Origin: a virus
Reading direction: 5' to 3' (one strand)
IMG/VR virus record: IMGVR_UViG_3300002460_000105
Location: 1 to 34,901 of that record
DNA length: 34,901 nt
A program made the position numbers and the translations under genes. The notes beneath the pieces are model-generated. The model was not told the DNA's origin and did no database searches. It saw nothing but the letters and a program-made list of their open reading frames with translations. Shown in pieces: positions 1-34,901 of this stretch. The stretch's first letter is position 1; each line of letters begins with the position of its first letter.

Positions 1-217
1 GAGCGGTGCCGATAATTGCAATCTTTGAAATTGCTTCTTCAGCCTTCGGCTCATCTGTTTTAGCGACCTCGCTAGTCACAAGATGAACGGGTGGCGTCAT
101 CTTTAGCTGTTCTGTAGTAGTAGGAGTTAATTTCGGACTTGCAGACGGCGACCACTGAGGACCACCAGGATTTGAAATCAGTTCATGCGGAGGAGTCAAT
201 CTTGCTTGCAGGTTCAT
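1..217 (-). CDS. Uncharacterised phage protein, 3' end beyond window
   Basis: A minus-strand reading frame starts at the ATG at 217-215 and stays open to the window edge, giving 72 residues of an incomplete protein. It begins MNLQARLTPPHEL and is rich in Pro, Ser and Thr for about 50 residues, then has an acidic/alanine segment and ends in KIAIIGTA. That last piece looks like the first strand of a Rossmann- or NTP-binding-type fold entered after a disordered N-terminus. The start lies 3 nt after the stop codon of the gene upstream (ends at 221), so it belongs to the same late transcript. The function is unknown, and the fold suggestion rests on only eight residues. Confidence 0.6.
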   Translation of the reverse strand, partial: MNLQARLTPPHELISNPGGPQWSPSASPKLTPTTTEQLKMTPPVHLVTSEVAKTDEPKAEEAISKIAIIGTA

Positions 218-220
218 TTT

Positions 221-601
221 TTATCCTGTGATGGTTGCCGAAGTTAAAGTCACAATATCCCCGATTGAGATATTGACCGAATTGATAATAGCGTCTGAAC
301 CGGAACCTGCAAGTCCGACCGTCAACCCGCTGACCACTAGCGTTCCAGCCGATGTTTTAATCTGTGCCGCCGCTGCAACGCCAGCTACTGACGCCGCTAC
401 GTCAACTCTAGGCATGGTCGAGAATGTCAGTACGCGGGCGGCTACAGTCCCACATGGTTTAGCTAGAACAATAGTGGAAAGTACCGCCGCCATACCAGTC
501 GTGCCGACTTCCATATAGCCAGCACCGGCTCCCGCATCAATCGCGTTGATTACGTCCGTGAGACGAGTATTCGTGAGAGCGGTGTTATAGGTAACAGCCA
601 C
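221..601 (-). CDS. Small virion-associated protein of unknown function
   Basis: The likely start is the GTG at 601-599, because GAGG lies just upstream and the product then begins VAVTYNTALTNT. A longer frame back to a TTG at 664 adds Arg-rich residues overlapping the preceding gene and is less convincing. The 126-residue product is rich in Ala, Val, Thr and Gly with alternating hydrophobic stretches, as in beta-rich head or tail proteins, and has no Cys-rich or catalytic motif. It is the second-last gene of the visible late operon, between two other Thr/Ser-rich genes. A structural or head-completion role is inferred from position only. Confidence 0.65.
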   Translation of the reverse strand: MAVTYNTALTNTRLTDVINAIDAGAGAGYMEVGTTGMAAVLSTIVLAKPCGTVAARVLTFSTMPRVDVAASVAGVAAAAQIKTSAGTLVVSGLTVGLAGSGSDAIINSVNISIGDIVTLTSATITG

Positions 602-608
602 ATCATCC

Positions 609-1259
609 TCATCCGCTCTGAAGCACCGACAAGGTTGCCGACGAGGCGGCGACCGAAGAAACAACAGTCAATCTCCACGCCGCTATCGGTTTGGTAATCA
701 AGTCCTGTTGCGGAGATGAAGAAGCCTGATTGATCGTGCTGGAAATCCAAACGGTAGGATTGGCCACGCTTGGATTCGGATAGGTTCCGAACACGTCATC
801 GTAGGTATATTCCCAATTCACCCCGGTAATGCCGCTGCTGGAAGTAATGGTAAGATTGGCGGCAATATTGATCGGGTTTCTGGTAGTATCCACCACTCTC
901 CACGGAGTAGAACCCCAAGTATTCGTGCCTACATTGACTTGCCCTTCAACCACGCTGCTTACGGTGATCGAGGTAACAGTCAGAAAATCATTGATCGTTC
1001 TGGTCAGACTGCTCGCCGCCGTGGTGGAGCCAAGCAAAGCCTCACTGATTACCCCGCCACCTTCCCGTGTTCCTGTAATGGTAAATGTTACGCCGGAAAT
1101 ATCGCCAAGCGTTGACCACGCCGTAAGGCGTCTCTGGGTATCAAGAGGAAAGTTGGACGAATACAGAGTAACCGCAGAAGAAAGCGCGGTCGTGGAGATC
1201 AGAGCAACGCCTTGGGAAGAAGGGGCGGCTAGGGATTTTGGAGCATAAATAGTTTGCAT
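609..1259 (-). CDS. Thr/Ser-rich beta-type structural protein
   Basis: The 216-residue protein starts MQTIYAPKSLAAP and is dominated by Ser, Thr and Val in strand-like alternation, for example TSITVSSVVEG and LTITSSSGITG. This composition is typical of beta-sandwich virion proteins such as decoration, fibre or tail-tube components. No catalytic motif, signal peptide or membrane segment is visible. It shares its composition, but no clear motif, with the protein at 2041-2979. It sits downstream of the capsid gene in the same direction. A virion role is inferred; the precise role is unknown. Confidence 0.7.
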   Translation of the reverse strand: MQTIYAPKSLAAPSSQGVALISTTALSSAVTLYSSNFPLDTQRRLTAWSTLGDISGVTFTITGTREGGGVISEALLGSTTAASSLTRTINDFLTVTSITVSSVVEGQVNVGTNTWGSTPWRVVDTTRNPINIAANLTITSSSGITGVNWEYTYDDVFGTYPNPSVANPTVWISSTINQASSSPQQDLITKPIAAWRLTVVSSVAASSATLSVLQSG

Positions 1260-1311
1260 AATCCCTAGTCCCTCTCCGGGTCTTTACGTCTCCGTTTAAG
1301 CGTTCAACGGA

Positions 1312-1788
1312 TTACTGTTCCTGCGCGTAGACTGTGCCGGTTGCAGTTCCAGTATAGCCGCCAGACCTAGCACGCAGCACAAATCCTGCGCATGAGGTTG
1401 CGGGCCATACAAGTTCTGAACCGGGAGCGGCAACCCAACGATAGGAAGCGCGCTGGTTAACGCCAACATAGAACAAGTCCGAACCAGCCGTTACGGTTCC
1501 TTCGGTCGTGCTGTTGGCCACGATCTTGGCAAGAATAGCAGCATCGGCTGCATCAAGAGGAAGCGACGTAACAACGGTCCCGGTTGAAGGAACCGTGACA
1601 CGCGAGACAATCCACTCCATGTAGTTGTCGGCTGGAGTGCCATTGGTGCCTACCAACAAGTCATAAATCTTGCCGCGACGAGGGGCCGATTCCGCTCCGA
1701 CAATGGAGATCAAAGTCTTATAGGTAGTCGTCATCGCCTGCTGAGTACCGGCAGTCGTGGTAGAATTGGAAATTACGAAATTGGCCAT
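1312..1788 (-). CDS. Phage structural protein, unknown
   Basis: The 158-residue protein starts MANFVISNSTTTAG, with AGGTAG 5-10 nt upstream of the ATG (region 1789-1800). It is Thr/Ala-rich and apparently beta-structured, with repeated strand-turn patterns such as VTVPSTGTVVTSLPL and a Trp/Pro-containing C-terminal half. No enzymatic motif is seen. Its place among head genes just after the capsid gene, and its lack of a signal peptide, suggest a cytoplasmically assembled virion protein such as a head-tail joining or decoration protein. That is inference from gene order. Confidence 0.65.
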   Translation of the reverse strand: MANFVISNSTTTAGTQQAMTTTYKTLISIVGAESAPRRGKIYDLLVGTNGTPADNYMEWIVSRVTVPSTGTVVTSLPLDAADAAILAKIVANSTTEGTVTAGSDLFYVGVNQRASYRWVAAPGSELVWPATSCAGFVLRARSGGYTGTATGTVYAQEQ

Positions 1789-1799
1789 CTTCTACCTCC

Positions 1800-2030
1800 T
1801 TACTTTCCGGTCTTTGCAGATGAATACGGCGACTTGTCCGATCCAGCCTTGCCGCCACGCGCACGCTTATCTAGCCGTCCGCCGCTCTTGAAGCCTGGAA
1901 CCTTGCCGCCACTTTTCCGCTTGACGGCACCACCGCGCTTACGCTCAAGAGCTTCCTTGGCAACGTTGCTATCGCCGCCTTCGTAGAAGACCTTGCCACC
2001 TTTCTTATATGCCTTGTGACGATTAGCCAT
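1800..2030 (-). CDS. Small Lys/Gly-rich basic phage protein
   Basis: The ATG at 2030-2028 is preceded by AGGAG at good spacing, so this start is preferred over a longer Arg-rich extension to 2141 that overlaps the upstream gene. The 76-residue product begins MANRHKAYKKGGKV and contains repeated GG-K/R blocks, including KSGGRLDKRARGGK. Nearly the same block (KSGGRLDHYARGGK) occurs in the protein at 7080-7622. The strong positive charge suggests binding to DNA or to an acidic protein partner inside the head, but no known family is recognised. It lies between two structural genes of the late operon. Confidence 0.7.
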   Translation of the reverse strand: MANRHKAYKKGGKVFYEGGDSNVAKEALERKRGGAVKRKSGGKVPGFKSGGRLDKRARGGKAGSDKSPYSSAKTGK

Positions 2031-2040
2031 GTGTCTTCTC

Positions 2041-2979
2041 CTATGCGGTCGAGTATTGCGCCGCTCCAACAAGCATGTTGGCGGCACTGCTGAGATTGAT
2101 GACTTGCGGCGTCTGGAAGATGGTAAGACGCCGCGTTCCATCCGATGCCGTGGTCGATGAAAGCGTGCCTCTCACATCTGGTGTCGTACTGGTCTGCGTT
2201 GCTCTTGTAGAACCGCCGATCAATCCGGTCGAATTCGTTATGAGCGCGTTGTCGATATACGCCTGAATATACGGCAATCTAGGAGCGAAAATTGGGAGTC
2301 CATAGAGATCGGACACACCGACATAGACACCAGTGGAATTGATTGTTCCAGAGCATGTAATAGTCGAAATGTATTTGAAGGCTTTCTGCGTCGTTACCGT
2401 GCCATTGTTTGGCCCTACGATGACTTCATTCATCAGATAGCCATACACATCCCTACCTGAGATCGTGTAAACGCCACCAGAGTCGTCCACTGTCGATGTA
2501 ATCGTCAGAGCGCGTGAAATCATCGTCGATGACGCCCAAACAGTGATTGTGGCGTCGGAACCAAACGTAGTGGTCCCAGCCACACCATCAATTGCCAGTA
2601 AACCAGTGACAGTAACTCCAGTTTCAGGAGCAACAACGGATTGGCTGATGGTGACGTTATTAGTGTCGGATGCCGTCAGCGTCAGAGTTCTTGCCGCACC
2701 AGCGGTCGTTGAACTCTGCGTCTGCGCTACGCTGTTGGTGGAGATGACTGTCGGAACAGCATCAATGACTGGGCAGCGATCTAACCCATACCATCCATAA
2801 ACCGCAGTCGTTACCGGCGATCCAGGCTTATAGGTGTAATAGGCGCGCGGGTCCAAGAGACCCATACCGGCATAGCTTAACCCCGGACCCATTTGCCCGT
2901 TGTATTCCATCGACCTGCCGGTGGACGATAGGGTTGTCCCGAAAGAGACAAGCGGACCCGTCCATGCGGTGATTGCCAT
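2041..2979 (-). CDS. Large beta-rich virion protein, unknown
   Basis: The chosen start is the ATG at 2979-2977 (MAITAWTGPLVSF), with GGGGA 7 nt upstream. The in-frame TTG at 2985 is less likely. The 312-residue product has an aromatic/Gly/Pro-rich N-terminal quarter (residues 20-70). A long Thr/Ser/Val beta-rich centre follows, then a C-terminal part with GLPIFAPRLPYIQAYID. It follows the small 2982-3101 gene with its ATG 2 nt beyond that stop codon, which suggests translational coupling. Immediate proximity to the capsid gene implies a head or connector component; no specific family is recognised. Confidence 0.7.
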   Translation of the reverse strand: MAITAWTGPLVSFGTTLSSTGRSMEYNGQMGPGLSYAGMGLLDPRAYYTYKPGSPVTTAVYGWYGLDRCPVIDAVPTVISTNSVAQTQSSTTAGAARTLTLTASDTNNVTISQSVVAPETGVTVTGLLAIDGVAGTTTFGSDATITVWASSTMISRALTITSTVDDSGGVYTISGRDVYGYLMNEVIVGPNNGTVTTQKAFKYISTITCSGTINSTGVYVGVSDLYGLPIFAPRLPYIQAYIDNALITNSTGLIGGSTRATQTSTTPDVRGTLSSTTASDGTRRLTIFQTPQVINLSSAANMLVGAAQYSTA

Positions 2980-2981
2980 TG

Positions 2982-3101
2982 TCAAGTCCCCATTGATAGA
3001 TAGCAGGATGGATCGAAGGAGAACCCGGTATCAGAATTATAATCTAACGCTTCTCTTAGTTGCTGAAGCGTCAAATTACATTCTGTGTCCTTTGCCTTCA
3101 T
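2982..3101 (-). CDS. 39-residue protein resembling an HNH endonuclease N-terminus
   Basis: A small frame begins at the ATG at 3101-3099 and ends TGA at 2984-2982, filling the gap between the capsid gene stop (3117) and the next start (2979). The peptide contains LTLQQLREALDYNSDTGFSF. This matches the pattern L-T-x-x-x-L-x-E-x-(I/L)-x-Y-(N/D)-x-x-T-G-x-(F) found at the N-terminus of many HNH homing-type endonucleases, including the one at 19824-20348 (LTWSRLLEVINYNPKTGVF). No HNH motif follows. It may be a remnant of a homing endonuclease next to the capsid gene, or a short gene kept for coupling. The start has only a weak AGGG. Confidence 0.45.
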   Translation of the reverse strand: MKAKDTECNLTLQQLREALDYNSDTGFSFDPSCYLSMGT

Positions 3102-3116
3102 GCCACAACCCTAAGT

Positions 3117-4031
3117 TTAAGCGGTCGGGAAGGTCCCGTATGCCGATCTCCAATCGTAGTAGGCTGGTTTGTAGCGTTGGTATCCCTTGACCAACAGATT
3201 GTCGGTCGTGAACTCCACCGACATGTCCATCTCGAACGGCTTACGATTGAAGAAGATCAGTCCTTCAATGTTGGTGCAGATGAACCACGCGAAGTTGGAA
3301 GTCAGATAGTCACTAACGACATAGCCTTCCTTCAACGAGTCGTTCATCCCAAGGATGGCGTTCACATCGTTGTTGGCCGTACCAGGGCGAAGTTCGCTGC
3401 GGAACAGACGGATCGCTACCGGCTCAAGCTGAGTCGGGACGATAACTTTCTTACCGCGTCCGTAAATCTTCAGATTGGCGTTGTCGCGCCATGTCGAGCG
3501 GATATTGACGAGACCGTTAAGCAACGATGTCTCATTGAGACTTACGTCTGGTGACGGGCGGTTTCCGATAGTATTACCATCAACCGGATGGGCTGTGCTG
3601 AACAAAGCCACGCCATCGCCACCAACAGCAGCCACATAGGTCGTGCCGCTATTAAAGATGTCCCACGAATAGATTTCTTCCGTCTGAACGAAAGATTCCA
3701 TCAAGCCGTCATTGGACGGACCAAACTCTGATTTGTAGAGATTGTCGTCGATGGCCTTGCGCGTGATCGCATAGCCAAGTCCGATCTCAAAGTGCTCCGC
3801 GTTATAGGTATAACGCTGACCGGCAGAGTTATCGAACGCGGTAGGACCGCCTTCCTGCTTCAGTTGCGCAGTTCCGAGATAGCGAACCGAAGTCCTGCGC
3901 TCGACAGCCATGATAGAATTGGTCTGTTTGAAAACCTTCGGCCACTGCCGTTCGATCATCGGATATTTGCCGCTGATACCCCAAAGGCCGGGGAGAAGAA
4001 GGTCCCTGATCTGCGAGAGTGCGACGGGCAT
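3117..4031 (-). CDS. Major capsid protein
   Basis: The 304-residue protein starts MPVALSQIRDLLLPGL. It reads as a phage major head subunit, with an N-terminal helical segment leading to an MIERQWPKVF motif and a central LGYAITRKAIDDNLY region. The C-terminal half contains NLKIYGRGKKVIVPTQLEPVA, RLFRSELRPGTANNDVNAI and a closing LLVKGYQRYKPAYYDWR. This order resembles major head proteins of the Mu gpT-like group, which have the HK97 fold. The position downstream of portal, scaffold candidate and a decoration-type gene supports the call. No N-terminal delta domain is obvious, and a separate scaffold gene is present upstream. Confidence 0.8.
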   Translation of the reverse strand: MPVALSQIRDLLLPGLWGISGKYPMIERQWPKVFKQTNSIMAVERRTSVRYLGTAQLKQEGGPTAFDNSAGQRYTYNAEHFEIGLGYAITRKAIDDNLYKSEFGPSNDGLMESFVQTEEIYSWDIFNSGTTYVAAVGGDGVALFSTAHPVDGNTIGNRPSPDVSLNETSLLNGLVNIRSTWRDNANLKIYGRGKKVIVPTQLEPVAIRLFRSELRPGTANNDVNAILGMNDSLKEGYVVSDYLTSNFAWFICTNIEGLIFFNRKPFEMDMSVEFTTDNLLVKGYQRYKPAYYDWRSAYGTFPTA

Positions 4032-4043
4032 GTTCTATCTCCC

Positions 4044-4664
4044 TTACGAAGTTCTAGCGGTGAGGTTCTTGTTCGACCAGTTGTTGGGCTGGACGACCAA
4101 AATGGCACCGGCTACGGTGTTGTCAGTTCCGTTCGTACCGGGCGGTGCCCAGTTCGAGTAAACATCCATGATGCGGAACGGCAGCGCATTCGTAGCGCCA
4201 ATGACAGTCTGGCTCGAAGCAATGCTCGCACGGCCTTGACCAGTGAGAGTATTACCAGTGCTGCCAGTGATGACGCCGATGTTGAAGCCGACGATGCTTG
4301 ACCCGACTACTGCATTTGTGGACGCTTGAGCAGTCCACCATGTATTCGGGTCATCGACAATATAGCAGGTGACATCTCCAACTGCGGTACTGAGAGAACC
4401 GGGGAAATATCCCTGAATGACGCGGTTGCTTCCTGTGTCGTAGTAAGAACAACCGTCAAAGACGCCACGAACAGGAACTGCGCCAAGCCCTGTTGTCAGG
4501 GCGGTTACATAACCGCCAGCCGTGGTGCTGTCCTGAACCAGATCGCCCTTGTAGAGCGCGGTCGCATTTGACGATTGAAGGAGAGCTTTGGTGAGGCCGA
4601 CAGTGGGCGAGCCAGCCTGATAGTTGAAGTACCTGAAGCCAAAAGGTGCAAATGTGTTGGCCAT
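4044..4664 (-). CDS. Putative head decoration/minor capsid protein
   Basis: The 206-residue protein starts MANTFAPFGFRYFNYQAG, with GGAG upstream of the ATG at 4664. The opening 'F-A-P-F-G-F-R' followed by GDLVQDSTTAGGY and a GVFDGCSYYD segment is typical of small phage head proteins encoded next to the capsid gene. The rest is Gly/Thr/Val-rich with a predicted beta fold. It lies 12 nt upstream of the capsid gene start and is the first gene after a 170-bp intergenic region with a candidate promoter, so it is probably made together with the capsid protein. Decoration or head-fibre function is inferred from position. Confidence 0.65.
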   Translation of the reverse strand: MANTFAPFGFRYFNYQAGSPTVGLTKALLQSSNATALYKGDLVQDSTTAGGYVTALTTGLGAVPVRGVFDGCSYYDTGSNRVIQGYFPGSLSTAVGDVTCYIVDDPNTWWTAQASTNAVVGSSIVGFNIGVITGSTGNTLTGQGRASIASSQTVIGATNALPFRIMDVYSNWAPPGTNGTDNTVAGAILVVQPNNWSNKNLTARTS

Positions 4665-4800
4665 CGCGCACTGCTCCGTTCCTTGACCTTTCCGCGATCC
4701 TCGCGAAGACGGTCGGGTGAAACGTCAACAGCACGTTGGCGTGAAATTTTCGGGCAGCGCACCCAAAGGGTTTTATGAACCCTAGTCGTCTGTAGGTAAT

Positions 4801-4830
4801 TCCATACTACATCTTGTTCCTGCTCGTCAA
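4801..4830 (-). promoter_or_regulatory. Candidate promoter for decoration/capsid genes, with leader hairpin
   Basis: On the minus strand TTGACG (4830-4825) and TATGGA (4806-4801) are separated by 18 bp, just downstream of the stop of the gene ending at 4838. The predicted transcript would begin near 4794 and soon pass a perfect 6-bp hairpin (AGGGTT, 5-nt loop, AACCCT; 4767-4783) before the decoration gene at 4664. This would let the abundant capsid products be made independently of the upstream genes. The -10 element is not consensus. Confidence 0.4.
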
Positions 4831-4837
4831 GCCCCCG

Positions 4838-5434
4838 TCATTCCTTCGGAACATCTATCCGTTCATAGCCTTTGTTAATCTTGTTGGTACGAAGCGCGGA
4901 TGGATGTTGCGGATCAAAAGCGCCGCTAACAGGCAAGTCCCCGCCCCTCATCTGCTGCTCTTTGACCTGCACCTGTTCACGCGCCTTCTGGGCTTCCCGC
5001 GCTCTGGCGCGTTGGGTGAACTCCAGCGGACGCTGCATCAGAACAAGCCCTTCCACATTGACTTCACCCTGATAGCCCTTCTGCATGAAAAGATCACCGA
5101 ATTTCCCACCGAAATCGTCAGCATGGACCGGCTCCCATCCCTTGCGTTCAAACCTGGCCCTGCTTTGAGGCTGCGGCTGACCAAATATGGATTCCGTAAC
5201 CCATTGAAGGGAAATCCCCTGCCGTTCCATGTCTTCGATAATATCCTTGGGAATTTTCAGGCGATCATCGTCTTCATCGTCGGTATAGACGAATTTGGGC
5301 TTTGCCTTGATCGGAGTGCGGGCAGGTTCGCGCTCTACCGCCGTCTGGCGAATACGCGGCTTGCCGCGAGGCCACCCGCGTTTCTTCGGTGCTTCAACAG
5401 GAGAAGTTTCGAGAACTTCGGTTTTGTCAGTCAT
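4838..5434 (-). CDS. Head-module protein with AT-hook-like basic motif
   Basis: The 198-residue protein starts MTDKTEVLETSPVEAP. Residues 17-28 form a KKRGWPRGKPRIR block resembling an AT-hook (core R-G-x-P-R/K-G-K-P). An acidic stretch follows (TDDEDDDRLKIP), then a moderately conserved-looking middle (GWEPVHADDFGGKFGD), a charged helix (RARAREAQKAREQVQVKEQQM) and a C-terminal tail. Such proteins are common between scaffold and capsid genes in alphaproteobacterial phages. It could assist DNA or scaffold interactions in the prohead. No enzyme motif is seen. The start codon lies 4 nt from the preceding gene's stop region (5438). Confidence 0.65.
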   Translation of the reverse strand: MTDKTEVLETSPVEAPKKRGWPRGKPRIRQTAVEREPARTPIKAKPKFVYTDDEDDDRLKIPKDIIEDMERQGISLQWVTESIFGQPQPQSRARFERKGWEPVHADDFGGKFGDLFMQKGYQGEVNVEGLVLMQRPLEFTQRARAREAQKAREQVQVKEQQMRGGDLPVSGAFDPQHPSALRTNKINKGYERIDVPKE

Positions 5435-5437
5435 GGG

Positions 5438-6469
5438 TCAGTGTCCTTCTCCATAGCGGCCTTCGAGCTTTGCCTGTTCCAAAATAATTTTCTGACGGGC
5501 ATACTCGATTTCATCAATCCCGGCTATCTTCGCCGCCTCACGCTCCTGCGGCGTCAACGTCACTTTTGTCGTACTCGGCTTCCCAGTGGTTGTGGAAATA
5601 TTATCCCGGCTTACAGGAGCAGCCACGGTAGGACTCCTTCTCGTTTCAGGTTCGGCTTCCTCTTTCTTGACCGGCTCCCGCAATCCTAGCCGTTCCTCGA
5701 TGAACTGGAAATACCCTTCACTTCCGCGTCTGTGACCGGCATCTTCCGCATCGTAGTGCGCCGCACCAAGGCGAGCGTTCTTTCTCGGCTCTGTAAGATA
5801 ATCCTTGTGAATACGAAGCCAATCCTTTTCCGCATCATTGATAGCTATCTGAGAAATGTGATGTTCAAGCATGTCGGAAACAACTGGCTTAACTTCAGAT
5901 TTTATCGTCTTGGCTTCTTCGCGCTTGGCTTCATACGCAATCTTGCCGTCCTCAAGACTGACAAGCCTTGCTTCCGCCCTTACCAGTTTTCGTTGCGCTT
6001 CAGCGGCGGATTTCCAGTTGCTTTCCGCCGTGGCGGTTTCCAATTCCCTTTGCGCCGAATCAGCTTCGGATTGTGAGGCAGCAATCGCATTTACGATTGC
6101 ATCATATTTCGCCTGTTCGGCTTCGCCGCGAGAAAGTGTTACTTCATGCGAACGCTCTTGTTCGCGCTTTTCAGCTTCCTGTCTTTTCAGATTGGCTTCC
6201 GCTGCCTGCTCACGCGCAAGTTTTTCAGCTTTGGAAAGACTGTCAATCTGTTTCTGAAGATCAGATATTTCCGGTGCTTCAACCAGCTTTTCTTCAGTCT
6301 TAGACTTGATTTTTTCCGTAACTATCTTCTTGTCTTCACCATTACCACCTTCGACCTGGATTTCAGCTTCTTCAGTCTTGTCTTCCAGTTCAAGATCAAC
6401 CGGCTCCGTGAGCGGAACTTTGGCTATTTCTTCTTTGGTCTTTAGCGGGGCTGGCCTCAAGCGCGGCAT
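5438..6469 (-). CDS. Coiled-coil scaffold-like head protein
   Basis: The 343-residue protein is highly charged. After an acidic, low-complexity N-terminus (residues 1-75), residues about 75-195 form a long Ala/Glu/Lys/Gln-rich coiled coil. A shorter mixed region follows (SDMLEHHISQIAINDAEKDW), then a C-terminal helix ending near EGRYGEGH. Composition, length and location between co-chaperonin and capsid genes fit an internal scaffolding protein that guides capsid assembly and is removed before packaging. No protease motif is seen. Scaffold function is inferred from context and coiled-coil content, not from a recognised domain. Confidence 0.6.
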   Translation of the reverse strand: MPRLRPAPLKTKEEIAKVPLTEPVDLELEDKTEEAEIQVEGGNGEDKKIVTEKIKSKTEEKLVEAPEISDLQKQIDSLSKAEKLAREQAAEANLKRQEAEKREQERSHEVTLSRGEAEQAKYDAIVNAIAASQSEADSAQRELETATAESNWKSAAEAQRKLVRAEARLVSLEDGKIAYEAKREEAKTIKSEVKPVVSDMLEHHISQIAINDAEKDWLRIHKDYLTEPRKNARLGAAHYDAEDAGHRRGSEGYFQFIEERLGLREPVKKEEAEPETRRSPTVAAPVSRDNISTTTGKPSTTKVTLTPQEREAAKIAGIDEIEYARQKIILEQAKLEGRYGEGH

Positions 6470-6479
6470 GTTATGCCTC

Positions 6480-6893
6480 CTAGAATACCACTGACGGATC
6501 GGACAGTTTCATTTTGATATGCGTGTCTTCAATCAAGCGGCAAGCAACATTGTTAAGACTAAGTTGCCATGTGTCGCCAATGCGAAACGCACACCAATCA
6601 CCAACCTCAACCTTCTGTCCGTTGAAATGATTTACAAGATCGTCCACAAAAGCATCGGGGCCAAGCTTCAAGACTAACCCGGCCTTTGATTGCCATAGGT
6701 CTTCGGCTACGTTGCTATCCGGCCTGATGATGCCGCCGGAAGTGGTTTCGGGCCTGATATAGATAGCTACCAGCACCGTATTAAACATCAACTCAACTGA
6801 ACTGAGATCGCCAACGGCGGAAAGAATAGCTTGCTTCGGGTCTTTGGCGCGTGAGAATAATTCAATGGTCTTGCGCGGTACTGCCACTGGCAT
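6480..6893 (-). CDS. GroES-like co-chaperonin (Cpn10 fold)
   Basis: The 137-residue product carries a Cpn10-type core. SVELMFNTVLVAIYIRPETTSGGIIRP (about residues 32-58) corresponds to the first strands and the start of the mobile loop. Downstream come SKAGLVLKLGP, VEVGDWCAFRIGD and VACRLIEDTHIKMKL, the usual 'G-x-V-x-x-x-G-P', 'V-G-D' and C-terminal strand elements. Phage-encoded GroES homologues such as T4 gp31 pair with host GroEL to fold capsid protein. Its place just upstream of scaffold and capsid genes supports that role. The N-terminal 30 residues are an extension relative to bacterial GroES. Confidence 0.75.
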   Translation of the reverse strand: MPVAVPRKTIELFSRAKDPKQAILSAVGDLSSVELMFNTVLVAIYIRPETTSGGIIRPDSNVAEDLWQSKAGLVLKLGPDAFVDDLVNHFNGQKVEVGDWCAFRIGDTWQLSLNNVACRLIEDTHIKMKLSDPSVVF

Positions 6894-6897
6894 CTAC

Positions 6898-7083
6898 TTA
6901 TCCCTCGTTCATGTCCTTCTCGGTTTCATCGCACAGCACTAGAATACCTTCCAAGGCTTGGAGATACCCTACCAGTTCACGATACTTGGCGTAGTCGTCA
7001 GACTGGCCCCTTATCAAAAATTCCGTCTTGGATGCCTTCAACTCTTCGATCTTCTTGCGCAATCTGGCGTGAAACTGGTTCAC
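6898..7083 (-). CDS. Small helical phage protein
   Basis: The 61-residue protein starts MNQFHARLRKKIEELKA and is predicted to be almost entirely helical. It has two amphipathic segments (residues 4-20 and 28-56) separated by RGQSDDYAKYRELVGYL. It overlaps the stop of the upstream gene by 4 nt (7080-7083, ATGA) and lies 4 nt before the co-chaperonin gene, so it is translationally coupled. No family is assigned by eye. Small helical proteins at this position are frequent in podovirus-like head modules, but their role is unknown. Confidence 0.65.
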   Translation of the reverse strand: MNQFHARLRKKIEELKASKTEFLIRGQSDDYAKYRELVGYLQALEGILVLCDETEKDMNEG

Positions 7084-7622
7084 GACCGCGCTTTCTTCTG
7101 GAATTTGGAAAGCCCAAGCCGCCCAAGTCCGCTGTCCATCCCGCCTTTCAGATGGGGGTACTTATGAGCAGCGCCACCCCTAGCGCGCTTCAAAAATTTC
7201 TCCTGCTCGGATTCCGTCAGAATGGCCTTGTCAGGACCAGTCACCGCACCACCAGCTTTGCGCATCATTGGATTGATAGGTGGAGCGGGGGGAAGAAGAG
7301 GCACACCCCCCGCTCCTGCTACCCCCGGAACCGGGGCTGAGGGAGTTTGGGCAATTGGCTCCGAGGGCGGCATTAGAACTATTTTAACTTTGGTTTTAGC
7401 GCGCTTGGTCTTTCCGCCTCTTGCGTAATGATCTAAGCGACCACCTGATTTCTTGCCTTCAATCTTGGTTTCCTTGGCTTCCGCCTGTTTGAACATCTTG
7501 GCAAATAATTTACGATCCTCGGCTGCATCGCTATGCGGGCGGCCACCCTTGGCAAATCCAGTAAGAGATTTGATCTTGCCGCGCTCGGAAGCGCGGGATT
7601 CTTGTTTGTAGGGGTGCGCCAT
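7080..7622 (-). CDS. Basic Gly/Lys-rich phage protein with Pro-rich centre
   Basis: The 180-residue protein starts MAHPYKQESRASERGKIKSL. It contains KSGGRLDHYARGGKTKRAKTKV (residues about 58-79), almost the same block as in the 76-residue protein at 1800-2030. A Pro/Ala/Gly-rich linker follows (PSEPIAQTPSAPVPGVAG), then a second GG-containing basic stretch and a short C-terminal GLGRLGLSKFQKKARS. The charge and repeats suggest nucleic-acid or capsid-interior binding. It lies between portal-linked small genes and the co-chaperonin in the late operon. No established family is recognised. Confidence 0.65.
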   Translation of the reverse strand: MAHPYKQESRASERGKIKSLTGFAKGGRPHSDAAEDRKLFAKMFKQAEAKETKIEGKKSGGRLDHYARGGKTKRAKTKVKIVLMPPSEPIAQTPSAPVPGVAGAGGVPLLPPAPPINPMMRKAGGAVTGPDKAILTESEQEKFLKRARGGAAHKYPHLKGGMDSGLGRLGLSKFQKKARS

Positions 7623-7624
7623 AG

Positions 7625-7882
7625 CTATGCCTTCCCACCGTGTTTTCTTGGTACATCTTTTTCAGAAATATCTCTAATTCCTATTGATTTTCCACCGCCG
7701 ACACTAACAGAATGTGTTCCTATTTTCTTATATGACATCCCAACTGAATCTTTAATTCGATGTAATTCCGATTCTGGAGTTGATCCTATAGATTTAACAG
7801 TCCCGCCGTCAGCATAACCAGCCGTCATAGATTTCAACTTGGTTTTCTGACTGTCTTTGGCTTGCTTATGATTTGGGTGCAT
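7625..7882 (-). CDS. Small basic phage protein
   Basis: The 85-residue protein starts MHPNHKQAKDSQKTKLKSM. It is basic and Gly/Ser-rich, with YADGGTVKSIG and a C-terminal PRKHGGKA that recalls the GG-K motifs of its downstream neighbour. It overlaps the end of the portal gene by 17 nt and stops 3 nt before the next start, so it is part of the same coupled series. Local base composition is more AT-rich than its neighbours. Function is unknown. Confidence 0.6.
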   Translation of the reverse strand: MHPNHKQAKDSQKTKLKSMTAGYADGGTVKSIGSTPESELHRIKDSVGMSYKKIGTHSVSVGGGKSIGIRDISEKDVPRKHGGKA

Positions 7883-10313
7883 TTTTCTTGGCCTTGAGAG
7901 ATTGTTCGTGCTTGACCTTATCAGCCTGAATCTTCATGGCGTGCTTTGCCCGGTCTTCACCTAACTTCATCGTATGCTTAATTGCATCGGATTGCAAATC
8001 CTGGGCATGTTTTTCCTTCCCAGCCATAAAATCATGGGCATGAATGATGCTTTCCTCGGTCAGCCGCATCTTCTGAAGTTCAAGTTTCATCTGCTCAATG
8101 CGCTCACGGGAAGCCCGTTCAGCCTTGTTATCCTCGATCTGTTGTAGTTTGGAAGCCGCCGCAACCCTAGCCTGAAGTTCCTGAATCTCGGCCAGCTTGG
8201 CTTGGGCATCGGCCTTGGACTTGATGGCGGCAAAACGCGGGTCAGGCGGCGGCGGGGCAGGCTTCGGAAGAAACAATCCGGTCGGGTCAATGCCGGTAAT
8301 CCGCATAATGCGCTGATCGACCGCCATAGGATCGTACAATTGAGGCGAATCCTTCTGTAGAACCTTCAATGCCGTAGCCTTAGCGATTCTATGCAACGAA
8401 GTCGGATTGTTCGGGTCGGCCACCGGGACCAAATCACAATCGTTCAAAGCCTGAATGAATTGTTCCTTCTTCCATTCCTTTGCAGGTTTCTTGTTGTGCC
8501 GCCAGAACGCCTCCGGGTCTTCACGAAAGCGTTCTTTGAGAAGTTTGAACTCTCTAGCCTGAGCCGCATGAAGGTTTTTATGAACAGCATCCATGACTTT
8601 AGTGGCTTGCTCTATGAGGGCAAGCGTAGTCCCGACAGGAGCCTCCTGCTTTCCTTCACCTACGGCTATATCGGCAGTCCCACCAACACGCTGCCCGACT
8701 TCCTCGACATGGGTAATGAAGGCAACAAAGGCCGAACCCACATCCTTGTACGGAAGCGCCATTACATTGTCTTGAATTTTCCCAGTACCAATATCCAGCG
8801 GTATGCCGCCGCCAGGCGGAACCCGAAACTGATTTGTAAGTTGCCGCCCCAATTGTTTCGCATAGATAAATCCAGGGAAGTTGGCGAACATTCCTACATC
8901 TATGAGTTCACGCCAAGCTGCGGTAAGAGCATTCGTCGTATTGCCCAAGATATGAATTAAGCCGATTCCATAAAAACCAAGCCCGCGCACAAACGGAAAA
9001 TCAACAAAGTATTCTTTTGGAAGACACTGTTTATCATTCTTATCCCAATTGCGTCTGACTTCCAGAACCTGACTGCTTTCCTTATGAAGCGTAACCTTAT
9101 AGGGAAGTTGCAATCCGGTAGGCTCGCCCTTTTCCTTGTGCTCAAATCCCTGAATATCTAGTTCGCAATAGGTCTCATATATTTCCTGATCGGTGTCAGA
9201 CGGTCTCTGCATCGTCTGCGGTTTCACGCCCTGAATCTCGGCTACCTTCTGCTCCACTACAGTCGTTGAGGGGGACGATGCCGCAGCCAACAAAACATCC
9301 CTGTACGCACCGATCAATTGCATCCTTTTGAGAATTGACGGACGCATTTTGATCCGATGGGTAAGGCGTCCAACATTCCCCAAATCGCTGGCAGCATTTG
9401 ATACGATGATGTCAGCCGCATCGACGCTCTCCGAAACCGGCCTCTGGCGAAGCGGACAGTTATAGACTTTCTTGAACCCTGATCCCCCAAACCCGACATA
9501 GAACAGCATCCGGTCCGTATCTGGATAATATTCCGTTGCCGTCGACGTTAGGTAATGGTTCATGTCGGTTTCAAGAGCTTGGGCAAGTTCCTCGTTTTCC
9601 GACGACATGCCCTCAACCGGCCCCAGCGGTGGAGGCGGCGGTGGCATTGGCACTTGCGGGACCGGGCTTGGCACCGGCCCGTTGCCGCTCATCCCCGGCA
9701 TCGGTGGAGCGCCCATCTGCGGGGGCATCATCTGCGGCATTGCCGGTTCCATCGGAGGACCACCATTATGGCCCATCATCAATGGTCTTGGGGCTACCGG
9801 AGTGTCATTCCTGACTTTTACCGGGCCGGATGCTGGTAATAGTTCACCGCGAGCATTGGCCTGAAACCGAAGGACTGCCTCCAAAAGCAATGGATGTCTG
9901 ACGGTGGACATACCCTCCAATGGAGCGGAAGCGGTTCCGGTATCACTGCGCGGGTCTTCCAGCTTCAACCCAAGCAAGGTAATGCCGCGCGCTCTTGTCT
10001 CAAGCCATTCCTTGCGGGATTGATCTTCCAGATCAATGGCAGAAAGTAATTCGTTGGCAATTCTGGCAAGTTCACCTTCATCTATTTTCTCTACAAGATT
10101 CTCATAAAAACTGTCGCTTTTGTCTTTTCCCTTTGATAAATCCGGGTTGAGGTCTATGGAAACGGAGCCGTCTGGAAGTTCAATCTTCCGCGCCCCATCC
10201 TGCATCGAGACACCACCAGTAGTATCTTTCGGCAGCATCAGATCAATCGGATCAGGCAACGCTTCTGGGGCGGGTTCTGAGGGTATTAAAACTCTTGTGC
10301 GGGCTTGTGCCAT
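7866..10313 (-). CDS. Portal protein
   Basis: The 815-residue protein is the right size and position for a podovirus-type portal, the dodecameric ring through which DNA enters the head. Residues 80-165 include the helical segment leading to the LLEAVLRFQANARGELLPASGP region seen in this portal group. Residues 250-650 hold the core, with DTDRMLFYVGFGGSGFKKVY and FVRGLGFYGIGLIHILGN. Residues 690-815 are a long charged coiled-coil tail (the barrel/crown candidate). A Pro/Met/Gly-rich insertion at about 171-235 is unusual and probably a disordered loop. It lies 6 nt downstream of terL, the classical terL-portal order. Confidence 0.8.
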   Translation of the reverse strand: MAQARTRVLIPSEPAPEALPDPIDLMLPKDTTGGVSMQDGARKIELPDGSVSIDLNPDLSKGKDKSDSFYENLVEKIDEGELARIANELLSAIDLEDQSRKEWLETRARGITLLGLKLEDPRSDTGTASAPLEGMSTVRHPLLLEAVLRFQANARGELLPASGPVKVRNDTPVAPRPLMMGHNGGPPMEPAMPQMMPPQMGAPPMPGMSGNGPVPSPVPQVPMPPPPPPLGPVEGMSSENEELAQALETDMNHYLTSTATEYYPDTDRMLFYVGFGGSGFKKVYNCPLRQRPVSESVDAADIIVSNAASDLGNVGRLTHRIKMRPSILKRMQLIGAYRDVLLAAASSPSTTVVEQKVAEIQGVKPQTMQRPSDTDQEIYETYCELDIQGFEHKEKGEPTGLQLPYKVTLHKESSQVLEVRRNWDKNDKQCLPKEYFVDFPFVRGLGFYGIGLIHILGNTTNALTAAWRELIDVGMFANFPGFIYAKQLGRQLTNQFRVPPGGGIPLDIGTGKIQDNVMALPYKDVGSAFVAFITHVEEVGQRVGGTADIAVGEGKQEAPVGTTLALIEQATKVMDAVHKNLHAAQAREFKLLKERFREDPEAFWRHNKKPAKEWKKEQFIQALNDCDLVPVADPNNPTSLHRIAKATALKVLQKDSPQLYDPMAVDQRIMRITGIDPTGLFLPKPAPPPPDPRFAAIKSKADAQAKLAEIQELQARVAAASKLQQIEDNKAERASRERIEQMKLELQKMRLTEESIIHAHDFMAGKEKHAQDLQSDAIKHTMKLGEDRAKHAMKIQADKVKHEQSLKAKKNAPKS

Positions 10314-10318
10314 TCAAA

Positions 10319-11950
10319 TCATGCCGGATAAAGTGCCGATTGCCTTGGCTTATAGAGTAAATCTTGTTCTACATCAACCGCATGTTCTTCTCGTCGCAGC
10401 GCAAAGCCCATGTCCCTAAGGTAGCGCAGCCCCATAACAGCAGTGTCATGCAGATCGTCGTGAGAGCCGTGAGGAAACACAGCCATCTCATCAATGACCA
10501 TATCGGCAAAAGCTCGATCGGGTGCCCATACAATACCTTCCGACCAGATATGCTGAACGCTGTGGGTGCGAGCCACCTTGTCGCCGTATTTCTTGGGGTC
10601 GAAAAAGTGAATCCCAAACTTTCCTGTCGCTCCAACAAGCCGGTGGATTTCCTGCCCCGCCGATAGACCGGCAGCCTTGTTCTCGATCAAAAGGCCGTCA
10701 ATCTCAAAGCGAGGATGGCTGAACGGCTCTCCTAAGTGATTAAGTTCCCGTTTGTCTTTGGTGCAGACATCAATCACCTTCTGCACAAGATCATTGAATT
10801 GAAGACGGTCACGCCAAGCATAGATCAGCATCACTCTTGGGTTGCCATATTCATCCCGAAACAACCCCCAAATCGTCATGGCTGACGGGTCATTGGTTTG
10901 TTTCTCCGTATAAGCCGTATCGAGTGATGCGAGAATATATTCAAACGAAGGATATTTGTCTTCCGTCCATAACCGCCAGAAATCACGTTTAATGATAGAA
11001 CCGCCGCGTGGTTCTGGCGACTGCATGTACTGTGAAGCGATTGCGTATGGCCCCTTGTCGCGTCTCAAGTCCTCCCATACTTTAACTGGGAACCTCTCCG
11101 GCCAAGCAAGTTCATATTCTTCCTTGCGCGGGTCTTCCCACCTGATTTCATTATTATTTTCATCCAGACCAAGAACCGTCACGCAATGTCTTGAACTATC
11201 GTATTCCATTGGAATCATCAAATGTGTGTATCCCATTTCACGTGAAATTGCGACACCGCTGACATCATCTTCATGCAACCTTTGCTGAATGACTATGATC
11301 GCACTTTCCGCCTGATTATTGAGCCGGTCGGGGACAACTTCCGTAAACCACATATTGGTCGTGTTGCGGTTGGCCTCAGATTCCATCTCCATTGTATTAT
11401 TGGGGTCGTCGATGATGAAGCGATCCCCTCTCTCACCAACACCGATGCCTGCCACCGATGTAGCAAGCTTCCATCCAGTCTTATCATTGGCAAATTTGAT
11501 CTTAGTAAATTGCTCGCCTGAAATAGCAAAACGGTTCTTCCATAATTTTTGATACCTTCTGCTCACCACGACATTACGACAGCGCATATTATCCCGCTCT
11601 GTGAGCGAGTTGGAATAGGACGCACAAATATATCTCAGCCAAGGCATATCTTTCGGCCCCCACTCCCAAGCGGGCCAGAACACATCTGTCATCAAACTTT
11701 TCGTGAATCCTGGTGGCACGTTAATGAGAAGCCGTCTGATGTGACCGTAAGTTACGGCCTCTAAATGCTCCGCGACGGCTTCAATAGCCCATCCTCTGAC
11801 AAACGGGATTGCGGGTTCAACTACCGGCCATACATAGCTGGCGAATTCAATCAAACTGTTTTCATACCGCTCTGCTTCTTCTAGTTCTTTCAGACGAGCA
11901 CCAATCTTAGTCAAAAGTGCCAATTTGTTGCTATCCACAGGTATTGACAC
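10319..11950 (-). CDS. terL: Terminase large subunit (packaging ATPase/nuclease)
   Basis: The protein powers DNA packaging and cuts concatemers. Numbering from the upstream in-frame GTG (11959), the ATPase part shows a modified Walker A (VPPGFTKS, 81-88), Walker B (RFIIDDP, 180-186) and the coupling motif IVIQQRLHEDD (222-232). The nuclease part shows LASLDTAY (Asp347), LLIENKA (Glu426) and HDDLHD (500-505), the expected acidic metal-binding residues. The start chosen is the GTG at 11950, because GGTGG lies 5 nt upstream; the GTG at 11959 has no such site. Length (543-546 aa) is normal. It opens the minus-strand late operon and is transcribed away from the plus-strand sugar operon. Confidence 0.9.
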   Translation of the reverse strand: MSIPVDSNKLALLTKIGARLKELEEAERYENSLIEFASYVWPVVEPAIPFVRGWAIEAVAEHLEAVTYGHIRRLLINVPPGFTKSLMTDVFWPAWEWGPKDMPWLRYICASYSNSLTERDNMRCRNVVVSRRYQKLWKNRFAISGEQFTKIKFANDKTGWKLATSVAGIGVGERGDRFIIDDPNNTMEMESEANRNTTNMWFTEVVPDRLNNQAESAIIVIQQRLHEDDVSGVAISREMGYTHLMIPMEYDSSRHCVTVLGLDENNNEIRWEDPRKEEYELAWPERFPVKVWEDLRRDKGPYAIASQYMQSPEPRGGSIIKRDFWRLWTEDKYPSFEYILASLDTAYTEKQTNDPSAMTIWGLFRDEYGNPRVMLIYAWRDRLQFNDLVQKVIDVCTKDKRELNHLGEPFSHPRFEIDGLLIENKAAGLSAGQEIHRLVGATGKFGIHFFDPKKYGDKVARTHSVQHIWSEGIVWAPDRAFADMVIDEMAVFPHGSHDDLHDTAVMGLRYLRDMGFALRREEHAVDVEQDLLYKPRQSALYPA

Positions 11951-11972
11951 TATATCCACCGTATTATATAGA
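11944..11972 (+). promoter_or_regulatory. Promoter of the plus-strand sugar/accessory operon
   Basis: TTGACA (11944-11949) and TATAGA (11967-11972) are separated by 17 bp in the divergent region between terL and the first plus-strand gene. Predicted transcription starts near 11979, which favours the ATG at 11993 over the upstream GTG at 11975 as the first start codon. The same bases on the minus strand contain TATAAT (11968-11963), a possible -10 for terL, without a good -35. The two divergent promoters may therefore compete. Confidence 0.65.
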
Positions 11973-11992
11973 GTGTGTATAGAGAGTGGAGA

Positions 11993-12163
11993 ATGCCCAA
12001 ACGAACCTCTTGGTACTTGCGCATTGCGATTGAAACAGACGAAAAGAAGGCCATCAAGGCTTTGGCGGAAGCAGAGCTAAGATCGGTGTCGAACATGGTA
12101 GTAATGCTGCTCAAAGAAGCCTTAACGAAACGCAGGAATTTGTCAAAGGACAGCAAGCCATGA
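11993..12163 (+). CDS. Ribbon-helix-helix-type small DNA-binding protein
   Basis: The 56-residue protein starts MPKRTSWYLRIAIETDEKKA, with GGAG directly upstream and the predicted transcript start 14 nt before. The pattern is that of a ribbon-helix-helix protein: an N-terminal basic strand (SWYLRIAIE), a first helix (TDEKKAIKALAEAEL), a turn (RSVS) and a second helix (NMVVMLLKEALTKR). Such proteins are usually dimeric repressors. As the first gene of the operon it may autoregulate the promoter at 11944-11972 and affect terL. Its TGA overlaps the next ATG (ATGA). Confidence 0.65.
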   Translation: MPKRTSWYLRIAIETDEKKAIKALAEAELRSVSNMVVMLLKEALTKRRNLSKDSKP

Positions 12164-12324
12164 AATACCATGAACTCCTCGATCTTCGCCAAGAACTTTA
12201 CCAGATTGTAGAAATACGCAAGAAGCTAGGCGACTTCGATACCAACGCACCAGCTATCCGCATGGCGCTGGAAAGTTGTCTCGCCCTAACCCAACATATC
12301 CTCGACAGCACCAAAAAGAAATAA
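12160..12324 (+). CDS. 54-residue helical protein, unknown
   Basis: The start codon overlaps the preceding stop (ATGA at 12160-12163) and the frame ends TAA at 12322-12324, two bases before the next ATG, so coupling supports it as a real gene. The peptide starts MKYHELLDLRQELYQIVEIR and is predicted to be two amphipathic helices split by KLGDFDTNAP. It lacks a recognised motif. The small size and tight packing are typical of phage accessory genes. Confidence 0.55.
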   Translation: MKYHELLDLRQELYQIVEIRKKLGDFDTNAPAIRMALESCLALTQHILDSTKKK

Positions 12325-12326
12325 AC

Positions 12327-12506
12327 ATGATAAATTTAGAAGAAACTAAAGAAGAAATCATAGAAAAGATTATTTCTGCTCTTGCTGTTGATTGTGGGGA
12401 TCGCAGACTGGCAGAAGCAGCCTTTATTGGATTTACTCCGCTTCGTGGTGTTCTCATAATGCTCGAAGTCCTTGGGTTAATCAGATTCCGTAAACCAAGT
12501 AAGTAA
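12327..12506 (+). CDS. 59-residue protein, possible winged-helix-like
   Basis: The ATG at 12327 (MINLEETKEEIIEKIISAL) is preferred over an upstream in-frame start that would lie wholly inside the previous gene. The chain is helical with a C-terminal segment (FTPLRGVLIMLEVLGLIRFRK) reminiscent of the last helix and wing of small winged-helix proteins, but the match is too short to name a family. It lies between the 54-residue gene and the GNAT gene with only 2 and 5 nt of spacing. Confidence 0.55.
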   Translation: MINLEETKEEIIEKIISALAVDCGDRRLAEAAFIGFTPLRGVLIMLEVLGLIRFRKPSK

Positions 12507-12511
12507 CATAA

Positions 12512-13021
12512 ATGACCCCGGCCTTAACATCTGCTCATCTTGTCCTGCACCAGCAAACACCGGACTATCGCTTGTTGGCAGAATGGCTAAGCGATCCTGA
12601 TACAATGAAATATTCAGAACAACGCCACCGCAAGCATACATTCGTTAGTTGCCGACAGTATGTCAGATCATTTGACCACGAATCCAGCCATATCTGGTCA
12701 ATCTACAACTTAGACAAGGAATTTGTCGGAACCATTACAGCATACTGCGACCCATTCAACAAAATTGCCGACATGGGGGTTCTCATCGGCAAACCGTACT
12801 GGCAAAGGGGATACGGCAGAGAAGCATGGAAAGCCGTCATGGATTGGCTGTTTGAAACAGATCAGAACACCCGCAAGATCGAGGCTGGCTGCATGGCAAT
12901 CAATATGGCGATGCAAAAAATCTTCGACAAGACCGGGATGAAGTTGGAAAGCGAGCGCAAAAATCACTTCCTTTGGAACAATCAGATGGTCGGTCTGCTG
13001 CAATACGCGAGGTTCAAATGA
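12512..13021 (+). CDS. GNAT acetyltransferase, RimJ/PseH-like
   Basis: The 169-residue protein has GNAT features: a beta strand with FVGTITAYCDPF (71-82), then ADMGVLIGKPYWQRGYGREAWKAV, in which QRGYG (98-102) is the acetyl-CoA pyrophosphate loop. A C-terminal IEAGCMAINMAMQKIFDKTGMKLE is the usual 'N-x-x-(S/M)-x-x-(I/L)-x-x-K-x-G' motif. In nonulosonate clusters a GNAT enzyme (PseH or LegH type) N-acetylates the aminosugar intermediate after the dehydratase and aminotransferase steps. That is the most likely job here given the downstream genes. Substrate is inferred from context only. Its stop overlaps the next start. Confidence 0.75.
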   Translation: MTPALTSAHLVLHQQTPDYRLLAEWLSDPDTMKYSEQRHRKHTFVSCRQYVRSFDHESSHIWSIYNLDKEFVGTITAYCDPFNKIADMGVLIGKPYWQRGYGREAWKAVMDWLFETDQNTRKIEAGCMAINMAMQKIFDKTGMKLESERKNHFLWNNQMVGLLQYARFK

Positions 13022-13797
13022 CCGCAGCCAAAGTCAAGGAATTCTGGGACCAACAAGCCGAAACATTCGGTACGTCTGATTTAGCAACCGCGCCAGATCA
13101 TCACTATCGAGAACTAGAGATCAGCCGGATCAAAGAAAATCTCATTGATGGTGAACTTGTATTAGATATTGGTTGCGGCAACGGGTACTCAATAAAAAGT
13201 TTTGCAAAAGCTTTTCCAAAAATAACATTCTGGGGCGTAGATTATTCTGAAAGTATGATTAAAGAAGCCATTAAACGAAAAACTAAGAATACAAGTTACT
13301 TAGTAAAAGATGTTCTCAAACTTTCATGTTTTTCAGAAGCCCCGTGGGTCTATCTTTTCGACACCATCATCTCCGAACGATGTCTAATCAACCTGGCCAA
13401 TTGGGATGAACAGAAACATACCATCTTGGAAATGAAGAAAATCCTGAAACCGAACGGCAGGATCATCCTAGTCGAGAATACATTTGAGGGCCTTCAGCGC
13501 CTGAACGACCTACGCGAGAAATTCGGACTTCATCGTATCGAAGTCCGTTGGCATAACAAGTATTTGCCAGAAGATGAATTGATAGATTTTCTTGAGCGCA
13601 ACTTTACCATTTTTAAGATGGAAAATATCGGATGTTTTTTTTATTTAGTTTCACGAGTTATATATGCTACGTTAGCAAAGGTTGAGGGGAAAGAACCAGA
13701 ATACTCCCATCCCATCAATGAAATAGCTTCCAAACTTCCGTCTCTAGGAGACTATCATTTCTCTCCTAACTGGCTATTTGTTTTGAGAAACAAATGA
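13018..13797 (+). CDS. Class I SAM-dependent methyltransferase
   Basis: The ATG at 13018 overlaps the GNAT stop (ATGA), so it is chosen over an extension inside the GNAT gene. The 259-residue protein shows motif I ELVLDIGCGNGYS (46-58), a motif II-like FWGVDYSESMI, and a post-motif LFDTIISERCLINLANWDEQ corresponding to motifs IV/V. The C-terminal half contains LKPNGRIILVEN. Small-molecule or sugar O/N-methylation is likely in this operon; DNA methylation is unlikely because no (D/N/S)PP(Y/F/W) is present. The stop overlaps the next start. Confidence 0.8.
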   Translation: MTAAKVKEFWDQQAETFGTSDLATAPDHHYRELEISRIKENLIDGELVLDIGCGNGYSIKSFAKAFPKITFWGVDYSESMIKEAIKRKTKNTSYLVKDVLKLSCFSEAPWVYLFDTIISERCLINLANWDEQKHTILEMKKILKPNGRIILVENTFEGLQRLNDLREKFGLHRIEVRWHNKYLPEDELIDFLERNFTIFKMENIGCFFYLVSRVIYATLAKVEGKEPEYSHPINEIASKLPSLGDYHFSPNWLFVLRNK

Positions 13798-14444
13798 GAA
13801 AACAATCGACAGCCTTCTATGGTGGAGAAGGAGATAAATGGTATCAGCGTAACCGTAACAAAGTGCCCTATCCTCTTGGGGATGATCCGGTCACAGGGGT
13901 TATCGCCAATCTCAATATCAAGCCCAAAAAAGTTCTTGAGATCGGATGCAGCAACGGGTGGAGACTGGAAAAAATCAGGAACCTATATTCCGGTTTCAAG
14001 CCGGAAGTTGTTTGTTATGGCGTCGATCCGTCATTAGCCGCAATCACCGAAGGACAAAAATCATTCCCCAAACTGATTTTGCTGCGCCGTGACGCCGCCA
14101 ACTTGCCTCATCGTCAATGGGGAGGTTTTGATATTATCATTCATGGCTTCTGTCTATATTTATGCGACCGCGAGGACCTATTCAAGATCGCCTATGAATC
14201 TGACCACTTCCTGAAAGACGGTGGCTATCTGATTATTCACGACTTCTTCCCCAAGACGCCGTGCTCTGTCGTTTACCACCACAAGCCTTCCTTGCGATCC
14301 TATAAAATGGATCACTCACAGCTATTTCTGGCTAACCCCACCTACAAAGAAGTAGCCCGCTATGTGCCGGAAGATAACGACGAGATAGGCATTGTAGTCC
14401 TCAAGAAAGACTTGGCTTCTGCTTTCCCGCTGGTGGAACAATGA
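13794..14444 (+). CDS. Class I SAM-dependent methyltransferase, second
   Basis: The 216-residue protein carries motif I KVLEIGCSNGWRL (46-58), an acidic strand end at YGVDPSLAAI, and GFDIIIHGFCLYLCDREDL in the motif IV region. GGYLIIHDFFPKTP follows in the motif VI position. The pattern HDFFP...Y.MDHS..F resembles sugar or polysaccharide-associated methyltransferases. It is coupled to its neighbours by 4-nt overlaps on both sides, which places its product in the same pathway. Methylation of a nonulosonic acid or of a linked glycan is an inference. Confidence 0.75.
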   Translation: MRKQSTAFYGGEGDKWYQRNRNKVPYPLGDDPVTGVIANLNIKPKKVLEIGCSNGWRLEKIRNLYSGFKPEVVCYGVDPSLAAITEGQKSFPKLILLRRDAANLPHRQWGGFDIIIHGFCLYLCDREDLFKIAYESDHFLKDGGYLIIHDFFPKTPCSVVYHHKPSLRSYKMDHSQLFLANPTYKEVARYVPEDNDEIGIVVLKKDLASAFPLVEQ

Positions 14445-15361
14445 AAACTATTGGCGTTCTAGGTCTTGGCAGCATCGGGCTACGCCACGCCAAAAACCTG
14501 ATTACGCTTGGTCATAAGGTCATTGGGTATGATCCTGACGGCGCTCGCGTCAGTATGCTCATTGATGCTGGCGGTCAAGGAATGGATCCCAACTACAAGG
14601 TTTGTGAAGCATCCGAAGCGGTAATTATCGCAACCCCAAGCCAGAATCACTTCACGGACATGCAGGAAACCATCACTTCCGGCAAGCACATCTTTGTTGA
14701 AAAGCCAATTGCTACGACCGACCCAAGAGCCTTGATTGAACTAGCCCACGATAAAAGACTTACCATTTTCGTAGGTAATAACTTGAGGTTTCATGTCTGC
14801 GTAAAACAAGCCAAACAAATGCTGGGCATGGGAGCTATCGGTAATCCTATCTGGGCTTCCATTACCGTAGGTCAATTTACGGACAAGCCGACGTATCTTC
14901 GCGACGGGGTAATTTTTAACTGGGGTGCCCATGAAATTGATCTTGCGCTGTACCTCTTGGGACCAGCAAAAGTAAAAAATGCCAGAGTATCTCCATGGTT
15001 GCCACACCCACATATTCCAAGACAAGAAGTTTTAGCCGACATAGCCCTTGAACATTCTGGGGGAATTTGTTCAACGGTTCATTTAGATTATGTAACTCGC
15101 CCAGAAATCCGCGCTACAACAATCGTAGGAGACAAAGGACAACTCATTATTGATTTGGTTAACAACTGGATTTGTCTAATTGATCTTGACGGTAAGAAAA
15201 CAGATATGACGTTGAATAATTCTTGGGATGCTAATTACTTGGAGGAAATAAAAGCATTCTTGGACCGTATAGACGGCAAGCAAACACTTGGCGCTTCAGG
15301 AGAAGATGGATTACGCGCATTAGAAATATGCCTTGAGGTACGAAAACTAGCGGGGTTATAA
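14441..15361 (+). CDS. Gfo/Idh/MocA-family oxidoreductase
   Basis: The 306-residue protein has the N-terminal Rossmann motif GVLGLGSIGLRH (5-16), VIIATPSQNH (61-70) and the hallmark FVEKPIA (85-91), with the catalytic lysine at about 88. NWGAHEIDLALYLLG (160-174) provides the His of the active site. The C-terminal half is the usual alpha/beta substrate domain (GLRALEICLEVRKL at the end). These enzymes use NAD(P) to oxidise or reduce sugar hydroxyls. Members occur in nonulosonate and aminosugar clusters, where they precede an aminotransferase. Length is slightly below the 330-350 typical of the family. Confidence 0.8.
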   Translation: MKTIGVLGLGSIGLRHAKNLITLGHKVIGYDPDGARVSMLIDAGGQGMDPNYKVCEASEAVIIATPSQNHFTDMQETITSGKHIFVEKPIATTDPRALIELAHDKRLTIFVGNNLRFHVCVKQAKQMLGMGAIGNPIWASITVGQFTDKPTYLRDGVIFNWGAHEIDLALYLLGPAKVKNARVSPWLPHPHIPRQEVLADIALEHSGGICSTVHLDYVTRPEIRATTIVGDKGQLIIDLVNNWICLIDLDGKKTDMTLNNSWDANYLEEIKAFLDRIDGKQTLGASGEDGLRALEICLEVRKLAGL

Positions 15362-15363
15362 AC

Positions 15364-15609
15364 ATGACCAGCATAGAAAAAGTAAAGAAATATCTATTTG
15401 ATGCTTGCGAGATTCTAGGAGAAGGATCACTTCCTACCCAACTACAAACAATCCTAGCCGCACATATGATTTGTCTAGTAGAACAACAATGCGAAACCGA
15501 TAGTCTTCAAAAGAGAATGACAGAAACCGCAGAAAATATGTATAAATCAACAGAAAGTAGGTTGAAAAAATTAGAAGAAAAAGACGACGACGAGCCGAAA
15601 GTTAATTAA
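15364..15609 (+). CDS. Small charged helical protein, unknown
   Basis: The 81-residue protein starts MTSIEKVKKYLFDACEILG and is helical, with a C-terminal acidic coiled-coil-like tail (SRLKKLEEKDDDEPKVN). It is AT-richer than the flanking enzyme genes and has no sugar-enzyme motif. It lies 2 nt after the oxidoreductase stop and ends immediately before the next ATG. Like the 64-residue gene at 18477, it appears to be a phage-type small gene interspersed in the biosynthetic operon. Confidence 0.6.
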   Translation: MTSIEKVKKYLFDACEILGEGSLPTQLQTILAAHMICLVEQQCETDSLQKRMTETAENMYKSTESRLKKLEEKDDDEPKVN

Positions 15610-17646
15610 ATGACTAAGACTGTTGCCGTCATCCAAGCTCGCATGGGAAGCACAAGACTCCCCGGCAAGGTGATGATGAAGCTTGGAACTGGGCCTATTC
15701 TGCATTGGGTATGGTCTGCCGCTAGAAATACACCGGAAGTGGATGAAGTTATCATCGCAACATCAACTCTACAAACCGATGATATAATCCACGACTATTG
15801 CGTAAAGAACAAGATACGGGTTTCCCGAGGATCGGAAAGCGACGTTCTGCTTCGTTTTATCGGCGCGGCAGAAGTTACCAATGCAGATATTATTTTACGT
15901 CTGACAGCCGACTGCCCATTTTTAGACCCAGCAGTTATCGGACAAGTCATTCACTTGCGGGCCATGACCAATGCCGATTATGCCACTAACACCAATCCTC
16001 CGACATGGCCGGATGGGTTGGATGTGGAATGCTTCACCAGAAAAGCATTACTAGCGGCCCACAAGGAAGCAACGCGCCAGACCGACAGGGACTGCGTAAC
16101 TCGTTTCATCGTCCGTAATCGTCATAGGTTCCCGGCCGAGAACTTGGTCTGTCCACTTCCCGGTATGGTCAACGAGCGGTGGGTTCTCGATACGGAAGAC
16201 GATCTGAAATTCTGCCAGGCCGTAGCAGAACGGCTCTCATGGGATTGGTCGCCGTCCTATATGGATATCCTACGGGTTCTTGAAAAAGAACCTGAACTCA
16301 GAGAACTCAATTCCCATCACATCCGCAATGAGAGATTCTACGAGGCGATGGCGGACGAGCCAACCATCGAGCGTTCCTATTCCATATCACAGAAGCTATT
16401 CGAGCGCGCCAGCAAGATCATTCCGTTCGGAGCGCAGACATTCAGCAAGAGCCATCTACAGTTCCCGTCTGAGTCATCACCGCTGTTTCTAACTCATGGA
16501 GACGGGGCCTATGCTTTTGATGTTGATGGAAACGACTATGTTGATCTTGTTGGCGCTCTCCTTCCTAATGTTCTTGGCTACCGCGACCCCGATGTGGATG
16601 CTGCTATTCGTCGCCAGCTTGATAGCGGTATCAGTTTTAGTCTCGCGACAGAGATGGAATCACAATTAGCTGAACGACTAATCGAGCATATCCCGTGCGC
16701 GGAAATGGTGAAGTTCGGGAAGAACGGCAGCGATGTAACTGCGGCGGCTGTCAGGCTCGCGCGTGCCGTTACCGGCAGGAAAGACATCATGCTCAACGGC
16801 TATCATGGCTGGCATGATTTCTCGATTGGAGCGAGCGAAAAAAGCCTTGGAGTGCCGTCCGATACGTTCCTGCTCTCCCATAGGTTTTCCACAGCCTCGG
16901 AAGCGGAAGACCTGCTTAGACACCATAGCATTGCTGCGGTAATTATTGAACCAGATCAATATAATGGTGATTTGAGAGAATTACAGGATTTGGTGCGACA
17001 ATTTGACACAGTATTTATTTTTGATGAAATAATCACAGGTTTTCGCTGGTCCCTTGGGGGGTTCCAAAAATACTGCGGCGTGACACCTGATCTCGCCTGT
17101 TTCGGCAAGGCAATGGGCAACGGGATGCCAATCTCCGCACTTGTGGGGCGCGCTGATCTGATGAAGCGAATGCAGCCGCCGAACAACATCTTCTATTCAG
17201 GAACATTCTTTGGCGAGACGCTCTCCATCGCTGCGGCCATAGCCACCATCGACAAGATAGAGCGCGAGAATGTCATCGGCCATCTACGGCGACAGGGAAC
17301 CAACCTTTGTGCAAAAGCGACAGAACTGATCCATCATTACGGATTGGCGAGAACTATCAGACTTAGCGGCACCCCACCATTGGTCAGAATCGAGTTCTTC
17401 GATCACCACGGAGCCACCAAGGAACAGATCAAGACATTGTTCATCCGAGAAATGATTGCTGCCGGTGTGCTTATCATAGCAAGCAACAATCTTTCGTTCG
17501 CTCACAAAGAACCTGAAATACGCCGCGTGCTGAAAGCATACGATCATGCTTTAGGTGTTATCATAGACACAATTGAGCGCGGTGACATCGCACGACAACT
17601 TGGAGATAACGTAATCCCATTAAAAACATCGGTGCGACATGCCTGA
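15610..17646 (+). CDS. Fused nucleotide-sugar cytidylyltransferase and class III aminotransferase
   Basis: The 678-residue protein joins two enzymes. Residues 1-245 are an SpsF/CMP-sugar-synthetase-type cytidylyltransferase, with VIQARMGSTRLPGK (7-20), TADCPFLDP (99-107) and WVLDTEDDL (191-199). Residues about 258-665 are a class III, glutamate-1-semialdehyde-aminomutase-like aminotransferase. It shows GDGAYAFDVDGNDYVDL, FGKNGSDVTAAAVRLAR, GYHGWHD, FDEIITGFR (471-479) and the PLP lysine in CFGKAMGNGMP (Lys500). The first half would activate a 3-deoxy-ulosonic acid as the CMP form; the second would move an amino group on a sugar or ulosonate. The two domains may act at different pathway steps. 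Confidence 0.85.
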   Translation: MTKTVAVIQARMGSTRLPGKVMMKLGTGPILHWVWSAARNTPEVDEVIIATSTLQTDDIIHDYCVKNKIRVSRGSESDVLLRFIGAAEVTNADIILRLTADCPFLDPAVIGQVIHLRAMTNADYATNTNPPTWPDGLDVECFTRKALLAAHKEATRQTDRDCVTRFIVRNRHRFPAENLVCPLPGMVNERWVLDTEDDLKFCQAVAERLSWDWSPSYMDILRVLEKEPELRELNSHHIRNERFYEAMADEPTIERSYSISQKLFERASKIIPFGAQTFSKSHLQFPSESSPLFLTHGDGAYAFDVDGNDYVDLVGALLPNVLGYRDPDVDAAIRRQLDSGISFSLATEMESQLAERLIEHIPCAEMVKFGKNGSDVTAAAVRLARAVTGRKDIMLNGYHGWHDFSIGASEKSLGVPSDTFLLSHRFSTASEAEDLLRHHSIAAVIIEPDQYNGDLRELQDLVRQFDTVFIFDEIITGFRWSLGGFQKYCGVTPDLACFGKAMGNGMPISALVGRADLMKRMQPPNNIFYSGTFFGETLSIAAAIATIDKIERENVIGHLRRQGTNLCAKATELIHHYGLARTIRLSGTPPLVRIEFFDHHGATKEQIKTLFIREMIAAGVLIIASNNLSFAHKEPEIRRVLKAYDHALGVIIDTIERGDIARQLGDNVIPLKTSVRHA

Positions 17647-18484
17647 AAGTATTTTAATCACTGGGGCAACAGGTACATTCGGTAAAACGTTTGTAAGGCG
17701 TCTGCTTAAAATAGGAAAAACAAAACGGATTGTCGTGTTCTCGCGCGGGGAAATCAGACAAGCCGACATGAGAATGGAACTGGGGGAGGATAGTCGGCTT
17801 CGATATTTCATTGGTGATGTAAGGGACAGGGATCGTTTGAGACGCGCCATGAATGGCGTTCAAGTCGTCGTCCACGCCGCCGCTCTGAAGCGGATTGAAG
17901 TAGGTCACTACAATCCGGTGGAGATGGTAAAGACAAACATCGGCGGGGCAATCAATGTCATCGAAGCCGCACAAGATACTGCCGTTGAGAAAGTCATCGC
18001 CCTTTCCAGCGATAAGGCTGTTGAGCCTATTAGTCCTTACGGCACCAGCAAGGCATTGGCTGAAAATCTATTCCTTGCATCAAACAATACCGTTGGCGGT
18101 CGTACTAAGTTTTCAATCGGGCGGTGGGGAAACATTTGGAAATCAAATGGGTCGGTTGTTCCAGTATGGCAAAAGATGAAACGAGACGGGCTTAATACGG
18201 TTCCTATAACTGATCCAGATTGTACGAGATTCTTTATGAGGATTGAAGAAGCCGTTGAACTCGTCCTCAACACTATCTCCATCATGAACGGCGGGGAAGT
18301 TGTTATTCCTGACCTGCCAGCCTACCGCCTTGGTGATCTCGCGGAAGCAATGGAAGTCAAGACTGACATTCGCGGCCTCCCAGTCTGGGAAAAGAAACAC
18401 GAGAGTATGAGAATTGGATTGAGCAGCGATAAGGTTCGCAGAATGTCAATCCAAGAGCTTCAGGAGGCGCTCCTACATGACTAA
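17639..18484 (+). CDS. PseB/FlaA1-like NAD-dependent nucleotide-sugar 4,6-dehydratase
   Basis: The 281-residue short-chain dehydrogenase has ILITGATGTFGK (5-16) for NAD, VVHAAALKRIEVGHYNPVEMVKTNIGGAINVIEAA (77-111) and ALSSDKAVEPISPYGTSKALAE (121-142), with Tyr134 and Lys138 as the Y-x-x-x-K pair. The AALK...YNP...KTNI...SSDKA signature is that of PseB/FlaA1-type UDP-GlcNAc 4,6-dehydratases (inverting or retaining). These make the 4-keto-6-deoxy sugar that starts pseudaminic- or legionaminic-type pathways. It is shorter than PseB (about 330 aa). It overlaps both neighbours by 8 nt. Confidence 0.85.
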   Translation: MPESILITGATGTFGKTFVRRLLKIGKTKRIVVFSRGEIRQADMRMELGEDSRLRYFIGDVRDRDRLRRAMNGVQVVVHAAALKRIEVGHYNPVEMVKTNIGGAINVIEAAQDTAVEKVIALSSDKAVEPISPYGTSKALAENLFLASNNTVGGRTKFSIGRWGNIWKSNGSVVPVWQKMKRDGLNTVPITDPDCTRFFMRIEEAVELVLNTISIMNGGEVVIPDLPAYRLGDLAEAMEVKTDIRGLPVWEKKHESMRIGLSSDKVRRMSIQELQEALLHD

Positions 18485-18671
18485 AATCTATGACGATATA
18501 ATCAACGAGATAGAAAACCTTCGCCGTATCAACAATTCAAACTGGATGGGTTTGTTACGCCTAGCATTGGAATCATCGCCAGAAAAAGCAAAAAGAATAC
18601 TTAAAGATATTAACTACCGTGATGAAAGAATTTCAGAATTAATGACCAAGCTCGGAGAAACCAGTGAGTAA
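18477..18671 (+). CDS. 64-residue helical protein, unknown
   Basis: The small protein starts MTKIYDDIINEIENLRRINN, is helical and AT-rich, and has no enzyme motif. It overlaps the dehydratase stop by 8 nt and its own stop overlaps the next gene (GTG at 18664) by 8 nt. Placement inside the biosynthetic series, like the 81-residue gene at 15364, suggests phage-style interleaving; function is unknown. Confidence 0.55.
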   Translation: MTKIYDDIINEIENLRRINNSNWMGLLRLALESSPEKAKRILKDINYRDERISELMTKLGETSE

Positions 18672-19827
18672 GTTGGTTCTATTCGGCGGCAAGCCAGAAG
18701 TAGATGGACCTATTGCTAGGTTCAATACGATTGGACAGGAAGAAAAGAATGCTGTTTTAGTAGCCATGGATAATGATCCGTTATCTGGCTTTCTAGGCGG
18801 CAAAGAACATGGCGGATTATGGGTTAGACGACTGGAAGAAAAATGGGCCGAGACTTTCAAAGTCAAACACGCCATCTCTATGAACTCGGCTACGAGCGGA
18901 TTGCTGGCAGTGGCGGCAACAATAGACAACCCTTTTAATAGATCATTTCTAGTATCTCCATATACAATGTCTGCAACAGTAGCTGCCCCGATGTTTTGTG
19001 GAACGACGCCAGTATTTTCAGATATTGAACCAGATACGTTCAATCTCGATCTGCAAAAGGTGTGGCCGTGGGGAGCTATTGCCGAACTTGAAAACGTGAA
19101 AGCAATTGTCGTGACCAACCTGTTTGGCCACGCGGCGGAACTAAGAAATATAAGAGAGTCCGCGGACAGATACGAACTCCTGATGATCGAGGACAACGCG
19201 CAATCCCCTTTCGCAATGGAAGATGGCAAATATGCTGGCACATTTGGTCATATCGGAGTTTTCTCCACAAATGTTCACAAGCACCTACAGAGCGGAGAAG
19301 GCGGCATCTGCGTAACTGACGATGACGATCTAGCTCACAATATGCGGATGTTTCGTAACCACGGGGAGATGTCAGGTGGCATGATCGGTCTCAACCTTCG
19401 CATGACTGAAATTACCGCAGCCATAGCACTAGCTCAGTTACAGAGAGCAGATGAAATCATAAGCGACAGGATAAAAATTGCCGAGAGATTGACTGAGGCT
19501 GTGAAAGATTTGCCTGGAATTACACCACCTGTTGTGCGAGAAGGTTGCCGCCATGTTTACTATTGTTGGGCTGCGAAATTAGATAACGGTATCGACCGTG
19601 ACTTGTTCGTAAAGGCCATGAACGCAGAGGGTGTGCCTCTCCGCGCTGGCTACATGAAACCGCTCTATACGCTCCCGGAGTTTTCTGCTTATGCTAGGTC
19701 ATGTCCTGTGGTTGAAGATGTTGAGAAGCGGTTAGTGCTATATGAGAACTGTTCATGGTCCCCGACCAGCGAGCAAGTGAAACAGATAGGAAATGCGTTT
19801 GAAAAAGTTATAGGGGAAATATTGTGA
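18664..19827 (+). CDS. DegT/DnrJ/EryC1-type PLP aminotransferase (PseC-like)
   Basis: The 387-residue protein begins at the GTG at 18664. It shows HAISMNSATSGLLAVA (69-84) for the cofactor phosphate, VVTNLFGHAAEL (149-160), LMIEDNAQSP (173-182, Asp177 to the pyridine N) and the PLP-lysine region FSTNVHKHLQSGEGG (200-214, Lys206). This family aminates 4-keto-6-deoxy nucleotide sugars, the step after a PseB-type dehydratase. Length and motif spacing are normal. It is followed by an inserted HNH gene whose GTG start overlaps its stop (GTGA). Confidence 0.85.
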   Translation: MSKLVLFGGKPEVDGPIARFNTIGQEEKNAVLVAMDNDPLSGFLGGKEHGGLWVRRLEEKWAETFKVKHAISMNSATSGLLAVAATIDNPFNRSFLVSPYTMSATVAAPMFCGTTPVFSDIEPDTFNLDLQKVWPWGAIAELENVKAIVVTNLFGHAAELRNIRESADRYELLMIEDNAQSPFAMEDGKYAGTFGHIGVFSTNVHKHLQSGEGGICVTDDDDLAHNMRMFRNHGEMSGGMIGLNLRMTEITAAIALAQLQRADEIISDRIKIAERLTEAVKDLPGITPPVVREGCRHVYYCWAAKLDNGIDRDLFVKAMNAEGVPLRAGYMKPLYTLPEFSAYARSCPVVEDVEKRLVLYENCSWSPTSEQVKQIGNAFEKVIGEIL

Positions 19828-20348
19828 AAATAAACGGACACAAAGAAAGAAGAAAAGTTCCTTCAACAGAATTAACATGGAGCCGACTCTTAGAAGTAAT
19901 AAATTATAACCCTAAGACAGGAGTTTTTATTTGGAAGAAGTATCACTCTGGAATAAGAATTGGCAAAGAAGCTGGAGCATTATTAAACAATAAATACAGA
20001 AGAATTTCTATTGATGGATTTTCCTATTTATCTCATAGACTCGCTTGGATGTATGTTCATAAAGAATTTCCTAAATGCGATATTGACCACATTAATGGAA
20101 ACGGACTTGATAATCGTATAGTTAATTTACGTCTGGCGACACGGAGCCAGAATCTTATACACTCCGAAAGATGGGGTCCGTCAAGAGGAATTTATTTTAA
20201 TAAGAATAAAAAGAAATGGCACGCCAGAATTCATGTTAATGGACGAGTAATTTCTTTAGGGTATCATCGTCTCAAAAAGAATGCACTTATTTCTTACCAA
20301 GAATCAGCTACAATTTATCACGGTAAATTCAATAGTCTCACAACATGA
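19824..20348 (+). CDS. HNH homing-type endonuclease with AP2-like DNA-binding domain
   Basis: The 174-residue protein has an N-terminal segment LTWSRLLEVINYNPKTGVF (17-35), an HNH core with SHRLAWMYVH and DIDHINGNGLDNRIVNLRLAT (86-106), and a C-terminal AP2-like domain (about 118-170: GIYFNKNKKKWHARI...LGYHRLKKNALISYQES). Such genes are free-standing homing endonucleases that cut unoccupied sites and spread by repair. It is clearly AT-richer than its neighbours and sits between an aminotransferase and a NeuB-type gene, both stop/start junctions being 4-nt overlaps (GTGA, ATGA). It was apparently inserted without breaking the operon. Confidence 0.85.
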   Translation: MKINGHKERRKVPSTELTWSRLLEVINYNPKTGVFIWKKYHSGIRIGKEAGALLNNKYRRISIDGFSYLSHRLAWMYVHKEFPKCDIDHINGNGLDNRIVNLRLATRSQNLIHSERWGPSRGIYFNKNKKKWHARIHVNGRVISLGYHRLKKNALISYQESATIYHGKFNSLTT

Positions 20349-21358
20349 ATATAGCTGGACAAGAAATAAGCTCAAAATATCCTCCGTTCATTATAGCGGA
20401 AGCATCGGCAAATCATTTGGGTAATTTAGAAAAGGCATTCAAACTTATCATTGCGGCAAAATGGGCCGGGGCTTCTGCTATAAAATTTCAGGCATACGAA
20501 ACCGACACGATCACCATAGACCATGATGGGCCAGGATTTGTTTTAGAGGACGGGCCGTGGAAAGGAAAGAAACTCTATGATCTTTATCGAGAAGCACAAA
20601 CACCTTTTGCGTGGTTTCCAAAGCTATTCGAGCAGGCTGAAAAGGCTGGCATTACTGCTTTTGCTTCGGTGTTTGATAAGTCTAGCGTTGATCTGCTTGA
20701 GGGCCTCGAATGCCCTGCATACAAAATCGCGTCGTTTGAGATCACGGATTTACCCCTTATTGAGTACGCCGCGAAAACCGGGAAGCCACTGATTATCTCA
20801 ACCGGGATGGCGAGTAACGAAGAAATTGAGGATGCTTATGAGACTGGAAGAAATCCAGTTCTATTGCACTGTATTTCTGGCTACCCGGCATTGCCGGAAG
20901 AAACTAATCTTGAAAACTTAGTTTGGCTTCGAGATAGGTATGGTCCGATTGTAGGTCTCTCCGACCACACCCTCGGCATAGAAATCCCCATAGCAGCTAC
21001 GGCTTTGGGTGCTTGTATCATCGAGAAGCATTTGACCTTGGCACGCTCTGACGACGGACCGGACGCTAACTTCTCACTTGAGCCAAACGAGTTCAAGGCT
21101 ATGGTGGAGGCTACTAGAATGGTTTGGGCCGCTCTACAGCCTTCTAATGCACCGTCAGAAAACCCCCAAAGACAAGCGAGGCGGTCGCTTTATGTAGTGC
21201 AGGATATCAAAACGGGAGAAGTTCTAACTAGCGAAAATGTGCGCTCGATCAGACCGGCCTATGGATTACCGCCCAAGATGCTGCCAGAAGTATTGGGGAA
21301 GAAAGCCAAGATTGATCTTTCCAGAGGCACGCCGCTATCAATAGAGATCGTCGAATGA
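20345..21358 (+). CDS. NeuB/PseI-family nonulosonic acid synthase
   Basis: The 337-residue protein condenses phosphoenolpyruvate with an N-acetylated hexose to make a nine-carbon ulosonic acid. Seen are FIIAEASANHLG (15-26), SAIKFQAYETD (45-54), IISTGMAS (150-157), LLHCISGYPALPEE (173-186), VGLSDHTLG (203-211) and IEKHLTLARSDDGPDANFSLEP (226-247). The last stretch is more like pseudaminic-acid synthases than neuraminate synthases. Residues 280-337 form the SAF/antifreeze-like domain (RSLYVVQDIKTGEVLTSENVRSIRP). It begins inside the HNH stop codon (ATGA) and ends inside the next start, so it is part of the same operon. Confidence 0.85.
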   Translation: MNIAGQEISSKYPPFIIAEASANHLGNLEKAFKLIIAAKWAGASAIKFQAYETDTITIDHDGPGFVLEDGPWKGKKLYDLYREAQTPFAWFPKLFEQAEKAGITAFASVFDKSSVDLLEGLECPAYKIASFEITDLPLIEYAAKTGKPLIISTGMASNEEIEDAYETGRNPVLLHCISGYPALPEETNLENLVWLRDRYGPIVGLSDHTLGIEIPIAATALGACIIEKHLTLARSDDGPDANFSLEPNEFKAMVEATRMVWAALQPSNAPSENPQRQARRSLYVVQDIKTGEVLTSENVRSIRPAYGLPPKMLPEVLGKKAKIDLSRGTPLSIEIVE

Positions 21359-21597
21359 TTCTTGTCTTGGAGCCGCCGCCGCGATACAACACCCCATACC
21401 AAGGACAGGTAATAGAATACGTCCTGCCATTGGCTCAAGCACGGCAATTCTGCAAGCAGCACGGCGTATGGGCGGACGCCTGTGCTTGGAAGGCCAAGGG
21501 CGTTTGCTATATTGTGATCCCGAAGGGCGGGCCAGTAAAAGACCTGGATGCTTACAGGCGGCATGAAAAAGCACATTGCCTAGGATGGGTTCATTAA
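21355..21597 (+). CDS. Small protein with zinc-protease-like HExxH-type motif
   Basis: The 80-residue protein starts MILVLEPPPRYNTPYQGQ and ends in DLDAYRRHEKAHCLGWVH. The HEKAHCLGW segment fits the H-E-x-x-H zinc-binding motif found in small phage proteins of this type, and the rest may form a short alpha/beta fold. If active it would be a metallopeptidase; no upstream pro-domain or signal peptide is seen. It overlaps the synthase stop (ATGA) and is the last gene of the plus-strand operon. Confidence 0.55.
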   Translation: MILVLEPPPRYNTPYQGQVIEYVLPLAQARQFCKQHGVWADACAWKAKGVCYIVIPKGGPVKDLDAYRRHEKAHCLGWVH

Positions 21598-21634
21598 CAC
21601 GGCAGGATTATAATGTTTCACATGAAACATCTGT

Positions 21635-21841
21635 TTATTTCTTCTTCGCTCTATGTGCTCTCTGGCGGTCGCGCCAGTAGCGGTTTAGTTCGAGTCTAGT
21701 ACCTTGGTCTACTTGAGATTGAGCTTCCTTCCATTCTTCTGGTGTTTTATTCCGTTTAGAGTGATTACATGGGGCGCATACAACAGCCTTGTTGCTTTTA
21801 TCGTTCTTCCCGCCCCTCGATTTAGGGAAGATATGATCCAT
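21635..21841 (-). CDS. HNH endonuclease, 5' end uncertain
   Basis: From the ATG at 21841 the frame gives 68 residues beginning MDHIFPKSRGGKNDKSNKAV, with the HNH core D-H-I-F-P, N and CAPCNHSKR. In the same frame upstream, without any ATG, GTG or TTG, lies VPSCFYCGRRTGPYH, which supplies the CxxC pair normally preceding this HNH type. The frame opens after a TAG near 21915. The zinc-ribbon part is therefore encoded but lacks a normal start, so the gene uses a non-standard start or has lost its 5' end. The promoter at 21894 lies across this region on the other strand. Confidence 0.55.
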   Translation of the reverse strand: MDHIFPKSRGGKNDKSNKAVVCAPCNHSKRNKTPEEWKEAQSQVDQGTRLELNRYWRDRQRAHRAKKK

Positions 21842-21893
21842 GTGATACGGGCCGGTCCTCCGCCCGCAGTAAAAACAAGACGGAACTATGCAC

Positions 21894-21923
21894 TTGACAA
21901 ACCGATCTAAGCCCTAATATACA
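21894..21923 (+). promoter_or_regulatory. Candidate promoter, shares 13-bp element with the right-edge promoter
   Basis: TTGACA (21894-21899) is followed by TATACA at 18 bp (21918-21923) or TAATAT at 15 bp. The -35 is embedded in TGCACTTGACAAA (21889-21901), a 13-mer repeated exactly at 34801-34813 where a second promoter is seen. No plus-strand gene follows before the element at 22063; transcription would run antisense into the interrupted gene. Confidence 0.45.
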
Positions 21924-21949
21924 AGGGTTTCTCGTCCTGTACCGTGCCG

Positions 21950-22062
21950 TCAATCGGCCTTGGGCTTGCCCTTAGGCTCCCGCTTGGGCGCACGCCCGGT
22001 TTGGAGAGCGGCTCGCATGGCGTCTTCGAACCCGAGGGGGTGGAGTCGCAATGGTATCTTGT
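21950..22062 (-). pseudogene. 3' half of a small gene interrupted by the IS1595-type element
   Basis: The minus-strand frame reads DKIPLRLHPLGFEDAMRAAL and continues into a Lys/Pro-rich tail ending KGKPKAD and TGA at 21950. It begins in the left copy of the 8-bp target duplication and continues in frame with the 5' half at 26387-26455. Joining the halves with one duplication copy gives a 57-residue basic protein. The type (basic N-terminus, L-x-P-L-x-F-E-D-A-x-R-A-A-L core, Lys/Pro-rich tail) is of unknown function. The gene is inactivated by the insertion. Confidence 0.8.
22055..22062 (+). repeat. Left 8-bp target site duplication (TATCTTGT)
   Basis: TATCTTGT lies directly left of the element and again at 26387-26394 directly right of it. 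Eight base pairs is the duplication length known for IS1595-family elements. The exact copy, and restoration of an open frame when one copy is kept, fix the insertion point. Confidence 0.85.
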
Positions 22063-22087
22063 CCCGATTATATGGTTGACAAAGCAG
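22063..22087 (+). repeat. Left terminal inverted repeat
   Basis: The repeat begins CCCGATTATATGG and ends TTGACAAAGCAG. It matches the reverse complement of 26362-26386 at all but positions 3, 5 and 6. The -35 element of the transposase promoter (TTGACA) lies inside it. Confidence 0.85.
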
Positions 22088-22104
22088 ATTTGAGGCCCTA
22101 TAAT
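22076..22104 (+). promoter_or_regulatory. Perfect-consensus sigma70 promoter of the transposase
   Basis: TTGACA (22076-22081), 17 bp, TATAAT (22099-22104): both hexamers and the spacing are exact consensus. The -35 lies in the terminal inverted repeat. Predicted start of transcription is near 22111, about 25 nt before the transposase ATG at 22136. Such a strong promoter on a transposase normally needs a repressor; see the operator-like repeat overlapping the -10. Confidence 0.85.
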
Positions 22105-22125
22105 CCGGCATAAACTGGATTATAG
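22098..22125 (+). promoter_or_regulatory. Operator-like inverted repeat over the -10 of the transposase promoter
   Basis: CTATAATCC (22098-22106), a 10-bp spacer, and GGATTATAG (22117-22125) are perfect 9-bp inverted repeats covering the -10 and the start of transcription. A protein bound here would block polymerase, or the RNA hairpin could affect translation. The candidate regulator is not identified; the transposase itself is one possibility. Confidence 0.6.
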
Positions 22126-22135
22126 GACTTCAACC

Positions 22136-23077
22136 ATGAACCTCACCGACCCACGTTTTCAGGACGCCGAAAAGGCCCGCAAATGGCTAGAGGCACAGCG
22201 TTGGCCAACTGGCCCAGTTTGCCCGCATTGCGGCAACGTCGATCCTGAAAAGATCACTGCACTTAAGGGCAAGGTGCACCGCCCCGGCCTGTATCAGTGT
22301 GCCGAATGTCGTGAACAATTCACGGTGACAGTCGGCACGGTCATGGAGCGCAGCAAGATTCCGCTGAACAAGTGGGTTGCCGCCATGCACCTGATGGGCG
22401 CCAGCAAGAAAGGTATGTCGGCACACCAGCTACACCGCATGCTCGGGATCACCTATCAGTCCGCGTGGTTTCTCGCACATAGAATTCGTGAGGCCATGCG
22501 CGATGACTATGCAAGCCCGATTGGGGGCGGCAGCAAGATCGTCGAAGCCGATGAAACCTATTTCGGCAAAGCCGAGACGCCGCGCGTCTCTCCGCAGCGC
22601 AAGGGCCGCCCCTTCACCAAGAAGGGCCACGCTTGGAATAATCGTCCTATCCTCGCCCTTGTAGAACGCGGCGGAAGCGTTCGCACGTTCCATGTCCCGG
22701 TAGCCGACAAAGCCAACGTGCAGGCCATCGTCGCCGCGAACATCGCACGCGAGAGCCGCCTACATACCGACGAAAGCAAACTCTATTTCGGCGCGGATAA
22801 AATGTTCGCTGCGCATGAAACCGTCAAACACAGCGCCGGCGAGTATGTCCGCGACGACATTCACACCAATTCAGCAGAAGGCTATTTCAGTATCTTCAAA
22901 CGCGGTATGCGCGGCGTCTATCAGCACTGCAAAGAAAAGCATCTGCACCGCTATCTAGCGGAGTTTGATTTTCGATATAACAACCGTATCGCACTTGGCG
23001 TCGGAGATTTTGAGCGCGCCAGCAAGATCGCGAAGGGTGCAGAAGGCAAGCGCCTCACCTATCGACGGCCTCATTAA
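22136..23077 (+). CDS. IS1595-family (ISXO2-like) transposase
   Basis: The 313-residue protein has an N-terminal zinc-binding part (CPHCG at 34-38 and CAEC near 55), then a catalytic domain. This shows KIVEADETYFGK (first Asp), LHTDESKLY (second Asp) and HTNSAEGYFSIFKRGMRGVYQHCKEKHLHRYLAEFDFRYNNR, the characteristic closing block of this family with the Glu/Asn region. Length matches intact family members and no frameshift is visible. It moves the 4.3-kb element by recognising the 25-bp ends. It is transcribed from a consensus promoter that partly lies in the left end. Confidence 0.9.
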   Translation: MNLTDPRFQDAEKARKWLEAQRWPTGPVCPHCGNVDPEKITALKGKVHRPGLYQCAECREQFTVTVGTVMERSKIPLNKWVAAMHLMGASKKGMSAHQLHRMLGITYQSAWFLAHRIREAMRDDYASPIGGGSKIVEADETYFGKAETPRVSPQRKGRPFTKKGHAWNNRPILALVERGGSVRTFHVPVADKANVQAIVAANIARESRLHTDESKLYFGADKMFAAHETVKHSAGEYVRDDIHTNSAEGYFSIFKRGMRGVYQHCKEKHLHRYLAEFDFRYNNRIALGVGDFERASKIAKGAEGKRLTYRRPH

Positions 23078-23140
23078 GCCGGTTTACAAATTTCAGGCTG
23101 CGCGTTTTATCCGCTGGCGAAAGCGCAAGTGATAAGCAGC

Positions 23141-23269
23141 ATGCGGTTCACTTTATCCGTTGGAGAAAACGCTATAGCCGCTAGAATATCCAGGCGATCT
23201 TGTGGATTCGATGATATTGTTGATCTGCTGGAAGCTTGGGAATCGGCACCGGGGGAAATAAATGCCTAG
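23141..23269 (+). CDS. 42-residue frame overlapping the methyltransferase start
   Basis: A frame from the ATG at 23141 to TAG at 23267-23269 overlaps the methyltransferase start (23262) by 8 nt, the arrangement of a coupled leader or small partner. The peptide starts MRFTLSVGENAIAARISRRS and ends FDDIVDLLEAWESAPGEINA. It has a helical C-terminal half and no recognised motif. It could be a small control protein for the downstream enzyme, a leader, or a remnant. No strong ribosome-binding site is visible. Confidence 0.4.
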   Translation: MRFTLSVGENAIAARISRRSCGFDDIVDLLEAWESAPGEINA

Positions 23270-24758
23270 AAAATCAGCCTTGATCGATACGAGCATAATC
23301 TACTGCGGCGATTGCTTAGACCAGCTTCGCAAGCTTCCTGATGCTTCAATCGATCTGATCTATATTGACCCGCCGTTCAATTCCAATCGGGACTATGAGG
23401 TGTTTTGGGGCGAGACGAAAGAGAAGCGAGCCTTTGAGGACAGACACGCATCGACGCAAGCCTACATCGACTTTATGCGTCCGCGCTGCGTTGAACTGGC
23501 GCGCGTTCTCAAGCCAACCGGATCGTTCTATTATCACTGCGATTGGCACGCCAGCCACTATATAAAAATCATGCTAGACCAGATATTCGGAGACAATCAA
23601 TTTCAGAATGAGATTATTTGGAAGCGGACAAATGCCCATGCCGACACACACGGCTTCGGCCACATACACGATATTATTTTCCGATATTCAAATGGCAAAA
23701 CACCAGCGTTCAACGTCGAACTGAAATCTTACCCGCAAGAATACCTAGACCGCTATTTTATCTATGAAGATGAGCATGTCGCCGCACGCGGCAAACATTG
23801 GCGTGCAGACATAACTGGCTCCGGTTTGAGAAATGGTGAAACCGGCAAAGTATGGAAGGGCATTAATCCTGCCAATATTGGGAAAGGGCGTCACTGGATG
23901 CGCGCTCCAGCCGAGCTTGACGCGCTCTTGGCAGACGGTCGAATTTATATCCCGCCAGATGGCGGTATTCCTAAGCTGAAACGCTATGTAAACGAACTTG
24001 AAGGCGTGCCAGTCGATTCAATCTGGGATGACATTCCGTCGCTTGGTGGTCTATCAAAATCGGCGAAAGAATCGCTAGGGTATCCGACGCAAAAACCATT
24101 GGGGCTGCTGGAGCGGATTATTGAGGCCAGCAGCAACAAGAACGATATTGTTCTTGATGCCTTCTGCGGATGCGGGACAGCCCTCGTTGCAGCCCAAACA
24201 CTCAAGCGCCAGTGGATCGGCATCGATATTTCGCCAACCGCCTGTCGTGTCATGGCGAAGCGGTTACGTACCGATTGCGGTATGAGTGAGAACGAGGAGC
24301 TGTGGCGAGCCGGACAGGGCTTTATCGTTCGCGATCTACCCCGAACGGAAACAGAGTTGCGTAAAATCCCGCCATTTGAATTTGAGAATTGGGCTGTGAT
24401 CGCAATTGGCGGGATACCGAACAAGGCGAAAGTAGGAGACATGGGAATTGATGGCCGCATATTTCCGGTTTCGGCGATGCCCGAGAAGCGCCCAGGGAAG
24501 CAACACGACCTAGAATTTATGGATATTTGGTATCCGATTCAGGTCAAGCAGCAGGATAAAGTCGGGCGCCCAGACATTGATAAATTTGAGGCAGCGATGA
24601 TGCGTGAGGATCGGACTAAAGGATTTTTCGTATCGTTCGATTATTCGTCGGATGCCATGACAGAAATTAGCCGTTTTTTTAAACAAACGGGCAAGGTCAT
24701 CATACCTTTTACAGTTGCCGAAATTCTGGATGAGCAAATCGCCCAAAAACTAGCTTAG
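23262..24758 (+). CDS. DNA methyltransferase fused to a PD-(D/E)XK-like (Mrr-type) domain
   Basis: The 498-residue protein has a beta-class-ordered methyltransferase: catalytic IDPPFNSN (35-42) first, target-recognition region about 140-260, then PTQKPLGLLERII (275-287) and the SAM-binding LDAFCGCGTALVAA (298-311). After this, residues about 372-490 form another domain with FENWAVIAIGG, GDMGIDGRIF (392-401, Asp397) and YPIQVKQ (424-430, Gln427/Lys429). That is the D...(E/Q)xK pattern of Mrr-type nucleases. One protein may thus modify and cut DNA. It is cargo of the element, following the transposase by about 180 bp. Confidence 0.8.
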   Translation: MPRKSALIDTSIIYCGDCLDQLRKLPDASIDLIYIDPPFNSNRDYEVFWGETKEKRAFEDRHASTQAYIDFMRPRCVELARVLKPTGSFYYHCDWHASHYIKIMLDQIFGDNQFQNEIIWKRTNAHADTHGFGHIHDIIFRYSNGKTPAFNVELKSYPQEYLDRYFIYEDEHVAARGKHWRADITGSGLRNGETGKVWKGINPANIGKGRHWMRAPAELDALLADGRIYIPPDGGIPKLKRYVNELEGVPVDSIWDDIPSLGGLSKSAKESLGYPTQKPLGLLERIIEASSNKNDIVLDAFCGCGTALVAAQTLKRQWIGIDISPTACRVMAKRLRTDCGMSENEELWRAGQGFIVRDLPRTETELRKIPPFEFENWAVIAIGGIPNKAKVGDMGIDGRIFPVSAMPEKRPGKQHDLEFMDIWYPIQVKQQDKVGRPDIDKFEAAMMREDRTKGFFVSFDYSSDAMTEISRFFKQTGKVIIPFTVAEILDEQIAQKLA

Positions 24759-24804
24759 GCGAAGGTCCTATCAGCCTGCCACAATCAAAGGAGTCCACTA
24801 CCGC

Positions 24805-24960
24805 CTAGCTGGTGATGGGCTTCATTGCCTGTGAACGGCTCGGCCGGCGCCGTAGCATCTTGCGCCGTTTCGACTTGGGTTCACGCGGCTGCGGTGGCGT
24901 TGCCAGCAATCGCCTAGCGATTCGCTCTAATTGCATTTCGTTTTGATCTTTTCTGGCCAT
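24805..24960 (-). CDS. Small basic protein ending the cargo operon
   Basis: The chosen start is the ATG at 24960-24958, one base after the stop of the upstream gene (24962), so it is coupled to it. A longer frame to 25020 lies inside that gene. The 51-residue product starts MARKDQNEMQLERIARRLLA and has a strongly basic tail (KSKRRKMLRRRPSRSQ). The pattern E-R-I-A-R-R-L-L-x-T-P-P-x-P is seen in small proteins of unknown function next to mobile genes. It may bind nucleic acid. Confidence 0.6.
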   Translation of the reverse strand: MARKDQNEMQLERIARRLLATPPQPREPKSKRRKMLRRRPSRSQAMKPITS

Positions 24961-24961
24961 G

Positions 24962-25750
24962 TCAGTGTATTGTTGCTTCTGCTCCAAGAACCTCGCGCTC
25001 GATGCGTTTAATAGCAGCATCTTTATCGCCCTCCCAGCTTGTCACGGCTGCGAGGCGATTGCGAGCGAGCCTGTGCATATGTTGCGGCAAGGTTCCTTCT
25101 GTTTCCAAGAGAGCAACCACGGAAAGCTGCTCCTTAGCTTCATATAGCGCGGCCATTTGCAGAATAATAGCCTCGTGAACGCGCGTCGTGGATTGACTGA
25201 GAAAGATCGCGACCGGCACGCGGTTTGGCGCAGACAATACCATATCCGGCGTCAACTCTGTCAGCTTTGAACTAACCGGCATATTTTCTGTGATGACCGC
25301 ACGACTTCCGACAGCTTGTTTGATGCTCTTAGCTGCATCCTCCTTGAAAGTGCTTTCAACATGTTCCTGCGTCAAAAGTAAAAAATCGAAAAGCCTGAGC
25401 AGCAATGCGACGAAATGGAGAGCGGCACGGGGTAGGTCGTTCTCTTTCATATTCGATGTTTTAATTATGTTTTCGTTTTCATCATATTCTACGCCATACT
25501 CATTGAGTAGCGCGTCAAATGCTTTTCTGCGTGTTTGGGTCTGAAAATCTACACCGCACGCTTCCAAATATGGAATCGTCTGCCCGTCGTCTTCGAGATG
25601 GGCTATACCGGATAGCGTGGCATTACGGACAACATAGAAGGCGATTGCATCGCCGTCGCTACGGCGGAACGACGTACTCACGGCCAGCCCAATAGGAACC
25701 TCTTTTACGGAAATCTCGTTACAAAATGCCCTGCAAAGCTCTTCCTTCAT
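24962..25750 (-). CDS. DUF1828-domain protein
   Basis: The 262-residue protein starts MKEELCRAFCNEISVKEVPIG. Its first 110 residues match the DUF1828 pattern, with SDGDAIAFYVVR, LEDDGQTIPYLEACGVDF and RKAFDALLNEYGVEYDENENII. The C-terminal half (about 150-255) contains NRVPVAIFLSQSTTRVHEAI and an Ala/Leu/Glu-rich helix. DUF1828 proteins have no proven biochemical function but are often found in phage and mobile regions, frequently with a partner. It overlaps the preceding gene by 4 nt (25747-25750) and is coupled to the next. A defence or toxin-antitoxin role is conjecture. Confidence 0.75.
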   Translation of the reverse strand: MKEELCRAFCNEISVKEVPIGLAVSTSFRRSDGDAIAFYVVRNATLSGIAHLEDDGQTIPYLEACGVDFQTQTRRKAFDALLNEYGVEYDENENIIKTSNMKENDLPRAALHFVALLLRLFDFLLLTQEHVESTFKEDAAKSIKQAVGSRAVITENMPVSSKLTELTPDMVLSAPNRVPVAIFLSQSTTRVHEAIILQMAALYEAKEQLSVVALLETEGTLPQHMHRLARNRLAAVTSWEGDKDAAIKRIEREVLGAEATIH

Positions 25751-26235
25751 AGCAGGGACCCCTTCGGCTCAATCTTGTAACGATCAACCGCGAAACGAAT
25801 CGCGGCCGTCTCGTTGCCTATCTTAAATTTATGGAACTTTTTGTCCCTATGTGGTTTTCGCGCGCCAGGGACGCGCTTGATCCAAGGTCCACGCATGAAC
25901 CCATGAGAGAGCGTGCCCGAATCGTCATGCGTCGCGTGGCAATGCCAGCCGGGTTCTGAAGCGTGATACTCATACGAGCAAAGAATCTTCAAAGTTCCGT
26001 TCTGCCCCATGACACCAAGGACAGCTTCGTATTTTTGCTTGGCTTCGTGCTGCACGACAAGCACCCGACAATCAGCGCCGAGCGCCTGAAACTCGACAAC
26101 GCACCACTTGAATGAGTTTCCTAGCCGATAGGCCGCACGCGCAATCGGGAAGTCCGCCTTGGGGACCTTCCCCGAATGCCACTGCCCGATTTTGATGTTG
26201 TCTTTGGGCGCGCGAATGATTTCCTTGAGGCGCAC
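25747..26235 (-). CDS. Uncharacterised partner of the DUF1828 protein
   Basis: The 162-residue protein starts MRLKEIIRAPKDNIKIGQWH and contains alternating strand-like segments (KWCVVEFQALGADCRVLVVQHEA and KILCSYEYHASEPGWHCHATHDD). A His/Cys-containing middle and a basic C-terminal part (RKPHRDKKFHKFKIGNE) follow. No known domain is recognised. The stop overlaps the DUF1828 start (ATGA). It is the first gene of the minus-strand cargo operon, reading inward from the right end, whose inverted repeat contains a TTGACA that could serve as a -35 with only a weak -10. Confidence 0.65.
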   Translation of the reverse strand: MRLKEIIRAPKDNIKIGQWHSGKVPKADFPIARAAYRLGNSFKWCVVEFQALGADCRVLVVQHEAKQKYEAVLGVMGQNGTLKILCSYEYHASEPGWHCHATHDDSGTLSHGFMRGPWIKRVPGARKPHRDKKFHKFKIGNETAAIRFAVDRYKIEPKGSLL

Positions 26236-26361
26236 TGTTGATCCCTTCCCTCAACCCCTGAGGGAAAGTACCAGCGCCTAAATCCCCTGTCGATCTTCGG
26301 TCGCCGCAGCCGCAGCTAAGATCAACGCCGGCCTGTCTTTCCTGCTCTAGTTGGCTGCTGC

Positions 26362-26386
26362 CTGCTTTGTCAACCATATATACAGG
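26362..26386 (-). repeat. Right terminal inverted repeat
   Basis: Reads on the minus strand as CCTGTATATATGG followed by TTGACAAAGCAG, matching the left end in 22 of 25 positions. It is immediately followed by the right 8-bp duplication. Confidence 0.85.
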
Positions 26387-26394
26387 TATCTTGT
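26387..26394 (+). repeat. Right 8-bp target site duplication (TATCTTGT)
   Basis: Exact copy of 22055-22062, next to the right terminal inverted repeat. Confidence 0.85.
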
Positions 26395-26455
26395 CTGGCG
26401 CGGCTTCCTCGCGCTTATGTTTCAATTCATTCTTATCTTGACGCGGATGTTTCAT
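26387..26455 (-). pseudogene. 5' half of the small gene interrupted by the element
   Basis: The ATG at 26455-26453 starts MKHPRQDKNELKHKREEAAP, preceded by a weak GGA. The frame reaches the insertion point in D-K-I-P and then reads into element DNA. Joined to 21950-22062 across one duplication copy it forms an uninterrupted 57-codon gene. As it stands, the frame continues about 100 codons into the element to 26072, yielding an artificial chimera. Confidence 0.8.
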
Positions 26456-26473
26456 TTGATCCACTCTCCGCTC

Positions 26474-26857
26474 ATGACTCGGAAACCGTTACTTCTCGAC
26501 GCCGAAGCAGAAATCAGGGCCGACGAACGCAATCACGTTCTACGGGAGCTTGACCGCGAATATCAAGAACTGCGAAAACGCCTAAAGAAGGGCCGCCGCA
26601 CAAGAAAATCCGCTCGGCGCAAAACCCGCAAGATGGTGGTGCGGGTGCCGACCCCGCGCAAGCGCCGTCTACGCGAGGGTTCGGATCAGATGAAGGTATA
26701 TCACCTGATCCAGAACCGTTCTGGGATGCGTGGTGCTGAAATCGCACAAGCGGTATCGCCTGTGAACGAGCGCACCGTTCGCACAGCGTTAAATAGGCTT
26801 AAAAAACATGAGTTTATCGAGCAAAGGGATGGACGCTGGTATCCTCGCAAAGGATAA
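26474..26857 (+). CDS. Winged-helix DNA-binding protein
   Basis: The ATG at 26474 (MTRKPLLLDAEAEIRADERN) gives 127 residues; a longer frame to 26351 would read through the element boundary and is rejected. Residues 20-70 are a charged helix and a very basic Arg/Lys stretch (KKGRRTRKSARRKTRK). The C-terminal 60 residues (QMKVYHLIQNRSGMRGAEIAQAV...NERTVRTALNRLKKHEFIEQRDGRWYPRKG) form a winged helix of the kind used to bind DNA. It diverges from the interrupted gene and could regulate this region. The start codon lacks a clear ribosome-binding site. Confidence 0.6.
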   Translation: MTRKPLLLDAEAEIRADERNHVLRELDREYQELRKRLKKGRRTRKSARRKTRKMVVRVPTPRKRRLREGSDQMKVYHLIQNRSGMRGAEIAQAVSPVNERTVRTALNRLKKHEFIEQRDGRWYPRKG

Positions 26858-26895
26858 ACGGAAACCGCTCGGATGAACGAATCATCCGGGCGGCT

Positions 26896-26968
26896 GCGCA
26901 CGTAGCTCAGTGGATAGAGCGCTTGGTTGCTACCCCGGAGGTCGGAGGTTCGAATCCTTCCGTGCGCA
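26896..26968 (+). tRNA. tRNA-like gene, anticodon position reads GCT (identity uncertain)
   Basis: The 73-nt sequence folds as a cloverleaf. Acceptor GCGCACG/CGTGCGC is perfect; the D arm is GCTC...GAGC and the T arm GGAGG-TTCGAAT-CCTTC. A 17-nt anticodon arm CTTGG-TTGCTAC-CCCGG has one mismatch and one G-U. Position 34-36 is GCT (Ser), but the variable loop is only 5 nt, unlike serine tRNAs; the body resembles arginine tRNAs. CCA is not encoded. It is either a phage tRNA with altered specificity or a decayed copy. Confidence 0.6.
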
Positions 26969-27078
26969 CTACCCTTCCCGGCTGCACAAGGTCACGGCCC
27001 GGTGCAGTTGGCAGCCGGAGAGTCCGGCAATGTACCGTGCGTACCCCGAGGCGGCGCCCGTGAAGCGCCGTCTCACCT
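26969..27078. other. Structured spacer between the two tRNA-like genes
   Basis: No coding frame is convincing. The 110-bp spacer contains CCGGCTG...CAGCCGG inverted repeats and a GGCGGCGC-CCGTGAA-GCGCCGTC hairpin just before the second tRNA. It may be a processing signal or a decayed third tRNA; no cloverleaf could be drawn. Confidence 0.3.
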
Positions 27079-27177
27079 GAGGGCATGGCGAAACTGGTAG
27101 ACGCGGTGGCTTAGGGTGCCACTGGGACCGCCTGTCAAAGGGAACGGCCCGTGCGGGTTCAAGTCCCGCTGCCCTCA
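27079..27177 (+). tRNA. Leucine-tRNA-like gene with AGG anticodon and enlarged variable arm
   Basis: The 99-nt sequence has a perfect acceptor (GAGGGCA/TGCCCTC), a leucine-type D arm (GGCGAAACTGGTAGACGC) and a perfect 5-bp anticodon stem GTGGC/GCCAC. The loop is TTAGGGT and the T arm is perfect (GCGGG-TTCAAGT-CCCGC). The variable region is 30 nt, with a GGG.CCG/CGG.CCC stem, about twice the normal leucine length. By position the anticodon is AGG, which would read proline codon CCU, instead of the TAG expected for leucine. CCA is not encoded. Confidence 0.6.
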
Positions 27178-27246
27178 CACCTAATCTAGCGCAAGCCTAT
27201 GTATTCACTCAATGATTCATCTAAGACACGGTAAATGTAGGGTTTT

Positions 27247-27423
27247 TCAACTATTTTTGAATAGGCTCCCGATACATAAGTCTTTTTCCGGCTGTCGATT
27301 TAATTGCTTCAATAATTTTGAAGCCATCATTTTGTGTGCGGTACACAAATCAATCAGATCAGTATTGCGGGTCCCCCTTTTGACCCGTACCGCTATGCCA
27401 CGTAATTCCTCAACAGATTTCAT
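27247..27423 (-). CDS. Small protein of unknown function
   Basis: The ATG at 27423 gives 58 residues starting MKSVEELRGIAVRVKRGTRN. The composition is protein-like and helical (LIDLCTAHKMMASKLLKQLNR). A GTG at 27462 would extend it by 13 less convincing residues. Two CATGTAAAC direct repeats lie at the start codon (27421-27429) and 30 bp upstream (27451-27459), possible operator sites. No family is recognised. Confidence 0.4.
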   Translation of the reverse strand: MKSVEELRGIAVRVKRGTRNTDLIDLCTAHKMMASKLLKQLNRQPEKDLCIGSLFKNS

Positions 27424-27964
27424 GTAAACAGTAAACCATGGTTCTGTAAGCATGTAAACCACTTGAGTAGATTTTTTTGCAGAAATTTTTAGGGTCCCAT
27501 TTCCACATAAATGATATGTGATTGAGAAAGTAAGTATTTGTTTTATATGGAAAATTTTTGAAGTAGACCAGCCGGGGCAGAGAAAAATTTCTCACTCGCT
27601 CCCCCCACGGCCCCCTACCCCTCCCCCCGGACCCAGTTAATCTAAACAAAATCAATTGGTTAGCTAATGGCTGGCTTGACTTTCCTGTATTAACAGCAGC
27701 GTAGTATAGGCCGGACCATATTAACAGCAGATCGACCTGGCCGACGCAGCCGACAAGCCAGCGACTTGGCCTGGTCCCTATGACCAGTACGTTCGCCAAG
27801 CTGGCGTTGGACAAGCCTTTTATGTTGATCTCATACCACCGCTAGGCACGGCGGCGTAACGATTGCAGCGCAGCATAAACTATACCATTGGAATCATTAG
27901 ATAATATGACGAATGTTCCATAAATAGGATTATGCGAACGGCGATAACCTAGCGTTCATGTTGG
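27424..27964. other. Noncoding region with direct repeats and a G-quadruplex-capable tract
   Basis: No convincing gene is seen in about 540 bp. It holds the second CATGTAAAC repeat (27451-27459), an AT-rich stretch (27470-27560), and a C-rich tract at 27601-27628 that reads as four G runs on the minus strand. Two TATTAACAGCAG repeats start 31 bp apart (27688-27699 and 27719-27730). The mixture of AT-rich DNA and spaced repeats could be a control region or replication origin, but this is unproven. Confidence 0.4.
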
Positions 27965-28459
27965 CTAGTTGGCTGCGTCCGTGCTCGGTGCATTCGGCCC
28001 AGGAAGTTCAGCGCCGGCGTTGCTCAATGCGGCGTCTAGCAGCATTGCTATCACCTTATCCGGATCAAGGCCCATGCTAGTAATGAATTGCCTAATCTGG
28101 TCTTCGTCTGCATTGGCGAGGTCGATATGCTTTACCTCGGACTTATCAACCATAAGGCCTAGAAGCTTTGCCTTTGCTACGCTTGCGGCTACCATTGCAC
28201 TAGGTTGCTCAACATGCTTTGCAATATCCTTAGCTTCGTCCAATTCATCCGCGATTGATTCGACGGTGTTTATGGTTCGCATTTGAGCGGCCTTCTGTAG
28301 CTCGCTAACACGGCGTTTCACCCTGTCATTCTCTGTTAACCGGTACGGGTTGCCAGCATCGAAGCGATAGCCTGCATCTGGGTATGCTCGATAAGGCGGG
28401 ATACCCTTGACGACTAGACGCGCGAAACGTTCCTGGCGCGGGTTCGATAGTGCAGCCAT
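27965..28459 (-). CDS. terS: Terminase small subunit-like protein
   Basis: The start chosen is the ATG giving MAALSNPRQERFARLVVKG (164 residues); upstream in-frame ATGs add residues without family character. The opening NPRQERFARLVV, then AYPDAGYR, NPYRLTENDRVKRRVSEL and ESIADELDEAKDIA, follow the pattern of small terminase subunits: an N-terminal HTH that binds the packaging site, then an oligomerisation helix. A C-terminal Asp/Ala/Pro tail may contact the large subunit. It is on the same strand as terL but 16 kb away, separated by the sugar operon and the element. Confidence 0.7.
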   Translation of the reverse strand: MAALSNPRQERFARLVVKGIPPYRAYPDAGYRFDAGNPYRLTENDRVKRRVSELQKAAQMRTINTVESIADELDEAKDIAKHVEQPSAMVAASVAKAKLLGLMVDKSEVKHIDLANADEDQIRQFITSMGLDPDKVIAMLLDAALSNAGAELPGPNAPSTDAAN

Positions 28460-28660
28460 GGAATAGTACATAGCATTGTCGTGGTTAGGTTTCAACTGTC
28501 GTGGTTCGATGCCGCCCCATGCTAGTTAGGCCGCTGTTAGTGCGCATTGCTAGACCAGCCGCATTTCTAAGATGGCGCCTGCTAGGGTGGTGACGGTCAC
28601 GCGGTTTAAACGCTTCCTTGGCCTTCTAATTGAAGCCTGTTCTAATAGCTAATTACCGAT

Positions 28661-28945
28661 TCATGCTTCGTTCACGGTTTTCAGCACCTTGGCGTGTTCG
28701 CATTGTTTCCGCCATATCGGCTCGATGACTTGGCTGAATAGCAGCATGGTCAGAAACACGACAATGCCGATCGCCATGGTGCGGCCGGTCAGATTATTGA
28801 ATTGAGTGACGCCCAAGGCGATTAGAGCCAGAGCGACCGGGAGCGGATCGCATAGCCTCCATACACTTGGCAATGTCGCCTTGCGCTTGCCGCTCGACGC
28901 TTGCCACTGGAACCAGGATGCCTTCATTGCCTTCGCGCGCTTCAT
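28661..28945 (-). CDS. Two-helix membrane protein, possible holin-like
   Basis: GGAGG lies 7 nt before the ATG at 28945, which decides the start; longer frames to 29065 lack it. The 94-residue protein has a basic N-terminus (MKRAKAMKASWFQWQ) and two hydrophobic segments, about residues 33-52 (LPVALALIALGVTQFNNLTG) and 55-77 (TMAIGIVVFLTMLLFSQVIEP). A short charged tail follows. Size and topology fit small phage membrane proteins, including holins, but no lysis enzyme is adjacent, so this is only a possibility. Confidence 0.55.
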   Translation of the reverse strand: MKRAKAMKASWFQWQASSGKRKATLPSVWRLCDPLPVALALIALGVTQFNNLTGRTMAIGIVVFLTMLLFSQVIEPIWRKQCEHAKVLKTVNEA

Positions 28946-29127
28946 CGGATCGCCTCCATGGGTTCGCACCTGCCGACCGAAGCACAATCCTCGAAGCCGC
29001 AGGCGCATGGTAGATTCCAAATGAAAATCATAATTATTTGTATGCCTGAAACCTAGTGTTTGCAAGAGTTTCTAAGCCTTGTCCACATAGATCACGGAAA
29101 AGTGATAATAGACTAAACTACGCCATA

Positions 29128-29156
29128 TTGACACTAGTGCCACATTGGCCTATTAT
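29128..29156 (+). promoter_or_regulatory. Promoter of the plus-strand small-gene group
   Basis: TTGACA (29128-29133), 17 bp, TATTAT (29151-29156). Transcription would begin near 29163, about 20 nt before the first gene at 29184, with GAGGGAG as its ribosome-binding site. It fits an early or constitutive phage promoter. Confidence 0.7.
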
Positions 29157-29183
29157 CTGATTGTCAACTGAGGGAGAACCACA

Positions 29184-29582
29184 ATGACCTACACGGCAAC
29201 AGAATTCGATACCGCAGCCGATAAGGAAAAATTTGAACTGCAATTCAAGCGTTTCGTTATGAGCGACTTCGCCGAAAATAAATTTCCCAATTGGTTCTAT
29301 AAGAGCTTGTCGATGACCTTTGGACATATCGCCCATTATAATAAAGCCGGATTCTATAGCACGTTTTTCACCAGCGACAACGGCAAGCTCGACTTCCTTC
29401 ACCAGACTCTTGAATGGCCATGCCACGGGTCGCCAACATTCACTTATTGCGACGTTGAGCGCGCTCTAAGTGAATGGGTAAAAGACTCCGGCTTAATCGA
29501 AAAGTACCAGGCCAAGCGCGCCACGCGAGTTGAAAATCAGGAGCGTGCCGAGCTCGCTCGCTTGCAGACTAAATATACCTGA
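29184..29582 (+). CDS. Uncharacterised phage accessory protein
   Basis: The 132-residue protein starts MTYTATEFDTAADKEKFELQ, with GAGGGAG 8 nt upstream. It has an alpha/beta N-terminal half rich in Phe and Tyr (FAENKFPNWFYKSLSMTFGHIAHY). A C-terminal charged helix (IEKYQAKRATRVENQERAELARLQ) probably forms a coiled coil. It opens the plus-strand accessory group behind the promoter at 29128. No family is recognised. Confidence 0.65.
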   Translation: MTYTATEFDTAADKEKFELQFKRFVMSDFAENKFPNWFYKSLSMTFGHIAHYNKAGFYSTFFTSDNGKLDFLHQTLEWPCHGSPTFTYCDVERALSEWVKDSGLIEKYQAKRATRVENQERAELARLQTKYT

Positions 29583-29595
29583 CGCTCCCGCCTTG

Positions 29596-29614
29596 CGCCC
29601 TCGCGTTGAGGGCG
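29596..29614 (+). other. Intergenic hairpin after the first accessory gene
   Basis: CGCCCTC, loop GCGTT, GAGGGCG is a perfect 7-bp stem. No T-run follows, so it is more likely an mRNA-stabilising or processing element than a terminator. Confidence 0.45.
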
Positions 29615-29667
29615 TAATGGGGAACGCCAACTAGGTGTTTCTAATACAGACTGAGGGAGATGAACCC

Positions 29668-30117
29668 ATGAGAATGATAGATGACTGCCGGTATCACTTA
29701 GTTAAGGCTGGCATATCCATGCCGGACGCAGATGCGCTTAGGCGTATCTCCATGACGCTGCACCGTTGGCACGAATTAGAATGCGGCGACGGAAACGATC
29801 ATGGTTCATGGTCGATCGAGCGCGACGATAACGGCGACGGGCCGCCCTATCTCGTCCGTCATCATTACCATTGGACGCGCGACGGAACCACCGGCCAGCA
29901 AGTCAACCACGCCACCACATCGCGCACTCGAATCCCCAACCGTGAAATGGGAGCGCGCAAGCGCCTCGCCAAGATCATGGCGCGTTATCCCGGTTTCACT
30001 GCATACGTTCAAGGCGATCCTCGCGGCGCAGCGCTATACATTCTCCGGCCTGGCGATGTGCCGGAGGGCGAACAAGCCGACGCATATTATTCGCGCGGTA
30101 TCGTCGTTTGCAAGTGA
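29668..30117 (+). CDS. Conserved-type alphaproteobacterial phage protein, unknown
   Basis: The start is the ATG at 29668 (MRMIDDCRYHLVKAGISM), after CTGAGGGAG; a longer frame to 29635 begins before this site. The 149-residue product contains LHRWHELECGDG, SWSIERDD and a C-terminal ARKRLAKIMARYPGFTAYVQGDPRGAALYILRPGD. This arrangement is common in small phage and prophage proteins of Alphaproteobacteria, with no known activity. The fold looks alpha/beta with an acidic loop. The stop TGACGC opens the next structured spacer. Confidence 0.7.
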   Translation: MRMIDDCRYHLVKAGISMPDADALRRISMTLHRWHELECGDGNDHGSWSIERDDNGDGPPYLVRHHYHWTRDGTTGQQVNHATTSRTRIPNREMGARKRLAKIMARYPGFTAYVQGDPRGAALYILRPGDVPEGEQADAYYSRGIVVCK

Positions 30118-30175
30118 CGCGACCTGAGCGGCGCGGGCTTGTCTCTGACAGTCTGCGCCGTTCCAGCCGCGTCAT
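30115..30175 (+). other. Nested inverted repeat in an intergenic region
   Basis: TGACGCG at the stop codon pairs with CGCGTCA 55 bases later, enclosing a second pair, GCGGCGC with GCGCCGT. The same outer pairing (TGACGC with GCGTCA) frames the next spacer, so a repeated RNA-structure design is likely. Confidence 0.4.
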
Positions 30176-30200
30176 AGCGGAAACTGAGAGGAGGAAATAC

Positions 30201-30644
30201 ATGTCAACTAGAGGTCTTTATACTTTCGTCGGCGAGAACGCTTCCGATACTTGGAACGTTTACCGCCATCACGACAACTACCCGACTGGCGCTGCAGATG
30301 CGATCAAAGCGGCGTTGTCTTATGCCTGGGAATTGCCTCGCTATGAAGCCGACGAATTTGCTACGGCTTTCATTGCGGCAAATAAACCGAGCCTGAAAAA
30401 AGATTTACCGCGCGGCCTGTCAGGTGGCTCGATCCGCATGATGCCGCAAGGTGAACCTGCGACGGTAGCGCAAACAAACTGTTCCGATATTGAGTTCCGG
30501 TACGTTATCACTCACTCAATATCAGATCCTTCAACTGTCTATGTTACTTGTTACGACACAGACGGCGGCGAAAAAGAAAGCAAAGTATTTGAAGGCACGC
30601 TTCCTAAATTCGCCGCTTGGGCGAAGAAAGCTGAAGCCGCCTGA
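30201..30644 (+). CDS. Uncharacterised phage accessory protein
   Basis: The ATG at 30201 (MSTRGLYTFVGENASDTWN) has AGGAGG 8 nt upstream, so it is preferred to the long frame from 30108. The 147-residue protein is aromatic in its first 60 residues (NVYRHHDNYPTGAADAIKAALSYAWELPRYEADEFATAF). It then has a beta-strand pair (FRYVITHS...YVTCYDTDGGEK) and a final EGTLPKFAAWAKKAEAA. No known domain is recognised. It is the third gene of the accessory group. Confidence 0.65.
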   Translation: MSTRGLYTFVGENASDTWNVYRHHDNYPTGAADAIKAALSYAWELPRYEADEFATAFIAANKPSLKKDLPRGLSGGSIRMMPQGEPATVAQTNCSDIEFRYVITHSISDPSTVYVTCYDTDGGEKESKVFEGTLPKFAAWAKKAEAA

Positions 30645-30654
30645 CGCAAGTTTT

Positions 30655-30677
30655 AGCCCGCCAACGGAAGGCGGGCT
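30655..30677 (+). other. Intergenic hairpin with 8-bp stem
   Basis: AGCCCGCC, loop AACGGAA, GGCGGGCT is a perfect 8-bp stem, and an outer TGACGC/GCGTCA pair encloses it. No T-run follows on the plus strand; read from the minus strand the stem is followed by AAAAC, which is also not a terminator. It probably stabilises or processes the mRNA. Confidence 0.45.
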
Positions 30678-30715
30678 AGAGCGTGCGTCAAGTAAACAAA
30701 CTGAGGGGGTCTAAA

Positions 30716-31000
30716 ATGAGTATCAGACAATCCAATCTGCGGGGCTTTATCGCCACCTACCACCGCAATGGCGTAGCCGGAAATGGTTTTCATGCCTGTT
30801 CGTTCACATGGCGGGACGGGAACAATTGGATCGACATGAAAGCTATTGTTTTCAGTGGCCGTGGCAACGTAGCCGTCATTACTGACAACCTTACACAGCG
30901 TTGGCGCGGAGATGACTTCGAGCCAGTGTTGCGCGAGGCAATCAAGCTTCAAGATAAAGCACAGCCAATGCGTGCTTATACTTATTCGGCCACCGCCTAA
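30716..31000 (+). CDS. Uncharacterised small accessory protein
   Basis: The ATG at 30716 (MSIRQSNLRGFIATYHRNGV) follows CTGAGGGGG, so it is preferred to the frame from 30683. The 94-residue protein has a beta-rich N-terminal half (GFHACSFTWRDGNNWIDMKAIVF) and a helical C-terminal part (DDFEPVLREAIKLQDKAQ). No motif is recognised. It is the fourth of the serial accessory genes and ends at the terminator at 31008. Confidence 0.6.
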   Translation: MSIRQSNLRGFIATYHRNGVAGNGFHACSFTWRDGNNWIDMKAIVFSGRGNVAVITDNLTQRWRGDDFEPVLREAIKLQDKAQPMRAYTYSATA

Positions 31001-31007
31001 CGCAAGC

Positions 31008-31043
31008 CCAAGCGGCCTATGGAAAGCCGCTTGGTTTTCTTTT
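31008..31043 (+). terminator. Rho-independent terminator after the accessory genes
   Basis: CCAAGCGGC (31008-31016), a 9-nt loop and GCCGCTTGG (31026-31034) form a perfect 9-bp stem, followed by TTTTCTTTT. The next gene's ribosome-binding site (TTTGGAG) lies directly after, so read-through or partial termination may set expression of the nuclease lipoprotein. Confidence 0.75.
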
Positions 31044-31053
31044 GGAGATTTTC

Positions 31054-31521
31054 ATGCGCCGCATTCTAATACCGATCCTCGCGCTCACGCTCACAGCCTG
31101 CAACGATGATCTCAAGGTCATCGACGGGGATTCCATCGTGCTACACGGGCGGCAGACAAGGCTTCATGGAATGGATGCTCCTGAGCTAAAACAGGAATGT
31201 CAAACTGCATCGCTGCAATCGTGGCGCTGCGGGCGCGCAGCTAGAGACGAGCTTAACCGCTTAATAGGGAGCGCGAAAATTATTTGCTGGAAGATTTACC
31301 ACGATAGTTACCAGCGACCAATCTCACAATGCTTTGCCAACGGCCAGGACATAGGAGAAGCAATGGTTAGGAGCGGGTACGCTGTTGCCTATCGAAGATA
31401 TTCAAGCCGTTACATCGACGCCGAAACGGAAGCCCGCTCTCATCGCCGCGGGGTGTGGGCAGGCATATTTGAATACCCCGAACAATGGAGAATAAAATAC
31501 CGTGAAAACAATGCCCGCTAA
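31054..31521 (+). CDS. Staphylococcal-nuclease-like lipoprotein
   Basis: The ATG at 31054 has GGAG 9 nt upstream. Residues 1-16 are a lipoprotein signal (MRRILIPILALTLTAC, Cys16 lipidated), placing the enzyme at a membrane facing the periplasm. The rest is an SNase OB fold, with VIDGDSIVLHG (22-32) and the active-site block RLHGMDAPELKQE (36-48: Arg36, Asp41, Glu44). The second catalytic Arg is in YQRPI (Arg88), with EAMVRSGYAVAYRRYS near the end. Length (155 aa) is normal. It could degrade DNA in the periplasm, for instance as superinfection exclusion; this is inference. Confidence 0.75.
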   Translation: MRRILIPILALTLTACNDDLKVIDGDSIVLHGRQTRLHGMDAPELKQECQTASLQSWRCGRAARDELNRLIGSAKIICWKIYHDSYQRPISQCFANGQDIGEAMVRSGYAVAYRRYSSRYIDAETEARSHRRGVWAGIFEYPEQWRIKYRENNAR

Positions 31522-31723
31522 AGAATACCGCAAAGCTATTGCCATCGTCGGCCTATCTCAATTAGGCGCGGCTAGATTCTTCAAGGCCGGCCCGCGCACT
31601 GGCCAGCGTTGGGCCTCCGAGGGGCCTCCCAATAGCGTAGCTCTTTGTCTTCGGCTCATGTTGGTATTGAAAATGTCGGCTAGTGATGTTCTGAAATTGC
31701 TGGCTGGTCGGGAATCCAGCTAG
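31511..31723 (+). CDS. Small HTH protein
   Basis: The start may be the ATG at 31511 or the GTG at 31502; both overlap the nuclease end. The product (70 residues from 31511) begins MPAKEYRKAIAIVGLSQLGA, a pattern like the N-terminus of small phage HTH proteins. The likely HTH is LSQLGAARFFKAGPRTGQRWAS (about residues 15-36), followed by a helical tail (NSVALCLRLMLVLKMSASDVLKLL). It probably binds DNA, perhaps to control the neighbouring promoters. It is the last plus-strand gene of this group. Confidence 0.6.
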   Translation: MPAKEYRKAIAIVGLSQLGAARFFKAGPRTGQRWASEGPPNSVALCLRLMLVLKMSASDVLKLLAGRESS

Positions 31724-31843
31724 ACGGAATTCCATTGCGCTTGCGTGAGGCCGCCGCTTCGCGCGACCACCACAACATCCGCACTCGCCTAGCTCTGAGA
31801 AAGCAGGCCCATTCGGTCTTGCTATATCGGTTGAACGAGAGGG

Positions 31844-32047
31844 TCATGCGCGCTCGTCAGCGATAATTGCTGCCTCAGCGTCCAGTCTTAGAATTTCCGC
31901 ACTAGCTCGCGGTTTGTTCGCGCGGTCGTCGCGACCGTTTGTAAAGCCATGCCGGTAGCTACGCGAACGATTGCCAGAAGGCTCGGGCTGGCTAGGATCA
32001 AGCCCGTCCCTGTATCCTTCAACCATTTCTTTCTCAGCCCACCCCAT
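31844..32047 (-). CDS. Small phage protein of unknown function
   Basis: The ATG at 32047 overlaps the preceding stop (TGATG), and GGGGAGG lies upstream, so this start is preferred to the extension to 32110. The 67-residue protein starts MGWAEKEMVEGYRDGLDPSQ and contains PEPSGNRSRSYRHGFTNGRDD. The E-P-S-x-N-R-S-x-S-Y-R-H-G-F-x-N-G-R-D-D pattern recurs in small proteins of alphaproteobacterial phages. Function is unknown. Confidence 0.65.
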   Translation of the reverse strand: MGWAEKEMVEGYRDGLDPSQPEPSGNRSRSYRHGFTNGRDDRANKPRASAEILRLDAEAAIIADERA

Positions 32048-32535
32048 CAACTCGTCTTCCTCCCCGTTGAAACATCTAAATGATACGGGCAATATCTCGA
32101 CGGCGGCCACGGCGGCAGGCCGCAGTAGCTAAACCCCGGCTGGCCGGGATCGCCCATGGGCCAGCGGCAGGTCTTGTCGTTTAGCTCCATGATGGAGATT
32201 CGTTTGCATCGGAGCGGAGCGGAAGGTTCCAGTCTCGCAATGCCTGGGTCTTTGGCGCGAAGATATGGTTTCATTGCAACCAATCTAGTTCGGTTAATAG
32301 CTTCTGCATTTATATTATTCGGATTGCCACGGCTTTTATATAGCGATTGACTAGGGCGGGGCTTGTGAGGTCTAGGTATTCCTCCGTTATTCAATCCTAG
32401 CCGGTCAATCTTCCCTGCTATAGCGCCTCGACTCGTACCAAGCTGTTCGGCAATGAACCGGCAGGTCAACCCATCAGAATGAAACTTCCGCAACATGGCG
32501 GTGCGGGATTCGGTCCAGAAATTGTTGGTGGCCAT
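32047..32535 (-). CDS. gcrA: GcrA-family transcription regulator
   Basis: The 162-residue protein starts MATNNFWTESRTAMLRKFHSDG. The N-terminal HTH (WTESRTAMLRKFHSDGLTCRFIAEQLGTSRGAIAGKIDRLGL) and the C-terminal SIMELNDKTCRWPMGDPGQPGFSYCG with RYCPYHL are the two hallmarks of GcrA. GcrA is an alphaproteobacterial cofactor that works with sigma70 at promoters carrying methylated GANTC. A phage copy could redirect or time host transcription, or act on phage promoters. It is part of a minus-strand operon and its stop overlaps the next ATG. Confidence 0.85.
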   Translation of the reverse strand: MATNNFWTESRTAMLRKFHSDGLTCRFIAEQLGTSRGAIAGKIDRLGLNNGGIPRPHKPRPSQSLYKSRGNPNNINAEAINRTRLVAMKPYLRAKDPGIARLEPSAPLRCKRISIMELNDKTCRWPMGDPGQPGFSYCGLPPWPPSRYCPYHLDVSTGRKTS

Positions 32536-32538
32536 TAG

Positions 32539-32739
32539 CTAAGCCCCCATAAATAACTTTTCTTGCGTGGCGGCCTGCGGCCTTTCGATGAAAAAGTCAG
32601 GCTGCTTCAAGGCTTCGCCGACACGGCTGTGAACTATCTTTGAACCGGGCGGTATGGGAGCGGATGCTAAGGTTTCCTGGCAATCGCCTAGCCAAAGGTC
32701 GATTCCATCCGCCAATGTTTCCTTGCGCGGAGCAGTCAT
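32539..32739 (-). pseudogene. Internally deleted DNA methyltransferase remnant
   Basis: The ATG at 32739 overlaps the preceding stop (ATGA). The 66-residue frame starts MTAPRKETLADGIDLWLGDC, a typical beginning of phage adenine methyltransferases (ETL..GI.L.LGDC). After only about ten intervening residues it shows SRVGEALKQPDFFIERPQAA, typical of their C-terminus. The catalytic DPPY and SAM-binding segments are missing, so about 150 or more residues were lost in frame. It is unlikely to methylate DNA; it may be a neutral remnant or a reduced protein. Confidence 0.6.
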
Positions 32740-33059
32740 ACTAGTCCCCAAACTATAGCCTGCCGCCCGCTTCGCGTTTTCCTGCGCTTGCTGGTGTCAG
32801 TTAGATAGTTCATGAGTTGGAGTTCTCGCCGACGAGGGCGTAAAGTATTGCCGGGCAAGTCTAAATAGTTACACATTTCCTCGTCTGTCATACCCACCGG
32901 GAATACGTGGTATTCGAGAGCTTCGAGAATTCGGCTGTGTAGCTTGCTTAGCTTACCCCGCATAGCCTGGCTGGCCGCGCGTGATGTATCGCTATGAGAT
33001 TGGAACGGCGGATTGCCGTTGTAGGGGCGGGTGTAGGAGAACAACGGAAGATCAACCAT
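32736..33059 (-). CDS. Winged-helix phage protein
   Basis: The 107-residue protein starts MVDLPLFSYTRPYNGNPPFQ. It contains HSDTSRAASQAM, a helical segment (LSKLHSRILEALEYH), GMTDEEMCNYLDLPGNTLRPRRRELQLMNYL (the HTH and wing) and TDTSKRRKTRSGRQAIVWGL. This arrangement is common in phage proteins that regulate or aid replication. It overlaps its neighbours at both ends. Function is unproven. Confidence 0.7.
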   Translation of the reverse strand: MVDLPLFSYTRPYNGNPPFQSHSDTSRAASQAMRGKLSKLHSRILEALEYHVFPVGMTDEEMCNYLDLPGNTLRPRRRELQLMNYLTDTSKRRKTRSGRQAIVWGLV

Positions 33060-33240
33060 CTTTATTTAACCTCCATTCATCGAAAAAGATAAACTTTACA
33101 TCCCCGTTGTGGAGCCACGAAACCTCGTAACGAATCATCCCTGCCCCCCTCCACTCGATTAAAGTAATAAACCCAAAAACTGAGCGATCGCCGTCAATAA
33201 AAACCCTATCTCCAATACTGAATTTGCTTTCAAGAGTCAT
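33052..33240 (-). CDS. Small beta-barrel-like protein, unknown
   Basis: The 62-residue protein starts MTLESKFSIGDRVFIDGDRS and looks like an SH3-like or KOW-type small barrel (FSIGDRVFIDGD...FGFITLIEWRG...IRYEVSWLHNG). The start overlaps the upstream stop (ATGA) and its end overlaps the next gene by 8 nt. Such small barrels often bind nucleic acid or a partner protein; no specific family is assigned. Confidence 0.6.
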   Translation of the reverse strand: MTLESKFSIGDRVFIDGDRSVFGFITLIEWRGAGMIRYEVSWLHNGDVKFIFFDEWRLNKDG

Positions 33241-34079
33241 GGCTGTTGATACCCATGTTCGGTTAGAATTTCTGTGGGGGCTTTGCAGGTTTTTTCAGCC
33301 GGGCTTGGCCCCATGCCTGACGGCCACATGCCGCCCAATTTGAAATGCCCGACGTGCTTTGCCCATGTCTCAGTCGAAAATTCTGCCGTGGTAATGCTTG
33401 AGCGGCGCTCGCCTAGGCGTTTATTTTGATAGGAGGCTTCATTCCCGCCCCCAGCACCGTTGCGCTTGCCCTTGGCCTCTACAATGGCGTTCGTGAAGTA
33501 CGTCCATGATTTGATGCTTTTGCCTTGGCCAGCGCGGCGCACTACCGGCAGAATATCCTCATCAAGACTATAGCCCTTGTCCAAGAGGCCGAGGATCGAG
33601 GATAGGTCGAGAAGATTAGGGGAAGGATCGTTTTCAAGACCGGATGCTTTTCTGAGTGCAGCTTCTATTTCTTCAAAGTGACGTGACGGTTTTGTCTCTG
33701 CTCTGCTCTGTTCTGTATCTGCTCTGCTCTGGCGCGTCACTGTGACTGGCTCTGTGACGTTACGGTGACGTTCTCTGTAACGGCGTGTCCTCTCCGAAGA
33801 ACTATCACTTTGATATTGATGATCCGACCAGTCGTGCATTGAAAACACACCACTTTTCTCGTCTATGAGCCTGAATTTTTTCAGGCTGTTGAGAATGGTT
33901 TTCAACTGTTTTTGTGTGAGACGGAGGGCGAAGGCTATATCGGTTATCGACGGCAATTTTCCGTCATGCTTGGACGAAAGGCAGCATAAATTGAACCAGG
34001 ACTTGAAAAGAGAGGGGGGTAATTTTTGTAATTTAGGGTTATTTAGAGCGTCGTCGTAAGCTCGCCACCATCTAGACAT
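33237..34079 (-). CDS. Phage replication protein-like, N-terminal winged-helix
   Basis: The 280-residue protein starts MSRWWRAYDDALNNPKLQKL. The opening block (R-x-Y-D-D-A-L-x-x-P-K-x-Q-x-L) and the following ALRLTQKQLKTILNSLKKFRLIDEKSGVFSMHDW are typical of phage replisome-organiser or initiator proteins. Residues about 95-130 are a disordered basic/polar linker with QSRAD/QSRAE repeats, encoded by a short repetitive DNA tract. The C-terminal half contains SIKSWTYFTNAIVEAK, a helix pattern seen in helicase-loader proteins, then variable sequence. It opens the early minus-strand operon. Confidence 0.65.
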   Translation of the reverse strand: MSRWWRAYDDALNNPKLQKLPPSLFKSWFNLCCLSSKHDGKLPSITDIAFALRLTQKQLKTILNSLKKFRLIDEKSGVFSMHDWSDHQYQSDSSSERTRRYRERHRNVTEPVTVTRQSRADTEQSRAETKPSRHFEEIEAALRKASGLENDPSPNLLDLSSILGLLDKGYSLDEDILPVVRRAGQGKSIKSWTYFTNAIVEAKGKRNGAGGGNEASYQNKRLGERRSSITTAEFSTETWAKHVGHFKLGGMWPSGMGPSPAEKTCKAPTEILTEHGYQQP

Positions 34080-34459
34080 TCAAGCCCCCTTGAAGGGCTG
34101 CGAGCCGCCGCTGCACCAACGGCTCTAGGAGTAGGTTGCCGGTAAGCCCGTCAAGGTCAGGCAACGGTAGCGAGCCGCTGTCCCGGCAATTACGGTTGAT
34201 TATCTAGGTATTGCGCCAAATAGTCAACATTGGTATATACCTAGACAATCGAGCACGCGGCTTGATGCGCAGACTGGTCAAGGAACGCTCGCTGTTGGCC
34301 CCACAAAGCCTCAAAGCGGGCGTTTCCTTTCGGCTCTCCCGTAGCGATACGAGATCAAGCCAAAGGCTACCGTACACTTGATTCCAGCCGTCAAAAGACA
34401 ATGATGCTTACCTATCGTAAAATAGTTCGATCACTTTTCCGTGATCGGTGGATAACCTG
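34080..34459. other. Region without a convincing gene, possible remnant
   Basis: The stretch nearest the replication gene has a short minus-strand frame ending at 34072 whose stop overlaps that gene's ATG (it ends LAALQGGLNV). It has no normal start codon and may be the tail of a lost gene. Further right a 65-residue frame (34204-34401) has shadow-like composition. No promoter or RNA gene is evident. Confidence 0.3.
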
Positions 34460-34834
34460 TTAAATCGAATCGCGGTATAGCCATCGCAATTCGGCTGGCC
34501 CGCTGTGCGCGTGGTCGAAAACCAGCCAGCAGAAATCCATCTTGCCACCGCCGGGTTTTTCTCCGCGTGCAATGACATGGCCTGGCGGCATCGAGGGTCG
34601 TGGTGAAAGCAACCAAACGCGCGCAAGTGGCGTGCCCTTGAGCCAGTGGGCGGCGTTGAGGCGCGCGACCGGGAAAATCAGCGCGACCTTGCGGCTTGCT
34701 TGTTCAATCGCGTGTGCCGCGACTTTAGGGGCGATGTTGAACGGTGGGTTACAGACAATATTATCGCGGCTCCAATGTGAAGCAAAAAAATCCGCGATTG
34801 TGCACTTGACAAAGGTGACCTCAAGGGCTAGATT
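34460..34834 (-). pseudogene. 5'-truncated adenine DNA methyltransferase fragment
   Basis: A minus-strand frame ends TAA at 34462-34460 and is open back to about 34834 but has no ATG, GTG or TTG start. It encodes ADFFASHWSRDNIVCNPPFN, with the NPPF catalytic motif. Further on come VALIFPVARLNAAHWLKGTPL, LSPRPSMPPGHVIARGEK, DFCWLVFDHAHSGPAEL and WLYRD. These are the motif IV-to-C-terminus part of an N6-adenine methyltransferase of phage type. The SAM-binding N-terminus is gone; the frame begins inside the promoter at 34806. Confidence 0.65.
34806..34834 (+). promoter_or_regulatory. Promoter of the gene at the right window edge
   Basis: TTGACA (34806-34811), 17 bp, TAGATT (34829-34834). The -35 lies in TGCACTTGACAAA (34801-34813), identical to 21889-21901. 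Transcription would begin near 34841. Confidence 0.6.
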
Positions 34835-34841
34835 CTAGGGT

Positions 34842-34901
34842 ATGGAAACTAGAAAGAGCAAGGCCATGCCCAAGACCCCTGCAAACCTAAGCCTCGACAA
34901 G
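34842..34901 (+). CDS. Start of a gene cut by the window end
   Basis: A frame opens at the ATG at 34842 (METRKSKAMPKTPANLSLDK) and continues past the window. The predicted transcript start is next to this ATG, so the in-frame ATG at 34866 (MPKTPANLSLDK), with AAGG upstream, may be the real start. The basic start followed by TPANLSLD resembles small ribbon-helix-helix proteins, but too little is visible for a call. Confidence 0.5.
   Translation, partial: METRKSKAMPKTPANLSLDK

Follow-up and report, generated by a model that had tools for sequence, protein, structure and literature searches.

The DNA analyzed here, called the window throughout, is a linear virus record of 34.9 kb, and its positions 22063-26386, read directly from the sequence, are a complete 4.3-kb transposon lodged in a phage contig. 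The account that we consider probable is that this is an IS1595 'transporter', which moves a compact single-chain restriction-modification enzyme along with a second predicted defense module and has inserted into a phage genome. The anatomy of the transposon, the sequence-based identity of its cargo, and the recurrence of the enzyme family in both IS1595- and IS1-type elements can be taken as established. The observation made in a preliminary description of this DNA is confirmed, and the interpretation attached to it is partly supported.

Anatomy of the element and its phage setting

The element is bounded by 25-bp terminal inverted repeats with a perfect core of 19 bp, and a perfect 8-bp target duplication is present on both sides (Table 1); the 22 matching positions of the repeats and the duplication had both been reported previously and are borne out here. 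The same duplication length is seen in five other enzyme-bearing elements considered below as well as in other IS1595-type elements, and the left repeat resembles the termini of related elements, with which it shares a core of the form TATAT...TTGAC. A joint score for inverted repeats and duplication, taken around the methyltransferase, was at least 14 in the window and in five other loci, as against a best score of 12 in about 285 shuffled upstream/downstream pairings. Inverted-repeat matches without a duplication were left out of the element calls because controls score similarly.

Table 1. Features of the element and of its fusion enzyme; positions are those of the window unless given as residues
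Feature	Position	Strand	Basis or remark
Target site duplication, left copy, TATCTTGT	22055..22062	.	direct reading
Left terminal inverted repeat, CCCGATTATATGGTTGACAAAGCAG	22063..22087	+	22/25 against right end
IS1595-family transposase, 313 aa	22136..23077	+	zinc ribbon and DDE domain; Pfam, NCBIfam
Methyltransferase-nuclease fusion, 498 aa	23262..24758	+	domain, motif and fold comparisons
Fusion: beta-class N6-adenine methyltransferase motifs			D36PPF, F301CGCG
Fusion: target-recognition region	residues about 126-250
Fusion: Mrr-type nuclease	residues about 371-498		G392D-x-G-x-D397, Q427VK
Short basic ORF, 71 codons (51 from internal ATG)	24805..25020	-	after DUF1828 gene
DUF1828 protein, 262 aa, PADLOC candidate PDC-M24B	24962..25750	-	Pfam, PADLOC, family alignment
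162-aa protein, GTG start	25747..26235	-	occupies PDC-M24A position; GWHxH motif
Right terminal inverted repeat, reverse complement, CCTGTATATATGGTTGACAAAGCAG	26362..26386	-	22/25 against left end
Target site duplication, right copy, TATCTTGT	26387..26394	.	direct reading

The transposase retains intact catalytic motifs (EADETYFG, HTDES and HTNSAEGYF) and matches Zn_ribbon_IS1595 (5e-12) and DDE_Tnp_IS1595 (6e-33) in Pfam as well as NF033547 in NCBIfam (2e-60; 204 bits against a cut-off of 75). A passage in PMC12561309 gives target duplications of 7-9 bp for the IS1016 subgroup and cites Siguier et al. 2009 for IS1595-family insertion sequences with passenger genes. Because the defining features of the family that were tested, namely an N-terminal zinc ribbon, an IS1595 DDE domain, terminal inverted repeats and an 8-bp duplication, are all found here, the designation of this DNA as a passenger-carrying IS1595 element is, on sequence grounds, a claim of membership, in line with its initial reading as a complete element of this type.

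To the left of the element lie genes for a terminase, a portal and a major head protein, and to the right that for a DnaD-like replication protein; both flanks are therefore phage. Similar portals are found in phages of 50-65 kb, among them Pelagibacter HTVC023P/HTVC027P, Roseobacter CRP-901 and Caulobacter RW. The nearest phages, viral contigs L103 and L106, are largely collinear with the window from the head genes to a pseudaminic-acid gene ending at 21358, with protein identities of 34-78% up to that point and no match to the tested right-hand genes. The region 12512-21358, which is largely collinear in these two contigs, encodes aminotransferases and a pseudaminic acid synthase (PseI, 9e-128), and represents a nonulosonic-acid-like pathway in a phage. 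A single tRNA-Ser with the anticodon GCT is located at 26896-26969, about 500 bases to the right of the element.

No empty site was found in the viral contigs, among which even the nearest relatives are too distant to reveal one, and the exact 19-bp end is absent from every other viral contig searched, so that the proposed movement of the element among phages is not borne out. Removal of the element and one duplication does yield, as had been noted, an in-frame ORF of 57 codons from its ATG. When the local sequence is shuffled, an ORF of that length spans the junction in 51% of cases; such ORFs cover about 90% of phage positions, and no homologue of the 57-aa product was found, in related phages or otherwise. 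As about half of the shuffles give an equal length, the restored frame is not evidence of a gene, and the interruption of a small phage gene by the element is a weak claim.

The fusion enzyme and the DUF1828 operon

The earlier identification of a methyltransferase-nuclease fusion as cargo is upheld by domain matches, including Mrr_cat, which was matched by all 37 nuclease domains scanned. The methyltransferase motifs DPPF and FCGCG are complete and conserved in the homologues, a corresponding fold match was found, and the DPPF motif presumably points to adenine methylation. Conservation of the catalytic motifs across 96 homologues is 97% or more in the methyltransferase and nuclease domains alike, the nuclease motif GDxGxDG...QVK being near-invariant, whereas the recognition region has a median identity to P0002 of 29%, as against 71-82% for the catalytic regions. 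Near-invariant catalytic motifs combined with a hypervariable recognition region make up the pattern of a working, target-changing restriction-modification enzyme, and the motifs and this pattern of selection together support the prediction that the fusion is such an enzyme. The nuclease fold is weakly supported by structure comparison: the whole-chain model has good methyltransferase matches and a poor nuclease half; when the nuclease domain was modeled separately, confidence was low, and FokI and EcoT38I, the only nuclease-like structures that it matched, fell short of significance.

Divergent from the fusion gene is the DUF1828 operon, which had been described as comprising three genes. The DUF1828 protein itself is confirmed (Pfam, 5e-18; PADLOC PDC-M24B, 2.5e-18), and the gene for the 162-aa protein, overlapping its start by 4 bases, completes a pair of plausible genes; the third member is the short basic ORF, which has no family match and may not be a gene. 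The 162-aa protein is comparable to M24A partners in its position, its similar length and the GWHxH motif common to both, with the similarity not being significant either as a match to PDC-M24A or in a profile comparison with the M24A-like family, and it has no demonstrable relatives. As plasmid or viral queries, neither it nor the DUF1828 protein gave matches. Because PADLOC candidates are present, we infer that the DUF1828 pair may constitute an additional anti-phage module, as in other elements, the PDC families being candidate rather than proven defenses. A DUF1828 gene and a small partner directly before a modification gene are also observed in two Acidobacteriota loci (L189, assigned by sequence, and L193), the latter combining a recognizable M24A partner with a type III Mod beside the DUF1828 gene.

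Recurrence of the enzyme in small transposons

At each of the 96 loci encoding the fusion enzyme (15 viral, 80 bacterial and the window), the DNA flanking the enzyme gene was examined for inverted repeats accompanied by a matching duplication of 8 bp. Six of these loci lie inside elements with terminal inverted repeats and a perfect 8-bp duplication, the sequence of which differs among all six. Three elements, those of the window, L058 (5.4 kb) and L068 (3.9 kb), encode IS1595 transposases, while two, L023 (3.5 kb) and L026 (6.3 kb), encode IS1-like transposases. The remaining one, L006 (2.5 kb), is located in another phage contig, lacks a transposase and is possibly mobilized in trans; it spans positions 2548-5052 of its contig with the duplication CCGAGACA and lies beside capsid and terminase-like genes.

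Four of the six elements encode a further PADLOC candidate: PDC-M24B in the window, PDC-M24A+PDC-M24B and RmrA/RmrT in L026, a RelA/SpoT-type PDC-S33 protein in L058 and a PDC-S13 protein in L006, with the partner genes of L023 and L068 giving no matches. The exact cargo order, which might have been expected elsewhere from the preliminary description, never recurs among the loci found. The recurring feature is the fusion enzyme, whose partner module varies from element to element, and DUF1828 proteins occur in two elements (the window and L026) that have different transposase families, ends and hosts. It is because of these other elements that the idea of a mobile restriction or defense cassette gains support.

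The possibility that the fusion enzyme is always transposon cargo was rejected, with 90 of the 96 loci lacking detectable ends; the enzyme is therefore mostly found outside recognizable transposons. Two of these loci, L003 and L061, have IS1-like transposases nearby with no ends found, and the other 88 show neither ends nor an adjacent IS1595 or IS1-like transposase. Inverted repeats around the enzyme gene in L033 and L089 were also rejected as element ends, as they are REP-like dispersed palindromes, arrays of which flank the fusion gene (L033, 5626-7634; L089, 5572-8483).

In the enzyme tree, which mixes bacterial phyla, the three IS1595-borne versions are on separate, well-supported branches. 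The relatives of the enzyme that were found belong mostly to bacterial genomes, and its occurrence is patchy: of the genomes sampled, 2 among 396 from Acidobacteriota and 3 among 392 from Planctomycetota encode it (about 0.5-0.8%), one of them in three copies. The separate branches, the mixed phyla and the patchy occurrence would fit horizontal spread and repeated capture of the enzyme. The two IS1-like-borne versions (L023 and L026) group together and may reflect a single capture.

Other IS1595 elements of the window type are 2.5-5.4 kb in size with passengers aboard, and relatives of 2.5-3.8 kb are found on plasmids of Mesorhizobium, Bradyrhizobium, Methylobacterium and Roseomonas; L097, L180, L182, L183, L195 and L196 carry passengers without the fusion enzyme. 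The L097 element (5948-9741; duplication ACATTTTT) encodes a different, MT-A70-like adenine methyltransferase, and methyltransferases may be a favored cargo of such elements. Those of L182 (693-4105) and L195 (4930-7533), in Methylobacterium and Roseomonas plasmids, have a common cargo layout consisting of a hypothetical gene, a PIN/VapC-type gene and a small gene.

Mechanistic interpretation and relationship to known systems

According to the account that we prefer, the transposase would act on the 25-bp ends and generate the 8-bp duplication, the methyltransferase would modify adenine within a target that the variable central region specifies, and the fused Mrr nuclease would cut DNA without that methyl mark. 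Restriction of incoming DNA by the cassette may thereby be of advantage to its carrier, and the predicted cost of losing the cassette would favor its retention, with the DUF1828 pair probably adding a second anti-phage module. A purely selfish version appears to us somewhat unlikely. In it, the host would retain the transposon because the restriction-modification gene addicts it, and the copy in the phage would have arrived by chance during a single infection and confer nothing on the phage. Addiction is a known property of type II restriction-modification genes, and the insertion is in a small, apparently dispensable region, but the repeated addition of different defense-candidate genes would be left unexplained; this version is otherwise compatible with a transported defense cassette, and sequence cannot separate the two. 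Alternatively, the cargo could serve the phage, with the methyltransferase shielding phage DNA from restriction by the host and with competing phages or host DNA being the targets of the nuclease and the DUF1828 module (superinfection exclusion). Such a role might be suggested by the position of the element between the genes of a phage related to virulent podoviruses, and by the element in the phage contig L006; we nevertheless hold it to be unlikely, given the predominance of bacterial relatives and the confinement of the transposon end to a single viral contig among those searched.

The nature of the enzyme and of the contig itself could also be construed differently. DNA methylation can regulate the transposition of IS4/IS5 elements (PMC9296519), and the weak structure model of the nuclease would be in keeping with a methyltransferase that is not a restriction enzyme at all, its dead or regulatory nuclease-like domain affecting transposition or gene expression. 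This we find improbable, as the near-invariance of GDxGxDG and QVK alongside the hypervariable recognition region fits selection for restriction. For a metagenomic contig whose empty site was not found in relatives, one might suspect that bacterial transposon DNA was joined to phage DNA during assembly, but the perfect duplication, the phage genes on both sides and the close GC contents of the element (52.2%) and its right flank (52.3%) render such a chimera very improbable.

Restriction and defense genes cluster and travel on plasmids, integrative elements and prophages. The elements described here suggest that they seem to travel on small transposons too, even into phage genomes: small elements bounded by inverted repeats, with transposases of two groups, carry the same fusion enzyme with varying predicted defense modules in phages and bacteria. 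In the open literature searched (a scope with ISfinder and subscription papers outside it), neither the combination of the fusion with DUF1828 cargo nor its recurrence is described. Such transposons offer a testable route for the exchange of defense genes between hosts and phages, and the fusion enzyme provides a marker for finding new defense modules beside it. More tentatively, and with reservations, one might envisage IS1595/IS1-superfamily elements as general mobile defense islands, in which a conserved single-chain restriction-modification core with swappable anti-phage modules was captured several times independently and rides phages, carrying weapons between competing phages and bacteria.

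Among known systems, the single-chain type II restriction-modification enzymes (IIC/IIG) likewise combine a methyltransferase, a PD-(D/E)XK-type nuclease and a variable recognition region in one chain. Whereas classical IIG enzymes have the nuclease first, the fusion, whose activity is predicted, has a beta-class methyltransferase first and a C-terminal Mrr-type nuclease. M.BceJIV, M.MboIIA, M.RsrI, CcrM and EcoP15I Mod share its beta-class N6-adenine methyltransferase fold and are not known to carry a C-terminal Mrr nuclease. The DUF1828 pair parallels PDC-M24 (DUF6978-type A and DUF1828 B) in having an overlapping small gene before the DUF1828 gene next to a modification gene, a layout also seen in L026 and in Acidobacteriota beside type III Mod, but differs in that the small partner in the window does not match PDC-M24A significantly. 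Finally, the element has its transposase family, terminal inverted repeats, 8-bp duplication and possession of passenger genes in common with known IS1595 insertion sequences with passengers, and is distinguished from them, as far as the open literature searched shows, by its cargo of a methyltransferase-nuclease fusion with a DUF1828 operon and by its location in a phage.
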